From Colwellia sp. (GTDB lineage: Bacteria > Pseudomonadota > Gammaproteobacteria > Enterobacterales > Alteromonadaceae), in NCBI GenBank assembly GCA_013215295.1, contig JABSOZ010000006.1, positions 186,001 to 250,000 on the forward strand: DNA of 64,000 nt. Reading direction: 5' to 3'. Every line of letters begins with the position of its first letter. Position 1 is the first letter of the stretch. A program made the position numbers and the translations under genes. Positions 1 to 64,000 of this stretch are shown here, piece after piece. The notes under the pieces are model-generated. The model had not been told where the DNA came from. It saw only the letters and a program-made list of their open reading frames with translations, and did not search any database.

Positions 1-13
1 ATCTAACATTCTT

Positions 14-1048
14 TTAACTTTCTTTATTAATGATGCTCATTGCCATTTGCGCTAATGGTTCGACAAAGGCGCCAACCTTATTCGCGTTTGAATTTGAAGC
101 ATTCCCTTGTGAAGCCCTTTTAGCAACACCTTGAACAATAGCGGCTAATCTGAAAAAGCTAAAAGCGAGGTAGAAAGTCCAATTTTCAATTTTTTCAATG
201 CCCATGCGTTGACAATAACTCGCGACATATTCGGCTTCTGTTGGAATGCCCAAAGCATGTCGGTCTACACCCCGTAAACCATCTATACTTCCCATACCTT
301 GTGGCATACGTAGTTGCATACATTGATATGCTAAATCAGCAAATGGGTGACCGAGTGTTGATAATTCCCAATCAAGAATAGCGAGAATCTTTGGAGAGTC
401 TTTGGCGAACATCATGTTGTCTAATCGAAAATCACCATGTACCAAACAAACACGACCATCATCGTTTGGCAGGTGAGTTTCTAACCATTGACTGAGTTCA
501 TCCATGGCATCAATTTTTTGTAATTCTGTTAAGCGATATTGTTTTGTCCAACGACCCAGTTGACGTTCAAAATAGTTACCCGGTTTACCATAGTCACTCA
601 AACCACACGCTTTAATATCGACACTGTGTAAAGCGACTAACACTTCGTTCATAGAGTCATACATTTGAGTTCTTAGTTCATTAGTCTCTATTTCAGCTAA
701 TGAGGCGCTCCAAAAAACATTGCCGTCACAAAATTCCATTAAATAAAACATTGCCCCGGTAATAGTTAAATCGGTACACAAATGAAAAACTTTGGATACG
801 GGGACATTCGACGCTTCAAGCGCATCAAGTACTTGATATTCGCGGTCTACAGCGTGAGCAGATTTAAGCAGTTTACCCGCAGGTTGGCTGCGTAAAACAT
901 ATAAACCAGATTGAGCAGATACTTTAAAAGTCGGGTTTGATTGCCCACCAGGAAACTTATCCAATGTTATTGGCCCAATAAAGCCTTTAACATGAGCTTC
1001 TAGGTAAGCAGTTAACTTTGGAATATCAATAGATAAAACTTGCGTCAT
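14..1048 (-). CDS. Phosphotransferase family protein (APH/ACAD10-type kinase)
   Basis: This is a 344-residue cytosolic kinase-fold protein of the aminoglycoside-phosphotransferase/choline-kinase family. The catalytic loop HGDFRLDN lies at residues 204-211 and the metal-binding DWE at 226-228; the N-terminal part carries the glycine-rich PGGQSNPT nucleotide loop near 33-40. It is the last gene of a leftward operon, about 90 bp after an acyl-CoA dehydrogenase. In the family, this kinase next to (or fused to) such a dehydrogenase matches mammalian ACAD10/ACAD11 and bacterial levulinate-type pathways, where a 4-hydroxyacyl-CoA is phosphorylated before removal of the hydroxyl. That substrate is inferred from context. 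An antibiotic kinase role is unlikely. Confidence 0.85.
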   Translation of the reverse strand: MTQVLSIDIPKLTAYLEAHVKGFIGPITLDKFPGGQSNPTFKVSAQSGLYVLRSQPAGKLLKSAHAVDREYQVLDALEASNVPVSKVFHLCTDLTITGAMFYLMEFCDGNVFWSASLAEIETNELRTQMYDSMNEVLVALHSVDIKACGLSDYGKPGNYFERQLGRWTKQYRLTELQKIDAMDELSQWLETHLPNDDGRVCLVHGDFRLDNMMFAKDSPKILAILDWELSTLGHPFADLAYQCMQLRMPQGMGSIDGLRGVDRHALGIPTEAEYVASYCQRMGIEKIENWTFYLAFSFFRLAAIVQGVAKRASQGNASNSNANKVGAFVEPLAQMAMSIINKES

Positions 1049-1138
1049 TTGGCAAAACTCTCAATGTAAATAGTGATGATTTTAGAAGACCATAAAAGTG
1101 CTATCTTCAGGCCGAAATTAACTCAGCCTTAAATAACG

Positions 1139-2350
1139 TTACTCTGCAATTCGTTTGACTAAATCACGACCTAATTGCATCATATGTACTTGATCAGGAC
1201 CATCGGCTAGACGCAAGGTACGTTGACCTGCCCATGCGTGTGCTAAGAAAGTATCTTGGCTGACTCCTGCAGCGCCATAACATTGAATAGCGCGGTCAAG
1301 CACATCAAGTGACATGTTAGGAGCAACTATTTTTATCATTGCAATGATATCTTTAGCGGCCTTATTTCCTTCAGTGTCCATCTTATGTGCTGCTTTTAAG
1401 GTCATCAAACGGGCTTGTTCAATTTGACAGGCGGAAAGAGCAATATCTTCTCGTATTGATTGTTGTTTGATCATCGGACGACCGAAAACAATACGTTCAT
1501 TAACACGTTTACACATGAGTTCGAGAGCACGTTGAGCAACGCCAATCGAACGCATACAATGGTGAATACGACCGGGGCCTAAACGTCCTTGCGCGATTTC
1601 GAATCCTTTACCTTCGCCAACAATTATATTTTCAACGGGTACACGAACATTATCGAAAGTTATTTCTGCATGACCTTCAGGCGCATCGTTATAACCAAAG
1701 ACCGTCATAGGGCGAACTTTGGTTACACCTGGCGTGTTCATTGGAACAAGTACTTGCGATTGTTGGATGTAGCGATTCTCATTAGTCGGGTCTGTTTTAC
1801 CCATAACAATCATAATTTCACATTGTTTACGACAAGCACCACTGATATAAAATTTTCGGCCATTGATAACATATTCATCACCATCACGTTCAATGCGTAA
1901 TTCAATGTTTGTAGCATCACTTGAGGCAACTTCAGGCTCTGTCATCGCAAAAGCCGAACGAATCTTCCCTTCAAGCAAAGGTTCTAACCATTGCTTTTTT
2001 TGAGCTTCGTTACCATATTTAGCCAATACTTCCATATTGCCGGTATCCGGAGCTGCACAGTTGAACACTTCTGAAGCCCACATCACTTTACCCATAATTT
2101 CAGATAAAGGTGCATATTCTAAACTTGTTAGCCCCGCGCTATATTTGCCATAACAAATGGGTAAAAATAAATTCCACAAACCTTGCGCTTTAGCTTTAGC
2201 CTTAAGCTCTTCCATTAATGGTGGTGTTGACCATTGGTCTTGAGCTACCTGTTTATGCATCTCTTCTTCAACAGGAAAAACATGAAGATCCATAAAGTCA
2301 GTAACACGTTGGATCAGATCTTTTACTTTATCGCTATATTCAAAATTCAT
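1139..2350 (-). CDS. Acyl-CoA dehydrogenase family protein
   Basis: This 403-residue flavoprotein should oxidise an acyl-CoA and pass electrons to ETF. The FAD/substrate segment [14 protein letters not shown] is at residues 135-148, and the C-terminal [12 protein letters not shown] and [13 protein letters not shown] blocks are typical of the long-chain ACAD10/11-like branch. Length is normal for the family. It sits between an old-yellow-enzyme reductase and the phosphotransferase, all leftward. The pairing with the kinase suggests it acts on phosphorylated or hydroxylated acyl-CoA, which is inference; the dehydrogenase fold itself is clear. Confidence 0.88.
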
Positions 2351-2441
2351 GGGGTTTCCTTCAGTTGCCTTTCTGGCACTTAATATTAAATACGTTAGGT
2401 ATAATTTTATGACGGAAAATCTGTAACACTTAAAATTGTTT

Positions 2442-3569
2442 TTAACTTAACGTCATCAAAGCTTCTTTATTAAATGGCGCTATTTCGTCTTCTTTTTTAT
2501 CTTTTATTTTGTTCACCCAATCAGGGTCAACGAGCAAGGCTCGACCGATAGCGACTAAGTCAAACTCATCATTCGTTAAGCGCTCTAAAAGTCCGTCAAT
2601 ATTGGTAGGGTTTGATGTACCTTTTAAATCAGCATTTCCTTCACCAATGAAGTCTTCGTCTAAACCGACGCTTCCCACCGTGATAACAGGTTTGTTTGTT
2701 AGCTTTTTGGCCCACCCTGCTAGGTTTAGCTCTGAACCTTCAAATTCAGGTAACCAAAATCGTCGGGTGCTGGCGTGAAAAATATCTACACCGGCATCAC
2801 TGAGTAAACCTAAGAACGTGGCAAGTTCGTCTTCTGTTTGACAAAGTTTTGCTGAATAATCTTGCTGTTTCCATTGTGAGAATCTGAAAATAATAGGAAA
2901 GTTTTCACCGACAGCTGCGCGAATAGCTTTAACAATTTCTACACCAAAACGAGTACGGTTTTCTAAAGAACCGCCGTAACCATCTGTGCGCTGGTTAGTG
3001 CCTTCCCAGAAAAATTGGTCAACCAAATATCCGTGAGCGCCATGAACTTCAATGGCATCAAATCCAATAGCTTTTGAATCGGCTGCTGCCTGTGCGAAAG
3101 AAGCAACTACTTCATCAATGTCATCTTGAGTCATTGCAACACCATTAGGCGCGCTGGGCTTAAAAAGACCAGAAGGACTATATGCAGGTATCGATTTATC
3201 TGGACCTATACCTTCTTTTCTAACTGAACCCACGTGCCAGAGCTGTGGTGCTATTTTACCACCAGCCTTGTGTACCGCATCGACGACATTCTTCCAACCT
3301 GCAAGGGCTTCTTCCCCATAAATCGCAGGTACTCTTTCATAACCGTTAGCCCCTTTATGAGAAATAAAAGTGCCTTCAGTAATAATTAAACCAACGTTAC
3401 CTTCTGCTCTTCGACGGTAATAATCTGCAACGTCTTGAGTGGGTACGTAATTGGGCGAAAATGTACGTGTCATTGGCGCCATAACCGTTCTGTTTTTTAA
3501 CGTAAGGCCTTTGGCGGAAAATGATTCAAATAGTTTGTCTGACTTTTCTTTAACTGATGTATTGCTCAT
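2442..3569 (-). CDS. NADH:flavin oxidoreductase (old yellow enzyme family)
   Basis: This 375-residue FMN TIM-barrel enzyme starts with the family pattern [15 protein letters not shown] and carries the active-site block [16 protein letters not shown] followed by [14 protein letters not shown], which binds the flavin and activates a double-bond substrate. It lacks the C-terminal iron-sulfur and FAD/NADPH domains seen in FadH at 19875-21899, so it is a single-domain reductase. Its place between acyl-CoA dehydrogenase and SDR genes suggests it reduces an enone or unsaturated acyl intermediate in the same catabolic route. Confidence 0.87.
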
Positions 3570-3638
3570 GTTTTTTCCTAAACTGAAAATCGGTTATTAC
3601 GCTTTTTATTTATAATTAATGGATTTAACTCATTAGCG

Positions 3639-4406
3639 CTAGCCAATTAAGAAACCGCCATCAACATTGATAGATGTTCCTGTGGTATAACTCGAAGCGT
3701 TAGACACTAAATATAGCACTGTACCTGCCATTTCTTCTGGTTGAGCGACACGTTTCATCGGAACATGATGCATTAATTGCTCAAGGATTTTAGGGTTATT
3801 GACTAACGTTGACGCAAATTTTGTATCGGTACCGCCGGGTAATAATGCATTTACCCGAATATTAAACTGAGCACATTCTTTAGCGAAAGTCTTAGTCATT
3901 GAAATAACCGCAGCCTTAGTAATAGAGTAAATTCCTTGGTAATCACCTGGAGTAACACCATTGATTGAAGCGACATTAACAATAGCCCCTCCGCCACTTG
4001 CTTTCATTAATTTAGCTCCATGGGTAGACATGAAAAAATAACCGCGAATATTTACGTCAACTGTTTTTTGAAAAGCATTTAAGTCGGTATCTAATACATG
4101 GCCAAAATAAGGATTAGCTGCAGCATTATTCACTAAAATATCTAACTTTCCGTGCTCTTGGGATATTTGATTAAAAATAGACGCTATTTGATCCATTTCG
4201 CCAATATGACAAGCGATGGCCTGGGCACTTCCGCCTTCAGCAATAATACTGTCTACAACCGTTTGACAACCTTCAATTTTTCGACTGGAGACAATTACAT
4301 GTGCACCACTTTGTGCTAATAATTTCGCAATTTGCTCACCTATGCCACGACTTGCACCTGTTACTAAGGCAATTTTTCCTGTTAAATCAAATAACTTATT
4401 AATCAT
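3639..4406 (-). CDS. SDR family NAD(P)-dependent oxidoreductase
   Basis: A classical 255-residue short-chain dehydrogenase. The cofactor motif TGASRGIG is at residues 16-23, NNAA near 93-96, and the catalytic Ser147, Tyr160 and Lys164 are all present (YSITK). The end NVDGGFLIG is typical of FabG-like members. It is in the leftward operon, 69 bp before the flavin oxidoreductase, and probably oxidises or reduces a hydroxyl/keto group of the operon's substrate. The exact substrate cannot be read from sequence. Confidence 0.86.
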   Translation of the reverse strand: MINKLFDLTGKIALVTGASRGIGEQIAKLLAQSGAHVIVSSRKIEGCQTVVDSIIAEGGSAQAIACHIGEMDQIASIFNQISQEHGKLDILVNNAAANPYFGHVLDTDLNAFQKTVDVNIRGYFFMSTHGAKLMKASGGGAIVNVASINGVTPGDYQGIYSITKAAVISMTKTFAKECAQFNIRVNALLPGGTDTKFASTLVNNPKILEQLMHHVPMKRVAQPEEMAGTVLYLVSNASSYTTGTSINVDGGFLIG

Positions 4407-4443
4407 TTTGAAGTATCCTACTTATTATTTTTTATGTGGTCGA

Positions 4444-5163
4444 TTACCTAAAGGTTACCCAATCAGCACCCTCAAGTGTTAAGTGACCATAATTATTGAG
4501 ATAGTCGATGTTCAAACTATCACCGGAACAGAGTAATTTAGTAACACTTGTATTACGTAATTGTTGATTAACAACTAATGCTTTTTCGTTAGATAACCCT
4601 AATATATGTTGGATGATCACAGCGATAACACCACCAGACGTAAAAATACAAATATCCTTTGTACGTTTATTTTTTTGTTTATTTTTAACTGATAACTCTT
4701 GATTTATGACGTCTTTCAATGAAGTAATACAGCGAGTTTGAAATTGAGGCCAGCTCTCTTTATAGTCACTGTCATTCTTACCGCATGTCCAACGCTCAAG
4801 TGCCTGAGCAAATTCTTTCTGAAATATCTTATTGGCGCCAGGCTGTTTGCCAACGGTTACCGCCATACGGGCAAAATTGTTCCATCGAGCATCATAACAA
4901 GCTAACAAATCAACATGATTAAATTCGTTAAAACCAGAATGTAAAGTCACAGACGGCTCTTTACTTTGATAACCAAGGAGGAAATGTTCCAAGGTTTGTC
5001 CGTGGCGTAATAAATCGCCAGCATAAATTTTTTCTGGTGTAGATTGTGATTGCCAGTATTTACCTAATAGCTCAGATTGTGCAATGCCTTTATCAGACAG
5101 TTGATCGTAATCAGCCTTACCAAATGAAGCTTGACCGTGACGAATAAGATAAATAGCAGCCAT
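4444..5163 (-). CDS. Histidine phosphatase family protein
   Basis: This 239-residue protein opens with the phosphohistidine motif IRHGQAS (Arg8, His9, Gly10) of the phosphoglycerate-mutase-like superfamily. The position where the second catalytic His usually sits (HGG) reads FTSGGVIAVI, so that His is replaced by Ser. It is the first gene of the leftward operon and is followed by four enzymes of acyl-CoA type, ending with a kinase. A phosphatase and a kinase in one operon suggest a phosphorylated intermediate. Promoter-proximal position and the 49-bp element upstream point to regulation by the neighbouring LysR protein (inferred). Confidence 0.82.
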   Translation of the reverse strand: MAAIYLIRHGQASFGKADYDQLSDKGIAQSELLGKYWQSQSTPEKIYAGDLLRHGQTLEHFLLGYQSKEPSVTLHSGFNEFNHVDLLACYDARWNNFARMAVTVGKQPGANKIFQKEFAQALERWTCGKNDSDYKESWPQFQTRCITSLKDVINQELSVKNKQKNKRTKDICIFTSGGVIAVIIQHILGLSNEKALVVNQQLRNTSVTKLLCSGDSLNIDYLNNYGHLTLEGADWVTFR

Positions 5164-5296
5164 AAATTTATGCGCCTAAAATAAAGTGTTGTTGCAATAA
5201 GTTAAGACACGCTTTTATGATCATTTTCTTCGTCACTCACTCTATTTATTTAAACACCGTTTTGATGCTACTTATCCATGCTAAGCGTAACCAGAT

Positions 5297-5345
5297 AATT
5301 AAACAAATGAATAGTTCTTATGACTAACTATTCATTATTTGAATA
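5297..5345. promoter_or_regulatory. Shared 49-bp operator-like element, copy 1
   Basis: The element begins aattaaacaaatgaata and ends gaata. It contains a perfect 11-bp inverted repeat, aatgaatagtt (5306-5316) and aactattcatt (5326-5336), with a 9-bp spacer. It aligns without gaps to 8255-8303 at 40 of 49 positions by my count. It lies 134 bp upstream of the first gene of the leftward operon, a fitting place for an activator site. The LysR protein encoded at 8358-9257 is the likely binder (inference). Confidence 0.65.
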
Positions 5346-5493
5346 CTAAGAGGTTTAATAATGTACTGAACATTGGGTATATTTAGTGCGAGGGCGACAA
5401 TGTACTCTATGAATTATAACTGAGTAAAATCAGTTACTTGTTAGTAAACTTATATATATAAATTATTCAAAATACAACCAAGAAATTATCGAT

Positions 5494-5529
5494 AAAAAAA
5501 AGCCTTACAATGAATTATTGTAAGGCTTT
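5494..5529 (-). terminator. Rho-independent terminator of the TonB receptor gene
   Basis: A perfect 13-bp stem, aaagccttacaat (5499-5511) and attgtaaggcttt (5517-5529), with a gaatt loop. On the minus strand it is followed by a run of U (A-run 5494-5500 on the plus strand). It lies directly after the receptor stop codon. Confidence 0.9.
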
Positions 5530-5552
5530 CCTAATTTGACTTAAGTTTTTAC

Positions 5553-8000
5553 TTATTCAAATTCATATGAAATACTTGCGCCAAAAGTAGCAGGCTGATT
5601 CGGGTATGCATTGAAGCTACCTGATTGAATCGGTGGTGGGAAAGCAGACTGATAATACTCATCATCCGTTATATTACGTGCCCAAAGAAGTAAATTAACA
5701 CCATTATTAAAGTTCAATCCTGCACTTGCATTAAAGGTGCTGACTTCACGTGTTAACGACTCAGGAACGTTTTCAACCAGGTGAACTTCACTTTCGTATA
5801 GATAATCTGTACGAATAAAACCATACATACCATTATCAAGCTCAAAATTATAAGTAAGCCCTGCAACTATGCTTTGTTCATGTATTCCAGCAGGTTTTGA
5901 TCCTGATAAGTCGACTGCACCATCAACATTTTGTGCATTTACAAAAGAATCATAAACAGGGTCAAGGAAGGTACCCGCTAAACTCAAGGACCAATTATCG
6001 GTGGCATTATAGACAGAATCAAATTCTATACCTTGCGTGCTTTGTTCACCCGCATTAGCTAAAACGAATCCAGTACCGACAAAAATAGAAGATTGGAAAC
6101 CTTCAATCGTTTGGTCAAAAATAGTGACATTAAATGCACCTTTCTCAAACTTCGCTTTCATACCTAGTTCATAAACAGTCGATTTTTCAGGTGAAGCATA
6201 ACGACCGCCATAACTTTGGTTTTTTTGCGATAGACCGGCACTTTCAAGTGCACTTTGATCTGTAGCAAATGGTCGGGTATCACGAGATAAATTCCATGAT
6301 GATGCTTTAAAGCCTGTCGCTGCAGTAGCAAAAACATTGATATTGCTATTTAGTTCGTAAGCTAAACGTACTGACCACGTCATTTTACTATCTGACGTAT
6401 TATCACCTTCAACTGAATTAGGTACTTCAAGCATAGGTGGTAAAAACTGAAAGCCTTTTAATATCGGTATTGCTGGAGCTAAGCTTGGAATGAAAGGCAT
6501 TGGCACGCCAAAAAGCGTTAAATCATTGTCTAAATCAATCGCAGCGAGTGTAGAATTGTTCTGTTGTTTCACACTAACATCTTTCTCATCTTTGTTATAT
6601 GCAACACCAAGGGTAGCAGTGAAAACATCTGACATATGATAGTCAAAATTAGCAAAAAGTGAATAAGCATCATTGTCTTGTACAAATTGCGTATCTACTA
6701 CTGTGTCTGCTGAAAAGAATGAACCTGGAGCCAAACCATAAACGCCCTCTACACCACCTAACAAACCCGGTGCAGAAGCGGCAGTTAACACATCGAAATA
6801 ATTCCTAATGTCATTGCCAAAATACAAAGCATCTTCTGCTTTAACTGTTTCTTGAAAGATAAAAGCGCCAACCATCCAATCTAATTTGTTTTTTCCTGTA
6901 GAGATAAGTCGAAACTCTTGAGTAAACGTTTCTATTTCAATATCACCTGTTTCACGAAGAATATCTAAACTGGTGTAATCAACATCGTGTATCCATGTTT
7001 GATCATTATTCCGCAGTGCAGTAATTGAAGTAAAGGCAAATCCATCATAATCGATATCAACTTGTAGAGATAATCCGCCATCTTCTACAGTACTTAAAGG
7101 GTCAATATTAAGAGCAGATTTATAACCAAATGCATCTTCAGGTGTATTAACTACGCCACCTAAAAATTGCACTGCGCCTGTTGTAGGGCCATTAATAACA
7201 TCGTCTACAGTACAACAAGCTTCTTCTATTTCACTGTAGTCAGCAATCAAGCGGATTTTAACATCTTCGTTTGGTTCATATAAAGCTTGAGCGCGCGCAT
7301 TCCAGCGGTCTTTATCATTAACGTTACTTAATCCGACAACACTATCTGTATAACCATCGCGAGTATTGAAACCACCCGATAAGCTAAAAGCGAGTTCATC
7401 TGTTATGCCGTTAGTGATATAAGCTTTCATTGTTTTTTGGTTGTAGTTACCAACACCCAATTCAACTTTACCCTCCATATCGTAAGATGGTTCCATTGTA
7501 CGAATACTAATAACACCTGCAGAGGCATTTTTACCAAACAAGGTACTTTGTGGACCACTGAGGACTTCTATTTGTTGAACTCTCGGCAAATCACCAATCT
7601 GAGCAGCGGCACGTGAACGATAAACACCATCAATAAACACGCCAACCGAAGGTTCAATACCGGTATTGTTTGTACCATTACCAAAACCACGAATTGCAAA
7701 ATTAGTATTAGTAGAACGTTGTAGAGGTGTTACACGTAATGTAGGCACAAGTGTTTGTAAATCATTGATATCCAAAATGTTCGCTTTTTCAATCAGATCG
7801 CCACTAACGACTGTCACTGCAATGGGTGTTTCCTGTAAACCAGTAAGGCGTTTAGACGCAGTTACCATTATTCGCTCAACATCTTCATCTTTCGCACCAT
7901 CATTTTCCTGTGCGTGAATGACTGAAGAGCTAAGAGCACTTAATACAGCCGTAACCAAAAGAGATCGCTTAAAAATTTGCGTTGTTAACATTTGTTTCAT
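5553..8000 (-). CDS. TonB-dependent receptor
   Basis: An 815-residue outer-membrane receptor. Residues 1-30 form a signal peptide ending SSSVIHA, the TonB box region ERIMVTASK is at 42-50, and a plug domain follows with the segments IRGFGNGTNN and IDGVYRSRAA, then a long beta-barrel ending in an aromatic-poor but typical ISYEFE. It imports a large or scarce substrate using TonB/ExbBD energy. No siderophore enzymes are near, while a lipid/aromatic-type catabolic operon is immediately downstream and a shared regulatory element links the two, so a carbon substrate is more likely than iron. Confidence 0.9.
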   Translation of the reverse strand: MKQMLTTQIFKRSLLVTAVLSALSSSVIHAQENDGAKDEDVERIMVTASKRLTGLQETPIAVTVVSGDLIEKANILDINDLQTLVPTLRVTPLQRSTNTNFAIRGFGNGTNNTGIEPSVGVFIDGVYRSRAAAQIGDLPRVQQIEVLSGPQSTLFGKNASAGVISIRTMEPSYDMEGKVELGVGNYNQKTMKAYITNGITDELAFSLSGGFNTRDGYTDSVVGLSNVNDKDRWNARAQALYEPNEDVKIRLIADYSEIEEACCTVDDVINGPTTGAVQFLGGVVNTPEDAFGYKSALNIDPLSTVEDGGLSLQVDIDYDGFAFTSITALRNNDQTWIHDVDYTSLDILRETGDIEIETFTQEFRLISTGKNKLDWMVGAFIFQETVKAEDALYFGNDIRNYFDVLTAASAPGLLGGVEGVYGLAPGSFFSADTVVDTQFVQDNDAYSLFANFDYHMSDVFTATLGVAYNKDEKDVSVKQQNNSTLAAIDLDNDLTLFGVPMPFIPSLAPAIPILKGFQFLPPMLEVPNSVEGDNTSDSKMTWSVRLAYELNSNINVFATAATGFKASSWNLSRDTRPFATDQSALESAGLSQKNQSYGGRYASPEKSTVYELGMKAKFEKGAFNVTIFDQTIEGFQSSIFVGTGFVLANAGEQSTQGIEFDSVYNATDNWSLSLAGTFLDPVYDSFVNAQNVDGAVDLSGSKPAGIHEQSIVAGLTYNFELDNGMYGFIRTDYLYESEVHLVENVPESLTREVSTFNASAGLNFNNGVNLLLWARNITDDEYYQSAFPPPIQSGSFNAYPNQPATFGASISYEFE

Positions 8001-8254
8001 TTACCTTCCCCGAAATTAGTATTAATACTAAAAATATGAATATCAATTAGATACCCTACTACTCAAATACATTGTTTGAGCATGAATTATTGTTTTAAAT
8101 TTAATGATTATTTTATAAAACAACCTCATCGTACCAGAACTTTTTGTTCTCAACTAAGCGTAATACTTATTATCATTATTTCCAGCGTTTATATTGGGTT
8201 AATTATTTAACGTACAATATTTACACTCCTTGACTATGCTATGGCTAACCTTTA

Positions 8255-8303
8255 AATTAAACAAATGAATAAATCTAATAATAAACTATTCGTTTTATGA
8301 ATA
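8255..8303. promoter_or_regulatory. Shared 49-bp operator-like element, copy 2
   Basis: This copy starts aattaaacaaatgaata, identical to copy 1 over its first 17 bases, and ends gaata. The inner inverted repeat is less perfect than in copy 1 (aatgaata and tattcgtt). It sits in the 357-bp divergent region between the TonB receptor (start 8000, leftward) and the LysR gene (start 8358, rightward), so one protein bound here could control both directions. The rest of this intergenic stretch shows only AT-rich promoter-like sequence. Confidence 0.65.
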
Positions 8304-8357
8304 GATTGAATTGCAAAATATTGGCTAATTGTTTGGTTAGTTTTAATGGGAAAAGAT

Positions 8358-9257
8358 ATGAAGATTGATCTAAATTTATTTGTAGTATTCGAAGCTATCT
8401 ATTGCGAAGGAAACATTACCAAAGCTGCATCGGCGCTCAATTTGTCTCAACCTGCGGTAAGTCACTCATTAAGTAAACTTCGCGATCATTTTGATGACCC
8501 GTTGTTTGTGCGTCAAGGCAATGAGATGCGCCCTACTGTAGTCGCCAACAACGTTGTTTCTGATGTACGTGAAGCGCTACGTCAATTACAAATATGCTTA
8601 GCACAATCAAAACAATTTGAGCCAATGACTTCACGTAAGAACTTTACCATTTCATTACATGTTGCTTTAGAAGCGTCTTATTTACCTCCTTTGATACACA
8701 GAATTAAAAAAGAAGCCCCCTTAGTTAATATACAAAGTAGTCGTCGAGTTCACCGAAGTGAGTTAGAAAATAAGCTTGCCAGTGGTGATATTGATTTAGC
8801 CATTGATACGTTATTACCTGTGAGTGAAAATATTTTACATACACAATTAGATGAAGAAAAATTAGTCGTAGTCGCGCGAAAAGATCATCCTGATATTAAG
8901 ACGACACTTGATTTGGATATGTATCTTGCACTGGAGCATGTCTTAGTGTCTTCTCGTTCAACGGGTCCGAGTATTGAGGATTTCGAATTAGCACGTCATG
9001 GATTACAACGTAAAATAGGCTTGAGGTGTCAACATACCTTTTCAGCATGTAGTGTTATCGCGGGCAATGAAATGTTACTCACAGCAACAGAAACATCCGC
9101 TAAAATGTACGCTAACCTGCTTGATTTAGCTATCCACCCATTACCTGTAGATTTACCTGATACTGATATGCACTTATATTGGCACACAAATCTAGATTTT
9201 GAACCTGCTAATAAATGGCTTAGAAATAAAGTTATCCAATCAACACCCGGAGTTTAA
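8358..9257 (+). CDS. LysR family transcriptional regulator
   Basis: A LysR regulator with the N-terminal helix-turn-helix (NITKAASALNLSQPAVSHSLSKLR) and a C-terminal effector domain of NodD-like type. I prefer the ATG at 8358, which gives the usual start MKIDLNLFVVF and has gggaaaag just upstream; the ATG at 8346 has no ribosome site. It is divergent from the TonB receptor and close to the catabolic genes. I infer that it controls the receptor, the leftward operon and itself through the duplicated 49-bp element. Confidence 0.88.
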   Translation: MKIDLNLFVVFEAIYCEGNITKAASALNLSQPAVSHSLSKLRDHFDDPLFVRQGNEMRPTVVANNVVSDVREALRQLQICLAQSKQFEPMTSRKNFTISLHVALEASYLPPLIHRIKKEAPLVNIQSSRRVHRSELENKLASGDIDLAIDTLLPVSENILHTQLDEEKLVVVARKDHPDIKTTLDLDMYLALEHVLVSSRSTGPSIEDFELARHGLQRKIGLRCQHTFSACSVIAGNEMLLTATETSAKMYANLLDLAIHPLPVDLPDTDMHLYWHTNLDFEPANKWLRNKVIQSTPGV

Positions 9258-9685
9258 CGGGTAGGTACACTTTAGGTTTTATCTATATAATAGATATTTG
9301 TTCTTGATAACGTACCTACAAACATGTCTGATAACAAATTAATTCAAATAAATACTAATACCCCCTCAATTAAGAAAGATGCTAACTTTATCTATTATTG
9401 CTAATGAAACTTAAGAATATTTCATAAAACCTGCAACATGCAACCTGCTACATAAAATGCAATAACCTCCAAATACTGTAATTTACGCGCAATAGAACAG
9501 ATGCACACCTGCTAAATACATTAACTGTCATTATATAACCCAAATATCTTTATTACTTATATTTATAGTAGTGCATTCAAATTTAGAATTTTTGATTTGA
9601 TATCGGTTGTGGGAAGATAAAATTTAAGCTATTTCAAATGAGTTAACCATCAAACTCCAACCAAATAGCAATAATAATAATAATA
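9258..9685. other. Non-coding stretch between LysR gene and a pseudogene
   Basis: No supported gene. It contains nested inverted repeats just after the LysR stop: gtaggtac (9261-9268) pairs with gtacctac (9312-9319), enclosing a smaller tatcta/tagata repeat. There is no U-run, so it is not a standard terminator. A short (aat)6 microsatellite ends the stretch (9670-9687). Confidence 0.5.
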
Positions 9686-9687
9686 AT
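9670..9687. repeat. (AAT)6 microsatellite
   Basis: Six perfect AAT units lie directly in front of, and overlap, the ATG of the pseudogene at 9686. This is probably simple slippage in decaying sequence. Confidence 0.8.
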
Positions 9688-9888
9688 GGCTATTGGTGTC
9701 ACTGTGGTACTTACCAATGAAAGGGTTGTTTGCTCTACGCTTTACGCCGGTCTCGTGAAGATGCCCAAACCTATATAGTTCTAGAACAATATGTTGATGA
9801 AATCGCATTACAGAGCCATGCTAAAACTGACCATTACCGAAACTTTGGTCAGCAAATGTCACTGTATTTAGCTACTGCCCCTAAATAG
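9686..9888 (+). pseudogene. Remnant of an antibiotic-biosynthesis-monooxygenase (ABM/YgiN-like) gene
   Basis: The start codon and first residues MAIGVTV fit the N-terminus of small putative quinol monooxygenases. The middle is missing (about 25-30 codons by comparison with the family), and the reading frame then shifts by one base at about 9718-9722. Beyond it the frame reads KGCLLYALRRSREDAQTY, then IVLEQYVDEIALQSHAKTDH, and stops at 9886-9888 slightly early. The GCLLY..RSREDA..Y..LEQY.DE.AL..H pattern is the core of the ABM domain. No intact reading frame remains, so it is a broken gene. Confidence 0.72.
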
Positions 9889-9990
9889 TCTTAATGGATA
9901 GTATTTATTTAATCAGTTCAATAATTTCATAAAAAACAAACATGTCGTTCAAATAGATAGACATAAAAACATAAATTTAAGGTCATGCTA

Positions 9991-10875
9991 ATGAATCAAT
10001 TTTTTGGTAAAACAGTAGTAATTAGTGGCGGTGCTGAAGGCATTGGCTTTGGTATAGCTCAAGCGATGGGTAAGCAAGGCATGAATATAGTGTTAGCGGA
10101 TATTGATGCTATTCAACTTGAAATTGCCCAAGAAAAATTACAAAAAGAGGGAGTAGAAGTCCTATCTGTTCAAATGGATGTAACTAACCTCGGTCAATGG
10201 GAAAATGTCGCAACCAAAACCCTAGAACGTTTTGGCAAAGTTCATATGTTGGTAAATAATGCTGGTGTGGGTAGTAATCCAGGCAGTATCGAAAAAACAG
10301 ACGATAAAGACTGGCGTTGGGTAATTGACGTAAATCTTATGGGTGTTATTTATGGCACGCAAACCATGGTACCGTTAATGAAACTTCATGGCGAAGGTGG
10401 TTGGTTGATTAACGTAGCCTCGATGGCAGGTATGATGGGAATTCCAACAGCAGGTGCTTATACAGCAACAAAAGTTGCTGTCGTGGGCATGTCTGAAAGT
10501 TGGTATTCAGAACTTAAACCCCACAACATTCAGGTATCTGTGCTTTGCCCAGCTTTTGTTAAAACGCGTATTAATTTATCTAACCGTAACAAGCCAGCAG
10601 AACTTAAAACAGAAAAAGAAAATAGCTGTCATCAAAATAGTTCTGCTGCGGCCAAGCATATGCAGAAAGTCATAGATAACGGATTATCTCCAAAACTTGT
10701 TGGCGAACGGGTTGTTGAAGCGGTGAATAATAAAGAACTTTATATTTTCACACATCCGAACTATAGAAAGGTATTACAGAAACGTTTTAAAGCGATTGAT
10801 GACGCTTTTGCACGTTCAGAATCTAGCCCTTTATTGGCTGATGTACTTCATGAAGAAGTTGCTTTGTATTCTTAG
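9991..10875 (+). CDS. SDR family NAD(P)-dependent oxidoreductase
   Basis: A 294-residue classical short-chain dehydrogenase with cofactor motif SGGAEGIGFG, the NNAGVG structural motif and catalytic YTATK preceded by NVASMAGM. It is longer than FabG because of a C-terminal extension (TFHPNYRKVL-like region) often seen in lipid or alcohol SDRs. An alternative ATG lies at 9985; I prefer 9991, which is better spaced from the ttaagg upstream. It is followed 72 bp later by a reductase-like gene in the same direction, probably one operon. Confidence 0.85.
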   Translation: MNQFFGKTVVISGGAEGIGFGIAQAMGKQGMNIVLADIDAIQLEIAQEKLQKEGVEVLSVQMDVTNLGQWENVATKTLERFGKVHMLVNNAGVGSNPGSIEKTDDKDWRWVIDVNLMGVIYGTQTMVPLMKLHGEGGWLINVASMAGMMGIPTAGAYTATKVAVVGMSESWYSELKPHNIQVSVLCPAFVKTRINLSNRNKPAELKTEKENSCHQNSSAAAKHMQKVIDNGLSPKLVGERVVEAVNNKELYIFTHPNYRKVLQKRFKAIDDAFARSESSPLLADVLHEEVALYS

Positions 10876-10947
10876 TCAATGGTTAGTGAACACACGTAAA
10901 TAATAACGCTTAACTACTTAAATAACGTTTATACAAAAGGTAATAAC

Positions 10948-12123
10948 ATGTCTACAAATCATAAGTTTGGTGTCGTAGTGTACGGCGCAACAGGATATAC
11001 AGGTCGTTTAGTGTGTGAATATTTAAATAAGCAATACGGCGTCAATGGCGATGTAAAATGGGCTATGGCTGGGCGCAGTCAAGAGAAGCTTGTTCAAGTA
11101 CGTGATGAAATGGGCATTCCTAGTGATGTGCCTTTTGTTATAGCGGATGCTGAAAACCCAGAATCAGTTAAGGCGATGGTTAATAGTACACAAGTTGTAT
11201 TAACCACTGTTGGCCCATATCAGAAATACGGTTCCGACCTCGTACGTGAATGTAGTGAATCTGGCACTGATTATGTAGATTTATGTGGCGAACCCGCTTG
11301 GATGCATGAAATGATTGCTGCTCACGGTGAAACAGCAAAAGCCAGTGGTGCACGTATTGTGTTCTCGTGCGGTTTTGATTCAGTTCCTTTTGATTTGGGT
11401 ATATATTTTCTACAAAAAGCATCTATCACTAAATTGGGTAAGCCAATGTCACGTATTAAAGGTCGTGTACGCGCAATGAAAGGTACTTTCTCTGGTGGTA
11501 CATTAGAAAGTTTCCGTTTAACGATGAAAGCTGCCGCGAAAAATCCTGAATTAATAAAAGTACTCACCAACCCATTTTCATTAACAGAATCGTTTACCGG
11601 TCCAGAGCAGCCCTCAGGCACGGCTCCAATTTTTGATGAAGATCTTAACAGTTGGTCGGCACCTTTTGTTATGGCGACGATTAATACGAAAAATATACAT
11701 CGCAGCAACTATTTATTGGCTCATGAATATGGTGAAGAATTTGTTTATGACGAAATGATGCTCACCGGTCCTGGCGATAAAGGTGAAAGTATGGCGAAGA
11801 TGGTTGCTGCTGATAAATCAATGGCAAACGATCCCATGCAACCGGGTGAAGGTCCTTCAAAAGAATCACGTGAAACGGGTTTTTACGATGTATTATTTGC
11901 TGGTTCTAACAAAGACGGCGAAGTATTAATGGCGAGCGTTAAAGGTGATAAAGATCCTGGTTACGGTTCAACCTGTAAAATGATCAGTGAAAGCGCTATT
12001 TGTTTATTGAAAAATTTAGATGCTGCCAGTGGTGGTATCTGGACACCCGCTTCAGCGATGGGTGCTTTATTGATTGATCGTTTACAAGAGAATGCAGGAT
12101 TAACTTTTCAATTAGAAGGTTAA
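10948..12123 (+). CDS. Saccharopine dehydrogenase-like / trans-acting enoyl reductase family protein
   Basis: This 391-residue protein opens with the Rossmann motif VVYGATGYTGRLVCEYL and continues with TVGPYQKYGSDLVRECSESG and YVDLCGEPAWM, which are hallmarks of the saccharopine-dehydrogenase-like family that includes mycobacterial trans-acting enoyl reductases. Lysine metabolism is unlikely, since no lysine genes are nearby. A role in reduction of a lipid or polyketide-like intermediate together with the preceding SDR is the better guess. A good ribosome site (aaaggt) precedes the ATG. Confidence 0.82.
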   Translation: MSTNHKFGVVVYGATGYTGRLVCEYLNKQYGVNGDVKWAMAGRSQEKLVQVRDEMGIPSDVPFVIADAENPESVKAMVNSTQVVLTTVGPYQKYGSDLVRECSESGTDYVDLCGEPAWMHEMIAAHGETAKASGARIVFSCGFDSVPFDLGIYFLQKASITKLGKPMSRIKGRVRAMKGTFSGGTLESFRLTMKAAAKNPELIKVLTNPFSLTESFTGPEQPSGTAPIFDEDLNSWSAPFVMATINTKNIHRSNYLLAHEYGEEFVYDEMMLTGPGDKGESMAKMVAADKSMANDPMQPGEGPSKESRETGFYDVLFAGSNKDGEVLMASVKGDKDPGYGSTCKMISESAICLLKNLDAASGGIWTPASAMGALLIDRLQENAGLTFQLEG

Positions 12124-12160
12124 GTTTTATTCAGACCTGTTTTAAAAGATAACAAATAAG

Positions 12161-12192
12161 TGGGTAATTAGTGCTTGAAGACTAATTACCCA
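12161..12192. terminator. Hairpin between convergent genes
   Basis: A perfect 12-bp stem, tgggtaattagt (12161-12172) and actaattaccca (12181-12192), lies between the reductase gene and the oppositely transcribed glycerol kinase gene. The U-runs on both sides are weak. It probably acts as a shared terminator. Confidence 0.6.
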
Positions 12193-12250
12193 GTCAATTC
12201 TCAATGTTTAAGCATGATAATTAAAGAAAAAGTTAACGATTAAATTAAAA

Positions 12251-13729
12251 CTAACTCTGTACTTTTTTTACCGCTCCTAACCATTTTCCATATAATGCAT
12301 TACGCTGCTTGTCATCAATACCCGGCGTAAAACGTCGATCGCAATGCCACATACTCGCCAATTCTTCTGTAGAGCTAAATATTCCTGCTTTGAGCCCTGC
12401 TAAATATGCTACACCCAACGCTGTAGTTTCAATAATTTCAGGACGGTCAACGGTTGCACCAAGAATGCTTGATAGAAAGCCTAGTAACCAATTATTGGCA
12501 ACCATTCCGCCATCGACGCGTATTAGCGAAGGTCTAAGACCATCTCTTTCCATCGCTTTTTGTAAATCTTTTGTTTGATAACACACTGATTGCAAAGCAG
12601 CAGTCACAATTTCATTTATACCTGAATCGCGCGTTAATCCTAAAATAGCCCCGCGCGCATTTGGATCCCAGTAAGGAGCCCCTAAACCGGTAAATGCTGG
12701 CACTAAAAAAACACCGTGGTCTAATGGCATATTTTCAGCAATAGACTCAGTTTCACTGGCGTTACTAATTAATTTCAGTCCGTCTCGGATCCATTGAATT
12801 GTGGCCCCAGCCATAAAAATACTACCTTCAATGGCATAGGTGGTTTTTCCGTTTAATCGATACGCAACCGTAGTCAATAATTTATTATTTGATTTTAAGG
12901 CCTTACTACCGGTATTTAACATTAAGAAACAACCAGTACCATAGGTACTTTTTGCCATTCCTTCATCAAAACACGCTTGACCAAATAAAGCTGCCTGCTG
13001 GTCTCCTGCCACACCTAAAATTGGAATTTCCACACCAAATAAAGAACTTTCGGTATATCCAAAATCATCTGATGAATCCATTACTTCAGGTAACATAGAG
13101 GCTGGAATATCAAATAATTTCAGTAATTCTTGATCCCATTTTTGTTCATGAATATTAAAAATCATCGTTCTAGAGGCATTAGTCGCATCAGTACGATGCA
13201 CTTTACCGTTAGTGAGATGCCACAATAAAAAACTATCAACAGTTCCAAAGGCAAGCTCACCTTTATTAGCTTTGTTTTTAGCATCAGGAACATTTTCTAG
13301 TATCCAACGAATTTTAGTCGCTGAAAAATAGGGGTCTAACAACAAGCCTGTTTTATTATTAATAAGTGTTTCTATATCAGGAGACTGAATTGATTCGCAA
13401 TACTCTGAAGTTCTACGGTCTTGCCAAACAATTGCATTATAAAGTGGTTCACCGGTATTTCGGTCCCACACTAAAGTAGTTTCTCGTTGATTAGTAACCC
13501 CTATCGTAGCTATATCTTTAGCCTGTACCTTATTATCTTTAAGTACTTTTCGACACGTGCTAAGGACTGTTTTCCATATATCATTTGGATCATGTTCTAC
13601 CCAACCATCTTGGGGGAAGTGCTGATCAAACTCTTCCTGCGCAACAGCATGTATTTTACCTTGCTTAGTAAAAAGTATGGCTCTTGAGCTGGTTGTACCT
13701 TGATCTATGGCTAATATGTATCTCGACAT
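12251..13729 (-). CDS. glpK: Glycerol kinase
   Basis: A 492-residue FGGY-family kinase that converts glycerol and ATP to glycerol 3-phosphate. The phosphate-1 loop [12 protein letters not shown] is at residues 8-19, [10 protein letters not shown] and the glycerol-binding region [16 protein letters not shown] follow, and the C-terminal [15 protein letters not shown] and [11 protein letters not shown] are classic. Length and identity of motifs make the call secure. It stands alone, with no GlpF or GlpD next to it. It may help use glycerol released from lipids; phospholipase A is encoded 1.3 kb to the right. Confidence 0.96.
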
Positions 13730-13938
13730 CGGTACTATTTATCTTCGTTAACAAAAAATGCTCTTTGGATAATGTACATGTTTATCAAAATAGGCAATTA
13801 AAATTTTCACATTAGAATAGCAAGTAAAATAGGCATGAGTACTTTGTTGAAAAGAATCATTAAATGAATGGAACTTTAACGGATATCAGCGCTCTTATAG
13901 TACGAGAACGTTAATCCCCCTTGATGTTCATGTTTTTT

Positions 13939-13974
13939 AAGCGTTTATTTGATATCAAGTAAACGTTTTTTTTT
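13939..13974 (+). terminator. Orphan plus-strand terminator
   Basis: aagcgtttatttgat (13939-13953) pairs with atcaagtaaacgttt (13954-13968), with two G-U pairs and a gatatc centre that would open as a loop. Nine T follow on the plus strand (13966-13974). No plus-strand protein gene precedes it for 1.8 kb; the genes on both sides run leftward. It may end a small RNA encoded in 13730-13968. Confidence 0.6.
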
Positions 13975-14015
13975 GCTTTGTTTTTAACTTCCCCTAAATC
14001 GAGAAATGAGTAAAA

Positions 14016-14930
14016 TTAAAAACGCTTAGACCAAGCCAGTACCAATGAGTCTGAATCAAGGCCCGTAGAAGAGTTTGATTTTTGATTAATATAAGCAATT
14101 TTAATTGATTGAGTTCGGCTTATGGGCATACCGAAGGAAACTGCACTGAGTAATGTATGCCTTTTATCATTTTTATTTATGCCTTCAATAGTAGATTGGC
14201 CTCCTATACCATAACCAACACTTGCTGAAATCCACTTACCTTGTGCCAAACTATGAATAACATGGCTTTGAATAGCATAAAGCGGTTTTTGCTGACGAAG
14301 TTTTCCAACATAAAAGTCATCATTGTCGCTGTAAATAAATATCGACCCCGTTAACTCATAAGACCATTTTCCTTGTGTATGTAATAAACCAATTTGTGGT
14401 CTTACTGTATAACGATTTTGACCAAGGTTAATCAGTTTATCTTTATGATATTCGCCTAAGGGCGCAGTTATTGAAATAGCAGCGCCGATAATCGTATTAG
14501 ATGTTTTTCCTCGTAAATAAGGAATTAGCTTATCTGACTTTAAAGCAGGACTGCCTAATAAATTAATAGAGACACGAAACACGGGATCTAGAAAACCATT
14601 ACGCTGTATTTCTGTGGGTTGCTCTGCTAATAACCCCTGCCATTTTCCACTTGCCCACGGAATGGTGACATCAAAACGAGCCAATTTATTAGCAATTTTA
14701 AATGATGTTACATATGAGACACCCACTACTTGTAAGGTTAATTCAGCATCTTTAACTTGCATAACAGGGTCAAATTCAATATCTGCACCGGCATAACCGT
14801 ATCCAACACCAAAAACTTGCATTCCCAGTGGCACAGGTGTCCATCTGCGAGGTTCTAAATCTTGTGCGAAAGAACGTGTACATAAAACTAAGTTTGTTAT
14901 TAAGATAAAAATAATAAATATTCGAACCAT
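14016..14930 (-). CDS. Outer-membrane beta-barrel protein, phenol-degradation MetA-like (transporter family)
   Basis: A 304-residue secreted protein with a signal peptide (cleavage near CTRSFAQ, residues 17-23) and alternating hydrophobic beta-strands ending in LAWSKRF, with the terminal Phe expected of outer-membrane barrels. The body (YAGADIEFDP, ITAPLGEYHKDKLINLGQNR, RPQIGLLH) fits the family named after the MetA pathway of phenol degradation, thought to be channels for hydrophobic molecules. It is a single gene between glpK and pldA; substrate unknown. Confidence 0.7.
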   Translation of the reverse strand: MVRIFIIFILITNLVLCTRSFAQDLEPRRWTPVPLGMQVFGVGYGYAGADIEFDPVMQVKDAELTLQVVGVSYVTSFKIANKLARFDVTIPWASGKWQGLLAEQPTEIQRNGFLDPVFRVSINLLGSPALKSDKLIPYLRGKTSNTIIGAAISITAPLGEYHKDKLINLGQNRYTVRPQIGLLHTQGKWSYELTGSIFIYSDNDDFYVGKLRQQKPLYAIQSHVIHSLAQGKWISASVGYGIGGQSTIEGINKNDKRHTLLSAVSFGMPISRTQSIKIAYINQKSNSSTGLDSDSLVLAWSKRF

Positions 14931-15050
14931 GGTGTTCCTAAACGCGTAATTTGATTAAGGATTGAAATATAATGTTGATTTTTGGACACTCATAACCTGA
15001 GGATAAATGATTAAGTACCATAAATCCCTAGGTATTAGAGAAATTAAGCG

Positions 15051-16106
15051 TTAAAGAACGTTTGTTAAAGCAATACCCAGTCCAAACCTTTGTTGATCAT
15101 GATTGTAATCAATTAAGCTTTCCCCGTAGCCTTTGGTAAATTGAGCATAACCTCTGAGTCTGCCCCATAATGGAAAAGTAAAACCAAGCTCTACCCCGCC
15201 ATGGTGTTCAGAAAAGTTTTGTCGTCCTTGAATGGAGAATTCATAATCTGCCGTTTTATAAATAGCCGATAATTCAAAATGGCCCATATAATCACCGATA
15301 TCAGGATTATCGTCTCCTTCAGCATCAGACTCATTCAATTTATCGTCTTCACTTAGTCTAAACCAAGGTCTGAATGATAAAGCAAAATTATCTTTCTCAT
15401 AAAGAAAATTCAAATAAGCTCTATTCCAGCTGCGTGAAAGTAACTGGGTTCGACCATTAGATTGATGCTCTAAACCAATCATTACACCCGTATTCCCTCC
15501 TAATGGATGCCATTCTAAAGGTGCTAAATAAAACATTTCAGGTTGATAATTTGTTTCTCTAAAAGGTTTAGATATATTATCTGAATATATTTGCCACCAT
15601 GATTTAAGGGTAAAACCAAAAAATAAAGCATCACCTTTTACAAATATATCCTCATGGTTCATAGGAACTTTTAAGCTTATTTGGAATTTAGACTCTATAT
15701 CTTCTAGGTTATCAGACCACTCGGAAAAATCATGGTAAGCGCCTTTGTTTATATTGTCTGTCATAAGCACAGGCAATATATAATTCATTTTATGAGGAGT
15801 AAGTACATAAGGGTCAAACTCTGTTTTTCTTTCTTGTATAATTCTCCGAGATATTACGCCTATCTTGACGGGGTTATTAGTGACTTCATGCTCACTGAGC
15901 TTTTTTTCACAGAGCAAATAAAGTTGCTTTACTGATACACCATCAGCAGATACTTTCAGTTCACTTAATAAACAATCATTTAATCTCTTTTCGTCTGCTG
16001 AAAAAACAACATTCGAAATACAACCTAGAGTAATGAATAGAGATAAGTTAACTATGGCGGTATATTTTTTAATCGTCACTTTTATTACCTTCTTTAAAAA
16101 TCTCAT
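15051..16106 (-). CDS. pldA: Outer-membrane phospholipase A
   Basis: A 351-residue protein of the OMPLA family, which hydrolyses phospholipids that reach the outer leaflet of the outer membrane. The catalytic His214, Ser216 (EHQSNGR) and Asn228 (SWNRAY) reproduce the His142/Ser144/Asn156 spacing of the E. coli enzyme exactly. The barrel strands (LSFRPWFRL, YAQFTKGYGESLIDYNHDQQ) are also recognisable. An N-terminal signal sequence and an extra 50-80 residue segment with three Cys precede the barrel. It complements the Mla-type transporter encoded at 40.5-43.2 kb, since both clear misplaced phospholipid. Confidence 0.92.
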   Translation of the reverse strand: MRFLKKVIKVTIKKYTAIVNLSLFITLGCISNVVFSADEKRLNDCLLSELKVSADGVSVKQLYLLCEKKLSEHEVTNNPVKIGVISRRIIQERKTEFDPYVLTPHKMNYILPVLMTDNINKGAYHDFSEWSDNLEDIESKFQISLKVPMNHEDIFVKGDALFFGFTLKSWWQIYSDNISKPFRETNYQPEMFYLAPLEWHPLGGNTGVMIGLEHQSNGRTQLLSRSWNRAYLNFLYEKDNFALSFRPWFRLSEDDKLNESDAEGDDNPDIGDYMGHFELSAIYKTADYEFSIQGRQNFSEHHGGVELGFTFPLWGRLRGYAQFTKGYGESLIDYNHDQQRFGLGIALTNVL

Positions 16107-16115
16107 GCTAATTCA

Positions 16116-16156
16116 TAAAAAAAGCCTATCGATAAAAGCATAAATGCTCGATAGGC
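16116..16156 (-). terminator. Terminator of the DUF3313 gene
   Basis: gcctatcga (16124-16132) pairs with tcgataggc (16148-16156), and the minus strand then has a U-run (A-run 16116-16123 on the plus strand). It separates the DUF3313 gene from pldA, so pldA probably has its own promoter. Confidence 0.85.
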
Positions 16157-16177
16157 CATTTAAAAATGTCGTGTTTG

Positions 16178-16852
16178 TTAGCGACTCTGTTTAATGGTGT
16201 TTTGCATCACCTTTGCCCATTTATCGATTAACGGTTTAAGGTTTGCTAATGTAAGTGATGTTTTGTCATTTTCAAGTGTTTCGCCAACACCGCTTTTAAC
16301 TGCACTTGCCATGACTTCACCGGTTAAAGAATCAACAATTTCTGCTTCAATTTGAAAGTGAACTTCGACATCCGTTAATCCACCTTTCGCTGCATTAACC
16401 AAAAAGGCAATAGGAACATATTGATATAACGCGAGTTCTTTATCGAGAATTTTCACACCGGTAATCGCCATTTTAAAACGTAAAGTATTTTCTCCAGCTT
16501 CATTAACAACAGGTATTTCTTTGGCTATTTCTGTCGATAATGTTTTATTAAAATATTGGCTGATTTCACTTAACACCTCTTGAGAAACCGTATCCGTTGT
16601 TTTAGGTGCAGGATAGTAAGAAATGGGATCAAACATTACCTTTGTATAATTTCTAGCTTTCAGTTCTTTACTGATATAACGCGTTAATTGTGAGTCATCG
16701 CCAACATCAACAGACTTCAATTGACTATAATCACTTAAAAATCCTGAATGTTTATTTGATTGTGCTTCAGTCGATTTGTCATTTGATGTAGAGCTACAAG
16801 CGCTAATAGAAAAAGCTAAAGCAACTAAAAACACTTTGGTATTATTGTACAT
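16178..16852 (-). CDS. DUF3313 domain lipoprotein
   Basis: I prefer the internal ATG at 16852, which has tggag seven bases upstream; a longer start at 16873 lacks a site. The product begins MYNNTKVFLVALAFSISAC, a short lipoprotein signal ending in Cys. GFLSDYSQLK directly after the linker, then a KVMFDPISYYP segment, are the signature of DUF3313, a family of predicted outer-membrane-anchored lipoproteins of unknown function. It is followed by its own terminator and lies about 90 bp after the yiaV-like gene. Confidence 0.82.
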   Translation of the reverse strand: MYNNTKVFLVALAFSISACSSTSNDKSTEAQSNKHSGFLSDYSQLKSVDVGDDSQLTRYISKELKARNYTKVMFDPISYYPAPKTTDTVSQEVLSEISQYFNKTLSTEIAKEIPVVNEAGENTLRFKMAITGVKILDKELALYQYVPIAFLVNAAKGGLTDVEVHFQIEAEIVDSLTGEVMASAVKSGVGETLENDKTSLTLANLKPLIDKWAKVMQNTIKQSR

Positions 16853-16962
16853 ATAAATACTCCATTTATTCATGTTGGTTTACATTAAAATTTAAAGTCT
16901 ACGTGGTATTTTCTTTATTAAAACGTAGAGATTATTTTGCTCGTTTGTTCATTTTTTATTTT

Positions 16963-18111
16963 TTATTTTATTGGATAAACATATTTCAGCCACGACATCA
17001 TTCTCAATAAAATACGTCTGACTAAAGATACATGTAAAATATCATGCTCGTAATTTAAAGTGGCCGCCTGCCCTTGCACACCAAGCGGTAGGTTATAATC
17101 ATTTAAATCTTCATCTAACTCTATAATGGCGATAACAAAGCCATGGCGCATTAACATACTTGCAGGTAATAAACTGCCATTCGCTTGAATTTCACCTTCA
17201 GACATTGCAGGTAATATATCAACCACTTTTCCTGTGAACACATGCCCCGGCACTGCATCAAGAATAACCTCTGCATCAATACCTATTTCTAAACGTAACA
17301 AAGAATTTTGCCAAAACGCGGCAGCAAAACGTCTTTTTTCGTCTGGGATAAATGACATAACAGGACGTAAAGGAAGTGAACTCGCTCTTACACCGGGGCG
17401 AATAGCGATTTGCGTGGGAGTACCATCAACAGGTGCTCTAATAATAGTACGTTCTAGGTCTAGTTTTGCTTTATCTCGACTTGCTTGCAATTGAGCTACT
17501 TGTGTATTTTCACCTAATATCTTTGATTCTGTGACTAAACGTAATCTACGTTCATCAGCTTTAGCTGCATTAGTAGAGGCTTGAGCCGATTCGAAAAGTT
17601 TTTTCTTATTATCCACTTGTTGTTGAGTAAAAGGTGAGTTGTTGCCACCATTTACATGAGCATCGTTATAACGTTTATAGGTGGTTTGTGCTCTTTCTTC
17701 ATTTGCTTTTGCTTTTGCTACAATTGCGATTGCGGCAACTAATGCTTCATCTTTTTGAAAAACAGCATTTTTTGATTCAGCTAAAGCGGCTTCTGCTCTT
17801 TTTAAGGTAATTGTTTGTTCTTCATTTCGTAGACTAAAAAGTATATCGCCTTTCTTTACTTTTTTATTAGCAATAACATTTACTTCAGCAACTGTACCTG
17901 AAACTTGCGGAACGATAGGAATATTAACAAAAATTTCTTTGCCATATTTTGCATAAGGGTGGTTATAATTCATCACCATTAATATAGCTGACAGAATTAA
18001 AACCCCGCCTAAAACAGCCGTTGGCACAGACCATTTATTTAACGGAATTTTAAATGCTTTAAAAATAGCAACACAAATTGCGGTATAAGTGAGAATAATT
18101 AATAAATCCAT
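16963..18111 (-). CDS. yiaV: HlyD/EmrA-family inner-membrane protein (YiaV-like)
   Basis: This 382-residue protein has two N-terminal membrane segments (residues about 4-20 and 28-48), a lipoyl-type hairpin half (VPQVSGTVAEVNVIANKKVKKGDILF), a long coiled coil (about 80-200) and a second half-lipoyl motif (IRAPVDGTPTQIAIRPG). This is the architecture of periplasmic adaptor proteins. Its start overlaps the stop of the yiaW-like gene by one base (TAATG on the minus strand), so the two are co-translated, as in the E. coli yiaW-yiaV pair. No cognate pump is adjacent. Confidence 0.85.
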   Translation of the reverse strand: MDLLIILTYTAICVAIFKAFKIPLNKWSVPTAVLGGVLILSAILMVMNYNHPYAKYGKEIFVNIPIVPQVSGTVAEVNVIANKKVKKGDILFSLRNEEQTITLKRAEAALAESKNAVFQKDEALVAAIAIVAKAKANEERAQTTYKRYNDAHVNGGNNSPFTQQQVDNKKKLFESAQASTNAAKADERRLRLVTESKILGENTQVAQLQASRDKAKLDLERTIIRAPVDGTPTQIAIRPGVRASSLPLRPVMSFIPDEKRRFAAAFWQNSLLRLEIGIDAEVILDAVPGHVFTGKVVDILPAMSEGEIQANGSLLPASMLMRHGFVIAIIELDEDLNDYNLPLGVQGQAATLNYEHDILHVSLVRRILLRMMSWLKYVYPIK

Positions 18112-18467
18112 TATTTTTCTCCCTTATCTAACTGCGCTTGACGCTCATTTAATAAAGCGACTTGTTTTTGTAAATCTGCAATTTGCTTATTCAACTGATT
18201 ATCAACATTTCCATTAGTAGCACTACTTTCTTTATTCAACATGCCCCAACCCACTCCCGGTTTATACAAGGTTGCCCAAATCCATAAAAATGGCCAAATA
18301 GCCCCTAAGGTAAATAAGCTGATCCAGCCTGCTACATGTATGGCATCTTGGTGCGGGTGACCACGATGTACTGCAATTTCATACGGAATATCGTGTACAA
18401 CAATAATGCCGTAAAAAATAACAATAAAAACAAAGAATACTAAAAACAACGCAAAATAATCTAACAT
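18111..18467 (-). CDS. yiaW: DUF3302 inner-membrane protein (YiaW-like)
   Basis: A 118-residue protein with two membrane spans (residues about 4-24 and 48-66) and a C-terminal coiled coil (KQIADLQKQVALLNERQAQLD). The conserved HDIPYEIAVHRGHPHQDAIH and GWISLFTLGAIWPFLW match the DUF3302 family. It is the first gene of a two-gene unit with the HlyD-type adaptor and has a ribosome site aggaaat in front. Function is unknown; in E. coli the pair is linked to envelope integrity. Confidence 0.85.
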   Translation of the reverse strand: MLDYFALFLVFFVFIVIFYGIIVVHDIPYEIAVHRGHPHQDAIHVAGWISLFTLGAIWPFLWIWATLYKPGVGWGMLNKESSATNGNVDNQLNKQIADLQKQVALLNERQAQLDKGEK

Positions 18468-18480
18468 TTGTTAATTTCCT

Positions 18481-18516
18481 ATTTATATTTATATTTATAT
18501 TTATATTTATATTTAT
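18481..18516. repeat. ATTTAT tandem repeat, six units
   Basis: Six perfect 6-bp units (36 bp) lie 14 bp upstream of the yiaW start codon, inside its likely promoter or leader. Unit-number change could alter spacing and so expression, in the manner of promoter phase variation; this is inference. Confidence 0.85.
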
Positions 18517-18731
18517 AACTTAACTTAGCAGAAAATCGATATAAAACAATCGATTTAATAATAATAGTCGTCCCCAATAGCATATTATTATCTAGGGAAC
18601 AGAATATAAAACAGACTTGTTAACCTCCGACATTTTTATCAATTCCTCGAATGAATGACTCCAAGCAAACAGTCATTAAAATGTAGTTTACGGTTACTTT
18701 GGCATATATAAAAATTAATTAATTATGGAGC

Positions 18732-18752
18732 ACTATAAGCATAACTTATAGT
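18732..18752. promoter_or_regulatory. Palindromic operator candidate for the LysR gene
   Basis: actataag (18732-18739) and cttatagt (18745-18752) form a perfect 8-bp inverted repeat with a 5-bp spacer, 64 bp before the LysR start at 18816. Size and placement fit a LysR recognition site. The rest of the 348-bp divergent gap to yiaW holds the ATTTAT repeat and nothing else I recognise. Confidence 0.5.
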
Positions 18753-18815
18753 AACTTGAAAATAGAGCCGATAGAACTTATGATAATGCTAAGTTAAGCA
18801 TCATAGAAACCTACA

Positions 18816-19766
18816 ATGGCCAGAAATTTACGAAATGTTGATTTGAACTTATTATCAATTTTTGCCGCATTAATGCGAGATAAAAACCTTAGCCACACTG
18901 CAGAAAATTTAGCAATGACACAACCTGCAGTTTCTCAAGCATTAAAAAGGTTACGGTCTTTATATAATGACCCTTTATTTGAACGTAAGGGTGGGAAAAT
19001 GATGCCGACGCTTAAAGCAGAGGAGATATATCCGACAGTCAATCAAGTATTATCGGACATTTCATCGATCATGCCTGAATCAGATAAATTTTATCCTGAA
19101 GATTCAACGTTAACGTTTCACATTAATATTTTAGGCATAGATAATCGTCACTTTATAGGAAAAATAGTAGAAACCATCAGAAATAAAGCGCCGGGGATAT
19201 CTTTAAAAATAAGTACCGACAATCTTTTCGATGCTGAAAAATCTTTAAGAGACCGTGAATACGATTTACATATTGACTACATGAAAGTAGAAAGCGCTGG
19301 ATGTCACTCTGAAATATTGTTTGAAGATTATCTGTATATCATCGCAAAACATAATCACCCACAATTCGGTGACAAAAAATCATTGCTAATGTCTGACTAT
19401 TTAAGTGAAGAGCATGCTGTTTTAGCCCCAAGAAAAGATAATATATATCCGCTTAACCATGCATTAACTTTCTTTACAGGTAAACGGAATATCAAATATA
19501 CCGGGAGTAGCATTCAAAATGTTATCGAAATTGTCGGTATGACCGATTATATATGCACCATGCCAAGCATGGTTTTAAAATCAATGCATAATGTTGGTGA
19601 TTATATATGGTTTCTTCCCCCCTTTAAAACACCAGAGATTACTGCCTCGATGAATTGGCACTGGGCTATAGAGCATCATCAATCACACAAATGGTTGCGT
19701 AATGAAATCGTCAACATATGTAGCACGATGACACCTTTAGTTAACATGCAAAATAATAAGACTTAA
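18816..19766 (+). CDS. LysR family transcriptional regulator
   Basis: A 316-residue LysR regulator. The N-terminal helix-turn-helix reads NLSHTAENLAMTQPAVSQALKRLR at about residues 24-47, followed by LYNDPLFERKGGKMMPT and a NodD-like effector domain ending with the MNWHWAIEHHQSHKWLRNEI block also found in the regulator at 8358-9257. It is divergent from yiaWV and convergent with fadH. Its target is unclear; the palindrome at 18732 argues for autoregulation. Confidence 0.88.
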   Translation: MARNLRNVDLNLLSIFAALMRDKNLSHTAENLAMTQPAVSQALKRLRSLYNDPLFERKGGKMMPTLKAEEIYPTVNQVLSDISSIMPESDKFYPEDSTLTFHINILGIDNRHFIGKIVETIRNKAPGISLKISTDNLFDAEKSLRDREYDLHIDYMKVESAGCHSEILFEDYLYIIAKHNHPQFGDKKSLLMSDYLSEEHAVLAPRKDNIYPLNHALTFFTGKRNIKYTGSSIQNVIEIVGMTDYICTMPSMVLKSMHNVGDYIWFLPPFKTPEITASMNWHWAIEHHQSHKWLRNEIVNICSTMTPLVNMQNNKT

Positions 19767-19874
19767 TACAAAATAATGAAAACATTATAAATCGACCTAT
19801 TATTTTGAGTTTGGGAAAGCTGCCTTTTAATAATGAGCAGCTTACCTTTCCCCTACCTTTCTCTATAGTTTTGT

Positions 19875-21902
<2,028 letters not shown>

Positions 21903-21993
21903 TTACTCTCTTTTAATAGCTTAGGTGAAGGTCTAGATATTTCACTGGTTATGTTAAACAAATAGGGTTTAGAAATTTTTACTCGTCACATCA

Positions 21994-22055
21994 AAGTTGA
22001 CACTGTCAAGTTGCAATGTGTAAAAGATACACCTTGAATATAAAAGTGTCAACTT
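21994..22055. promoter_or_regulatory. Operator-like repeats upstream of fadH
   Basis: aagttgacact (21994-22004) and agtgtcaactt (22045-22055) are perfect 11-bp inverted repeats 40 bp apart. The first copy is also part of a local palindrome, ttgacaCtgtcaa (21997-22009). They lie 95-155 bp upstream of the fadH start. Paired sites for a fatty-acid regulator, possibly with DNA looping, are plausible; the regulator is unknown. Confidence 0.5.
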
Positions 22056-22551
22056 AGCGTAATATTCTAAAAATATCGTTGTGGGATTTAGTTTAACAAA
22101 ATAAATATAACTCTTTGAAATAGCGATAATATATATAAATTTCAAGTTGAGCGCGTCAATATAGACAAGGTGTTTTAAACCGCCTTCAATAAAAGTTAAT
22201 CAAAAATTGTGACTATTTGATCGCATATATTTGTATTATTTTTTCACTACAATACAAACAAAAATTGTATGAAAATTTAAGTTGCTCAGTTTTTATGCCT
22301 AGCTCAATTTTATTGACAGCATCAATTTCAGCCCAGTATTTTATACCTTTAGTAAATTTTAGTTGTATAAGGATTAAATTCATTAGCCTCCTAGCGGTAA
22401 GATCTTAGTCATTTCCTTCATTTGACATATTTTGTTACTTATTTTTCAAGTGATAATTGAAATAAACGGGCGATAATTCGGTCTATGATTGTTCGAATGT
22501 CAGTTTAAAAACAACAAAATAATAAATAAATTACAAAAGGATTAAGTTAGG
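22056..22551. other. Intergenic region with no recognised gene
   Basis: This AT-rich stretch separates the divergent fadH and methyltransferase genes. Its short reading frames have no ribosome site or recognisable protein sequence. It should contain the methyltransferase promoter; the ribosome site aaggattaagttagg ends it. Confidence 0.5.
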
Positions 22552-23307
22552 ATGAGAAAATTATTACTACCGTTATTTATTGGGTGCAGTTTATCTATAG
22601 GCTTAGTACAAGCCGATACATTTTCAGATAACATTAAAGTGGCAATGAAAGCAGAAGCCCGCTCAGAAAAAGATAAAGATCGTGATAGAAACCGTCGCCC
22701 AGTAGAAACACTTGAATTTCTTGGTATTCAAGAAGATATGAAGGTATTGGAGCTAATACCCGGTGGTGGTTGGTATACCGCTTTGCTTGCGCCTGCTTTG
22801 AAAGATAAAGGCCAACTTTATTTAGGTATGGCAGGCGATCGCATCAAAGATGGTTTATTGAAACAAAAAGGTTTCAGTAAAGTTGAAACGGTAAGTAATG
22901 ATTCAAAATGGGAGTATAATAAAGAAGAAAAGCGCTATGACTTATCAATCATCAAGTTTGATGTAAAAAATATAGATGCGGTTCTAACCTTTCGTAACTA
23001 TCACAACTTATCGCTAGCAACACGTACTGCCGTAAACGTAGAAGCGTTAAAAGCACTTAAACCCGGTGGTATTTACGGTATTGTTGACCATACTCGTCGC
23101 CATATGCAAAGTGAAAATGATGAAAATGGTCGTCGTGTAGACCCAGTATTAGTGATTAAAGAAGTTGAAGCTGCAGGTTTTGAATTTGTCGATTACTCAA
23201 ATCTTCATTACAAAGCTGATGATGAATTACGTTATGAAGTAGGACGTAAATCAGTAACAGGTAATTCCGACAGGTTTACTTTGTTATTCAAAAAGCCGAT
23301 GAAGTAA
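22552..23307 (+). CDS. Exported class I SAM-dependent methyltransferase-like protein
   Basis: A 251-residue protein with a clear signal peptide (cleavage after GLVQA, residue 21). The mature part has a charged stretch (KDKDRDRNRRP) and then the methyltransferase-like motif I segment MKVLELIPGGGWYTALLAPAL, followed by ALKPGGIYGIVDH. It belongs to a family of predicted periplasmic methyltransferases (COG4798-like). A methyltransferase in the periplasm lacks an obvious SAM supply, so the fold may have another role. It is a single gene with a weak hairpin at 23327-23357. Confidence 0.78.
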   Translation: MRKLLLPLFIGCSLSIGLVQADTFSDNIKVAMKAEARSEKDKDRDRNRRPVETLEFLGIQEDMKVLELIPGGGWYTALLAPALKDKGQLYLGMAGDRIKDGLLKQKGFSKVETVSNDSKWEYNKEEKRYDLSIIKFDVKNIDAVLTFRNYHNLSLATRTAVNVEALKALKPGGIYGIVDHTRRHMQSENDENGRRVDPVLVIKEVEAAGFEFVDYSNLHYKADDELRYEVGRKSVTGNSDRFTLLFKKPMK

Positions 23308-23326
23308 ATTAGAGAATCTATACGAA

Positions 23327-23357
23327 AGACCCTGTAACAAAATCGGTTACCGGGTCT
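23327..23357 (+). terminator. Probable terminator of the methyltransferase gene
   Basis: agaccctgtaac (23327-23338) pairs with gttaccgggtct (23346-23357) with one mismatch. It is followed by aattt rather than a strong U-run, so termination may be inefficient. Confidence 0.5.
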
Positions 23358-23377
23358 AATTTAACAACAGTACGTCA

Positions 23378-23506
23378 TTAGTTCCAAGTATCAGGTTCAA
23401 AGAGATAACCTTTTCCCTTTACCGTGATATTAAGTTTCGACAATGAGGTACTATTACCTAATTTGTTACGTAAAATGGCCACTTTTGTATCTATTGCTCT
23501 ATCCAT
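23378..23506 (-). pseudogene. C-terminal remnant of a winged-helix (OmpR/CadC-type) regulator
   Basis: The 42-codon frame reads MDRAIDTKVAILRNKLGN and later NITVKGKGYLFEPDTWN before its stop at 23378-23380. The DTKVAILRNKLG...ITVKGKGYLF pattern is the end of the trans_reg_C DNA-binding domain (recognition helix and wing). An in-frame stop lies three codons upstream, so the rest of the gene is gone. It is near an intact gene with the same domain (24002-26089) but is not a copy of it. Confidence 0.7.
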
Positions 23507-24001
23507 TTTATCCTACTCAATACCCCCTAATTGGCGATAAATATAATCTCTTGATTATATTTTTTCGGAATTAGAAGCTATTAGCACTAACTTGAACAAC
23601 CTAAGTATGGTTTATCTCAAGCCTAAAAGACTAAAATGAGCTTGCAGCGGTCATAGATATTCCTCCCGTTCTATAACTGTATTTTGCTTTTTTGAACTTG
23701 AAATCATTCTCAAAAATGATTTTCGGAACGTCCAGCCAAGGGTTAATAAGTTAGCTGTCGACCTGTTTAAGTCAACTAACGGGTGTACAGTCGACTTCTA
23801 CCATCACTAAAAGTTTTAAAATTCTTATTCCGCTTAGCGCACATTTTGCACATAAAGTGGTCACCGATAAATTTAATAATTTAAAACTATTGGAATAATT
23901 GCTAAGATCAAAAACTGGCACAATATAGTCTTTAAACCCTGAATATAGTTAACCTTAGACTGTTCAGTATAGGTGCCTTGTGCATACGAAATCTGCCATA
24001 T
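23507..24001. other. Intergenic stretch without recognised gene
   Basis: No coding sequence supported. It contains a small hairpin (aaatcatt 23701-23708 with aatgattt 23715-23722). With the remnant next to it, this region looks like the site of past gene loss. Confidence 0.45.
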
Positions 24002-26089
24002 CTAAAAATTTGTCCGCATGATATCGCTGCTAACATTTTTTAACTTGGTTAACGCGTGTTGCTTGCCCGACACCGAGTAATCATAGTGTCCCATTGAGCG
24101 TAGTTCTTGCGCTTGTTTATGCAGAGTTTTCATATTTTCTAGCCGTAGTAATTCGGCGGAATTGTCGCGAGAAATACAATATAAATCATCTCCGTCTATC
24201 CCTATAGTCAGCGCATGGCCATGAATAGGGTTTCTACATGAAATTGCAGTTAACGCCTGAGTGCCATCAAGAAAAAGATTCATCTGTTGATCTATCATGA
24301 CCGTTTGTGTCGCACTGGCAACGCCAAAGGCCCAACGTTTATGCAAAGCAGTTTCTGAAGATGTATTAACGTTAAACTTATATAACTGCCATTGCTCTTT
24401 TTCATAACGGCTATACATTATTTCGTTAATCGATGACCATTTAACGCCAAACACCGACCGTGGCAACGTAATAACATTGGCAACACTTAGCAATGCCACA
24501 TCATAAATAATCAAACCTTTATTGGTATTAGCCAACAAATATTTATCGTCGAACGACCATTGCAAACTATAAAAACTTCGGCCACGATCAGGCGAATCAA
24601 TTGATAACAAATGATTTTCATCATTAATTTTTAACCATACTTTACTGCGGCCAGAACGTTTAGAAATAAACGCTAAGCTGTTGTTAATATGAGAGAGTGC
24701 CGGTAAAAAGTCGTTAACTGATGAATTGAAATCATTGCCACTTTCAGTATTTAGGTAAATATCGCGATTAAACATCAATGAAGTAAAAGAATAATCCCGC
24801 TTATTATTAATGCGCTTAACATCATCAATACGACGAGTATCAGAGACTAAAACGGTCGATTTAGCATTATCAATATTTGTTAACATCAGCTGTGATGAAG
24901 GGTGCGGTCCTTGATGTACTACTGTGCCCGTTTGATGCCCCCAGACAGCCTTTTCAATGGAATAATCAAAGGTTAGCAACCTCTGATAACTATTGTCGGT
25001 GAGGTTCACATCATAAAACGTAGTTTCACCTGTTTGGTGATTGCCTAATAATAAAAACTTGCCTGTTTTAACATTAAAGTCAAACTGATGATTACCATTA
25101 CCGGGGATATTCGGCTGTGACAATAGCTGCTTCTCCCCGGTCGCAATATCTAAACTATAAGCAAAATAGGCAGAATATTTATGAGCACGCTCGACGAAAT
25201 AGAGTGTTTTATTGTCTTCACTATAAGCAAAGTCGGTCACACTATCGGTTTGACATTGATAAATGGAACGTGGCGACTGGGCTATGCCATTAATAAAATC
25301 TACTTGGTGAAACTGACAAACATTGCCACTGCGAAATTTATATACCAGCCGACTATCGTCATACGACCAATTTCCATTGCTTGCTCTACCGCCGGCTCTG
25401 CTAATCTTCTGCGGTAAACCGTCCGGCAAATTTTGCATAAGAATAAATTGTTCTTGGGCATGATAACTGACATAGATAAGTCGTTGTCCATCATTAGAAA
25501 CCACGCCGTCAGATTGTCCAGACGACAAACGAGTTAATGGTGATACACGCGGATTATTATTGCTTAACTGCTCATGCTCTGTTGCTATAAACGTTTGCCC
25601 TAAAGCAAAAACAATGATCAACAGCAATATGCTGCCAAAGATCTGCAACGATTTTTTTGATTTAGGCTTAACTATTGTTTGATTAGCGTTAGTTTCGGTT
25701 TGTTGTGGTGAAGCACTTGCTCTTTCTTTATTTTCTTCTTCTATTTCAGTACGGTAATTAACGATTTTCGTAAAGCGATAGCCTATTTTTGGCACGGTAA
25801 CGATATATTGTTTTACCTTGCTTTCATCGCCTAATGCCTTACGCAGTAAACCAACAACGCGATTTATGGCATTATCTGTCACAAATTGCTGATGCCAAAC
25901 CTGACTAAATAACTCTTCTCGGCTGATGTTTCGCTGCGGATTTTGACAAAAAAACTGCAACAAACTAGCGACCTTAGGCTCTAACACTCGTTCTTTTTCA
26001 ATTAAACCGTTTTCACCCAATTCTTCTTTACGGTGGGTAAGAACCCGAGTATCTTCATCAAACTCAAACTCACCAAACGTCCACAACAT
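24002..26089 (-). CDS. CadC-like membrane-bound transcriptional regulator with beta-propeller-like sensor
   Basis: A 695-residue protein. Residues 1-112 form a winged-helix trans_reg_C domain (ISREELFSQVWHQQFVTDNAINR; VPKIGYRF), a polar linker follows, and one transmembrane helix lies at about 148-168. The remaining 525 residues would be periplasmic and contain repeated TolB/WD40-like blades (SNDGQRLIYVSYH, SYDDSRLVYKF, SFDDKYLLANT). The design is that of CadC/ToxR-type one-component regulators that sense outside the cytoplasm and bind DNA inside. It is divergent from the MBL-fold gene at 26458, a likely target. Confidence 0.85.
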   Translation of the reverse strand: MLWTFGEFEFDEDTRVLTHRKEELGENGLIEKERVLEPKVASLLQFFCQNPQRNISREELFSQVWHQQFVTDNAINRVVGLLRKALGDESKVKQYIVTVPKIGYRFTKIVNYRTEIEEENKERASASPQQTETNANQTIVKPKSKKSLQIFGSILLLIIVFALGQTFIATEHEQLSNNNPRVSPLTRLSSGQSDGVVSNDGQRLIYVSYHAQEQFILMQNLPDGLPQKISRAGGRASNGNWSYDDSRLVYKFRSGNVCQFHQVDFINGIAQSPRSIYQCQTDSVTDFAYSEDNKTLYFVERAHKYSAYFAYSLDIATGEKQLLSQPNIPGNGNHQFDFNVKTGKFLLLGNHQTGETTFYDVNLTDNSYQRLLTFDYSIEKAVWGHQTGTVVHQGPHPSSQLMLTNIDNAKSTVLVSDTRRIDDVKRINNKRDYSFTSLMFNRDIYLNTESGNDFNSSVNDFLPALSHINNSLAFISKRSGRSKVWLKINDENHLLSIDSPDRGRSFYSLQWSFDDKYLLANTNKGLIIYDVALLSVANVITLPRSVFGVKWSSINEIMYSRYEKEQWQLYKFNVNTSSETALHKRWAFGVASATQTVMIDQQMNLFLDGTQALTAISCRNPIHGHALTIGIDGDDLYCISRDNSAELLRLENMKTLHKQAQELRSMGHYDYSVSGKQHALTKLKNVSSDIMRTNF

Positions 26090-26457
26090 CTACGACTCTT
26101 CAACCAAAAAATGATGCCAAACAATAACATATACCCGTCTTGCTTGAAACTATAGCATCGGGCAGGTCTTTTATGCGGGATTTGCAATCACAAATGACCA
26201 ATTAAAGAGTAACGTGCGGTACAAGATCCACGATAAATCAACTGGGCATGACGTAATGTTTTATCACCTTGTAATAATCAACCAACAAAAAGCAACATAA
26301 CCTACTGAATATTATAAACATCATATAAAATCACCTAATATCATCTAATAATCATTACTTATAAAAAGGTTCCGTTCACTATGGCTGCCACTAGCCATTG
26401 CTTAAAACATCTCTTGTTTAAGCAATGCTCTTTTCATAACAAATAAGGACTATAAAA
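26090..26457. other. Divergent promoter region
   Basis: This 368-bp gap lies between the CadC-like regulator and the MBL-fold gene. It contains short direct repeats around 26310-26360 (atcatataaaatcacc / taatatcatctaataatc) and a ribosome site aataagga before the TTG at 26458. No gene is visible. Confidence 0.45.
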
Positions 26458-27912
26458 TTGAAATATCTTCTAACAGGCTTGGTACTTTCAACCATGCTCA
26501 TCACAGTGCAGGCAAAAGACTTTAATGCAGACAACGCTTATAAAAAATTACAAAAACATTATGTGCTTAGTGATAAGTTGAATAAATTTTCATTATCATA
26601 CAATTCATCTAGATCAGGAAAACATCAGTCTTACGATTACAATACGACTAAGTATACAACCACCACCAGTCTGTTAGAGCTAGATTTAAGCAATGAGCTT
26701 TTTTATCAACATTCTAGATCAGAATATCCCGGCGAATTTGTCTTTGAATTCAAACATTTTAAAAATGATAAAACAGCCCTCGACTATGACGTCAATGGGG
26801 TAATAAATGGTAAACGTGTCGCAAAATTAAGCGATGAAGACGTCAGCCATTTTATGGGACTCGGCACAAATATTATTGACTTCCTAGCGGTAAAGGCACT
26901 ATTTTCAAACACAATTACTTCAGCAGCAGGCAAGGCAAACAAAATACCGCGCAGTGATTTAGCCATTTCATATAATGAAATATCCGGTGACATCACCATC
27001 CGCCACCAGCAAGATAAATCGACCATAGATTATAACTTTAACGGTAATAGCTTGAATTTGAGCTCGATCCACAATAACAGCAAAGCAACTCACACGGTCT
27101 TTGAACAATACAAAAGGGGACCGGAAAGAGAATTTGCTAGCGCAATAAGCATCTATAAAAAAGGGAAATTAGCACAACAATTCAACTTAAAAGAATTGAA
27201 GCTAATAGATAAGATTGAACAACAACATCAACAAGTTCCTATGGGGTATGGCTCACTAATTGAAAAGTCGTCGCAGGAGCTTAGTTTGACGAAGATTGCC
27301 ACCAACCTTTACCTAGTGACCACCGCATCGGCAGGTAGAAATGTTTTAGTTAACGTGCAAGGCAACGATCTTATTATATTTGGCGCGCCAATCTCCGATC
27401 TAAAATCGCAAAAAACGATTACTTTGTTAGAAAGTGAGTTTCCACGTAAGAAAATTAAATATGTCTACGTAACCCACGCCCACAGTGATCATATAAGAGG
27501 TTTACGTGCTTATGCTAAACACGGCGCTACCATATTAGCTGACATACATAGCATCGAAGCAATAAAAACATTCCCCCTTTTCGAGCAAGATATCGCGCTA
27601 TTTAAATTTAATGAAATTAAACATCTGTCCACCGTAGCCGATGCTACTTTTCACATACCTGGTAATAGCCATGCCAAAGGACAGAGCATTGTATATTTCG
27701 CCGATGCAAAGATTATTTATGAGGGCGATTTCTTAGAGATACCTTTCGATAATACAATACCAAGCCAGATGCCTATGGCTACAAAGACCTTTATTAAGTA
27801 TGTGCGTAAACACAAACTTGAATATGCACGCATTGTTGGCCATCATCGTAACAACGATATCAAACCAGCCATAGTAAAAGCTTATTCCGCTAAGCACATG
27901 GGCATGATGTAA
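26458..27912 (+). CDS. Exported MBL-fold metallo-hydrolase
   Basis: A 484-residue protein that starts with TTG (ribosome site aagga 26445) and has a signal peptide ending TVQAKD. The C-terminal half is a metallo-beta-lactamase fold: THAHSDHIRG with His340, His342, Asp344 and His345, then GNSHAKGQSIVYF, an EGDFLE aspartate and a closing VGHHRN. The N-terminal 270 residues form a separate domain I do not recognise. Such enzymes hydrolyse esters, lactams or phosphodiesters; the substrate is not readable. It may be controlled by the divergent CadC-like regulator. Confidence 0.82.
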   Translation: MKYLLTGLVLSTMLITVQAKDFNADNAYKKLQKHYVLSDKLNKFSLSYNSSRSGKHQSYDYNTTKYTTTTSLLELDLSNELFYQHSRSEYPGEFVFEFKHFKNDKTALDYDVNGVINGKRVAKLSDEDVSHFMGLGTNIIDFLAVKALFSNTITSAAGKANKIPRSDLAISYNEISGDITIRHQQDKSTIDYNFNGNSLNLSSIHNNSKATHTVFEQYKRGPEREFASAISIYKKGKLAQQFNLKELKLIDKIEQQHQQVPMGYGSLIEKSSQELSLTKIATNLYLVTTASAGRNVLVNVQGNDLIIFGAPISDLKSQKTITLLESEFPRKKIKYVYVTHAHSDHIRGLRAYAKHGATILADIHSIEAIKTFPLFEQDIALFKFNEIKHLSTVADATFHIPGNSHAKGQSIVYFADAKIIYEGDFLEIPFDNTIPSQMPMATKTFIKYVRKHKLEYARIVGHHRNNDIKPAIVKAYSAKHMGMM

Positions 27913-27947
27913 AAAGTGCCTTTATATACCCATCACACTTTGCATTA

Positions 27948-28142
27948 ATGCTGCTTAAGAACAAGGTGATTAAAGACGCACAGGTGTTTTTTGAGCAACA
28001 AACACTATTACTCTATCAGTTCTATGCTCAAGACCGTGACATGGCGCAAGCATTTGTAAAATACGCCATGTTCGAAGTCGACTTTTATAACCAGCAGTTG
28101 CAAGGCTTTATCTTAAACTGGGCAAAACGACTAGTCGTATAG
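27948..28142 (+). pseudogene. Short frame, possibly the tail of a TetR-type regulator
   Basis: A 64-codon frame (QVFFEQQTLLLYQFYAQDRD; FVKYAMFEVDFYNQQLQ) with no ribosome site, 35 bp after the MBL-fold gene. The amphipathic helices are reminiscent of the C-terminal ligand domain of TetR/AcrR regulators, but no DNA-binding part is present. A remnant is the best guess; a small real protein cannot be excluded. The 216 bp that follow hold nothing I recognise. Confidence 0.35.
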
Positions 28143-28358
28143 TTGCCCGAACACAATGAACAAAATCGCTTGCTCGTAGCCAGATCATGGTTTTGTTTTT
28201 ATTTTTTTGAATTTATACAAGGGATATCAGATGAAGAAAGCCGGTATCAGTATTGGCATATCGGTTTAATGTTATGACTTACTAGCTGTGCTTGGCCAAT
28301 AAAAGTGCCAAAAATTTGATCGGGATCGGTGGTATTTAGAATAAAAATGCCACTGCCA

Positions 28359-28940
28359 TTATTCGTACTTACTTTGTAATGCATCTATTTGTAAACCTAC
28401 TGCGTCTAAGATCATTTTTTCCCAAGCACCTGGTTCAATGACATCGGCAATGGCATGATGTTGTAAATTAATAAAACCATGAATTAAAGCCCATATTTGT
28501 AGTGCCGCTTCTCGCCGACTTTCATAGTTTGCATCCTCTGGAAGTAGCGTTGCAATAACCTGGGTTATATGAATAAAAGCTTTCTTTGCAGCTTCTTGTG
28601 CGAGTTTAGAAGGTTTATAGCCACTATCACTTTCACCAAAGATTAATCGGTAGTGTCCTCGATATAGCTGAGCGGTTTTAATATAACCTTTGGCTGCAGC
28701 TAAAACGCCTAATCTAGGATTTTTAAGATCAATCGAGACCTGAATGGCGGCCAAAACTTTTTCAAAGCCTTCAATATAGAGTGCATCTAAAATTCCTTGT
28801 TTACCTTCAAAATAGCTATAAATACCTATCGTCGATAAATTAGCTTCACGCGCTATTGCTCGAACGCTTAATGCTGATAATCCCCCGTTAAGAAATAACT
28901 GTGATGCAGCGGTCAGAATTTTTTCTTTAGTCTTATTCAT
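28359..28940 (-). CDS. TetR/AcrR family transcriptional regulator
   Basis: A 193-residue repressor. The N-terminal helix-turn-helix is clear (KILTAASQLFLNGGLSALSV, then REANLSTIGIYSYFEGKQGI), and the C-terminal part is a WHG-like ligand domain (IWALIHGFINLQHH). It is divergent from the FAD oxidoreductase/DUF2855 operon, with two palindromes in the 222-bp gap, so it most likely represses that operon and itself and is released by a small hydrophobic ligand. Confidence 0.9.
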   Translation of the reverse strand: MNKTKEKILTAASQLFLNGGLSALSVRAIAREANLSTIGIYSYFEGKQGILDALYIEGFEKVLAAIQVSIDLKNPRLGVLAAAKGYIKTAQLYRGHYRLIFGESDSGYKPSKLAQEAAKKAFIHITQVIATLLPEDANYESRREAALQIWALIHGFINLQHHAIADVIEPGAWEKMILDAVGLQIDALQSKYE

Positions 28941-29008
28941 TCAGGTTTCTTTTATTAAAAATCTACATAATCAATAAGCTTAATTTACCACATTATTTCA
29001 AAATGATC

Positions 29009-29054
29009 TTGACAAAATATAACAGTGTTATATCGTGTAAAATAACAGCGTTAT
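29009..29054 (+). promoter_or_regulatory. Promoter with twin TetR-type operators
   Basis: A -35-like TTGACA (29009-29014) is followed by the palindrome atataacagtgttatat (29017-29033). A second, shorter one, ataacagcgttat (29042-29054), is centred 23 bp further on. Both share ATAACAGYGTTAT. The first would cover the -35/-10 spacer and the second the start of transcription, as expected for repression by the divergent TetR protein. Confidence 0.7.
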
Positions 29055-29162
29055 ATTGTCGTGATAAAAATCAACTAAAGAGTAAAATTTATTACTCAGT
29101 AAACTTAATAATAAGAATTACATAACGCATCGTTGATCATTTACATTTATGGAGAGACATTT

Positions 29163-30590
29163 GTGGGAAATCAAAAGTTAAAAACTGATTATCTGGTTGT
29201 TGGAAGCGGTGCAATGGGTATGGCATTTGTTGACGTTTTATTGAGTGAAACTGATGCTAATATAATCATTGTCGATATGCATCATAAACCAGGAGGACAT
29301 TGGAATAACGCCTACCCCTTTGTAACGCTTCATCAACCATCAAACTTCTACGGCGTAAGTTCAACTGAGTTAAGTAAAGGCTGTAAGGACGAAGTTGGCT
29401 TGAATAAAGGATTAGGTGAACTCGCAAGTGGTGCTGAAGTAAGTGCATATTTTGATAATGTCATGAACCATAAGTTTTTAAACTCAGGCCGAGTGTCTTA
29501 TTATCCTATGTGTGAATATTTAGGTGATAATAAGTTTACTTCAATGACCAGTGGTGAAACATTTGAAGTGAATGTCGATAAACGAACTGTTGATGCGACC
29601 TATTTAAAAACGTCAGTGCCATCTACCCATACTCCAAATTTCTTAATAGCTAATGATGTTAACTTTATTCCATTAAATAACCTGCCTACCATTCAAGCGC
29701 CCCACTCGCAATATGTTGTCATTGGCGGCGGTAAAACAGGTATAGACGCCTGTATTTGGCTGCTAGACAATCAAGTTGACCCAGATAAAATTATGTGGAT
29801 AATGCCTCGTGATGCTTGGTTATTGGACAGACGAAACACGCAATCAACAGAAGAATTTTTCTTTGATAGTATTGAGGCACAAGCAGCTCAAATGGAAGCA
29901 ATGGCTAACGCTTCAGACATAGATAATTTATTTGAACGATTAGAGAGCGCTGGTGTACTGATTCGAATCGATAAAAATGTGAAGCCTGAAATGTATCACG
30001 GGGCTACCATTTCTGAACTCGAACTCGCACAATTAAGACGGATCAAAAACGTTGTACGTAAAGGACGCGTGACTCATCTATCCAAAAATAACATTGCCTT
30101 TGAAAAAGGTGAAATATCTACGCCTGACAATACTTTGTTTGTTGACTGCTCTGCCAGTGCGATACGTGAATTTAAACCGTTACCTGTATTTGATGGTAAT
30201 GTTATTACCCTACAAATGATCCGAATCATTCAACCGGTATTTAGCGCGGCACTCATTGCCCACATTGAGGCAGAGTATCAGAACGATGAACAAAAAAATG
30301 CCTTGAGTCAAATTGTACCTGCGCCAAATAATGCAAACGACTGGTTAACCGTAACCGCGGCAAACATGCGAAATCAATATATTTGGTCTCAAGACAAATC
30401 ATTACTCAAGTGGCTTTATTTCAACCGACTAGACGGTTTTAGTAAAATGGTTACCGACATATCAAAAGAAGACTCAGCCAAACAAGCTGTTCTACAACGT
30501 CTACGCGGTAATATTCCAGAAGGAATGGGCAATTTAACCCGCCTAATATCAACATTAACTCCCACTGTTAAAGCAGCGAAGAAGGAATAA
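29163..30590 (+). CDS. NAD(P)/FAD-dependent oxidoreductase
   Basis: I prefer the GTG at 29163 (GGAGAG at 29151) over an upstream ATG at 29133. The 475-residue product begins with the FAD-binding fold DYLVVGSGAMGMAFVDVL and contains a second dinucleotide motif, YVVIGGGKTGIDACIWLL. The segment GGHWNNAYPFVTLHQPSNFYGV is like that of flavin monooxygenases acting on lipophilic substrates. It is followed 4 bp later by the DUF2855 gene, so the two are translated together. Substrate unknown. Confidence 0.83.
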   Translation: MGNQKLKTDYLVVGSGAMGMAFVDVLLSETDANIIIVDMHHKPGGHWNNAYPFVTLHQPSNFYGVSSTELSKGCKDEVGLNKGLGELASGAEVSAYFDNVMNHKFLNSGRVSYYPMCEYLGDNKFTSMTSGETFEVNVDKRTVDATYLKTSVPSTHTPNFLIANDVNFIPLNNLPTIQAPHSQYVVIGGGKTGIDACIWLLDNQVDPDKIMWIMPRDAWLLDRRNTQSTEEFFFDSIEAQAAQMEAMANASDIDNLFERLESAGVLIRIDKNVKPEMYHGATISELELAQLRRIKNVVRKGRVTHLSKNNIAFEKGEISTPDNTLFVDCSASAIREFKPLPVFDGNVITLQMIRIIQPVFSAALIAHIEAEYQNDEQKNALSQIVPAPNNANDWLTVTAANMRNQYIWSQDKSLLKWLYFNRLDGFSKMVTDISKEDSAKQAVLQRLRGNIPEGMGNLTRLISTLTPTVKAAKKE

Positions 30591-30594
30591 AATA

Positions 30595-31689
30595 ATGCCT
30601 GAGTTTCAAGTAAAAAAAACTGACTTTACACAAACAAGAATAGTTAACAATCCTAACCTCACGGTAAATACACCGTTAGATACGAATGAAATTATTGTTG
30701 AAATTGAAAGTTTTGCATTAACTGCGAATAATATTACCTACGCCGTTTTAGGTGACAAACTCGGCTATTGGCAGTTTTTCCCCGCGTCTGATAATGACGA
30801 TGAGCAATGGGGCATAATTCCTGTTTGGGGATTCGCTAACGTAGTTGCATCAAACAGTGATGAAATCTCGGTAGGTGAAAAGCTCTTTGGATATTTTCCG
30901 CCTGCATCGCTATTAAAAATGCAAGCATCGAATATTAAGTCACAACGACTTATCGATGCTAGTAAACACCGGAACTTACTCCCGCCCGGCTACAATGTTT
31001 ATCGAAGAGTATCTAACGAGTCTGGTTATAATCCAAATTTCGACGATCAGCGTATGTTGCTCTTTCCGCTTCATATTACTTCATATTGTTTATGGGATTA
31101 TCTCAAAGATAATCTTTGGTTTGAGGCAGAACAAGTTATTATTATTAGCGCCTCCAGTAAAACGAGTATTGGGTTAGCCTTTGGATTGAACGAAGATGAA
31201 GCTGCACCGTTTGTCATTGGCATGACAAGCGACAACAATACTGAATTCGTAAATAAACTTGAGGTTTATCAACAAGTAATTTCTTATAACGACATTGAAA
31301 AAATCAATAAAAACATAAAAACCGTGATTGTTGATATGTCGGGTAATACCCAACAATTACGAAAAATAGAAGAACATCTCAATGGTAATTTACAACACTG
31401 TATTCAAGTAGGTTTAACGCATTGGGACGAAGCACAAGCAGAGTCTCCGTTTAAAAATACGTCAAGTGAGATGTTTTTTGCGCCAGGGCATATTCAAAAG
31501 CGTGTTGCTGAATGGGGACCTAAAGCGTTCGAAAGTCAGTCAATGGACTTTATGACAAACAGTGCAAAATATAGTGCTAACTGGTTAAAATTCACTTATC
31601 TCAATGGGTTGACGTCAATGCCTGAAACATACGAAAAAGTATGCAATGGCAAAATGTCACCTGATCAAGGGGTGATTATAAAACCTTAA
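30595..31689 (+). CDS. DUF2855 family protein
   Basis: A 364-residue protein with the family's signatures FALTANNITYAVLGDKLGYW and WGIIPVWGFANVVAS. DUF2855 proteins look like medium-chain dehydrogenase/reductases that lack a clear zinc site; here the central Rossmann-like part (EQVIIISASSKTSIGLAFGL) is present. TetR, FAD oxidoreductase and DUF2855 genes form a unit often seen in proteobacteria, suggesting a two-step oxidation of a hydrophobic compound (inferred). A strong terminator follows. Confidence 0.85.
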   Translation: MPEFQVKKTDFTQTRIVNNPNLTVNTPLDTNEIIVEIESFALTANNITYAVLGDKLGYWQFFPASDNDDEQWGIIPVWGFANVVASNSDEISVGEKLFGYFPPASLLKMQASNIKSQRLIDASKHRNLLPPGYNVYRRVSNESGYNPNFDDQRMLLFPLHITSYCLWDYLKDNLWFEAEQVIIISASSKTSIGLAFGLNEDEAAPFVIGMTSDNNTEFVNKLEVYQQVISYNDIEKINKNIKTVIVDMSGNTQQLRKIEEHLNGNLQHCIQVGLTHWDEAQAESPFKNTSSEMFFAPGHIQKRVAEWGPKAFESQSMDFMTNSAKYSANWLKFTYLNGLTSMPETYEKVCNGKMSPDQGVIIKP

Positions 31690-31718
31690 ATTATGGTTGA
31701 TGGTTGATGGTTGGTGAT

Positions 31719-31751
31719 AAAGACTGTAGATGAGCTACAGTCTTTTTACTT
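31719..31751 (+). terminator. Terminator of the FAD oxidoreductase/DUF2855 operon
   Basis: A perfect 11-bp stem, aaagactgtag (31719-31729) and ctacagtcttt (31735-31745), with an atgag loop, followed by a T-rich tract. Confidence 0.9.
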
Positions 31752-31980
31752 TTTAACATTTTTTTCTATATAAAATAAATTCCTACTGAATTCAACTAAA
31801 AGTGAAGCGGAAATGTTCAGACAGACTTTTCCTATTTCGCCAATTCATTATTCAGCGGCTATGATTTAAGTTTTTCGAATAAGAAACACCTATGCTTCCC
31901 TGTGTATCTTCTTTCTTGCTAAAAAATATCGTGGGTACGAGGAAGAATTAGCATAACCATTTTTCTAATTTACTAAAAAG

Positions 31981-32379
31981 CTAATCAAACTCTTTCTGTT
32001 GAGGCAAAGTATCTGTTATTTCAAACCATGGAGCCTTACTTCCAACATAGACATGTCGAGTAGCCTTCACTTTTGGGTCGTCGTCTAACGTACCTAAAGG
32101 AAAACCAAGGATATCAGGTGCACTATCAAATTTTGTAAATAAACTAGAGCCACATTCAGAGCAGAAACTCTTATACTCACCTTCCGATGACTCATATAAT
32201 TTAATGAACTCTGCACCTGCAAGTGTTTTCCAATCTTTTGTCGCTATTTTGGCTCGCGTTCTAAAAGCAGAAGCATGAAGTTTACGACACATAGAACAAT
32301 GACAATTAAGCACGTCAGTTAATTTTCCTGTGATTTCATACGTCACTTTTTTACACAAACAACTTCCTTTAATACTCAT
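31981..32379 (-). CDS. GFA family protein (CENP-V/glutathione-dependent formaldehyde-activating type)
   Basis: A 132-residue zinc protein. The structural Cys cluster CLCKKV (residues 7-9), the second set CHCSMC near 26-31 and FCSECGS near 72-78 are all present and typical. Such proteins are widespread and most are not proven to act on formaldehyde. It is divergent from the LysR gene that starts at 32629, with a 15-bp palindrome between, so it is the likely target. Confidence 0.85.
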   Translation of the reverse strand: MSIKGSCLCKKVTYEITGKLTDVLNCHCSMCRKLHASAFRTRAKIATKDWKTLAGAEFIKLYESSEGEYKSFCSECGSSLFTKFDSAPDILGFPLGTLDDDPKVKATRHVYVGSKAPWFEITDTLPQQKEFD

Positions 32380-32452
32380 GGTTAACTCCTCTTTGATGAT
32401 AGATTTGTGTGAATAAATGACGTTTAAAAAGCTTATGTATCTTATCCACTGT

Positions 32453-32467
32453 AAGATGTTACATCTT
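32453..32467. promoter_or_regulatory. 15-bp perfect palindrome between GFA and LysR genes
   Basis: aagatgt-t-acatctt lies 74 bp upstream of the GFA start and 162 bp upstream of the LysR start. Size and position fit a LysR site for divergent control. Confidence 0.55.
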
Positions 32468-32628
32468 CATTACAATCTATAAAATCAAATAATTACACGC
32501 CTAAACGTTAAAAATAAATTGATTGTTTTGTCGTGAGTAATAAGTTTCAATCGCAACTCCTTTTATATTCTAAATTTGTTATTATATTTTTCAATTTTAA
32601 AAATAGATTTTTATCATTAAGTAATATC

Positions 32629-33468
32629 ATGGACATACACTCATTAAGATCATTCGTTCTTTTTGCACAACTTGGCTCCCTCAGTAAAGTAGCAACTATT
32701 CAGTGCAGAACAAATGCAGCTATTAGTGCACAAATGAAAAAGCTGTCTGAAGCTTATAATATTGAATTATTTGAAAAATCAGGAAGAAAACTTACATTAT
32801 CTAATGTAGGTGAAAGCTTTCTAGACGTCGCTAAGTGTATTTTAAGCCTGCATGATAATGTTGTAGAAGATATTAAAAATAATGACCTCGTTATTACCAT
32901 TAAAATTGGTGTTCCCAGTGATTATGTGGGTTCATATTTATTAGAACTACTAAAATACCTAACAAGCAGCCTTAAAAAAATAAAGTTTGATTTAGTTATT
33001 CTTCCATCTAAGAATTTATATGAATTATGGAAAAAAAATGAATTAGACATAACCATCTATAGTGCGGAGCATGCTTCTAGTGAAGGGACAACCGTGTCTG
33101 AAGTGCAAGGATATTGGGTCGCAAATCAGAACTATAATGTCCCCCAATCATCACCATTAAATATTGTTTTGTTTGATGATAGTTGCTTATTCCATAAAAA
33201 AGCTGTGGCAGGTCTCATTAATAATAACTTTGATTTTAATATCCACTCCACAACATCAGACTCTCGAACGCTGTGTAATTTAGTAGAAAGTTTTGATCTA
33301 CTTTCTGCAATGTCAAAAATTTCCATGAACAAGTCAATGAAAATTGTGCATGACGATGCTCTCCCTAAACTTCCATTAGTTTATATAAAATTACTTTTAT
33401 CAGAAAAGTTAAAAGAAATTGATATTATTAGTCTTGTAAATGTTTTGAAACCAATGACATCAAACTAA
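32629..33468 (+). CDS. LysR family transcriptional regulator
   Basis: I place the start at 32629 (MDIHSLRSFVLFAQLGSLSK), the usual LysR beginning; the frame is open 96 bp further upstream but those residues are not LysR-like. The 279-residue protein has a typical helix-turn-helix (CRTNAAISAQMKKLSEAYN) and a divergent effector domain rich in Ser/Asn. It is AT-rich even for this window. It probably controls the GFA gene. Confidence 0.82.
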   Translation: MDIHSLRSFVLFAQLGSLSKVATIQCRTNAAISAQMKKLSEAYNIELFEKSGRKLTLSNVGESFLDVAKCILSLHDNVVEDIKNNDLVITIKIGVPSDYVGSYLLELLKYLTSSLKKIKFDLVILPSKNLYELWKKNELDITIYSAEHASSEGTTVSEVQGYWVANQNYNVPQSSPLNIVLFDDSCLFHKKAVAGLINNNFDFNIHSTTSDSRTLCNLVESFDLLSAMSKISMNKSMKIVHDDALPKLPLVYIKLLLSEKLKEIDIISLVNVLKPMTSN

Positions 33469-33624
33469 AATGAGGTGAACTTTTTATAATATTATTCACA
33501 TATTAATTATTGTCTGCTTATCCTATATGGGTAGTAAGGAAAAGCAGAAGCAAACCTTGGAATATGCGACAAAGCAGAACTCGTTTTATCAATGTTAGCT
33601 TTATAAATGCTAATAGAATTCCAG

Positions 33625-34458
33625 TTAAGCAATTTTACCAAACTTTCCTAATTGATAATCGGTTATCGCTTGTCGAAGTTCTTTTTCAGTATTCATCACA
33701 AAAGGTCCCATGTGAGCAATCTTTTCGTTAATTTTATTGCCAACTAAAATCAATGCTCCCGCACCATTTTCATCTGCTGTAATAGATATTGCTTGTTTAG
33801 CATCAACAATAGCCATTTGTCCGGCCTTTAAACGAGGAGAAGCAAAGCTTCCCGTATGTACGTAAACTAATACTTGCTCGGCTTCAGACAAATCTAACTC
33901 AGCTTTAGCGTTATTATCAAGTGTGATATCAGCAATTGCCCCATTAGCTGCCAACCCAGTTAACGGTGATGAATCTGTGTTGCCACCAAATGTCCAATGG
34001 CCTGCAAGTAACTTTAGGCTTGCGCCTGTTTCATTCGTTAACACAGGTAAACGGGTAGAATCTTGGTAGCGCGCCGGACGTAACTTGTCTTTTGCTGGCA
34101 TGTTCAACCAAATTTGAAAACCATGCATACTTTCATCTTCATCGACTATGGGCATTTCAGAATGAACTACACCATAACCTGTACTCATCCATTGCACATT
34201 ACCCGGCGTTATCAACGCTTTATTGCCGAGTTGATCTTGGTGTTCAAAACTACCTTTGATCATATAGGTGAATGTCTCAATACCACGATGAGGGTGAGCT
34301 GGAAAACCGCCGATAAAATCACTTTTTTTATCAGACTTTAATTCATCAAACATTAAATATGGGTCAAAGTATTTACCGGTAAAGTCAGCAATCCGTGAAA
34401 TTTTTACACCAGCACCATCTTGAGTCGGTTTTGAATTAAATATATTGAGTACTATCAT
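33625..34458 (-). CDS. Pirin family protein (YhaK-like)
   Basis: A 277-residue double-cupin protein. The metal-site signature FPAHPHRGIETFTYMIKG, followed by HQDQLGNKALITPGNVQWMSTGYGVVHSEMP, is diagnostic. Pirins bind iron and may have quercetinase or redox-sensor activity. It is the last gene of a leftward operon after a YqjG-like glutathionyl reductase and a DoxX protein. With the divergent LysR at 36047 this reproduces the E. coli group yhaJ-yhaK-yqjF-yqjG, which responds to quinone-like or nitroaromatic compounds. Confidence 0.9.
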   Translation of the reverse strand: MIVLNIFNSKPTQDGAGVKISRIADFTGKYFDPYLMFDELKSDKKSDFIGGFPAHPHRGIETFTYMIKGSFEHQDQLGNKALITPGNVQWMSTGYGVVHSEMPIVDEDESMHGFQIWLNMPAKDKLRPARYQDSTRLPVLTNETGASLKLLAGHWTFGGNTDSSPLTGLAANGAIADITLDNNAKAELDLSEAEQVLVYVHTGSFASPRLKAGQMAIVDAKQAISITADENGAGALILVGNKINEKIAHMGPFVMNTEKELRQAITDYQLGKFGKIA

Positions 34459-34481
34459 TTTATTCTCCTAAATAGCTTGGG

Positions 34482-35465
34482 TTATTCACCCATTAACTCA
34501 CGGTGGTGAGGCACTGACCAATCTTGGTTATGACCCATAGGAACAATGCCATAGGGGTTAATCGACTGATGACTCGCATAATAATGGCGTTTTATATGTG
34601 CCATGTTTACAGTTTTTGCTATGTTCGGCATTTGATACAACTCCAACATATAATGGTAAAGATTATTGTATTCTTTAATCAACTGTAGATTACATTTAAA
34701 ATGCGTATGATAAACCGAATCAAAACGAACTAACGTTGTCCACAAACGCCAGTCAGCTTCAGTCAACTTGTTACCTGTTAAATAACGTTGTTTGGCAAGT
34801 TTATTATCAAGTTGCTGTAAAGCATCAAATAAGTTATGAACATTTTCGTTATAAGCGTCTTGTGTACTGGCAAAACCCGCCTTATAAACACCGTTGTTAA
34901 TCTTGTTATAAACCAATTCATTCACTTCATCTATTTCTGCTTTTAAGTGCTGAGGATAAAAATCCAAGTCATTACCCGTTAACTCATTAAAAGCAGCATT
35001 AAACATACGAATAATTTCTGACGATTCATTATTCACAATAACTTTTAGTTTTTTGTCCCACAGTACAGGAACGGTAATAGCGCCGGTGTAGTCAGCAGCT
35101 TTTTCAAAGTATCTCTCAAACATAAACTTACTTGAGTAGAGCTTATCGCCTGTTGTGCCATAAAGTTCTGCTGATATTTCATTATGCTCAAAGCTCCAAC
35201 CGTTTTCTAACATATCAGGGTGAACCACACTTATCGTGATCAAACTTTCCAGCCCCTTAAGTTGACGAAAAATTAAGGTACGATGGGCCCATGGACACGC
35301 TAATGATACATAAAGGTGATACCGTCCAGCTTCTGCGGTAAATCCAGCGTTCCCCGTTGGCCCCGCACTACCATCAGCGGTGATCCAGTTTCTAAATTGA
35401 GAGTCTTTACGACGATATTCACCGTCTTTAATACTGCTTTTCCAATTACTTTTTACTTTACTCAT
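34482..35465 (-). CDS. yqjG: Glutathionyl-hydroquinone reductase (YqjG-like, GST Xi class)
   Basis: A 327-residue glutathione transferase of the Xi class, which removes glutathione from glutathionyl-hydroquinones. The catalytic Cys is in SLACPWAHRTLIFRQLKGL; an N-terminal segment RKDSQFRNWITADGS and the C-terminal GSxxNPYGIVPMG-like end (SINPYGIVPMGHNQDW) are typical. It lies between DoxX and pirin genes in a leftward operon with short gaps (23 and 29 bp). Confidence 0.92.
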   Translation of the reverse strand: MSKVKSNWKSSIKDGEYRRKDSQFRNWITADGSAGPTGNAGFTAEAGRYHLYVSLACPWAHRTLIFRQLKGLESLITISVVHPDMLENGWSFEHNEISAELYGTTGDKLYSSKFMFERYFEKAADYTGAITVPVLWDKKLKVIVNNESSEIIRMFNAAFNELTGNDLDFYPQHLKAEIDEVNELVYNKINNGVYKAGFASTQDAYNENVHNLFDALQQLDNKLAKQRYLTGNKLTEADWRLWTTLVRFDSVYHTHFKCNLQLIKEYNNLYHYMLELYQMPNIAKTVNMAHIKRHYYASHQSINPYGIVPMGHNQDWSVPHHRELMGE

Positions 35466-35494
35466 GTTAATTTTCTCACCTGTATCTTGGCTAA

Positions 35495-35935
35495 TTAAGA
35501 TAGTTTTGTCTTTAGTCGGTTATCGACAGAAAACTTACCTGCACCGCTGATCACTAATGAAACTGATATCGCGAGTAAGGCCAATGCAAACTCATATCCG
35601 TTGGCACTCATAAATAAGCCATTAACAAAGTGCACACTATAAATAGCGACTAACATAGTCACCGCGAGCATTAACGCTACCGGACGAACCATTAAGCCCA
35701 TTAATAATGCAATACCACCGAAGAACTCTACACTGCCCGCCATTAATGCCATTTGATAGCCAGGTTCAAGACCAATAGATGCCATCCATTGACCCGTTCC
35801 TTCTAAACCATAACCACCAAACCATGCAAAGAGTTTTTGTGCTCCATGCGCGATGAAAATAATAGCGGCAGGGATCCTAAGTGCTAAAGCATCGAAACCT
35901 GCGTTGGTTGAAAGTATTTTGTTTAAGTTTGACAT
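35495..35935 (-). CDS. DoxX family membrane protein (YqjF-like)
   Basis: A 146-residue protein with four predicted membrane helices. The motifs RIPAAIIFIAHGAQKLFAWFG and MALMAGSVEFFGGIALLMGL are the DoxX signature. It is the first gene of the operon with YqjG- and pirin-like genes, and is divergent from a LysR gene across a palindrome. A redox or quinone-related membrane role is likely; exact function unknown. Confidence 0.88.
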   Translation of the reverse strand: MSNLNKILSTNAGFDALALRIPAAIIFIAHGAQKLFAWFGGYGLEGTGQWMASIGLEPGYQMALMAGSVEFFGGIALLMGLMVRPVALMLAVTMLVAIYSVHFVNGLFMSANGYEFALALLAISVSLVISGAGKFSVDNRLKTKLS

Positions 35936-36015
35936 AACTTCATTCCTTAATATTCATTGTATTTGGTTGTTTAAGCCATTATATTTAAAGATATCTACAA
36001 TTAATAACGGTAATA

Positions 36016-36034
36016 ATTGAACTATTAGTTCAAT
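36016..36034. promoter_or_regulatory. 19-bp perfect palindrome, LysR operator candidate
   Basis: attgaacta-t-tagttcaat sits 82 bp upstream of the DoxX gene and 13 bp upstream of the LysR start. It would allow the LysR protein to act on the operon and to repress its own gene. This is the cleanest palindrome in the window. Confidence 0.75.
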
Positions 36035-36046
36035 ATATTTGAAGTA

Positions 36047-36955
36047 ATGATTTCACCAATAACCCTTGATGCTTTGAAAGTTCTTGATGCCATTGAACGT
36101 AAAAAAAGTTTTGCTGCTGCCGCTGAAGAACTATTTCGCGTGCCATCGGCAATTTCTTACACCATTAATAAACTCGAAGAAGACTTAGCTATTCAACTGT
36201 TCGATCGCAGTAAACGTAAAGCTGAATTAACCCCCGTGGGAAAAATGATTGTTGAGCAAGGACGGCTAATCTTAAACGCCACGGATGAACTTACTCATAT
36301 GGCAAAACAGTCGGCAAGTGGCTGGGAATTGGAGTTAAGAATTTGCATAGATTCAATTTTAAAATTCAAACCTCTCTATTCACTCATTGCCCTTTTTCAT
36401 GAAGAGTATCCTTGGATTGATATCCGCTTAACCGAAGAGGTTTTTGGTGGTACATGGGATGCGCTTAATAGTGGCCGTTGTGATCTGATGATAGGTGCAG
36501 ATGGTGATATTTCAGGAAGTAAGTTTACCGCAAAAATAATTGGCACTATTGATTTTATATTTGCTGTTAAAGAAAATCATCCCCTATGTTTAGAACAGAA
36601 GCCCCTTACCGATGCAATGATAAAAAAGTATCCTTCTATTGTCGTTGCCGATAGTTCTCGTGACCTGCCGACACGTTCTGCAGGTTTACTTGATGGGCAG
36701 GCGCGTATCACCGTACCGAGTATTGATAAGAAAATAGAAGCCCACTGTCAAGGAATAGGTGTTGGCTATCTACCTATTCATCGCATTACCAAAGAGTTAA
36801 ATTCTAAAGAGCTCATAGCTTTACCATTAAGAGATCATGAAAACAGACAACATGATTTATATATTGCATGGGGGAAAAACAATAAAGGTAAAGCGCTTGC
36901 TTGGTTTGTAAATAAACTACAACAAATGGAAATGAGGGAATTATTAGATTATTAA
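36047..36955 (+). CDS. LysR family transcriptional regulator (YhaJ-like)
   Basis: A 302-residue LysR regulator with the helix-turn-helix KKSFAAAAEELFRVPSAISY, then LEEDLAIQLFDRSKRKAELT and an effector domain. Gene order (LysR divergent from DoxX, YqjG and pirin) matches E. coli YhaJ, which activates yqjF and yhaK in response to aromatic breakdown products. I infer the same role here, acting through the palindrome at 36016-36034. Confidence 0.88.
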   Translation: MISPITLDALKVLDAIERKKSFAAAAEELFRVPSAISYTINKLEEDLAIQLFDRSKRKAELTPVGKMIVEQGRLILNATDELTHMAKQSASGWELELRICIDSILKFKPLYSLIALFHEEYPWIDIRLTEEVFGGTWDALNSGRCDLMIGADGDISGSKFTAKIIGTIDFIFAVKENHPLCLEQKPLTDAMIKKYPSIVVADSSRDLPTRSAGLLDGQARITVPSIDKKIEAHCQGIGVGYLPIHRITKELNSKELIALPLRDHENRQHDLYIAWGKNNKGKALAWFVNKLQQMEMRELLDY

Positions 36956-36975
36956 GGTTTCAATAATAATCTAAT
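36943..36975. terminator. Hairpin between convergent LysR and hydrolase genes
   Basis: attagattatta (36943-36954) and taataatctaat (36964-36975) form a perfect 12-bp AT-rich stem that overlaps the LysR stop codon and reaches almost to the hydrolase stop. It probably serves both directions; no long U-run follows. Confidence 0.55.
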
Positions 36976-36978
36976 ACT

Positions 36979-37791
36979 TTAACTATCAATAAAATCGGCA
37001 ATTGTTTGTAATACTTTTTTATCTCGCATTATTTGTCTATGACCTAAGCCAGTAGTTGTCATTACATTATCTTTACCTAGTATTTTTTCATACTTTAATG
37101 CTTGATTATAAGGAACTTCTTTATCGTCAACATCATGAATAATCATTATTGATTCTTTAGTTGGACTGATCCGTTTAGCTAAATCGAGTTGCTCAAATGA
37201 TAATTCAACGTGATGCTCTACGCTATTTAAAAATTTTTGATGGGTACCACGGCTTAATCCAATAAACTGGCCAAATAATGACACGACATCCCTGAAATAT
37301 GCAGGACCTGCAATAGACACAACCTTGTCAACTTTTAGCCCTTCAAGTGCGCTATAAACCGAACATCCGCCGCCCATAGAGTGTCCTACAATCGCGGAAA
37401 ATTCACCAAATTTTTCTTGAGCTTTAAAAATAGCTTTAATAAACTCATGAGGATTAGATGTATTGCCTTTACTTACGCCGTGGGCTGGGGCGTCTAGAGC
37501 AATAAGCTTGTACTTATCAGATAAGTAAGGAATAAATACCGACATTTGAGTAGCTCTGCCTTCCCAGCCATGCATAAGTAAAACCGGTTTTCCTTCTCCC
37601 CAAACGATACAGCTCAGCTCTTCATCTATCCATATTCTCTCCCCTTTTTGTTCGGCCTCAACTTCCCATGCTTTTGGCGTATGTTTCTTGGGTGAAAAGA
37701 AAATATTTATCGCTTTATTTACCGCACGTGAGGGAAGAATAGTATTAAGTATTCGCATATATGTTCGAAATAAGAAAAATCCTACATTCAT
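36979..37791 (-). CDS. Alpha/beta hydrolase
   Basis: A 270-residue alpha/beta-hydrolase-fold protein. The nucleophile elbow GHSMGGG, the oxyanion region VLLMHGWEGRATQ, the aspartate in IIHDVDDKEVPY and the histidine in GLGHRQIM make up a complete catalytic set. The N-terminal segment is basic and hydrophobic. It is directly downstream of a TetR gene (28 bp), so the two form one unit regulated by that repressor. Substrate unknown; esterase or thioesterase activity is likely. Confidence 0.87.
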   Translation of the reverse strand: MNVGFFLFRTYMRILNTILPSRAVNKAINIFFSPKKHTPKAWEVEAEQKGERIWIDEELSCIVWGEGKPVLLMHGWEGRATQMSVFIPYLSDKYKLIALDAPAHGVSKGNTSNPHEFIKAIFKAQEKFGEFSAIVGHSMGGGCSVYSALEGLKVDKVVSIAGPAYFRDVVSLFGQFIGLSRGTHQKFLNSVEHHVELSFEQLDLAKRISPTKESIMIIHDVDDKEVPYNQALKYEKILGKDNVMTTTGLGHRQIMRDKKVLQTIADFIDS

Positions 37792-37819
37792 AAATAACTC
37801 CTTAATATGATATTGCAGC

Positions 37820-38401
37820 TTATTTAATCAGAAGCTCAGAAATAACCGCTTCGCATGCGTTAATAGCAAAAGTTGATTGGCTAGCTCGTGCACTTAAAAG
37901 TGCACCTTGTAATAATGAGAATATGACACTTGCTAGTTGAGCATGAGAAAGTGATTGTTTAAAAGTACCTAACTCTCTGCCTTGATGAATAATTTTTTCT
38001 AGATGTTGTAAATGTGCCTGATAAAGGTTGTTTAATGCATTTCGAACTTCAGAACATTCATGCGGCCAAGTCGTAATAAAACTAGCTCCGGGGCAAAGTT
38101 TATCCATAGGTTGAATGTACTTGGAAAATACTTGGATATAGTGCTTCAGTTGAACTGTCGGGGTTTCGTTTACGCAAAGCATAAAGTAATCTTCTAGCTG
38201 TAGTTTTGCGCGATCTAAAATGGCCACAGCGAGTAAGTTTTTTGAAGGAAAATGATAATAGACACTGCCCTTTTTTATACCCACTTTATTCGCTAATAAC
38301 TGAAAAGACAGTCGTCCAAATGACCCAGTTTGCAGCAGATGAGTTGCCTCATCTAATAATGCTGTTCGGGTTAAGTTATCTATTGATTTATCATTTTTCA
38401 T
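37820..38401 (-). CDS. TetR/AcrR family transcriptional regulator
   Basis: A 193-residue repressor with a typical helix-turn-helix (FQLLANKVGIKKGSVYYHFPSK-like, residues 32-53) and a TetR_C_16-like ligand domain. It is transcribed with the hydrolase gene behind it. A perfect 8-bp inverted repeat lies 4-23 bp before its start codon, so it should repress its own operon by blocking the promoter or translation start region. Confidence 0.9.
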   Translation of the reverse strand: MKNDKSIDNLTRTALLDEATHLLQTGSFGRLSFQLLANKVGIKKGSVYYHFPSKNLLAVAILDRAKLQLEDYFMLCVNETPTVQLKHYIQVFSKYIQPMDKLCPGASFITTWPHECSEVRNALNNLYQAHLQHLEKIIHQGRELGTFKQSLSHAQLASVIFSLLQGALLSARASQSTFAINACEAVISELLIK

Positions 38402-38404
38402 AAG

Positions 38405-38424
38405 CCTACCTTACGAAAGGTAGG
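38405..38424. promoter_or_regulatory. TetR operator candidate
   Basis: cctacctt (38405-38412) and aaggtagg (38417-38424) form a perfect inverted repeat with a 4-bp spacer, 3 bp upstream of the TetR start codon. This is the expected place for an autoregulatory site. Confidence 0.75.
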
Positions 38425-38644
38425 TAAAGTAGTCAATGGTTAATTTAACGGGTATTGAAATACCGACAATCAGCAATTTGTTTTACAATAAAGACATGGA
38501 GAGCCTTAAAAATTGCTTACATACAAAGAATTACATTTACCTACAAAACAAAACATTTACCGTACAAAAGTGGTGTAGTCAGTACATAAACATTCCCTTA
38601 ATATATCATTTCTCCCAAACAGTTATTATTAAGGAAATATTGAA

Positions 38645-39115
38645 ATGCTACAGCAACTAAAACCTATAAACGGAGTTTCAATATCTAACTATACAGAAGT
38701 GGCGTTAATTGAAAAATCATTGCAACTGTTTTCACGTATAGTATTCAGAATGCTTTCAATATTTCACAAAGCTAGTTCAATTGAATTACCAAAGGGATCA
38801 AAAAACACACAACATCTTCAATATGAAATTCTTCATTTAGTAGGAGATATTAACATCAACAATTCTGCGTTGATGAAAAGGGATTTATTAAACGTTATAT
38901 CAAATCAGAAATCGATTCTCTTAGATTTTACAAAATTAAATTATATCGATAGTTCAGGTATCGCAACACTCATTGAAAGCCTTAATATTACATCGGCTTC
39001 CGGGTTAAAACTTGCTATCGTTGGTGCCAATAACTTACCGATGAAGATGTTAGAATTGACACAATTAGACAAAGTATTTACGTTATTCGATTCGATTCAA
39101 GATGTGAAAATATAG
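38645..39115 (+). CDS. STAS-domain protein (anti-sigma-factor-antagonist-like) with N-terminal extension
   Basis: A 156-residue protein. Residues 60-155 form a STAS domain with the phospho-acceptor motif NYIDSSGIATLIES, Ser103 being the RsbV-type site. The C-terminal part (LAIVGANNLPMKMLELTQLD) is very close to the other STAS protein at 43214-43537, so the two are paralogues. The first 55 residues (ISNYTEVALIEKSLQLFSRI) are extra and amphipathic. The start is supported by aagga at 38631. It converges on the PP2C gene of the Mla/partner-switch operon and may be a second substrate of the same kinase and phosphatase. Confidence 0.8.
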   Translation: MLQQLKPINGVSISNYTEVALIEKSLQLFSRIVFRMLSIFHKASSIELPKGSKNTQHLQYEILHLVGDININNSALMKRDLLNVISNQKSILLDFTKLNYIDSSGIATLIESLNITSASGLKLAIVGANNLPMKMLELTQLDKVFTLFDSIQDVKI

Positions 39116-39230
39116 ATAATATGATTGATTTCGAACGAGAAAAGTGAAAAATCGTCATTGAATTTTCACTTAATAATGTCATGTTCAGACATGAGAGCAT
39201 CTAATAATAATGTTACGACTAATGCTGATT

Positions 39231-40493
39231 TTATTGAAATACTTGAATAGCACACAAGGTTAAATCGTCACACAACTCGTCACTTTCGTTGAAATTCGTT
39301 AATGCATCTGCCACATCATCAACCAAGCAATGTGGACAAGCTTCTGCATCGATTAATGTTTTTTCCAAGCGCTCAAAACCGAACTCTTCTTTTTTTGCAT
39401 TTCTAGTTTCAAGTACTACATCAGTATAAAGAAAGATAATGTCATGATGCAATACCTCAACTTCATGACTACTCCATTCATATTCTTTTAACACGCCAAT
39501 AGGTATATCTTTACCTTGATCAAGTCTTATCAAGGTATCACCTCGTTTGATAAAGCCATAAGGGTGACCTGCACAAGAATAACATAAGGTTTTAGCCTCA
39601 GGATCGTAAGCCATGGCTATAGCTGTGATAAACTTCCCCCGATTTTTACGAGTAAAGAAATGGGTATTAACATACTCGATAACTTGCGCTGGCTGTGGTG
39701 TATTACCTTCAGGTTTATAGGTACGTAAAATGGCGTCAAGCATCGCAGCTTCGACAGCAGCGCTGGGACCATGCCCCGTAACATCAGCAATCATAACAGC
39801 AAAATTATGGGATTCACCTTCCGGCTTTTCTTTTGATAAACTCGTAATATCGAAGTAGTCACCACCCGCTTCTTTATAAACCTTAAACTTAAATGCCAAT
39901 TCTATTCCTGGAATTGATAAGTCTTCTTCTGGTAATAATAAATGCTGTAGGCGAGAAATTTCACTTAACTCTTGTTCTCGCCAATTAGTAATTTCTTGTA
40001 ATTTTTTCTTTTCTTCAGCACGAGCGATGCTCAACACGGCAAAATTTATTAACAAGTTTAATTTCGATAAATCCAGACTATGACTGTCATTCTCGGCCTC
40101 TAAAATTAACACCCAACGTTCAACTTTAGCATCAAGTAGAATAGGTAAAACTAATACTCCGTCGTAAGGCGCTAAATCATCTTGAAATAATTCAGCACAG
40201 TCTTTTTTGTAAACATGAATTGGGCTAGACATTTTTTGCCATTGCTCGATAAATTCACCAAAAAAAATACGCTGATCATTTGAACGGTTCAGGATCTCGG
40301 CCACTTTATATATTGGCTGGCTGTTAGGATGGCAATAATTAGAAATTTGAAAATAATCATTATCCAAATTTAAACTATTTATCACCGCAATAGTACAATC
40401 ACCTAACTCTGTAGAAAGGATGCTTTGTAGAAAAGCCAATGAATTAGGGAAACCATCAATTTGACTTAACTTAGTAAGGTCTGTCAATACCAT
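39231..40493 (-). CDS. PP2C-type serine phosphatase with GAF-like sensor (RsbU/SpoIIE family)
   Basis: A 420-residue protein. Residues 1-165 form a GAF-like sensor, a short coiled coil follows, and residues 195-418 are a SpoIIE/PP2C domain with EAGGDYFD (Asp212), MIADVTGHGPSAAVEAAML (Asp237), CYSCAGHPYGF, IFLYTDVVLETRN and SDELCDDLTL. The usual LYTDGVTE reads LYTDVVLE here. Such enzymes dephosphorylate STAS proteins. It is the last gene of the leftward Mla operon, 32 bp after mlaC, and so should oppose the RsbW-like kinase at the operon's start. Confidence 0.88.
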   Translation of the reverse strand: MVLTDLTKLSQIDGFPNSLAFLQSILSTELGDCTIAVINSLNLDNDYFQISNYCHPNSQPIYKVAEILNRSNDQRIFFGEFIEQWQKMSSPIHVYKKDCAELFQDDLAPYDGVLVLPILLDAKVERWVLILEAENDSHSLDLSKLNLLINFAVLSIARAEEKKKLQEITNWREQELSEISRLQHLLLPEEDLSIPGIELAFKFKVYKEAGGDYFDITSLSKEKPEGESHNFAVMIADVTGHGPSAAVEAAMLDAILRTYKPEGNTPQPAQVIEYVNTHFFTRKNRGKFITAIAMAYDPEAKTLCYSCAGHPYGFIKRGDTLIRLDQGKDIPIGVLKEYEWSSHEVEVLHHDIIFLYTDVVLETRNAKKEEFGFERLEKTLIDAEACPHCLVDDVADALTNFNESDELCDDLTLCAIQVFQ

Positions 40494-40525
40494 CTTCCTT
40501 ATGGGTGATAATTAGCTATTAATAT

Positions 40526-41116
40526 TTAAGAAGATTTACCGGAAACTTTCTTTTTCAATATTTCATTTAAACCGGCTAAACCGCTGCGCTTTAACGTAGC
40601 CTTATAATCATTTGTATAAGTACTGATCAGAGATACGCCTTCAGCAGAAAAATCGTAAATACGCCATTGGTCATTTCTCAGGAGGAGTTTGTAATTTACT
40701 GGGATTTTTTTATCTGCTAATACAATGTTGGTATTAACTTTAGCATATTTGCCTTTTTTAATGACTTCTTTTAAGTATTCGACTTCTTCATTATTGTACT
40801 GATTTAACAATGAAGCGTATGTATTCACAATAACCTGTGTAAAAAGTCCAATAAATTCTTTTTTGTCTTCTTTGTTCGCCTTTTTCCAGTATCGCGAAAT
40901 AACCCGCTTTGAAATGACAGGTAAATCCATTTTATTTTTAACTATTTCGGTAATACTGACTTTTTTTTCTTTAAGTGATAATTCTTTATTACTAGCAACG
41001 CTAACAAAAAGATTAACCGCTTCGGTTAATGATGAAGTGGGCTTACCCGTTTCAGCGATTGATGCAAAAGAACTAAAAGTGCATATAGCTAATAATGCGA
41101 TTAATTTATTTTTCAT
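40526..41116 (-). CDS. mlaC: MlaC-type periplasmic phospholipid-binding protein
   Basis: A 196-residue secreted protein with a signal peptide (cleavage after SFASIAE) and a Tol_Tol_Ttg2 domain: RYWKKANKEDKKEFIGLFTQ, VIVNTYASLLNQYNNEEVEY and RNDQWRIYDFSAEGVSLIST are classic. It should ferry phospholipid across the periplasm to the MlaFED complex. It sits 5 bp after mlaD and before the phosphatase gene. Confidence 0.92.
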   Translation of the reverse strand: MKNKLIALLAICTFSSFASIAETGKPTSSLTEAVNLFVSVASNKELSLKEKKVSITEIVKNKMDLPVISKRVISRYWKKANKEDKKEFIGLFTQVIVNTYASLLNQYNNEEVEYLKEVIKKGKYAKVNTNIVLADKKIPVNYKLLLRNDQWRIYDFSAEGVSLISTYTNDYKATLKRSGLAGLNEILKKKVSGKSS

Positions 41117-41121
41117 GGTTT

Positions 41122-41580
41122 TTACTCGTTATCACTATCTGAACTAAAAATATATTTACTGACTAATTCTTCAATGCTAATTGAAGATTCTGTTTCAATG
41201 ATCTCATCACCTGATTTTAATAGTTCATCTGATGCTCCTGGAGAAATTTTAACAAATTTATCGCCAATAATTCCAGATGTTCTTATAGAAGCAATCGTAT
41301 CTTCAGCTAAGATAACACCACTATCAAAGACAAAAACAGCTACCGATTCAAAGCTTTCTTTATCGAGTTCAATACTGATTACTTTACCCGCTTTAACGCC
41401 AGCAATCTCTATAAAAGCGCCCTCTTTCAAGCCAGAACTACTGTCAAATTTTGCGACTAACTGATAACTGTCATCAGAATAACCAGAAACTCCAGCAATA
41501 GTTACCGAAAGATAAGCCATTGTAGCCATACCAAATAACATAAAGAGACCGACAATAAAATTCACGTTCATTTTTTTCAT
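41122..41580 (-). CDS. mlaD: MlaD-type lipid-binding MCE protein
   Basis: A 152-residue MCE protein with one N-terminal membrane anchor (residues 8-28) and a single MCE domain (LVAKFDSSSGLKEGAFIEIA, GVKAGKVISIELD, DTIASIRTSGIIGDKFVKIS). It forms the hexameric periplasmic ring of the Mla transporter. Length is like E. coli MlaD, with a shorter C-terminal end. It follows mlaE by 16 bp. Confidence 0.93.
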   Translation of the reverse strand: MKKMNVNFIVGLFMLFGMATMAYLSVTIAGVSGYSDDSYQLVAKFDSSSGLKEGAFIEIAGVKAGKVISIELDKESFESVAVFVFDSGVILAEDTIASIRTSGIIGDKFVKISPGASDELLKSGDEIIETESSISIEELVSKYIFSSDSDNE

Positions 41581-41596
41581 AATATAATTCCTAAGC

Positions 41597-42406
41597 TCAC
41601 AACATTAACGAGCTAACAATGTAATCAACAAATAACATTAATACAGCACTGAGTACTACGGCCTGTGTTGTTGCCTGACTCACGCCAACAGCACCAGACT
41701 GTTTTTGCTCAATGTGTAAATAAAAACCTTTGGACAAACAAACAGACATGATGACTAAGCCAAATAGAAAGGACTTAACTATCCCCATCCAAACATCATT
41801 CCAAACGATAGTGTCAGCCATACCCACTAAAAAAGCGCCATCACTAACACCATGTATTAAGACACCGACAATATAGCCACCACCGATACCAAAAGTGTCA
41901 AACATTGCGGTTAATAAGGGTACTGAAACTATTGCCGCGAGTAACCTTGGTAACATGACATAGTGATAACTGTCGATAGCCATACAATCAAGCGCATCAA
42001 ACTGCTGTTCATTACGCATAATGCCTATTTCAGCACAGGTAGCAGATCCGACCCGAGCAATAACCATGAGTGCTGCCATCACGGGTCCTAGCTCTCGAAT
42101 TAAACTCATAGCAACCGCTGCACCTAACAAGTCAACTGAACCAAAACGGATCAATGTATCGTAAAACTGAAGTGCGATAACCATCCCCGTAAACAGTCCT
42201 GATATTAAAATCAGCGGTACCGTTCTAGCACCAATGAAAAGCAGTTGCTTGATTGTTTCCTCTAACGGAAAACGGTACATCCATAATCTTGATAAGGTAT
42301 TGAAAAGAAAAACGCCTAATCTACCTGACGATTCGACAATATCTACCCCAGAATCACCAAGGTGCTCAATTTTAGCTTTAGCTTTCGTCATAAATACGGT
42401 CAACAT
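41597..42406 (-). CDS. mlaE: MlaE-type ABC transporter permease
   Basis: A 269-residue inner-membrane permease with five to six hydrophobic segments and the MlaE signatures LILISGLFTGMVIALQFYDTL, RELGPVMAALMVIARVGSA and EIGIMRNEQQFDALDCM. It begins one base after the mlaF stop. The N-terminal 45 residues are a cytosolic amphipathic extension longer than in E. coli MlaE, a possible docking site for regulatory proteins (inference). Confidence 0.93.
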   Translation of the reverse strand: MLTVFMTKAKAKIEHLGDSGVDIVESSGRLGVFLFNTLSRLWMYRFPLEETIKQLLFIGARTVPLILISGLFTGMVIALQFYDTLIRFGSVDLLGAAVAMSLIRELGPVMAALMVIARVGSATCAEIGIMRNEQQFDALDCMAIDSYHYVMLPRLLAAIVSVPLLTAMFDTFGIGGGYIVGVLIHGVSDGAFLVGMADTIVWNDVWMGIVKSFLFGLVIMSVCLSKGFYLHIEQKQSGAVGVSQATTQAVVLSAVLMLFVDYIVSSLML

Positions 42407-42407
42407 G

Positions 42408-43211
42408 TTAATTTTTCCCCGTAGTTAAGCGTTTGATATATTCGTCAGCATCGAGATGTTCATCTCTTGCTCGGCGATTAATCATGTTCTGAATCCGTAC
42501 ATCTTTGCTGTTTTTTATTTCATCTACCGTACCAGTGATCGCTATTTCGCCATCAAATAACACAGTGATTCTGTCTGCTATTTTAAACGCACTTTCTAAC
42601 TCATGAGTGACAACGATGATGGTCATATTCATGGCATCACGCAGTTTAAGAATTAATTCATCAAGCTCTACTGCAGTTACAGGGTCAAGCCCAGCTGATG
42701 GTTCATCAAAAAAGAGTAATTTAGGATCCATGATTACTGCACGTGCTAACCCTGCGCGCTTCAGCATGCCACCCGAGAGCTCAGAAGGCATTAAATCTTC
42801 AAAACCTGCTAAGTTCATTAGCTCAAGCTTTAACCGGGTCATGATATCAATGGTATGTTCATCAAGCTTAGTATGATGTTGCAAGGGTAATTTTATGTTT
42901 TCGCCAACTGTCATCGAACTAAACAAGGCGCCACCTTGAAAGGCTACGCCCATTTTTTGTCGTAACTTTAGAAGTGTTTTACGGTTAGCGTTAACCACAT
43001 CAACATTATCAATAACGATGCTACCTGACGTGGGTGTGAGTAAAGCTAACATATGATTAAGTAATGTACTTTTACCTGAACCACTGCCACCCATGATGAC
43101 TCTAATCTCTCCTTTTTCTACAGAAAAATCAATGCCATTAAGTATTTGACGATCACCATAATGTGTCACCAAGTTATTGACTTCAATGATATTTTTATTA
43201 CTTGACGTCAT
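42408..43211 (-). CDS. mlaF: MlaF-type ABC transporter ATPase
   Basis: A 267-residue ABC ATPase with Walker A GGSGSGKST (residues 41-49), signature LSGGMLKRAGLARAV, Walker B LLFFDEPSAGLDP and switch His in VVTHELESAF. It powers phospholipid movement by MlaFED. The gene begins 2 bp after the STAS gene. In E. coli a STAS protein, MlaB, binds MlaF and is needed for its stability and activity; the STAS protein encoded just upstream is in the right place for the same role. Confidence 0.94.
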   Translation of the reverse strand: MTSSNKNIIEVNNLVTHYGDRQILNGIDFSVEKGEIRVIMGGSGSGKSTLLNHMLALLTPTSGSIVIDNVDVVNANRKTLLKLRQKMGVAFQGGALFSSMTVGENIKLPLQHHTKLDEHTIDIMTRLKLELMNLAGFEDLMPSELSGGMLKRAGLARAVIMDPKLLFFDEPSAGLDPVTAVELDELILKLRDAMNMTIIVVTHELESAFKIADRITVLFDGEIAITGTVDEIKNSKDVRIQNMINRRARDEHLDADEYIKRLTTGKN

Positions 43212-43213
43212 GA

Positions 43214-43537
43214 TTATCCTTTTATTTCGTCAAGGCTATCTATCATGGGAAAAACTTTATTTAAATGAGTCAGTTCCATCACTTGCAACGGGGCACCTGT
43301 AGCGCCAACAATGGTCAAAGACAACTGATTATTTTTAGCAAGGTTGTAGGCTTCTACTAATGTGGCGATGCCTGAACTGTCGATATAACTTAATGCAGAA
43401 AAATCAACGATAACTGAATAGCCCGACTCGACAATATCAAGTAATTGTTTTCTTACCTGAGGAGAATTATGTAAATCCACTTCGCCAGTAAGTGCTAACA
43501 ATTGATAATGTAAATGTTTTTTTTGCTCAAAGGTCAT
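43214..43537 (-). CDS. STAS-domain protein (MlaB/RsbV-like)
   Basis: A 107-residue single STAS domain. The motif LSYIDSSGIATLVEAYNLA holds Ser54, the residue that is phosphorylated in RsbV-type antagonists; E. coli MlaB has a Thr-containing variant at this place. It overlaps the end of the RsbW-like kinase gene by 11 bp and precedes mlaF by 2 bp, so it is placed both as a kinase substrate and as an MlaF partner. I infer that its phosphorylation state controls the transporter. Confidence 0.9.
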   Translation of the reverse strand: MTFEQKKHLHYQLLALTGEVDLHNSPQVRKQLLDIVESGYSVIVDFSALSYIDSSGIATLVEAYNLAKNNQLSLTIVGATGAPLQVMELTHLNKVFPMIDSLDEIKG

Positions 43538-43961
43538 TTTGAGATCCTTTAGGTAGGTGTTTTTTTAATTCTAAAATATTGCCAACAGAACCTCTGGGAG
43601 GAAGCAGTTGAACAAAATCCATCACTTGATAAATAAGTTGTAAGCCCAGGCCACCAGGCTCTAGTATATTGGTTTTTCTAAGCTCTAGGCATGATTTATC
43701 AATGCATTTGGCGAAATCTTGCAAATGAAATATCGCTTCATTTTCATGTTGAAATATTTCAAGAATAATTCGTCCAGATTCACCGCCGTAAGCATAGCGA
43801 ATGATATTGGTGCAGGCCTCGTCAATAACAAGGGTAATAAGGTTAATATCACTATCTGAATACATTAACACATGACATGCCTCTCGCACTTTATCCCTTA
43901 TTTGGCATAATTGGCTAGTACAAGCACTGTGTTCAACATGCAGGATTCGTTTCATAGACAT
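43527..43961 (-). CDS. RsbW-like serine kinase (HATPase, anti-sigma-factor type)
   Basis: A 144-residue GHKL ATPase of the RsbW class. The N-box LVIDEACTNIIRYAYGG has Glu48 and Asn52, and the G-box PGGLGLQLIYQVMD is at about 102-115. Such kinases phosphorylate a Ser on STAS partners and bind a sigma factor or other target. It is the first gene of the leftward operon and overlaps the STAS gene. No sigma factor gene is near, so the output is probably the Mla transporter itself or a distant target. Confidence 0.88.
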   Translation of the reverse strand: MSMKRILHVEHSACTSQLCQIRDKVREACHVLMYSDSDINLITLVIDEACTNIIRYAYGGESGRIILEIFQHENEAIFHLQDFAKCIDKSCLELRKTNILEPGGLGLQLIYQVMDFVQLLPPRGSVGNILELKKHLPKGSQNDL

Positions 43962-44300
43962 TATCTTTTTTAGTGTTCTTGAAGATTAACATTATTATCT
44001 TTACACAAGGTAGACATGAAGTAACTAAAATTACTTTCAAAAAACATAAAAATTAATGTTCTCCTTCAGGTACGCTAACTGTAACAAACAACCAAAATAT
44101 AAAAAGTATATTAATGTAACCTTTGTCTTACCGGAATATAGAAGTTAAAAAGCCTGTTACTTTTGTAACAGGCTTTTATTAATATAGTAATGAATCTATA
44201 TGTTAACTTTTCTCGTCATTTTCGAAAGCGTTAGATCTCATATGGGTTAGATATTCCTAATCAGAAAGGCTCTAACTAATTTTCGATGTGACGCTAATTA
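43962..44300. other. Promoter region of the Mla/partner-switch operon
   Basis: This 339-bp stretch should carry the promoter of the leftward seven-gene operon and contains a terminator hairpin for the gene to its right (44148-44177). I see no coding sequence and no GG-N10-GC promoter facing the operon. Confidence 0.5.
44148..44177. terminator. Strong hairpin terminator
   Basis: aaaagcctgttac (44148-44160) and gtaacaggctttt (44165-44177) form a perfect 13-bp stem with a tttt loop. The A/T runs at both sides allow action in both directions; its natural user is the leftward membrane-protein gene at 44301-44744. Confidence 0.85.
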
Positions 44301-44744
44301 TCACTCACTATGAGCATCTTCTGAATAACAATCATTGGTATAATAAGCAGCATATGCAAGCATACTGAGTGTAGAAAACAATGCTAATAAAACATATATT
44401 GCATTAAAAACAATATGCCCAGAAGACATAATTGAATGAGCCGCGAAGTACCAAAAAACAACAGCTAATGGTGCAAAAACAATCGCTTTAAATAAGTTGT
44501 CATTTTTAATGAATTTTTCAGTTTCACCCTCATAGAGTTCATTCGTATAATAAGCAGCATAAGCAAGCGTACTGAATGTGAAATATAACGCCATTAATAC
44601 GTATATAACTTTAAATAAAACAATGCCTGAAGACATTAAAAAACTTTCAGCAAACAACACTAATAAAATAGCGGTTGGCGCGCAAAACAAAGCTCTAAAT
44701 AAATTTTCATTTTCTATTCCTGCATCACTTTTAACCTGACTCAT
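44301..44744 (-). CDS. Four-helix membrane protein made of two tandem repeats, function unknown
   Basis: A 147-residue protein with no family I recognise. It consists of two copies of a two-helix unit: ENLFRALFCAPTAILLVLFA...TLAYAAYYTNELYEG at residues 10-70 and DNLFKAIVFAPLAVVFWYFA...MLAYAAYYTNDCYSE at about 79-144. Shared blocks are NLF+A, MSSG, VIYVLMAL/AIYVLLAL and LAYAAYYTN. The close similarity implies an internal duplication. It lies between the partner-switch operon and the exopolysaccharide genes and has its own terminator. Confidence 0.75.
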   Translation of the reverse strand: MSQVKSDAGIENENLFRALFCAPTAILLVLFAESFLMSSGIVLFKVIYVLMALYFTFSTLAYAAYYTNELYEGETEKFIKNDNLFKAIVFAPLAVVFWYFAAHSIMSSGHIVFNAIYVLLALFSTLSMLAYAAYYTNDCYSEDAHSE

Positions 44745-44938
44745 TCAACCTTCCTTCTTGTATTAAAATACGAATTATTATTATTTTATTGATAATTAAA
44801 ATTATTTTAGCTTTTTATTTAACCACTATCAGTCACTATTTAATACTAAAACTCTCGTTTTTTTTTAAGTGTTAACAGTTCGTCAAACAATTTATGGCGT
44901 GAACTCCTATTAATATTCGATTCTTTAAGTAGATAACA

Positions 44939-45460
44939 TTAAAAGTAATTTTTGACTTTATCCCAAATACCTAAAGATTCATTTGGAAACAAATCAATGC
45001 CTAACCAAGATTTCAATAGGTAGATAAGTACAAAAACACACCCCATGAAGATTAATCCGAAAACGAATATGGCTAATAAAAACATGGTAAAGGCAATAAA
45101 GCGTTCCGCTGGTAACAGTTCTCTTCTGTTTATACCGACAAGAAATACAACATAAAAACTCCAAGGTAAAAACGGTAATGCTAAAGTAGGCCTAAAATCT
45201 ACATTATGAATACGCCAGTCTTGAGTAGTCATACTTTTTCTCAACGCTTTACGTTGTTTAAAGGTAAAGCTTTCAGCAACAGATTTTTCCATGCCGCTTA
45301 AGAGTTGATTAACTTTTGCATTTTTATCTGATTTATTAATACGAGCCATATTATCTCTATTGCCACCTTGGTTTTGTTGAATCAAATATTCGTTAGCGTA
45401 ACTATCGATAAGTGTCATTAATCTGTGATGCATTTCACACTTTATACATTCACCTAACAT
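44939..45460 (-). CDS. Hypothetical membrane protein of the exopolysaccharide region
   Basis: A 173-residue protein with two membrane segments (residues about 93-110 and 120-150) after a charged N-terminal part (KQRKALRKSM). I do not recognise a family. The first 37 residues may not be translated: an internal ATG at 45349 gives MARINKSDKNAKVNQLLSG, which looks like a natural beginning. It follows the leftward glycosyltransferase by 72 bp and may be the last gene of that operon. Confidence 0.6.
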   Translation of the reverse strand: MLGECIKCEMHHRLMTLIDSYANEYLIQQNQGGNRDNMARINKSDKNAKVNQLLSGMEKSVAESFTFKQRKALRKSMTTQDWRIHNVDFRPTLALPFLPWSFYVVFLVGINRRELLPAERFIAFTMFLLAIFVFGLIFMGCVFVLIYLLKSWLGIDLFPNESLGIWDKVKNYF

Positions 45461-45532
45461 TCAAATCATCAAGATTAAAATTTATAATTAACAAGGTAAG
45501 TTTAACTATAGATATTAATAATTACATTTACA

Positions 45533-46546
45533 CTATCGTTTAACTGAACTGTTACCAAAGTGAAGCATCGCAAACTTTTCTATGGAGTTATACATTTCAC
45601 CGGGTAAAAATTTCAACCAAGCACAAGCCAACGTCATTATTGTTCGGCCAGGTTCTTGCAAAATTATTCTATAATTACAGTATATTGCTTGATGAATAAG
45701 TTTAAAAGCAGTGAATCTATTCTCAGACTGTATAGCCCTTCTCGCTAGATACCTGAGTTGATATGCTTGTGCCAAACTGTAAAATTGCTTGAAAAACTTA
45801 GGGTTTGAATCTTTGTTTAACAAAACAGCATGCTGCCAACTCGCCAGCTGTTTTTTAATATCCGCAGACAAGCCAGAATTGTTAATACGATAGTAAGTTA
45901 ACGGTTTTTTAATTCCTGCAAACTTCCACGACGTCATTAAGGCTATTCGCGTCCATAATTCAATATCCTCAGATTGCCTTAGTGTTTCATTAAAGTACAT
46001 TTTTCTATACTTATCTCTTTTAATACCAAAGTAGCCGATTTCTGATAACAATGATCTTCTAATAACCGGCGCAGAGCCATTACCGACAGGATTACGACAA
46101 AAAATATGCTCAGTCGTGATATTATGTATTTTTGGGAATTGCCCGACACCTAAAAGTTCACCTTCTTCATTAATGAATAATGACGGGCTGTAACTAACCC
46201 CTACTTCAGGGTTTTCACTTAAATGTTTGACATGTTGGCTTAGCTTGTCTTTAGCCCAATAATCGTCGGCATCGAGTAAAGCAACATACGAACCTCGAGC
46301 AGCATCAATGCCCGTATTGCGAGCACCAGACAATCCTCTATTTTTCTGATGAACTATTCTGATACGGGGATCTGAAAATTTATTTACTTTGTTTAAAGTA
46401 TCATCAAAACAACCATCATCAACGAGGATAAGCTCGAAATCATGATAGGTTTGTTGAAGAACGCTCGTGATACTCTGTTCTATATATTTGCCAACGTTAT
46501 ACATTGGAATAATAACTGATACTACTGGAATTGGATTAATTTTCAT
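45533..46546 (-). CDS. Glycosyltransferase family 2
   Basis: A GT-A-fold transferase for polysaccharide assembly in the cytosol. Motifs are VSVIIPMYNVGKYIEQSITS, VDDGCFDDT, GARNTGI and the metal-binding ALLDADDYW. I choose the ATG at 46546 (aggacga upstream); an in-frame TTG at 46564 is not needed. It overlaps the flippase gene by 11 bp, so the two are translationally coupled. It is one of two family-2 enzymes in this locus. Confidence 0.88.
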   Translation of the reverse strand: MKINPIPVVSVIIPMYNVGKYIEQSITSVLQQTYHDFELILVDDGCFDDTLNKVNKFSDPRIRIVHQKNRGLSGARNTGIDAARGSYVALLDADDYWAKDKLSQHVKHLSENPEVGVSYSPSLFINEEGELLGVGQFPKIHNITTEHIFCRNPVGNGSAPVIRRSLLSEIGYFGIKRDKYRKMYFNETLRQSEDIELWTRIALMTSWKFAGIKKPLTYYRINNSGLSADIKKQLASWQHAVLLNKDSNPKFFKQFYSLAQAYQLRYLARRAIQSENRFTAFKLIHQAIYCNYRIILQEPGRTIMTLACAWLKFLPGEMYNSIEKFAMLHFGNSSVKR

Positions 46547-47825
46547 GTGAATTCGTCCTATCAATTAAAGTGCGTAAGTTAAAATTAGAAGGTTTAAAAA
46601 CATTGATGAGATAAAGAGGGAACAAGCAAAAGATACTGCTAATAAAAATAGCAACGGCGAATTCCATGGGTTCGTCAGGCATCAAGGTTAACAGTGTGAT
46701 TAATGAGATGACTAAACAAATTAATCGAGTAAATGTTTCGTTATGGTACTGCTGTGTTGCCCTTTGAAAACAACAAACAACATCAACAATTAAATTTGGT
46801 AATGCGACTAAACATAATATGGTGATAATAGGTACTGCAGATGACCATGTTTCATCAAACAAAATGGGGACATAAATAGGTGCAAGTAACGCCTGAATAA
46901 CGAAGAGAAAACCAATGAACAATGAAAGCATAAATATTTTTTTTTGTTGCGCTAATAATTGCCCTTTTCGATCTAATTTACACAAGTATGGATATAAAAC
47001 AGCTATATAAACTTGGCTTAAAGACTGACTTAGACCTACACCTGCATTTTTTGCAAAAGTGTAAAAACCAAAAAGCTCTGGCGTTAATAATTTACCTGCA
47101 ATAAAAGTATCAGCATTAACTCGAATACCCCGTAAAAATTCAGTATTAAAAAGCTTTCCTGATGTTTTAAGCATTTGCTTGATAATATTTTTGTCAAAAC
47201 CAATACCGTATGACTGAACAGGTGCAAATGAGAATAATAATAACCAAAATAATGAAAAGGCTATTTTACCTAATGCAACGGCAAAGATGTCAGCCCCTAA
47301 TAAAGCAGCTACCGCAATAGACACATTTTCAATAATGACACACGCACCATTTCTGATACTAAACCAACGCATTTTACCTTCGCGCTGTAATAGGAATATT
47401 TTTACGCTAACCCAAGGATAAAGAAGATAAATGATTGCCATGGTTTTTAGTAATACTGCAATATTTTCATTAGCATAGAGTGAAGATAAATAACCCGCAG
47501 AGCTCCACTGCCCTATGGCAATTGTTAGACAGATTGCCCATTGAATGAATATTCCGCTTCTTGCATAACTTTTTACTTGGTGCTGTTTACAATTTATGAT
47601 CTGACTGCCCACCCCCGCACGTAATAACAAGGAAAATAGGTCATGAAATGCCAAGGCTAACATCGCTGTACCATAAGAAATTGGAGATAACTGAGCGGCT
47701 AATACCACAATAGTGAAGATTCTAGATAGTTTGGCAATAAATTCGGCACTCATTAACCAAACAGCATTTGAAAGTAGCTCGATAACAGAATTGAATTGTG
47801 TTTTTAGATAAGATTTCAATTGCAT
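46536..47825 (-). CDS. Oligosaccharide flippase family protein (Wzx-like)
   Basis: A 429-residue integral membrane protein with 11-12 predicted helices. The N-terminal block VWLMSAEFIAKLSRIFTIVVLA and SPISYGTAMLALAFHDLF, and the GSQIINCKQ segment, are typical of Wzx/polysaccharide transporters of the MATE-like superfamily. It would flip lipid-linked repeat units to the periplasm, where the Wzy-like protein at 59324 joins them. It is the first gene of the leftward exopolysaccharide operon. An enhancer-like motif lies at about 47959-47972. Confidence 0.86.
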   Translation of the reverse strand: MQLKSYLKTQFNSVIELLSNAVWLMSAEFIAKLSRIFTIVVLAAQLSPISYGTAMLALAFHDLFSLLLRAGVGSQIINCKQHQVKSYARSGIFIQWAICLTIAIGQWSSAGYLSSLYANENIAVLLKTMAIIYLLYPWVSVKIFLLQREGKMRWFSIRNGACVIIENVSIAVAALLGADIFAVALGKIAFSLFWLLLFSFAPVQSYGIGFDKNIIKQMLKTSGKLFNTEFLRGIRVNADTFIAGKLLTPELFGFYTFAKNAGVGLSQSLSQVYIAVLYPYLCKLDRKGQLLAQQKKIFMLSLFIGFLFVIQALLAPIYVPILFDETWSSAVPIITILCLVALPNLIVDVVCCFQRATQQYHNETFTRLICLVISLITLLTLMPDEPMEFAVAIFISSIFCLFPLYLINVFKPSNFNLRTLIDRTNSHEN

Positions 47826-47871
47826 TCGAACACTCCAAAGTTGTCATTGTTAACAAGTTAACAAGTTACCT

Positions 47872-47886
47872 TCAAGTATCGTTCCA
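47872..47886 (-). promoter_or_regulatory. Weak sigma-54-like promoter for the flippase operon
   Basis: On the minus strand the sequence TGGAACGATACTTGAA matches TGGCACGRNNNTTGCW except at two positions, one of which is the C of the -12 GC. It lies about 50-60 bp upstream of the flippase start and about 80 bp from an enhancer-like motif. The GA at -12 makes this call weak. Confidence 0.3.
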
Positions 47887-47946
47887 ACATTAAATTTAGT
47901 TTAATTGATTGATTTTTTTATATTTTATATTTTTATGGAGTGTGAT

Positions 47947-47999
47947 ACATCTAATTATTTGCAGGATGAAAATAATTAGATGTACCTTTTGCAAATTAA
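47947..47999. promoter_or_regulatory. Enhancer-like motif (copy 5) within a hairpin
   Basis: TTGCAGGATGAAAA (47959-47972) differs at two positions from the TTGCAAAATGRRRA motif found before four rightward units. A second, looser TTGCAA follows at 47989-47994. The motif straddles a perfect 13-bp inverted repeat, acatctaattatt (47947-47959) and aataattagatgt (47971-47983). It lies just after the response regulator gene and about 135 bp upstream of the flippase start. The hairpin has no U-run, so it is a poor terminator. Confidence 0.5.
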
Positions 48000-48006
48000 G
48001 AAGCGT

Positions 48007-49476
48007 TTATTCTATTGGCGTAGTTTGCCATTGTTGAATTTTCCTATAGAGCGTTGACGGGCTAACATCTAACAAGCTCGCTGCTTTTACAATATTATCT
48101 TGGCACAACTCAATCGCATGCTCGATCGCATGTTTTTCGACATCTGCAAGCGTTGCTATGGAAGACATTGATGATGTAGGTGATGTGGACTCTTGAATAT
48201 TCTGAACGTGTTCAGCAGGTGAGCGCATAATAGGTTGCTGTTGAACATCTATTGTTGAATTTATTTGTTTTGCTTGCTGACCCAGTTGTTGGGAAATAAC
48301 ATTCTCTAAGATCAATGGACCTTCAGACATAATTATCGAACTATGAATAATATTTTGCAATTGTCGAACATTACCCGGCCAAGAATATGACTTAATTAAA
48401 TTTTCTGCTCCCGTTGAAAATCCAGCAAGTGATTTGTCTTCAACTTCACAATAATGGCTTAAAAAATGCTCAGCTAATTTAATAATATCATTACTGCGTT
48501 CATTTAAAGGGGGCAATGCGATGGAAATAACATTTAATCGATAATAAAGATCTTCTCGTAACTTTTTCTCTGCGATGGCAATTTGAGGCTCTCTATTCGT
48601 CGCACTAATAAAACGAATATCTACTTTTTCTTCTTTACCGCTACCCACTTTTTGAAAGCATCCGGTTTGAATAAAACGTAATAGTTTAGCTTGTAAACTA
48701 ACGTCCATTTCAGCAATTTCATCTAAAAACAGACTGCCGCCATTTGCAAGTGTCGCGGCTCCATCTCGATTAGATACGGCACCAGAGAAAGCACCTTTAA
48801 TATGACCAAAAATTTCTGATTCCATCAATTCTGAGGGTATAGCTGCACAGTTCAACGCAATAAAAGGCCCGTTTTTTCTTTTACTTAATCGATGAATCGC
48901 TTGTGCTGCGACTTCTTTACCTGAACCACTCGGCCCAGTAATAAAAACGGATGCACTACTCGGTGCACTTTGTTCAATACACGAATAAACAAACTGCATT
49001 GGAATTGAATCACCAATGAAACCTTCAAATTTAGTTTTATGGTATACCTGATATTGATCAATAGTTCTTCGCATCAATGTACGTTCAGCTAAAATATGTT
49101 GAAGCTGTAAGGCTTGCTTTAATTTTACGATGAGTTCGAAATTATCCCAAGGTTTATGAAGAAATCCCCATATATGACCTGAATTAATGGAATTAAGTAC
49201 CGTATCCATATTGTCACACCCCGTTAAAACAATACGGACAGTTTCAGGGGAGATTTGCGCAACCTGCTCGAGCAATTGGTTACCGTCCATATTGGGCATA
49301 CTGATATCAGACACGATAACATCAACATGACATCTTTTTATGATGTCGAGAGCATCTAAACCGCTAGGAGCAGTTAAAATAGTAGCATCGACTTTACTCG
49401 TAATTCGTTCAAGAGATCTCAAAATAGCAGGTTCATCATCTACAAATAAAATAATTGATTTATTCAAATTTTGCAT
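48007..49476 (-). CDS. Sigma-54-dependent response regulator (SypG/NtrC-like enhancer-binding protein)
   Basis: A 489-residue activator with three parts: a receiver (acidic Asp13/Asp14, phospho-acceptor Asp57, Lys108 in HKPW), an AAA+ domain with Walker A GPSGSGKE (181-188), GAFSGA loop (228-233) and LFLDEIAEM, and a C-terminal Fis-type helix-turn-helix (NIVKAASLLDVSPSTLYRKIQQW). The sigma-54-contacting loop has Ser in place of Thr (GAFTGA), a mild change. It is divergent from the H-NOX unit and flanked by exopolysaccharide genes. Four rightward units have sigma-54-type promoters with a shared upstream motif, so this is the likely activator. Confidence 0.9.
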   Translation of the reverse strand: MQNLNKSIILFVDDEPAILRSLERITSKVDATILTAPSGLDALDIIKRCHVDVIVSDISMPNMDGNQLLEQVAQISPETVRIVLTGCDNMDTVLNSINSGHIWGFLHKPWDNFELIVKLKQALQLQHILAERTLMRRTIDQYQVYHKTKFEGFIGDSIPMQFVYSCIEQSAPSSASVFITGPSGSGKEVAAQAIHRLSKRKNGPFIALNCAAIPSELMESEIFGHIKGAFSGAVSNRDGAATLANGGSLFLDEIAEMDVSLQAKLLRFIQTGCFQKVGSGKEEKVDIRFISATNREPQIAIAEKKLREDLYYRLNVISIALPPLNERSNDIIKLAEHFLSHYCEVEDKSLAGFSTGAENLIKSYSWPGNVRQLQNIIHSSIIMSEGPLILENVISQQLGQQAKQINSTIDVQQQPIMRSPAEHVQNIQESTSPTSSMSSIATLADVEKHAIEHAIELCQDNIVKAASLLDVSPSTLYRKIQQWQTTPIE

Positions 49477-49783
49477 GTTTATCCTTAACAGTCACCTGTA
49501 TTAATACAGTGAATCCCCAAAAAAAAACTTTACAGAGTCTTCTTTATTGGTGATTTTTAATATGCCTATATATAAAACTTAATGTATCGTCTAAACAATT
49601 ACAAATGTAGTTCAGTAAATTTGTCACCTAAAATACAATAAGATCAATGATTTTTGTATAAATAACAGTTATAACTATCATTAGTCTTTGTGTATAACAC
49701 AGATGAACATAACAAATAATAAATATAAATGCCGATACTATTGAACAACTAATTAATTTAAATAGCATAATTCATAAGGAACA
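49477..49783. other. Divergent region between the sigma-54 regulator and the H-NOX unit
   Basis: This 307-bp gap must carry promoters for both directions. It contains one clear palindrome near the regulator's start and a ribosome site aagga at 49776-49780 before the rightward genes. I found no GG-N10-GC promoter for either gene. Confidence 0.5.
49496..49509. promoter_or_regulatory. 14-bp palindrome upstream of the sigma-54 regulator gene
   Basis: ctgtattaatacag is a perfect palindrome 20 bp before the regulator's start codon, likely within its leader or promoter. A site for an autoregulator or another repressor is plausible. Confidence 0.45.
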
Positions 49784-51064
49784 ATGATGTCAGAGAGTAG
49801 CACTAATGAATCTTTATACTCAGACATGACAGTATTATGCGTTGACGATGAAAGAATTATTTTACGGACTTTGCAAAGATTATTTCACCGTAAGCCGTAT
49901 AATTTAATCATCACCAGCAGTGCACAAGACGCGTTAGAAATCATAGAAAAAAAACCTATTGATGTCATTGTTTCAGACATGAGAATGCCTGAAATGGATG
50001 GTACAACTCTTTTAGAGAAAGTCGCTACATCACACCCTGAAACCTACCGCATTGTTTTGAGTGGCTACGCTGACTTTGAAACAACGGTGGCAGCGATAAA
50101 TTTAGGAAAAATTAATCGCTTTATAAATAAACCCTGGAATAATAAAGACCTAATTCATGCCGTTGAAGAGGGTTTAGAGAGAATAAGATTAAAAAAAGAA
50201 AACCATAATTTAAAAATTAATATTCAATATAAAAATAAATTATTAAATAATATAAATCATGATTTAGAAGATAAAATCAATTTGCGCACCAAGCAGATTA
50301 AGGTTTCATTATTAAAAAATGAACAAAATAATAAAGCCTGCGAAAAAATGTTGTTTAACTTTATTGCCATAAACCCATATCTGAGCGGTAGTTTTGCTAA
50401 ACAAGTAGGACAATTGGCAGGACAATTAGGAAATCAACTTAATCTAGAAAAAGAAGCAATCCGTGATATACGTTTATCGGGATTTCTCAATGAAATAGGG
50501 ATGTTAGGTTTTGATCCAACACTATGTAAAATGCCTTATAACTCACTCAATTTCGAACAAAAAAAACAATTCTTGGCACAAGGAAGTATTGCGCAACAAA
50601 TACTTTCTCCCGCTCAGCGTTTAAATAACGTAAAAGCAATATTAACTCACCAATATTCACCGCTTGAACGCATTGCCGAAAAAGCAAATGATGAAATATT
50701 ATTAGCGTGTGAAATAATAATTATCGCAAGAGATTATTGGCGATATTCTTATGGAAAAATTGATGTGAATACCATGGACCAAAAGCAAATATTTCTAGAA
50801 TTAAATAAATCAAGGGGTATAAAGTATGCAGAAAATATTCTTGATATCTTAATTGCTAATCCTGAGTTGATTAATGAAAACATTACAGAAAAAGGTTTAA
50901 GTACTCTGCAACTTCTGCCGGGAATGATATTAAAAAACAGTTTATTTTCCACTTCACATTTACTCATCTTAGCTGAAGATCATGAGTTTACTGAACACTC
51001 AATTGAGAAACTTATTGAATACGAATCGAATCAAAAACATCAGTTTGTTATTGTTATTGAATAA
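49784..51064 (+). CDS. Response regulator with degenerate HD-GYP domain (HnoD-like)
   Basis: A 426-residue protein. Residues 15-140 are a complete receiver (Asp21/Asp22, phospho-acceptor Asp65, RFINKPW), a coiled-coil linker follows (about 140-190), and the rest has the helical pattern of an HD-GYP domain. The catalytic HD is replaced (LSGFLNEIGMLGF where LLHDIGKIG is usual) and no GYP motif follows HQYSPLERI, so it should not hydrolyse c-di-GMP. In Shewanella an HD-GYP protein of this kind, HnoD, tunes the H-NOX network by binding. Gene order with H-NOX and kinase supports that role. Confidence 0.82.
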   Translation: MMSESSTNESLYSDMTVLCVDDERIILRTLQRLFHRKPYNLIITSSAQDALEIIEKKPIDVIVSDMRMPEMDGTTLLEKVATSHPETYRIVLSGYADFETTVAAINLGKINRFINKPWNNKDLIHAVEEGLERIRLKKENHNLKINIQYKNKLLNNINHDLEDKINLRTKQIKVSLLKNEQNNKACEKMLFNFIAINPYLSGSFAKQVGQLAGQLGNQLNLEKEAIRDIRLSGFLNEIGMLGFDPTLCKMPYNSLNFEQKKQFLAQGSIAQQILSPAQRLNNVKAILTHQYSPLERIAEKANDEILLACEIIIIARDYWRYSYGKIDVNTMDQKQIFLELNKSRGIKYAENILDILIANPELINENITEKGLSTLQLLPGMILKNSLFSTSHLLILAEDHEFTEHSIEKLIEYESNQKHQFVIVIE

Positions 51065-51091
51065 TTATCCTCATCATTTAAGGTATTTAAT

Positions 51092-51637
51092 ATGCAAGGT
51101 TCAATATTTACCTCTTTTTCAGATATGATTATTGAAAAAATGGGCATGTCTGTTTGGAATGAATTATTAGAAAAAGTTAATCCCAGCTCAGAGGGAATTT
51201 ATACCAATGGCATGCAATATGACGACTCTGAAATATTGGCCTATCTTTCTGAATTATCAACTATGACTCAAGTTGAGGTGCCAACATTAATAAGAAACTT
51301 TGGAGAATATTTGTTTATTCATTTATTGAATAGTAGTCCGGCCAAAATTTTAAATATAGATAATTTAAAAGACTTTCTGACTTGTATTGATGGTGTTATA
51401 CATAATGAGATAAAACGCGTTTATCCTGATGCTTATCTGCCCTCGTTTAAATATGAAGAAACTCCTGAAGGCGACTTAATTATGTTCTATAAATCAAAAC
51501 GTAAATTATGCCACCTTTGTGAGGGGTTAATTGCAGGAGCAGCTATTCATTTTGAACAATCAATATCAATTGGACATCCTGAGTGTATGCATAATGGCGC
51601 AGACAAGTGTAAATTAGTAATATCTTTCAAGGAATAA
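51092..51637 (+). CDS. hnoX: H-NOX heme nitric-oxide sensor
   Basis: A 181-residue heme protein. The axial ligand His104 (VIHNEIKRVYPDAYLPSF) and the heme-propionate motif Tyr133-x-Ser135-x-Arg137 (YKSKR) are present. Four Cys at 140, 143, 165 and 173 match the zinc-site pattern known from Shewanella/Vibrio H-NOX proteins, implying an added redox-sensing function. Stand-alone H-NOX proteins bind NO and inhibit a partner kinase; the kinase gene follows after one base. Context links NO to exopolysaccharide control. Confidence 0.93.
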   Translation: MQGSIFTSFSDMIIEKMGMSVWNELLEKVNPSSEGIYTNGMQYDDSEILAYLSELSTMTQVEVPTLIRNFGEYLFIHLLNSSPAKILNIDNLKDFLTCIDGVIHNEIKRVYPDAYLPSFKYEETPEGDLIMFYKSKRKLCHLCEGLIAGAAIHFEQSISIGHPECMHNGADKCKLVISFKE

Positions 51638-51638
51638 C

Positions 51639-52580
51639 ATGAGTGAACTAAACGTTTATAAAACAGCTTATGATCGAGAGAAGAAGGCACGCTTGTTAGC
51701 TGAAAAATTGCTAGAAGATAAAACACGAGAATTATATGATAATGTTTTAGATCTTCAGGGCGCGGTTTTAGAATTAAAAATGACGCAAGATCAACTTATC
51801 CACTCTGAAAAAATGGCATCACTGGGTCAACTAATGGCTGGGATCACGCATGAAATTAATAATCCTATCGCTTATTCGTACAGTAATCTCTTTTGCTTAT
51901 CTGAGAATATCAAGGAAATTTTTAAACTCGACAAAATTATACAAGCATATGCCCCAGATAAAGAAAGTGCTAAAAGTGTGATAGAACAGTACCAATCTTT
52001 GCGTAAAAACATTGATGCAGACTATTTAATATCAGATACACCTTCCTTACTCGTTGATACTATTGATGGTATAGAACGAGTAAAAAACATCATCGATAAT
52101 TTGAAGAAAATCTCCTATAAGGGTGAAGGTTCACTTGCTGCTTGCAGTATAAATGACTGTATAAATGACTGTATAAAATTGGCATCTAATGAACTTAAAT
52201 ACAAAATAGATATTAAGCTAGATTTGTCAGAATGCGATGACATTCTTGGGCAACCATATGATTTAAACCAAGTATTTATAAATTTATTTATGAACGCCTC
52301 ACATGCTTGTGGCAGTGATGGCTTATTAACAATTCAAACGATACAAGTAAAAGACAATGTTATTGTATATGTTCAAGATAATGGCAAAGGTATTAGCGAC
52401 GAAAATATTTCAAAAGTATTTGATCCTTTCTATACGACCAAAGCTATTGGTGAAGGTACGGGCTTAGGTTTACCTATTTCGCATGGAATTATTGAAAAAC
52501 ATAATGGTAAAATCGAAGTTTCCAGTATCGTTGATGTTGGAACATGTTTTAAAATCACCCTGCCTTTAGCAAACGTTTAA
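51639..52580 (+). CDS. Soluble sensor histidine kinase (H-NOX partner)
   Basis: A 313-residue kinase without membrane spans. An N-terminal coiled coil (residues 8-58) leads into the dimerisation/phosphotransfer helix with His71 (GITHEINNPIAYSYSN) and a HATPase domain (N-box VFINLFMNASHACG, G1 VQDNGKGISDENI, G2 GEGTGLGLPISHGI). It has no sensor or receiver domain of its own, so the H-NOX protein encoded directly upstream should be its sensor. Phosphate could pass to the HnoD-like receiver and to the sigma-54 regulator next door, the latter being inference. Confidence 0.9.
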   Translation: MSELNVYKTAYDREKKARLLAEKLLEDKTRELYDNVLDLQGAVLELKMTQDQLIHSEKMASLGQLMAGITHEINNPIAYSYSNLFCLSENIKEIFKLDKIIQAYAPDKESAKSVIEQYQSLRKNIDADYLISDTPSLLVDTIDGIERVKNIIDNLKKISYKGEGSLAACSINDCINDCIKLASNELKYKIDIKLDLSECDDILGQPYDLNQVFINLFMNASHACGSDGLLTIQTIQVKDNVIVYVQDNGKGISDENISKVFDPFYTTKAIGEGTGLGLPISHGIIEKHNGKIEVSSIVDVGTCFKITLPLANV

Positions 52581-52593
52581 CTCATTCAACAAT

Positions 52594-52622
52594 AAATCAC
52601 TTAAGCCGATATTAAGTGATTT
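52594..52622 (+). terminator. Terminator of the H-NOX operon
   Basis: aaatcacttaa (52594-52604) and ttaagtgattt (52612-52622) form a perfect 11-bp stem with a 7-base loop, followed by T-rich sequence. It isolates the H-NOX unit from the glycosyltransferase unit to its right. The rest of the gap to 53005 holds the enhancer-like and promoter elements listed next. Confidence 0.8.
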
Positions 52623-52796
52623 ATTACTGTTTTATCTCTTTGTAGTCTTATCCAACATTATGCTAACAATCTCACTTTCATCGAAAATATTGTTTTCTAG
52701 CTGGTTGTATTAGGGTCTAAAAATAATTTAGTTACACCCTTTAGTGTTTCTCAGCTGCTATTAATTTTTACACTTCACACACTATCTATATTTAAA

Positions 52797-52814
52797 ATTC
52801 GCAATATGAGAGCT
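52797..52814. promoter_or_regulatory. Enhancer-like motif, copy 4
   Basis: ATTCGCAATATGAGAGCT is a degenerate copy of the TTGCAAAATGRRRA motif. Read on the other strand it is CTCTCATATTGCGA, one mismatch from the SypG-type pattern TTCTCANNNTGCDW. It is about 95 bp upstream of the sigma-54-like promoter at 52898. Confidence 0.45.
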
Positions 52815-52897
52815 AATTATACAAAATCTAAGGATAACCTATAGACACTTTTGTTTTAACGTCCATATAGCTCTTTGATAGCACCATTGGTTAATAA

Positions 52898-52913
52898 TGG
52901 AGTGGTTTTTGCT
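52898..52913 (+). promoter_or_regulatory. Sigma-54-type promoter before the glycosyltransferase gene at 53005
   Basis: TGGAGTGGTTTTTGCT has GG at 52899-52900, ten bases, then GC at 52911-52912, with TTGCT matching the -12 consensus. Transcription would start near 52924. Confidence 0.55.
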
Positions 52914-53004
52914 TGTTGTTTAACTGACTAAGTTTTTGTTTACACTTTTAACAGTAGATAAAAGCAAAAACATGATTAACTTGTTAACAATAAAGGTGGC
53001 GTTT

Positions 53005-53736
53005 ATGACGAGTAAAACATTAGTACTGAGTATTGCCTTAAATGGTTATCAATGGATGTATAAAAAAGAGCTTAGTACTCACAAAAAATATGCTCAAAAG
53101 CAAGGTTATAGTCACCAAGCTGTAACTCGCCCTTATGTTTCAGCTTTAGGTGTAGAGTGTTGTTGGCTTAAATTAACCTTAATGCGAACGGCCTTATTAT
53201 CTGGCTATGACACGGTTTTATTTTTGGATGCTGATACCGTTGTTAATGCAAGTTGCCCTGCTCTATCATCTGTATTAGAAAATGAAAAGCATATCTATAT
53301 GGCAAAAGGATATTCTAAGCGATTTAATTCAGGAGTACTTATTGCGCAGAATAATGAACTCACGACTTCTTGGATAAGTCGTGTCATTGATTCCCGATTT
53401 AACACAGTACAAAAAGAAAATGATGTTGGTTGGGGGGAAAATGGTCATGTTATCGAATTAAGTAAAGACGTCAACTTTATAAAAGAACTTGATCAGAAAT
53501 GGAATAATACTTTCGATCACCATTTAGATGACTACATTCGACATAGCAACTGTGGCCCTATGCGAACTGGCTTCCTTCATAACATTTTTCATAAAATCGT
53601 GTTTTGTTTCTCTGCCAGAATATTAGCCTTCGTGAATCGAAATAAGTTAGTTTCTGATCGGAAATATTGTCAAGATATACTATCTCGTGAGACAAATATA
53701 ATTTTGTCTTTATATCCAAAACTTACCCGTAAATAG
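53005..53736 (+). CDS. Putative glycosyltransferase (nucleotide-diphospho-sugar transferase fold)
   Basis: I place the start at 53005 (MTSKTLVLSIALNGYQWMYK; aaggtgg upstream); the open frame begins 69 bp earlier. The 243-residue protein has a GT-A-like layout with the DxD motif in VLFLDADTVV, then FNSGVLIAQN and WGENGHVIEL, as in galactosyltransferase-type or GT8-like enzymes. The tail near 195-225 is hydrophobic and may touch the membrane. It is a one-gene unit with its own sigma-54-type promoter in the exopolysaccharide locus. Confidence 0.75.
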   Translation: MTSKTLVLSIALNGYQWMYKKELSTHKKYAQKQGYSHQAVTRPYVSALGVECCWLKLTLMRTALLSGYDTVLFLDADTVVNASCPALSSVLENEKHIYMAKGYSKRFNSGVLIAQNNELTTSWISRVIDSRFNTVQKENDVGWGENGHVIELSKDVNFIKELDQKWNNTFDHHLDDYIRHSNCGPMRTGFLHNIFHKIVFCFSARILAFVNRNKLVSDRKYCQDILSRETNIILSLYPKLTRK

Positions 53737-53748
53737 AACATCAAAATT

Positions 53749-53783
53749 CATTGCAAAATGAAAATATTTTTTATTTTGCAATG
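53749..53783. promoter_or_regulatory. Enhancer-like motif, copy 1, in an inverted repeat
   Basis: TTGCAAAATGAAAA (53751-53764) is the left part of a 16-bp inverted repeat (53749-53764 with 53768-53783, one G-U pair). It lies 13 bp after the preceding stop codon and about 115 bp before the sigma-54-type promoter at 53871. It could act as a terminator as well, but no U-run follows. Confidence 0.65.
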
Positions 53784-53870
53784 TAAACCTCTTTAACCTG
53801 AACATCAAGAACAAACAAAAGTACGAACAAATCCCTTTATTAACAATCATATAAAATAAAAAAGACAGAT

Positions 53871-53886
53871 TGGCACATCTTAAGCA
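53871..53886 (+). promoter_or_regulatory. Sigma-54-type promoter of the WecG/sugar transferase unit
   Basis: TGGCACATCTTAAGCA has GG at 53872-53873 and GC at 53884-53885 with the required ten-base gap; TGGCAC is the full -24 consensus. The start of transcription would be near 53897, 28 bp before the ATG at 53925. Confidence 0.75.
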
Positions 53887-53924
53887 GCGTACAGGTTAAC
53901 TCACCGCAATTTAGGTTAACTGAA

Positions 53925-55220
53925 ATGATGAAAACTAAACTTTCACTTCAATCAATGACCCAAACATTCAAGCATTACGATTCTCTTGAACAAGAATACA
54001 GCGGCACTTTTATTGACCGGCCTTTAGCACTTTTACTTATATTGATATTGCTGCCTTGTTTCCTTTTAAACGTATTACTGGCATTAATCACTAAAAACAC
54101 CGTGTTTACGGTGCAACATAAAACGGATGCTTTAAGCAGAAAAGTGATGGTACGTAACTTCAGTTGCGGGATTTGGGTGAAGACAGCGGTTTTAATTGAT
54201 ATTTACTCAGGAAAAATTTCATTTTGTGGTGTCCCATTAACTCACAGGCTTACACCAGATGTTCAGTTCTGTGTAATGAACCAGATAAAATGTAAAGCCG
54301 GCATTTTTAGTTTGTATGACTTACACCTTAAAACAGGATTAACGGTGATGACTAAAGAGCAGTTACTTGAACAGCAACTTAATGGCAACGTAATTGACTA
54401 TTTAGCTCTAGTGATTAAAAGTTTTATGTCTGTAGCTCTTTATGGCCGAGCAGTAATGAAATTAAAACAAGCTAAATACTTATCTCTCTTTGGTTTGAAT
54501 GTTAAAAACAGTTCAATGAAAGAAGCTGTCGACTGGATAACGCAGCGCCCAACAAAACATAACGACACTCAAATAAGCTTTTTCATTAACGTAAATTCAA
54601 TTAATTTGTCAATTAGTGAACCTAAATTCTTTAACCAACTATCAAAAGCAAATGCTTTATTTGCAGACGGTTCGGGCATGAGGTTAGCGGCAAAAAAAGC
54701 AGGATTTATGCTTAAGGGTAATAATAATGGTACGGACCTATTACCCCACCTTTGTAAAAGCTGCGTTAAAAGTAAACAATCTTTATATTTTTTCGGGGCT
54801 AAGCCCGGTATCGCAGAAAAAGCAGCAAATACACTACGTGCTCAATATTCTGGGCTTAACATCGCTGGAACAGAGCATGGCTTTAACAAAAATAAGACCT
54901 CAGAACAAATTGTTCAAGCAATCAATAACAGTGGTTGCGACGTTTTATTAGTGGCTATGGGCTCGCCTGCTCAAGAAAAATGGTTACTCGAACATAAAGA
55001 AAAATTGCATTGTCATACCGCATTAGCCGTAGGTGGGCTATTTGATTTTTATTCTGGCAACATTTCGCGCGCTCCTATGTGGTTAAGAGAAATAGGTATG
55101 GAATGGGTTTGGCGATTAATACAAGAACCGCGTAATAAATTCAATCGTTATGTAATTGGTAATCCGCTTTTTTTATATAGAACTTTCTTTCTTGGTTTAG
55201 TAAATACTGGAGAAAAATAA
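53925..55220 (+). CDS. WecG/TagA/CpsF glycosyltransferase with degenerate sugar-transferase-like N-terminus
   Basis: A 431-residue fusion. Residues about 185-425 are a complete WecG/TagA domain (FINVNSINLS, LFADGSGMRLAAK, YFFGAKPGIAEKAA, DVLLVAMGSPAQEKWL, GGLFDFYSGNISRAPMWLR), which adds a sugar to a lipid-linked intermediate. Residues 25-110 resemble a shortened polyprenyl-phosphate sugar transferase: DRPLALLLILILLPCFLLNV as the membrane helix and IDIYSGKISFCGVPLTH where NVLKGDMSLVGPRP is usual. The catalytic residues are gone. Its stop overlaps the start of a real sugar transferase (TAATG). Confidence 0.88.
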   Translation: MMKTKLSLQSMTQTFKHYDSLEQEYSGTFIDRPLALLLILILLPCFLLNVLLALITKNTVFTVQHKTDALSRKVMVRNFSCGIWVKTAVLIDIYSGKISFCGVPLTHRLTPDVQFCVMNQIKCKAGIFSLYDLHLKTGLTVMTKEQLLEQQLNGNVIDYLALVIKSFMSVALYGRAVMKLKQAKYLSLFGLNVKNSSMKEAVDWITQRPTKHNDTQISFFINVNSINLSISEPKFFNQLSKANALFADGSGMRLAAKKAGFMLKGNNNGTDLLPHLCKSCVKSKQSLYFFGAKPGIAEKAANTLRAQYSGLNIAGTEHGFNKNKTSEQIVQAINNSGCDVLLVAMGSPAQEKWLLEHKEKLHCHTALAVGGLFDFYSGNISRAPMWLREIGMEWVWRLIQEPRNKFNRYVIGNPLFLYRTFFLGLVNTGEK

Positions 55221-55900
55221 TGACTATTCAAATCATACAAAATGTTAAAAATAGCACTTTATTTAGCCGAACTCATAAAGCTACTGTTAAAAATTATAAA
55301 CATAAAGGTATACCGGTAATGTTACAACAAACAGTCGCGCTAATGACCCTGATACTAATTAGTCCTTTATTTTTATTAGTCCTGTGTTTGATTAAAATAG
55401 AAAGCTCTGGCAGTGCTTTATTCTCTCAAACACGGGTGGGTGAAAATGGTCGACATTTTAAAATGTACAAGTTTCGCTCTATGTATGTAAAGTCAGACCT
55501 AAAATACAAAGAACCAGACCCTTCACAGAGTTCTCGTGAAGGTGTTTGTAAAAAGTATATTAACGATCCAAGAATTACTAAATTTGGTCAATTTATTAGA
55601 AAATACTCAATAGATGAGATCCCACAATTATTTAATATTGTTAGAGGTGATATGTGTTTAGTTGGACCTAGACCCGCTTTATCTATTGAAACTTATGAAT
55701 ATGATCGATTCATTCAACCACGATTATTTACCAAGCCGGGTTTAACGGGTTTATGGCAAATTTCTGGACGAGCTGACACGAATTTTGAACAACAGTTACG
55801 ACTAGATAAAACCTACATTAAACAACAAAGCTTTTTTATGGATTGCAAAATAATAGCGCTCACCATTCCTGCCGTATTAACGGCAAAAGGTGCTTATTAG
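55220..55900 (+). CDS. Polyprenyl-phosphate sugar-1-phosphate transferase (exopolysaccharide priming enzyme)
   Basis: A 226-residue bacterial sugar transferase of the short (WbaP C-terminal/PglC-like) type. One hydrophobic segment lies at about 36-58, then GRHFKMYKFRSMYVKSD, KYSIDEIPQLFNIVRGDMCL, VGPRPAL and PGLTGLWQISGRADTNFEQQ. It starts repeat-unit synthesis by placing sugar-1-phosphate on undecaprenyl phosphate. It is translationally coupled to the WecG-type gene, whose N-terminus looks like a decayed copy of the same fold. Confidence 0.92.
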   Translation: MTIQIIQNVKNSTLFSRTHKATVKNYKHKGIPVMLQQTVALMTLILISPLFLLVLCLIKIESSGSALFSQTRVGENGRHFKMYKFRSMYVKSDLKYKEPDPSQSSREGVCKKYINDPRITKFGQFIRKYSIDEIPQLFNIVRGDMCLVGPRPALSIETYEYDRFIQPRLFTKPGLTGLWQISGRADTNFEQQLRLDKTYIKQQSFFMDCKIIALTIPAVLTAKGAY

Positions 55901-55952
55901 TAATAACGTCTACAATGCTAGTGCTCATTAAAGATTAAGAATAAGGGGGCAG

Positions 55953-55992
55953 GTAAAAGTGAGTTGATTACACATGATCAATTCACTTTTAC
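55953..55992 (+). terminator. Long hairpin after the sugar transferase gene
   Basis: gtaaaagtgagttgat (55953-55968) and atcaattcacttttac (55977-55992) form a 16-bp stem with one G-U pair and an 8-base loop. It has no U-run; it may still end or protect the WecG/sugar transferase transcript. Confidence 0.55.
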
Positions 55993-56036
55993 ATTCATTA
56001 TCAGTACATTTTGATGGAATTCATTGCTATTTCTCC

Positions 56037-56066
56037 GTTTGCAAAATGGGGATCACCCATTGCAAA
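56037..56066. promoter_or_regulatory. Enhancer-like motif, copy 2, in an inverted repeat
   Basis: TTGCAAAATGGGGA (56039-56052) with cccattgcaaa (56056-56066) as an imperfect inverted partner. It is about 100 bp upstream of the sigma-54-type promoter at 56146. The remaining sequence between 55901 and 56203 shows no gene. Confidence 0.6.
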
Positions 56067-56145
56067 TAGCAAAAAAACGCATCATATTGAAAAACAAAAA
56101 CAACAAAGTCCATTAAATACAACAACTAATCTAAATTCTTCCAAT

Positions 56146-56161
56146 TGGTACGTTAAGTGCA
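56146..56161 (+). promoter_or_regulatory. Sigma-54-type promoter of the Wza/Wzz unit
   Basis: TGGTACGTTAAGTGCA has GG at 56147-56148 and GC at 56159-56160 with a ten-base gap; TGGTACG differs from the -24 consensus by one base. Transcription would start near 56172, about 30 bp before the ATG at 56203. Confidence 0.7.
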
Positions 56162-56202
56162 ACTGTTGTTTGTAACTCGTTAAAGTCATTGTGGAGAATT
56201 AC

Positions 56203-57474
56203 ATGAAGTGTCATAAAAATTATAAAATGATCCCAATGTTTGTTGCGTTACTTGGCACTCTGTTTTCACAGGGTTGTGCTCATCACTCTTCAGAGAATAT
56301 TGATAAATCTTCCTTAAGGTTTTATGGAACACCCGCTAATAATGGTGATGATTTTATGCACGAGCAAGCGCCTAATACATTCTTTTCTGATGGCTTAAAT
56401 TGCAGCAAATTTCAAAGTATGGGTGCAGCATTAAATTATAGAACTGACAAACCATTAAATTTAAATGCAAACAACATGAAAGCTTCAGCAGAGAATGATC
56501 CTATTTTGGCTCAAGGACTGTTATTAAGTCCCGGTGACTTAGTAGAAGTAATCATTGAAGATGGTGAAGGCTTTAATGGCCGCTATATTGTTGACAACGC
56601 GGGTTATGTAAAACTCCCCATCATTGGTGGAATAGAAGCAGGTGGAGCAACAACGGCTAAATTAGAAACTAAAATTGAATTAGCCCTTGTTAAAGCCGAA
56701 ATTTTTCAACCTTCCAACTCCAGTGTAACGATTCACGTATTGAATTGGTCGCCCATTGAAGTGTCTGTTGCCGGTGCCGTATTTCAACCTGGTACTGTAT
56801 TCATTAATAAAAAACCGGCCGGGATCCAAAATTCGGAACATTTGAATGCTTTTGGTGATTATTCAACAACTCGATTATTATCTGAAGCCATCAGAGCGGC
56901 ATCGGGCATTAGACCTGATGCAAAATTAGACCAAATAATTTTATTACGTAAAGGCTGGCAAGTACAGATAGACATGACAGGCATGTTATCTGGAAATTTA
57001 GTCACCGATTACCCACTTGTTGCAGGCGACCGTGTAATAGTTCCAAGTACCGGTTGCTTTCAAGAGCACTTAGTAAGACCTAGTTTGATTACACCTAAAG
57101 GTTTTCGTGTATTTATGTCAAATTTGATAGATTCAGCAGGCGATAATTCTAGCGCTGCCGTTGGACGGTTTTCTACCAACTTACCCTACGGAACACGTTT
57201 ACTTCAAGCGGCAGTATCAGCAAATTGTGTCGGCGGTAAAGACTGGACAAATGCACCAAGACGCGTTGTGCTTGCCAGTAGAAATCCGATTACTGGTGAC
57301 ACACAAGTTATTGAACGTTCTGTTGAAGAGCTGATGACTATGCCCAATAAAGGAAATATTAACCCCTATTTGATGCCTAATGATGCTATTGCATGTTACG
57401 ACTCAGATATTACTAACTATCGTGATATTGCAAAAACAATTGCTGACCTTATTATTCCATTTAAATTGTTATAG
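56203..57474 (+). CDS. Polysaccharide export outer-membrane lipoprotein (Wza-like)
   Basis: I use the ATG at 56203 (GGAG at 56193); an upstream GTG falls within the ribosome site. The 423-residue product has a lipoprotein signal ending FSQGC (Cys25). A poly_export domain begins LLSPGDLVEVIIEDGEGFNGRY, and SLBB-like repeats follow (VSVAGAVFQPGTVFI; LVAGDRVIVPSTGCF). It forms the outer-membrane pore for the polymer. The Wzz-like gene follows 7 bp later. Confidence 0.9.
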   Translation: MKCHKNYKMIPMFVALLGTLFSQGCAHHSSENIDKSSLRFYGTPANNGDDFMHEQAPNTFFSDGLNCSKFQSMGAALNYRTDKPLNLNANNMKASAENDPILAQGLLLSPGDLVEVIIEDGEGFNGRYIVDNAGYVKLPIIGGIEAGGATTAKLETKIELALVKAEIFQPSNSSVTIHVLNWSPIEVSVAGAVFQPGTVFINKKPAGIQNSEHLNAFGDYSTTRLLSEAIRAASGIRPDAKLDQIILLRKGWQVQIDMTGMLSGNLVTDYPLVAGDRVIVPSTGCFQEHLVRPSLITPKGFRVFMSNLIDSAGDNSSAAVGRFSTNLPYGTRLLQAAVSANCVGGKDWTNAPRRVVLASRNPITGDTQVIERSVEELMTMPNKGNINPYLMPNDAIACYDSDITNYRDIAKTIADLIIPFKLL

Positions 57475-57481
57475 GTGATTT

Positions 57482-58873
57482 ATGAAATACCCTATTGTAA
57501 CGTTATCGAAATATGGTCTATTTAGAGCAAAAATATACGCTGTTTTAAAGCGCCCATATTTGGTTGTCGCCTTAGCTTCTTATTTAATTGTTGCCTTGCT
57601 AATCATAATCTACCTAAACAAGGCTCCTTCCTTTACCAGTGACATGGAAATGGTATTACCCGGAACAGGTACTAGTAACAGTGTGTCATTGGATAATGTC
57701 GGACAAATAGTTTCACAAACGAGCGCGCCTTTTTCTGCGGGTGGCTTTAACCCTCGGGTTAATTATAAAGAAATGTTATCTAGTCGTAGTGTAAGATCTC
57801 GGGCTGCAAAAAAACTGCAGCTTTCACTTGAGGAATTGGGTAAACCTAGAATTAAACTCACAGAGCAGACTTCAATTATCTCCTTATCTATGAATGCTAA
57901 TAATCAAGGCGTAGCTCAAGCAAAGACTTTGGCCTTATATGAAGCCCTACAGGATGAACTGAGCAATCTAAGAGCTGACGAAGTGTTACGCCGTGACAAA
58001 AGCATTAACCACGTACTTGATCAATATCGAGTAAGAATGAACATAACACGAAATGCCATTGTTGACTTTCAGCAGCGCTCTATTGTCGTTTCAACTGAAC
58101 AAATGGATCAATTGGTGAGAACGCTTTCTGGGGTAAAAGAAAAACAACTTTATGTAAATGCTGAAGCTAAACAATTACAAGAATATATTTATCAGTTGAG
58201 TGAAGAACTAGGTGTTTCTCCTAAACTAGCAGGTCAAGCTTTTACGCTTCAATCAGATGTTGAATTTAGAGCGTATATCACTGAGTTAAAGGAAAGTATT
58301 ACCCAACTCACTGAATACAGTTCTCGTTGGGGTGTTAACCACCCAAAAGTTAAAGCCCAACAAAAAAGATTAAACTTTACGCGTATTGCAATTAACGAGA
58401 GAAGCAGGGAAATGTATGGGGTAAACTCAAGTGAAATATTCAATTCATTGAACTTGGATTTGAATCCGAAACGTTCTGAATTATTCGCTGACTTAATTGA
58501 CGCTTATGCAAAACAAAAAGGTCAAGATTCAATGTACCGTGAGCTAGGACGTTCAATTGAACATTTGAGCGACCAATTGAAAATTTACTCACGAGAAATA
58601 GTTGAGTTAGAACGTCTACAAAGAGAATTTAACATGGCTGAGGCTATTTTTATCTCGGCAGCAGCAAGACTTGAAGCAAGTAAAGCAGATATTTTCGCCT
58701 CTTATCCGGTATTACAAATGTTAACAACACCGTCGTATCCAACGAAACAAACTAGTCCTAAAAAGGTCATTGCCTTTATTGGAGCAATAGCCGGCTTTAT
58801 ATTGATCACAATTGGCTTAATCATTTTATCGCAGCGTAATAAGTTAATCCGTGTTTTATTAAAGAAAAGCTAG
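57482..58873 (+). CDS. Chain-length/co-polymerase protein (Wzz/GumC type, no kinase domain)
   Basis: A 463-residue inner-membrane protein with transmembrane helices near residues 28-47 and 428-450, and a long periplasmic coiled coil between them. A GNVR-like segment (LERLQREFNMAEAIFISAAAR) and the PSYPTKQTSPKK proline-rich stretch before the second helix are typical. It has no cytosolic tyrosine-kinase domain, and no separate kinase gene is near. It sets polymer length and connects to the Wza pore. Confidence 0.87.
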   Translation: MKYPIVTLSKYGLFRAKIYAVLKRPYLVVALASYLIVALLIIIYLNKAPSFTSDMEMVLPGTGTSNSVSLDNVGQIVSQTSAPFSAGGFNPRVNYKEMLSSRSVRSRAAKKLQLSLEELGKPRIKLTEQTSIISLSMNANNQGVAQAKTLALYEALQDELSNLRADEVLRRDKSINHVLDQYRVRMNITRNAIVDFQQRSIVVSTEQMDQLVRTLSGVKEKQLYVNAEAKQLQEYIYQLSEELGVSPKLAGQAFTLQSDVEFRAYITELKESITQLTEYSSRWGVNHPKVKAQQKRLNFTRIAINERSREMYGVNSSEIFNSLNLDLNPKRSELFADLIDAYAKQKGQDSMYRELGRSIEHLSDQLKIYSREIVELERLQREFNMAEAIFISAAARLEASKADIFASYPVLQMLTTPSYPTKQTSPKKVIAFIGAIAGFILITIGLIILSQRNKLIRVLLKKS

Positions 58874-59114
58874 TTTACTTGCTTAGATGTTATAGATAAA
58901 TATTGATCAATCCGCGATGCTTATATTAACCGTTGGCTTTATGTTGGCGTATTAAGTTTCAAGTTGTGAGATTAAGAAACTTTAATAATGAAGTTAATAC
59001 TTAATGCTGAATTTTTACGATTCATTATTATCCCGCTTATTTTAATCATTTATGTTGTAATCTGCTTTTTATTAGATTTATTTTTAAAAATTGTAAAAAG
59101 CTTTAAAAATTATT

Positions 59115-59154
59115 GAATTGCAAAATGAGAATCCAATTTGCTACTTTGCAATTC
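59115..59154. promoter_or_regulatory. Enhancer-like motif, copy 3, in an inverted repeat
   Basis: TTGCAAAATGAGAA (59118-59131) reads TTCTCATTTTGCAA on the other strand, a full match to the SypG enhancer pattern TTCTCANNNTGCDW as I recall it. gaattgcaaa (59115-59124) pairs with tttgcaattc (59145-59154). It is about 110 bp upstream of the promoter at 59236. Confidence 0.7.
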
Positions 59155-59235
59155 ATGCAATCCCCCTCCCTTCAAATAAAAACGCACACGCAATTAATTC
59201 ATTTATTATCAATCAATTAGGGTAAATTCAATTAT

Positions 59236-59251
59236 TGGCACAATTTAAGCT
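59236..59251 (+). promoter_or_regulatory. Sigma-54-type promoter of the Wzy unit
   Basis: TGGCACAATTTAAGCT has GG at 59237-59238 and GC at 59249-59250 with a ten-base gap, and a full TGGCAC. It is closely similar to the promoter at 53871. Transcription would start near 59262. Confidence 0.75.
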
Positions 59252-59323
59252 TTATGTATATTAATGGCAATATTTTACTGACCGAAATTGCACATGCTTT
59301 AACGAATAATTGTTTGAGTTAAA

Positions 59324-60622
59324 GTGATTTATTCATATTTGGATTATTTAATTATGCATTCAACACACCCAGTTCGGAATTATACAGAAGAAAAATTGGT
59401 CTGGTTCGGCTTAACGTTAACCTACCCTTTATTTTTTTTGGGTGGTTTATATATCATGGGTTCGTTAATAGGTTGGATGATTTTCTTCGTTGTTATATTA
59501 CGTTGGTATGTGAACGGAAAAGACAAAAATTCAGTCATCCCTGTAATAGTATGGTTATGGATAATTGGCGGTTTGTTCATGTTATTAGCTTTACTGATTG
59601 CCCATTCGAATTGGGATTTAGGTTTGGCAAAAACGATTAAGTCTTCTATTGGCTGGGCAAAAGGTTGGGCGTTAATGCCGTTATTTTTATTTATTGGTGC
59701 ATTTGTCGATATTAAACCGCAATTAATCGTTAGAGCCGTAAGTATTGTTTCATTCCACACGTTAATTTTTGCCGTTGTGAGTATTGTTCTTTATCTGGGA
59801 GGTATACCCGGCGATTTATTTATTTCACCTCTACAAGTCATCGGTGGACCGGGTGAAAGTTTCTTTACCGTCAGTTTATATGGCTTAAATCCTGAAACAG
59901 GTGCAGGTCGGTGGAGATTCTTTACTCCTTGGGCACCAGCCGCTGGATTTATGGCCTGCATATTTCTAATTTTTACGAGTCAAGATAAAAATGTTTTTTG
60001 GAGAAATACTGGGGTGTTAGGGAGCTTTTTCATGTGTTTACTGTCTCAGTCAAGAGTGGGCTGGGCTATATATATCGCTTTAATGCCGCTATGTTTTTTA
60101 AGTCAATATTTTCAGAATCCCATTTGGTTAATCTTCTTTGGCGTAGCAATTTCTGCAATATTACTTCTCGGTGAACCTGTATTTCATTCGCTCAACAACA
60201 GTTACGAAGATATAAAGGCATCAAGACCTGATTCAACACGAGTACGCAATACTTTAGAAGTTTTGGCTCTGCAACGCTGGGAAACAGAAGCACCTATTTG
60301 GGGGCACGGCATAGTAGAGAAAGGCCCGAAAGTAGTAGAAGGTATGCCCATAGGCTCTCACCACAGTTGGTACGGATTATTATTTGTAAAAGGTATTGTA
60401 GGACTTTTAGCCCTAGCCATACCGCTAACCTTTACTTGTCTTTACCTATTTTTGAATTGCCTAAAAAGCCAAATTTGTTTTACCGCAGCATTAATGGCAA
60501 TTGTTATTATCTGTTACTCATTTTTTGAAAATCTAGAGATTTTAAGCTTTATTTATTGGCCAGCACTTTTATGGATAGGCATTGCCCTTAACCCACTAAA
60601 ATCAGGAGAAATATATGTTTAA
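59324..60622 (+). CDS. O-antigen ligase/polymerase family protein (Wzy-like)
   Basis: A 432-residue membrane protein with about ten helices. The Wzy_C-type periplasmic loop is recognisable: SRPDSTRVRNTLEVLALQRW-like sequence, IWGHGIVEKG and GSHHSWYGLLFVKGIVGLLA. It should polymerise lipid-linked repeats. The GTG at 59324 gives this length; an ATG at 59354 (MHSTHPVRNY) is an equally possible start. It is the first gene of a three-gene overlapping unit with a pyruvyltransferase and a glycosyltransferase. Confidence 0.85.
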   Translation: MIYSYLDYLIMHSTHPVRNYTEEKLVWFGLTLTYPLFFLGGLYIMGSLIGWMIFFVVILRWYVNGKDKNSVIPVIVWLWIIGGLFMLLALLIAHSNWDLGLAKTIKSSIGWAKGWALMPLFLFIGAFVDIKPQLIVRAVSIVSFHTLIFAVVSIVLYLGGIPGDLFISPLQVIGGPGESFFTVSLYGLNPETGAGRWRFFTPWAPAAGFMACIFLIFTSQDKNVFWRNTGVLGSFFMCLLSQSRVGWAIYIALMPLCFLSQYFQNPIWLIFFGVAISAILLLGEPVFHSLNNSYEDIKASRPDSTRVRNTLEVLALQRWETEAPIWGHGIVEKGPKVVEGMPIGSHHSWYGLLFVKGIVGLLALAIPLTFTCLYLFLNCLKSQICFTAALMAIVIICYSFFENLEILSFIYWPALLWIGIALNPLKSGEIYV

Positions 60623-61757
60623 AAAATACGATGCTTATTTAGTAGGCTATTACGGCATGCGAAATAGTGGTGATGATGCGCTTATGTATGCTACTGCATG
60701 GGGGGCTAAACACCTTGTGGGATGTGGAAACTCTATAGTAGGTTTGTATGGTGATCACAACAGAGAAACACATAGTAATCACAAAATCGCTTTAAAATTT
60801 GACCAACAATTCCCAGGTCAAAACAGATTATTGCATTATAAAACAGCTCTACAATGTAAACGCATTATATTTGGTGGTGGTTCGGTTTTACATAGTGAAA
60901 CTGACATTAATCTTAAAAGGCAGTTAATGTTTTTGTCAAATCCGAAAAAAAGTTTAGCTGTAGGCGTTGGCATTGGTCCATTTAATTCATATGGTGCAGA
61001 AAAATCTTGTGCAAAATTTTTAAATGAATGTGGTTATGTTGGTGTAAGAGATAGCGAAAGTTTTGAGATAGCTAAAAGAATTGCACCAAACGCTAACGTT
61101 AAAAAAACCTTCGATTTAGCCCCCTTATTACTTTGTTCGAAAAAATATACACCAAAAAAAGTGGCACGAAAAGGCATTGCACTATCGTTATGCTCTGTCG
61201 CAATTGATGCGATGGGTAAAACAGATAAGTTAGCTGAATTTCATCGATTTGAAAAATTTACAGAATTGATTACGCAGCTATATGTAAAAACAGGTGAACC
61301 TATAACCTTAATAGAATTTAACGGACATAGTTCGTTGGGTGATTGGCAAATCAACAATAATATTATTAGAAAGTTAAGTAATACCGTACCTATCACGATT
61401 GAAAAGTATGAAGCTAATCCTATAAAATTACTGGAAAACCTTGCAAGTTATCGCGTAATTATAAGCATGCGTTTACACGGTTCTATTCTAGGGTATTTAG
61501 CAAAAACACCAGTTTTATCAGTTAACTACCATAGTAAGTGTGAAGGTTGGTGTCAAGAAATAGGTATGCCATATGGCTATCAAATAGATTTATTTAACCT
61601 CAATATTGAAAAGATTGTTTCGGAAATAGTAAAAGGTTTATCAACAAATTTCAAATCACCAACTTTATCGGTTAATACCGCACTAAAAAATTCTTTAGCT
61701 AATTGGAGTATTCAAAATGAACAATATAAAATTTACCGTAATTATTCCGCTATTTAA
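60615..61757 (+). CDS. Polysaccharide pyruvyl transferase family protein
   Basis: A 380-residue protein of the CsaB/WcaK type, which adds pyruvate ketals to sugars of exopolysaccharides. The family blocks YLVGYYGMRNSGDDALMYAT, RIIFGGGSVLHSET, GVGIGPFNSYGAEK and ISMRLHGSILGYLAKTPVLS are present. It overlaps the Wzy gene by 8 bp and the next glycosyltransferase by 41 bp. Pyruvate groups would make the polymer acidic. Confidence 0.9.
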   Translation: MFKKYDAYLVGYYGMRNSGDDALMYATAWGAKHLVGCGNSIVGLYGDHNRETHSNHKIALKFDQQFPGQNRLLHYKTALQCKRIIFGGGSVLHSETDINLKRQLMFLSNPKKSLAVGVGIGPFNSYGAEKSCAKFLNECGYVGVRDSESFEIAKRIAPNANVKKTFDLAPLLLCSKKYTPKKVARKGIALSLCSVAIDAMGKTDKLAEFHRFEKFTELITQLYVKTGEPITLIEFNGHSSLGDWQINNNIIRKLSNTVPITIEKYEANPIKLLENLASYRVIISMRLHGSILGYLAKTPVLSVNYHSKCEGWCQEIGMPYGYQIDLFNLNIEKIVSEIVKGLSTNFKSPTLSVNTALKNSLANWSIQNEQYKIYRNYSAI

Positions 61758-62661
61758 TAAAGCTGAACATATTTTAAGAACACTAAAAAGTGTTGAGTGG
61801 CAGAAATACCCTGCCGCTGAAATCATAGTTATTGATGATGGTTCAACAGATGATGGAGCACTGATTGTTAAAAAGGCCAACTTGAAGAATGTCAGATTAA
61901 TACACCAAGCAAACCAGGGGGTATCTGCAGCTCGTAATAATGGCGTAGCGTTAGCAAGTCATGAATACATCGCTTTTTTGGATGCAGATGACCAGTGGTT
62001 ACCTTTATTTTTAGATGAAGTTGTTCGATTAATTATTAAGTTTCCTCAAGCAAAGTTTTTTGGTACAAGTTACCAAATTGTTGAGTCTGAAAATACCTTT
62101 TTAGATGCAAATATTAGCCTTAAAAACGTGAATCCTAAGGGGGTAATATTGGATGACTATTTTCAAATAGCTTCACAAGGCGATTTACCCTTTACCATGT
62201 CATCTATGGTGATTCAGCAGTCGTTATTTAATTCAATTGGCGGATTTCCTCTTGGTGAACCTATAGGTGAAGATCAAGACTTATTCTGCCGAGTTGCCTT
62301 GAATACAAATATTGCTTATTCACCAAATATCCATTCGCTTTATCATAAAGATGCGCAAAATCAAGTAAGTAAAAACAACATACCGTCAACAGAATGTGGT
62401 TTTAGTATTCGCATAACAAAGGAAGCACGTAAAAAGCCAAAAATGAAAAATGTTGATAATATGCTAAAATATAGCGCTACACATTTATGTCATCTCGCAA
62501 AACTGAATATTGGAGACGGACATTATTCACAAGCAAGAGAACTATTGTCAGATCCACGCTGTAAATTGAAACCTAAACATTTAGTAGGACTCTACGGACT
62601 TTCATGGATAAAACAGACGGAGCAATGGTTAATCAGTATATTTCGTTATTCACGGATTTAA
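61717..62661 (+). CDS. Glycosyltransferase family 2
   Basis: A 314-residue GT-A-fold transferase. FTVIIPLFNKAEHILRTLKS, IDDGSTDDGA, GVSAARNNGVALA and the metal-binding AFLDADDQW are all in place, and GEDQDLFCRVAL carries the ED catalytic pair. Its first 41 bp overlap the pyruvyltransferase gene, so it is translated as part of the same unit. It is the last gene of the rightward exopolysaccharide set and is followed by a strong hairpin. Confidence 0.9.
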   Translation: MNNIKFTVIIPLFNKAEHILRTLKSVEWQKYPAAEIIVIDDGSTDDGALIVKKANLKNVRLIHQANQGVSAARNNGVALASHEYIAFLDADDQWLPLFLDEVVRLIIKFPQAKFFGTSYQIVESENTFLDANISLKNVNPKGVILDDYFQIASQGDLPFTMSSMVIQQSLFNSIGGFPLGEPIGEDQDLFCRVALNTNIAYSPNIHSLYHKDAQNQVSKNNIPSTECGFSIRITKEARKKPKMKNVDNMLKYSATHLCHLAKLNIGDGHYSQARELLSDPRCKLKPKHLVGLYGLSWIKQTEQWLISIFRYSRI

Positions 62662-62666
62662 CGTTT

Positions 62667-62710
62667 ATAAAACCTCAAGAAAGCAAAGAATTCTTTTCTT
62701 GAGGTTTTAT
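62667..62710 (+). terminator. Terminator of the exopolysaccharide locus
   Basis: ataaaacctcaagaaa (62667-62682) and tttcttgaggttttat (62695-62710) form a perfect 16-bp stem 5 bp after the glycosyltransferase stop, with T-rich sequence within and behind the right arm. Confidence 0.85.
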
Positions 62711-62887
62711 AATCTTGTGATGAAATTTAAGGGTAAAGTCTCTCGTCGTTATTTCTGAGACCTTTGCATACATTTTCAAATTTAATACCACCTCGTTGTA
62801 TAACAATTGCGATCAGTAATTGATATTGTTAATTTAATAGTCGACAATCCCCTATCAATTAACACTATTTTTAGACGTTGAATATTC

Positions 62888-63796
62888 ATGGCCAGAAGCT
62901 TACCTCCTTTACATTTGCTACAGCTCTTCGAAGCTGCTGGGCGTCATTCAAGTTTCAAAAAAGCTGCTGAAGAACTATTTCTGACACCGTCAGCCATTAG
63001 TCATCAAATAAAATCGCTAGAAAAAAACCTCGATATAGTCTTGTTCAAGCGCGTAACTCGTGGGGTGAAACTGACACCTGCAGGTGAGAAATATATTTCA
63101 ACCGTACAAGAAATATTTCATTTACTGGACCATGGTACATCAGCGCTTAAAAGAGAATTTTCGACACAAGCCCAGTCAACATTACTTAGAATATCAACAT
63201 TCCCTACTATCGCTAGCAATATTATTATTCCCAATTTAGAATTATTTCAGCAAAAATTTCCATCTGTAGAACTCAGAATAGAAACATCGATGGAGTTAAT
63301 TGACCTGCGCTACGATGATTTCGACTTAGCGTTGAGGCTTGGTGATGGCAACTACCCTGGGGTGATATCTGAGAAATTATTTGACTTACAAGTCACTCCT
63401 TTGTGTTCGCCAGAATTTGCTGATAAACACAACCTAATGAATGTTGATCAAACTCTTTCGGTGCCATTAATTCAACACGCAAATATGAAAAATAGCTGGT
63501 TACATTGGTGCGATGCAGTGGGCATTGATTATGTTGAGTCAAAGTCGAGCCTAAGTCTTGGCTCTTATGATGCTGTAATACAGGCCGCCCAGCAAGGGTT
63601 AGGTTTGGCATTGGGCGCTATTCCCCTAGAAAACATGGCGTTAAAAAATGGATTACTGGTTCAGCCATTCAAAGAAAAATTTCACTTTATACCTAAATGT
63701 TATGCCGTTTATCATCCAAGAGATAAAGAGCGCAATGACATTTCTTCATTTATTGACTGGTTTAAACAATTAGTCGAGACAAGTATAAGTGAATAA
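62888..63796 (+). CDS. LysR family transcriptional regulator (GcvA-like)
   Basis: A 302-residue LysR regulator of the GcvA subgroup. It begins ARSLPPLHLLQLFEAAGRHS, with helix-turn-helix SFKKAAEELFLTPSAISHQI and the effector-domain block DLALRLGDGNYPGVISEKLF. It is rightward, separated from the exopolysaccharide unit by a terminator, and followed by the start of a membrane-protein gene. Its target lies probably outside this window. Confidence 0.9.
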   Translation: MARSLPPLHLLQLFEAAGRHSSFKKAAEELFLTPSAISHQIKSLEKNLDIVLFKRVTRGVKLTPAGEKYISTVQEIFHLLDHGTSALKREFSTQAQSTLLRISTFPTIASNIIIPNLELFQQKFPSVELRIETSMELIDLRYDDFDLALRLGDGNYPGVISEKLFDLQVTPLCSPEFADKHNLMNVDQTLSVPLIQHANMKNSWLHWCDAVGIDYVESKSSLSLGSYDAVIQAAQQGLGLALGAIPLENMALKNGLLVQPFKEKFHFIPKCYAVYHPRDKERNDISSFIDWFKQLVETSISE

Positions 63797-63882
63797 TATT
63801 CACCCATGACGTCAATATTATACGTTTGCCGGAGGCAATAGGTCGCAATATAGTAGTAATTCAAACCACTAAGGGGATTACT

Positions 63883-64000
63883 ATGAATCTTTACATCATT
63901 GTTTATAACTTCATTCGTATATTAAGTATTCTCTCAATTTTTATTATATTAAGTCTTGGCTTTATTCTGCCTATCTCACTTATTCACGGATTAGTGATCA
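63883..64000 (+). CDS. Start of a membrane-protein gene, cut by the window edge
   Basis: An ATG with a good ribosome site (aagggg at 63871-63876) opens a frame that stays open for 39 codons to the window end. The residues (NLYIIVYNFIRILSILSIFI, then LGFILPISLIHGLV) form one or two hydrophobic helices. Too little is present to name it. Confidence 0.55.
   Translation, partial: MNLYIIVYNFIRILSILSIFIILSLGFILPISLIHGLVI

Follow-up and report, generated by a model that had tools for sequence, protein, structure and literature searches.

In a 64,000-nucleotide stretch of a Colwellia sp. genome (here called the window), five polysaccharide operons are very probably coactivated by their own LuxO/SypG-family response regulator, acting through paired upstream sites and sigma-54 promoters (Table 1). 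The operons appear to make up one Wzx/Wzy-type secreted-polysaccharide pathway with a common on-switch. A first-pass annotation had proposed a sigma-54 regulon controlled through a repeated enhancer motif. This reading is supported by the conservation of the elements, their specificity on the genome scale, an accompanying IHF-like element, and a recognition helix that fits the motif. In the proposed mechanism, regulator dimers would bind two neighboring dyad sites centered 79 to 114 bp upstream of a −24/−12 promoter, IHF would probably bend the intervening DNA at some promoters, and the AAA+ ring would open the sigma-54 polymerase, switching on the five operons together. In titles and abstract openings on Colwellia and Pseudoalteromonas RpoN-sigma54 exopolysaccharide and on Alteromonas H-NOX exopolysaccharide, we did not find the locus described, which does not prove its absence from the literature.

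Table 1. Features of the polysaccharide locus, in window positions
Feature	Position	Strand	Details
Family-2 glycosyltransferase	45533-46564	-	same operon as flippase, promoter 47886
Flippase	46536-47825	-	downstream of promoter 47886; operon with family-2 glycosyltransferase spans 45533-47825
Sigma-54 promoter, flippase operon	47871-47886	-	TGGAACGATACTTGAA; 61 bp before flippase; −12 element GA, not GC
IHF-like site, flippase promoter	47902-47914	-	AATCAATCAATTA, exact to WATCARNNNNTTR
Flippase activator site 2	47958-47972	+	16.3 bits; center −79; within 14-bp inverted repeat 47947-47983
Flippase activator site 1	47988-48002	+	19.7 bits; center −109
Sigma-54 response regulator (bEBP)	48007-49476	-	REC, AAA+, Fis-type HTH; GAFSGA loop; recognition helix SPSTLYRKIQQWQ
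Response regulator with HD_5 domain	49784-51064	+	apparently degenerate HD-GYP, by eye
H-NOX (HNOB) heme NO sensor	51092-51637	+	proximal His and YxSxR aligned with solved protein 2kii
Short histidine kinase	51639-52580	+	receiver domain not found
GT8 weak activator site	52799-52812	+	TCGCAATATGAGAG
Sigma-54 promoter, GT8 gene	52898-52913	+	11.4 bits
Glycosyltransferase family 8 (GT8)	52936-53736	+
WecG activator site 1	53750-53764	+	20.6 bits; center −114
WecG activator site 2	53768-53782	-	19.5 bits; center −96
Sigma-54 promoter, WecG-PGT	53871-53886	+	TGGCACATCTTAAGCA; 13.7 bits
WecG/TagA/CpsF glycosyltransferase	53925-55220	+
Initiating sugar-phosphate transferase (Bac_transf, PGT)	55220-55900	+
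Wza activator site 1	56038-56052	+	13.2 bits; center −101
Wza activator site 2	56059-56073	+	15.3 bits; center −80
Sigma-54 promoter, Wza-PCP	56146-56161	+	TGGTACGTTAAGTGCA; 14.9 bits, top score in 64 kb
Wza-type export protein	56191-57474	+
Probable chain-length determinant (PCP)	57482-58873	+	weak NCBIfam hits only
Wzy activator site 1	59117-59131	+	20.3 bits; center −112
Wzy activator site 2	59138-59152	-	11.0 bits; center −91
IHF-like site, Wzy promoter	59207-59219	+	TATCAATCAATTA, exact to consensus
Sigma-54 promoter, Wzy-pyruvyltransferase-GT2	59236-59251	+	TGGCACAATTTAAGCT; 12.5 bits
Wzy/O-antigen-ligase-type polymerase	59324-60622	+
Pyruvyltransferase	60615-61757	+
Family-2 glycosyltransferase (GT2)	61717-62661	+

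Promoters and activator sites of the five operons

The four rightward GG-N10-GC promoters proposed earlier (52898, 53871, 56146, and 59236) are all present in the sequence, and a fifth, overlooked at first, lies at 47886 on the reverse strand. This promoter is conserved ahead of the flippase in relatives, with a −12 element lacking GC in 30 of 32 loci (window counted in). All five −24/−12 promoters of the locus are conserved. Across 43 loci, 107 of 144 upstream regions contained a match of at least 7 bits, a permissive limit, to a sigma-54 matrix built on assumed frequencies; 37 did not, 20 of which were Wzy regions (locus L086, a duplicate of G005, was left out of the count).

The enhancer motif TTGCAAAATGRRRA occurs exactly at 53751, 56039, and 59118, and TTGCAGGATGAAAA occurs at 47959, before the flippase operon. 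The set distance to the promoters that the first-pass annotation had described held up, but its estimate of about 95 to 115 bp was slightly short, since the motif copies begin 99, 120, 107, and 118 bp before the four rightward promoters, respectively. The weak copy reported near 52797, ahead of GT8, fared poorly (no site above 9 bits with the relatives' matrix; 9.8 bits with the cross-validation matrix); better copies of the GT8 site are found in relatives G002, G003, and L110. Every strong enhancer contains two sites, 18 to 30 bp apart, a pairing that had gone unnoticed. The site sequence is approximately TTTGCANNNTGCAAA, with one half often weak, and according to the motif found de novo in relatives the sites are mostly LuxO-like (half-site TTGCA/TGCAA).

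Also overlooked was an IHF-like element, which lies 29 to 32 bp upstream of the promoter in relatives. The exact IHF consensus occurred in 22 of 107 upstream regions (1.8 expected). Of 93 regions examined for a de novo IHF-like motif, 83 scored, and 62 of these carried it at −29 to −32. At the Wza and WecG promoters of the window, a good IHF consensus was not found. Together, paired activator sites, IHF-like site, and sigma-54 promoter would constitute a readable cis-code for a polysaccharide regulon of many marine bacteria.

Specificity and conservation of the pattern

The exact motif has three copies in the 5.77-Mb genome, all within the window, while allowing up to two mismatches gave no genome-wide enrichment (314 forward and 285 reverse matches versus 368 and 376 in the control). 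When the motif was combined with a gap of 88 to 112 bp and a sigma-54 promoter, the genome scan returned three matches, all in the window, versus none in the control, confining the strict pattern to the locus. An earlier composite search used a gap of 60 to 90 bp, which was too short and skipped the window's own promoters; its result (11 matches versus 14 in the control) was noise. Perfect dyads TTYGCANNNTGCRAA were found at four places in the genome (control, 1), none at the five promoters. For three of these dyads, the best sigma-54 match inside 175 bp does not exceed 9.0 bits; the fourth (L164) has a 13.1-bit match just 20 bp off, and we claim no regulon member from them.

The de novo motif was learned from 96 upstream regions of relatives, excluding the window and after removal of near-identical rows (>85%). 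With this matrix, the six best sites of the window sit at four of the five promoters; of its eight sites scoring more than 12 bits, seven fall upstream of one of the five promoters, where 0.03 would be expected. In cross-validation, a matrix from non-Colwellia loci matched 42 of 45 Colwellia promoters versus 1 of 75 control upstream regions (window, four of five), and the reverse test was weaker (46 of 62 versus 15 of 133 controls); these relatives are nonindependent samples, and their loci were picked by presence of the regulator. A figure of 1.5 sites per promoter, circular for the relatives, was set aside. Activator sites specific to the regulon lie at a set distance from its promoters, the GT8 site being weak.

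Family-wide, the composite search gave 41 matches in 31 of 295 genomes, with 3 control matches. Thirteen of the 44 genomes with the regulator had a match versus 18 of the 251 without it (Fisher P = 9 × 10−5). In seven of the 13 (G000, G002, G003, G206, G258, G270, and G108) the match lies close to the regulator on its contig. The two matches of G079 are on a different contig, and five further regulator genomes have theirs elsewhere. Among the 18 genomes without the regulator, G221 has two. Because matches in such genomes exceed the reversed control, the pattern is not clean across the family. In relative G002, a full copy of the element lies ∼280 kb away, ∼400 bp upstream of an acyltransferase, with a 54-codon frame between this outlying promoter and the gene. 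The unlinked acyltransferase is predicted to be one more target in this relative. The other out-of-locus match, in G258 (L202), is missing its second arm and is followed only by a 61-codon frame; we do not claim it as a target.

The regulator, its sensor module, and its family

The sigma-54 response regulator previously noted in the locus appears intact, with Walker B (GSLFLDE), GAFSGA loop, R-finger (REDLYYR), and HTH_8, and rpoN is present in the genome. In PMC4641369 and PMC6615313, GAFSGA is described as a tolerated variant of the GAFTGA loop. Ser replaces Thr in 38 of 38 members of the regulator's clade; the count was restricted to frames having a G[AST]F.G[AS] loop, of which the 80 loci contained 76. 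In this natural clade, the loop by which DNA near −12 is sensed has a fixed Thr-to-Ser change. Coadaptation of GAFSGA with the flippase GA element was considered but lost weight, since GA at −12 was also seen at two Vibrio syp-type promoters whose regulators have GAFTGA.

Aligned to 2kii, the H-NOX protein of the locus has the proximal His and YxSxR, the H-NOX heme motif. The adjacent kinase, which NO-bound H-NOX would restrain, probably sets phosphorylation of the regulator; we give the NO step an even chance. In 22 of 44 family genomes, H-NOX and the regulator are no more than 30 kb apart, a linkage whose probability was calculated without regard to phylogeny. Five of the 44 have no H-NOX, 17 have it elsewhere, and relative G003 keeps the kinase without H-NOX, so that NO input is not an obligatory part of the system. 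It is also quite conceivable, if short of an even bet, that H-NOX and kinase serve only the neighboring HD-domain response regulator, in c-di-GMP control, and not the bEBP. The three share an apparent operon, the HD-domain protein comes near the NCBIfam model "response regulator c-di-GMP phosphodiesterase, NosR family" (364.6 versus 400), and Shewanella and V. cholerae H-NOX kinases are described in PMC8738867 as acting on c-di-GMP enzymes. That H-NOX is linked to the bEBP in half of the regulator genomes speaks against this, as does V. fischeri, where HnoX/HahK feeds into SypG-dependent biofilm (PMC12369376).

The window resembles the Shewanella/Vibrio networks in having H-NOX beside a kinase and response regulators; those networks have a biofilm role. 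In contrast, its three module genes and bEBP include no EAL-type enzyme. Components of these networks are HahK, HnoB, HnoC, and HnoD. HnoC is described as a repressor in PMC8738867, whereas the window has a sigma-54 activator; V. fischeri HahK has a receiver domain (PMC12369376), whereas none was found in the window's kinase, and H-NOX lies inside the locus.

Most likely the operons are activated by the regulator encoded among them, because the 19 other bEBPs examined lack the LuxO-type recognition helix. A survey at E 1e-60 or better yielded 20 bEBP matches in the genome, local regulator included, and SPSTxYRK is absent from all 19 other loci at that limit; this helix occurs in the local regulator and in LuxO-like and SypG-like proteins. 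That promoters and enhancers are real but served by another bEBP of the genome, with the local regulator working elsewhere, is improbable. Such a protein could fall outside the E 1e-60 survey, and since relatives were picked by the regulator, its company with enhancers is partly selection; however, the helix is confined as described, and a larger share of the genomes that have the regulator show composite matches than of those that lack it.

The locus's own regulator has a LuxO-type recognition helix, and the enhancers have LuxO-type half-sites. In our tree, EPS regulators form one group (99/99) apart from a LuxO-like plus SypG-like group (97/99), and the regulator is separate from the nine SypG-like proteins, which were named by neighborhood, V. 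fischeri SypG itself being absent from the tree. LuxO is its best NCBIfam model at 470.3 bits, below the equivalog cutoff of 800; LuxO-like proteins of Aeromonas, Grimontia, Enterovibrio, Psychromonas, and Aliagarivorans (633 to 677 bits) also fall below it. The resemblance to the SypG enhancer that the first-pass annotation had seen stood in part: copy 3 fits the published SypG motif as given in PMC10162802, but the regulator falls outside the SypG clade, the sites are mostly LuxO-like, and only one half of the dyad resembles the SypG type. On these comparisons the regulator is neither SypG nor LuxO; it belongs to a neighboring clade, a separate lineage that would work like syp. A true SypG or LuxO ortholog in a syp locus is very unlikely: architecture, best model, and copy 3 would fit, but the LuxO score, the separate tree groups, and the different dyad do not, and few window proteins match syp-type stretches (bEBP, STAS, PGT, ABC ATPase, single hits).

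The comparison with syp drew on nine Vibrio-type relatives. Like V. fischeri syp/SypG, for which HnoX/HahK input is reported, the separate Colwellia lineage encodes its response-regulator bEBP among the polysaccharide genes and has more than one sigma-54 promoter as well as repeated upstream sites. Unlike it, the regulator is of another clade with GAFSGA (GAFTGA on the SypG side), and few genes are shared. The exact dyad TTCTCANNNTGAGAA occurs at at least one sigma-54 promoter in seven of the nine syp-type loci (V337 has only a near copy, and V388 has no promoter-site pair), 56 to 79 bp upstream in 10 of 19 promoter-site pairs (best site per promoter), whereas the window's LuxO-like sites are centered 79 to 114 bp upstream. 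With LuxO/qrr enhancers (TTGCAWWWTGCAA) the window shares the TTGCA/TGCAA half-site, two sites ∼100 bp upstream of a sigma-54 promoter, and a nearly identical recognition helix; its targets, however, are polysaccharide operons and not small RNAs. The same design is seen again in related bacteria. It is parallel to, though not identical with, the syp system of the squid symbiont, and so offers a syp-like system from beyond Vibrio that includes its own NO sensor. Speculatively, the EPS regulators may be a third, undescribed LuxO/SypG-family lineage in which GAFSGA is fixed and an NO sensor is a frequent partner; polysaccharide control via paired TTGCA enhancers could then be the older job, with LuxO quorum sensing and SypG symbiosis derived.

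Inverted repeats at the activator sites

The three exact motif copies do lie in inverted repeats, as first described; against 60 single-base shuffles each, values were 13 at WecG (shuffle maximum, 10), 11 at Wzy (7), and 9 at Wza (8). These repeats come after stop codons of upstream genes, and their outer arms covary beyond TTGCAA (mean of 3.0 contiguous pairs versus 1.57 permuted; P = 0.0002, phylogeny uncontrolled; 13 distinct arm pairs out of 32 WecG and Wzy rows). That they are mainly hairpins (3′-end stabilizers or attenuators of the upstream gene), with the motif merely their stem, is nevertheless hardly credible: Rfam gave no match across positions 38000 to 64000, quasi-palindrome mutation could yield the arm covariation, the motif core is conserved without covariation, and the sites hold their distance to the sigma-54 promoters and occur also without long repeats.

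Genome-wide specificity and conservation of the promoters and activator sites

The genome containing the window (5.77 Mb) belongs to the Colwellia group, going by its closest named relatives. Gene order and content of the exopolysaccharide (EPS) locus are mostly conserved in several Colwellia loci, and rearranged versions occur in Pseudoalteromonas, Alteromonas, Glaciecola, and one Oceanospirillaceae genome. The first-pass annotation had proposed that a sigma-54 regulon with a repeated enhancer motif controls this locus. Its four rightward promoters and motif copies lie where it placed them; the exact motif occurs three times genome-wide, each time within the EPS locus. The composite pattern (enhancer motif, 88 to 112 bp, sigma-54 promoter) likewise gave three genome matches, all at this locus (reversed control, 0). 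The core claim is well supported as a computational finding.

Transcription units, promoters, and activator sites of the EPS locus (window positions)
Feature	Genes	Direction or strand	Sigma-54 promoter	Activator sites
Flippase, GT2	47825-45533	leftward	47871-47886 (minus), TGGAACGATACTTGAA, 61 bp upstream of flippase start	-109/-79
Sigma-54 response regulator (bEBP)	48007-49476	minus, between leftward and rightward units		
HD-domain response regulator, H-NOX, kinase	49784-52580	between leftward and rightward units		
GT8	start 52936	rightward	52898	weak site only
WecG, initiating transferase	starts 53925, 55220	rightward	53871	-114/-96
Wza, probable chain-length protein	starts 56191, 57482	rightward	56146	-101/-80
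Wzy, pyruvyltransferase, GT2	59324-62661	rightward	59236	-112/-91

The enhancer motif was also learned by expectation-maximization from 96 non-redundant upstream regions of relatives, leaving the window out (tTTGCAAAaTgnAAA). With this matrix, the six best sites in the window all fell upstream of the five promoters, as did seven of the eight sites above 12 bits (0.03 expected). The sites are paired at every promoter except that of GT8. A matrix from non-Colwellia loci alone matched 42/45 Colwellia promoters versus 1/75 control upstreams; reverse training matched 46/62 versus 15/133.

Most relatives carry a sequence similar to the flippase promoter at a roughly equivalent position, and seven of their flippase upstreams lacked a sigma-54 match of 7 bits. 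Among promoters of at least 7 bits, window included, the -12 element departs from GC in 30/32 flippase promoters (the C is nearly always missing) and is GC in 74/75 of the other four kinds.

The IHF consensus matched exactly in 22/107 upstreams (1.8 expected). A de novo motif found independently of that scan, equivalent to CAAnnnnTTA, scored >6 bits in 83 of 93 regions examined, and 62 of these had it positioned between -29 and -32. In the window, the flippase and Wzy promoters have an exact match, GT8 has one mismatch, and WecG and Wza match poorly.

Outside the TTGCAA core, the inverted-repeat arms (53749-53783, 59114-59155, and relatives) co-vary across 13 distinct pairs (P = 0.0002; the statistic ignores phylogeny), which could reflect a hairpin, a cruciform, or quasi-palindrome mutation. 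A perfect 14-bp inverted repeat (47947-47983), ∼24 bp past the regulator stop codon, encloses one activator site.

Relation of the regulator and the activator sites to LuxO and SypG

The recognition helix of the window regulator, SPSTLYRKIQQWQ, is LuxO/SypG-like, a type absent from the genome's 19 other bEBP loci (matches at E 1e-60 or better). An alanine scan of LuxO reports eleven critical residues, including helix 3 Ser423, Ile425, Tyr426, Arg427, Lys428, and Leu429 (PMC11407668); by our alignment judgement, the window protein has Ser, Leu, Tyr, Arg, Lys, and Ile, respectively, at the equivalent positions. In a midpoint-rooted tree of 43 proteins, with long paralog branches flagged, 16 EPS regulators formed a single group (99/99), and the group next to it (97/99) comprised LuxO-like, SypG-like, and five other proteins. 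By the tests applied, the EPS regulator is neither SypG nor LuxO.

Across 80 loci, the 38 proteins with an SPSTLYRK[IMV]Q helix have a GAFSGA loop (37) or GSFSGA (1), and the remaining 38 counted frames all have Thr in the loop. GAFSGA is described as a tolerated variant (PMC4641369, PMC6615313), and the loop Thr as helping to sense DNA conformation downstream of -12 (PMC7057263). A pattern search found no GAFTGA-type motif in 12 of the 19 other bEBP loci (L167-L185).

Several relatives carry a fuller dyad, TTTGCANNNTGCAAA; the LuxO enhancer form quoted in PMC10162802, TTGCAWWWTGCAA, is part of it. As a positive control, we used our matrices to scan nine Vibrio-type loci with genes for SypG-like and SypA-like (STAS) proteins, obtaining 19 promoter-site pairs from eight loci; the scan gave no pair in the ninth, V388. 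The exact dyad TTCTCANNNTGAGAA accounts for 10 of these sites (seven loci; centers 56 to 79 bp upstream), and V337 has a near copy. Motif copy 3 of the window therefore combines a LuxO-like and a SypG-like half. The EPS locus is predicted to work like syp.

Away from the EPS genes, STAS, HATPase, and SpoIIE-phosphatase genes surround a Mla-type lipid-transport operon (38645-43961 in all), possibly a partner-switching module; the leftward genes had no matches within the relatives' stretches searched.

Putative nitric oxide input and matches beyond the locus

H-NOX is present in 39/44 genomes with the regulator versus 96/251 without; of the 44, 22 have it no more than 30 kb from the regulator, 17 have it elsewhere, and 5 lack it. 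One relative, G003, keeps the HD regulator and kinase (L068:579-3027), with a ∼235-bp gap at the H-NOX position and no H-NOX match anywhere in its genome. Four loci (L072-L074, L110) have no module between regulator and GT8. Because HnoX diminishes HahK in Vibrio fischeri, where HahK feeds SypF and LuxU toward SYP-dependent biofilm (PMC12369376), NO would by analogy lower activation here.

In another relative, G002, a further composite match with both arms and TGGCACACATTTAGCT lies ∼280 kb away (L201:4861-6493), ∼400 bp upstream of an acyltransferase gene (PF01757, Acyl_transf_3) and separated from it by a 54-codon frame. Family-wide, a looser composite pattern gave 41 matches in 31/295 genomes (control, 3), found in 13/44 genomes with the regulator versus 18/251 without.
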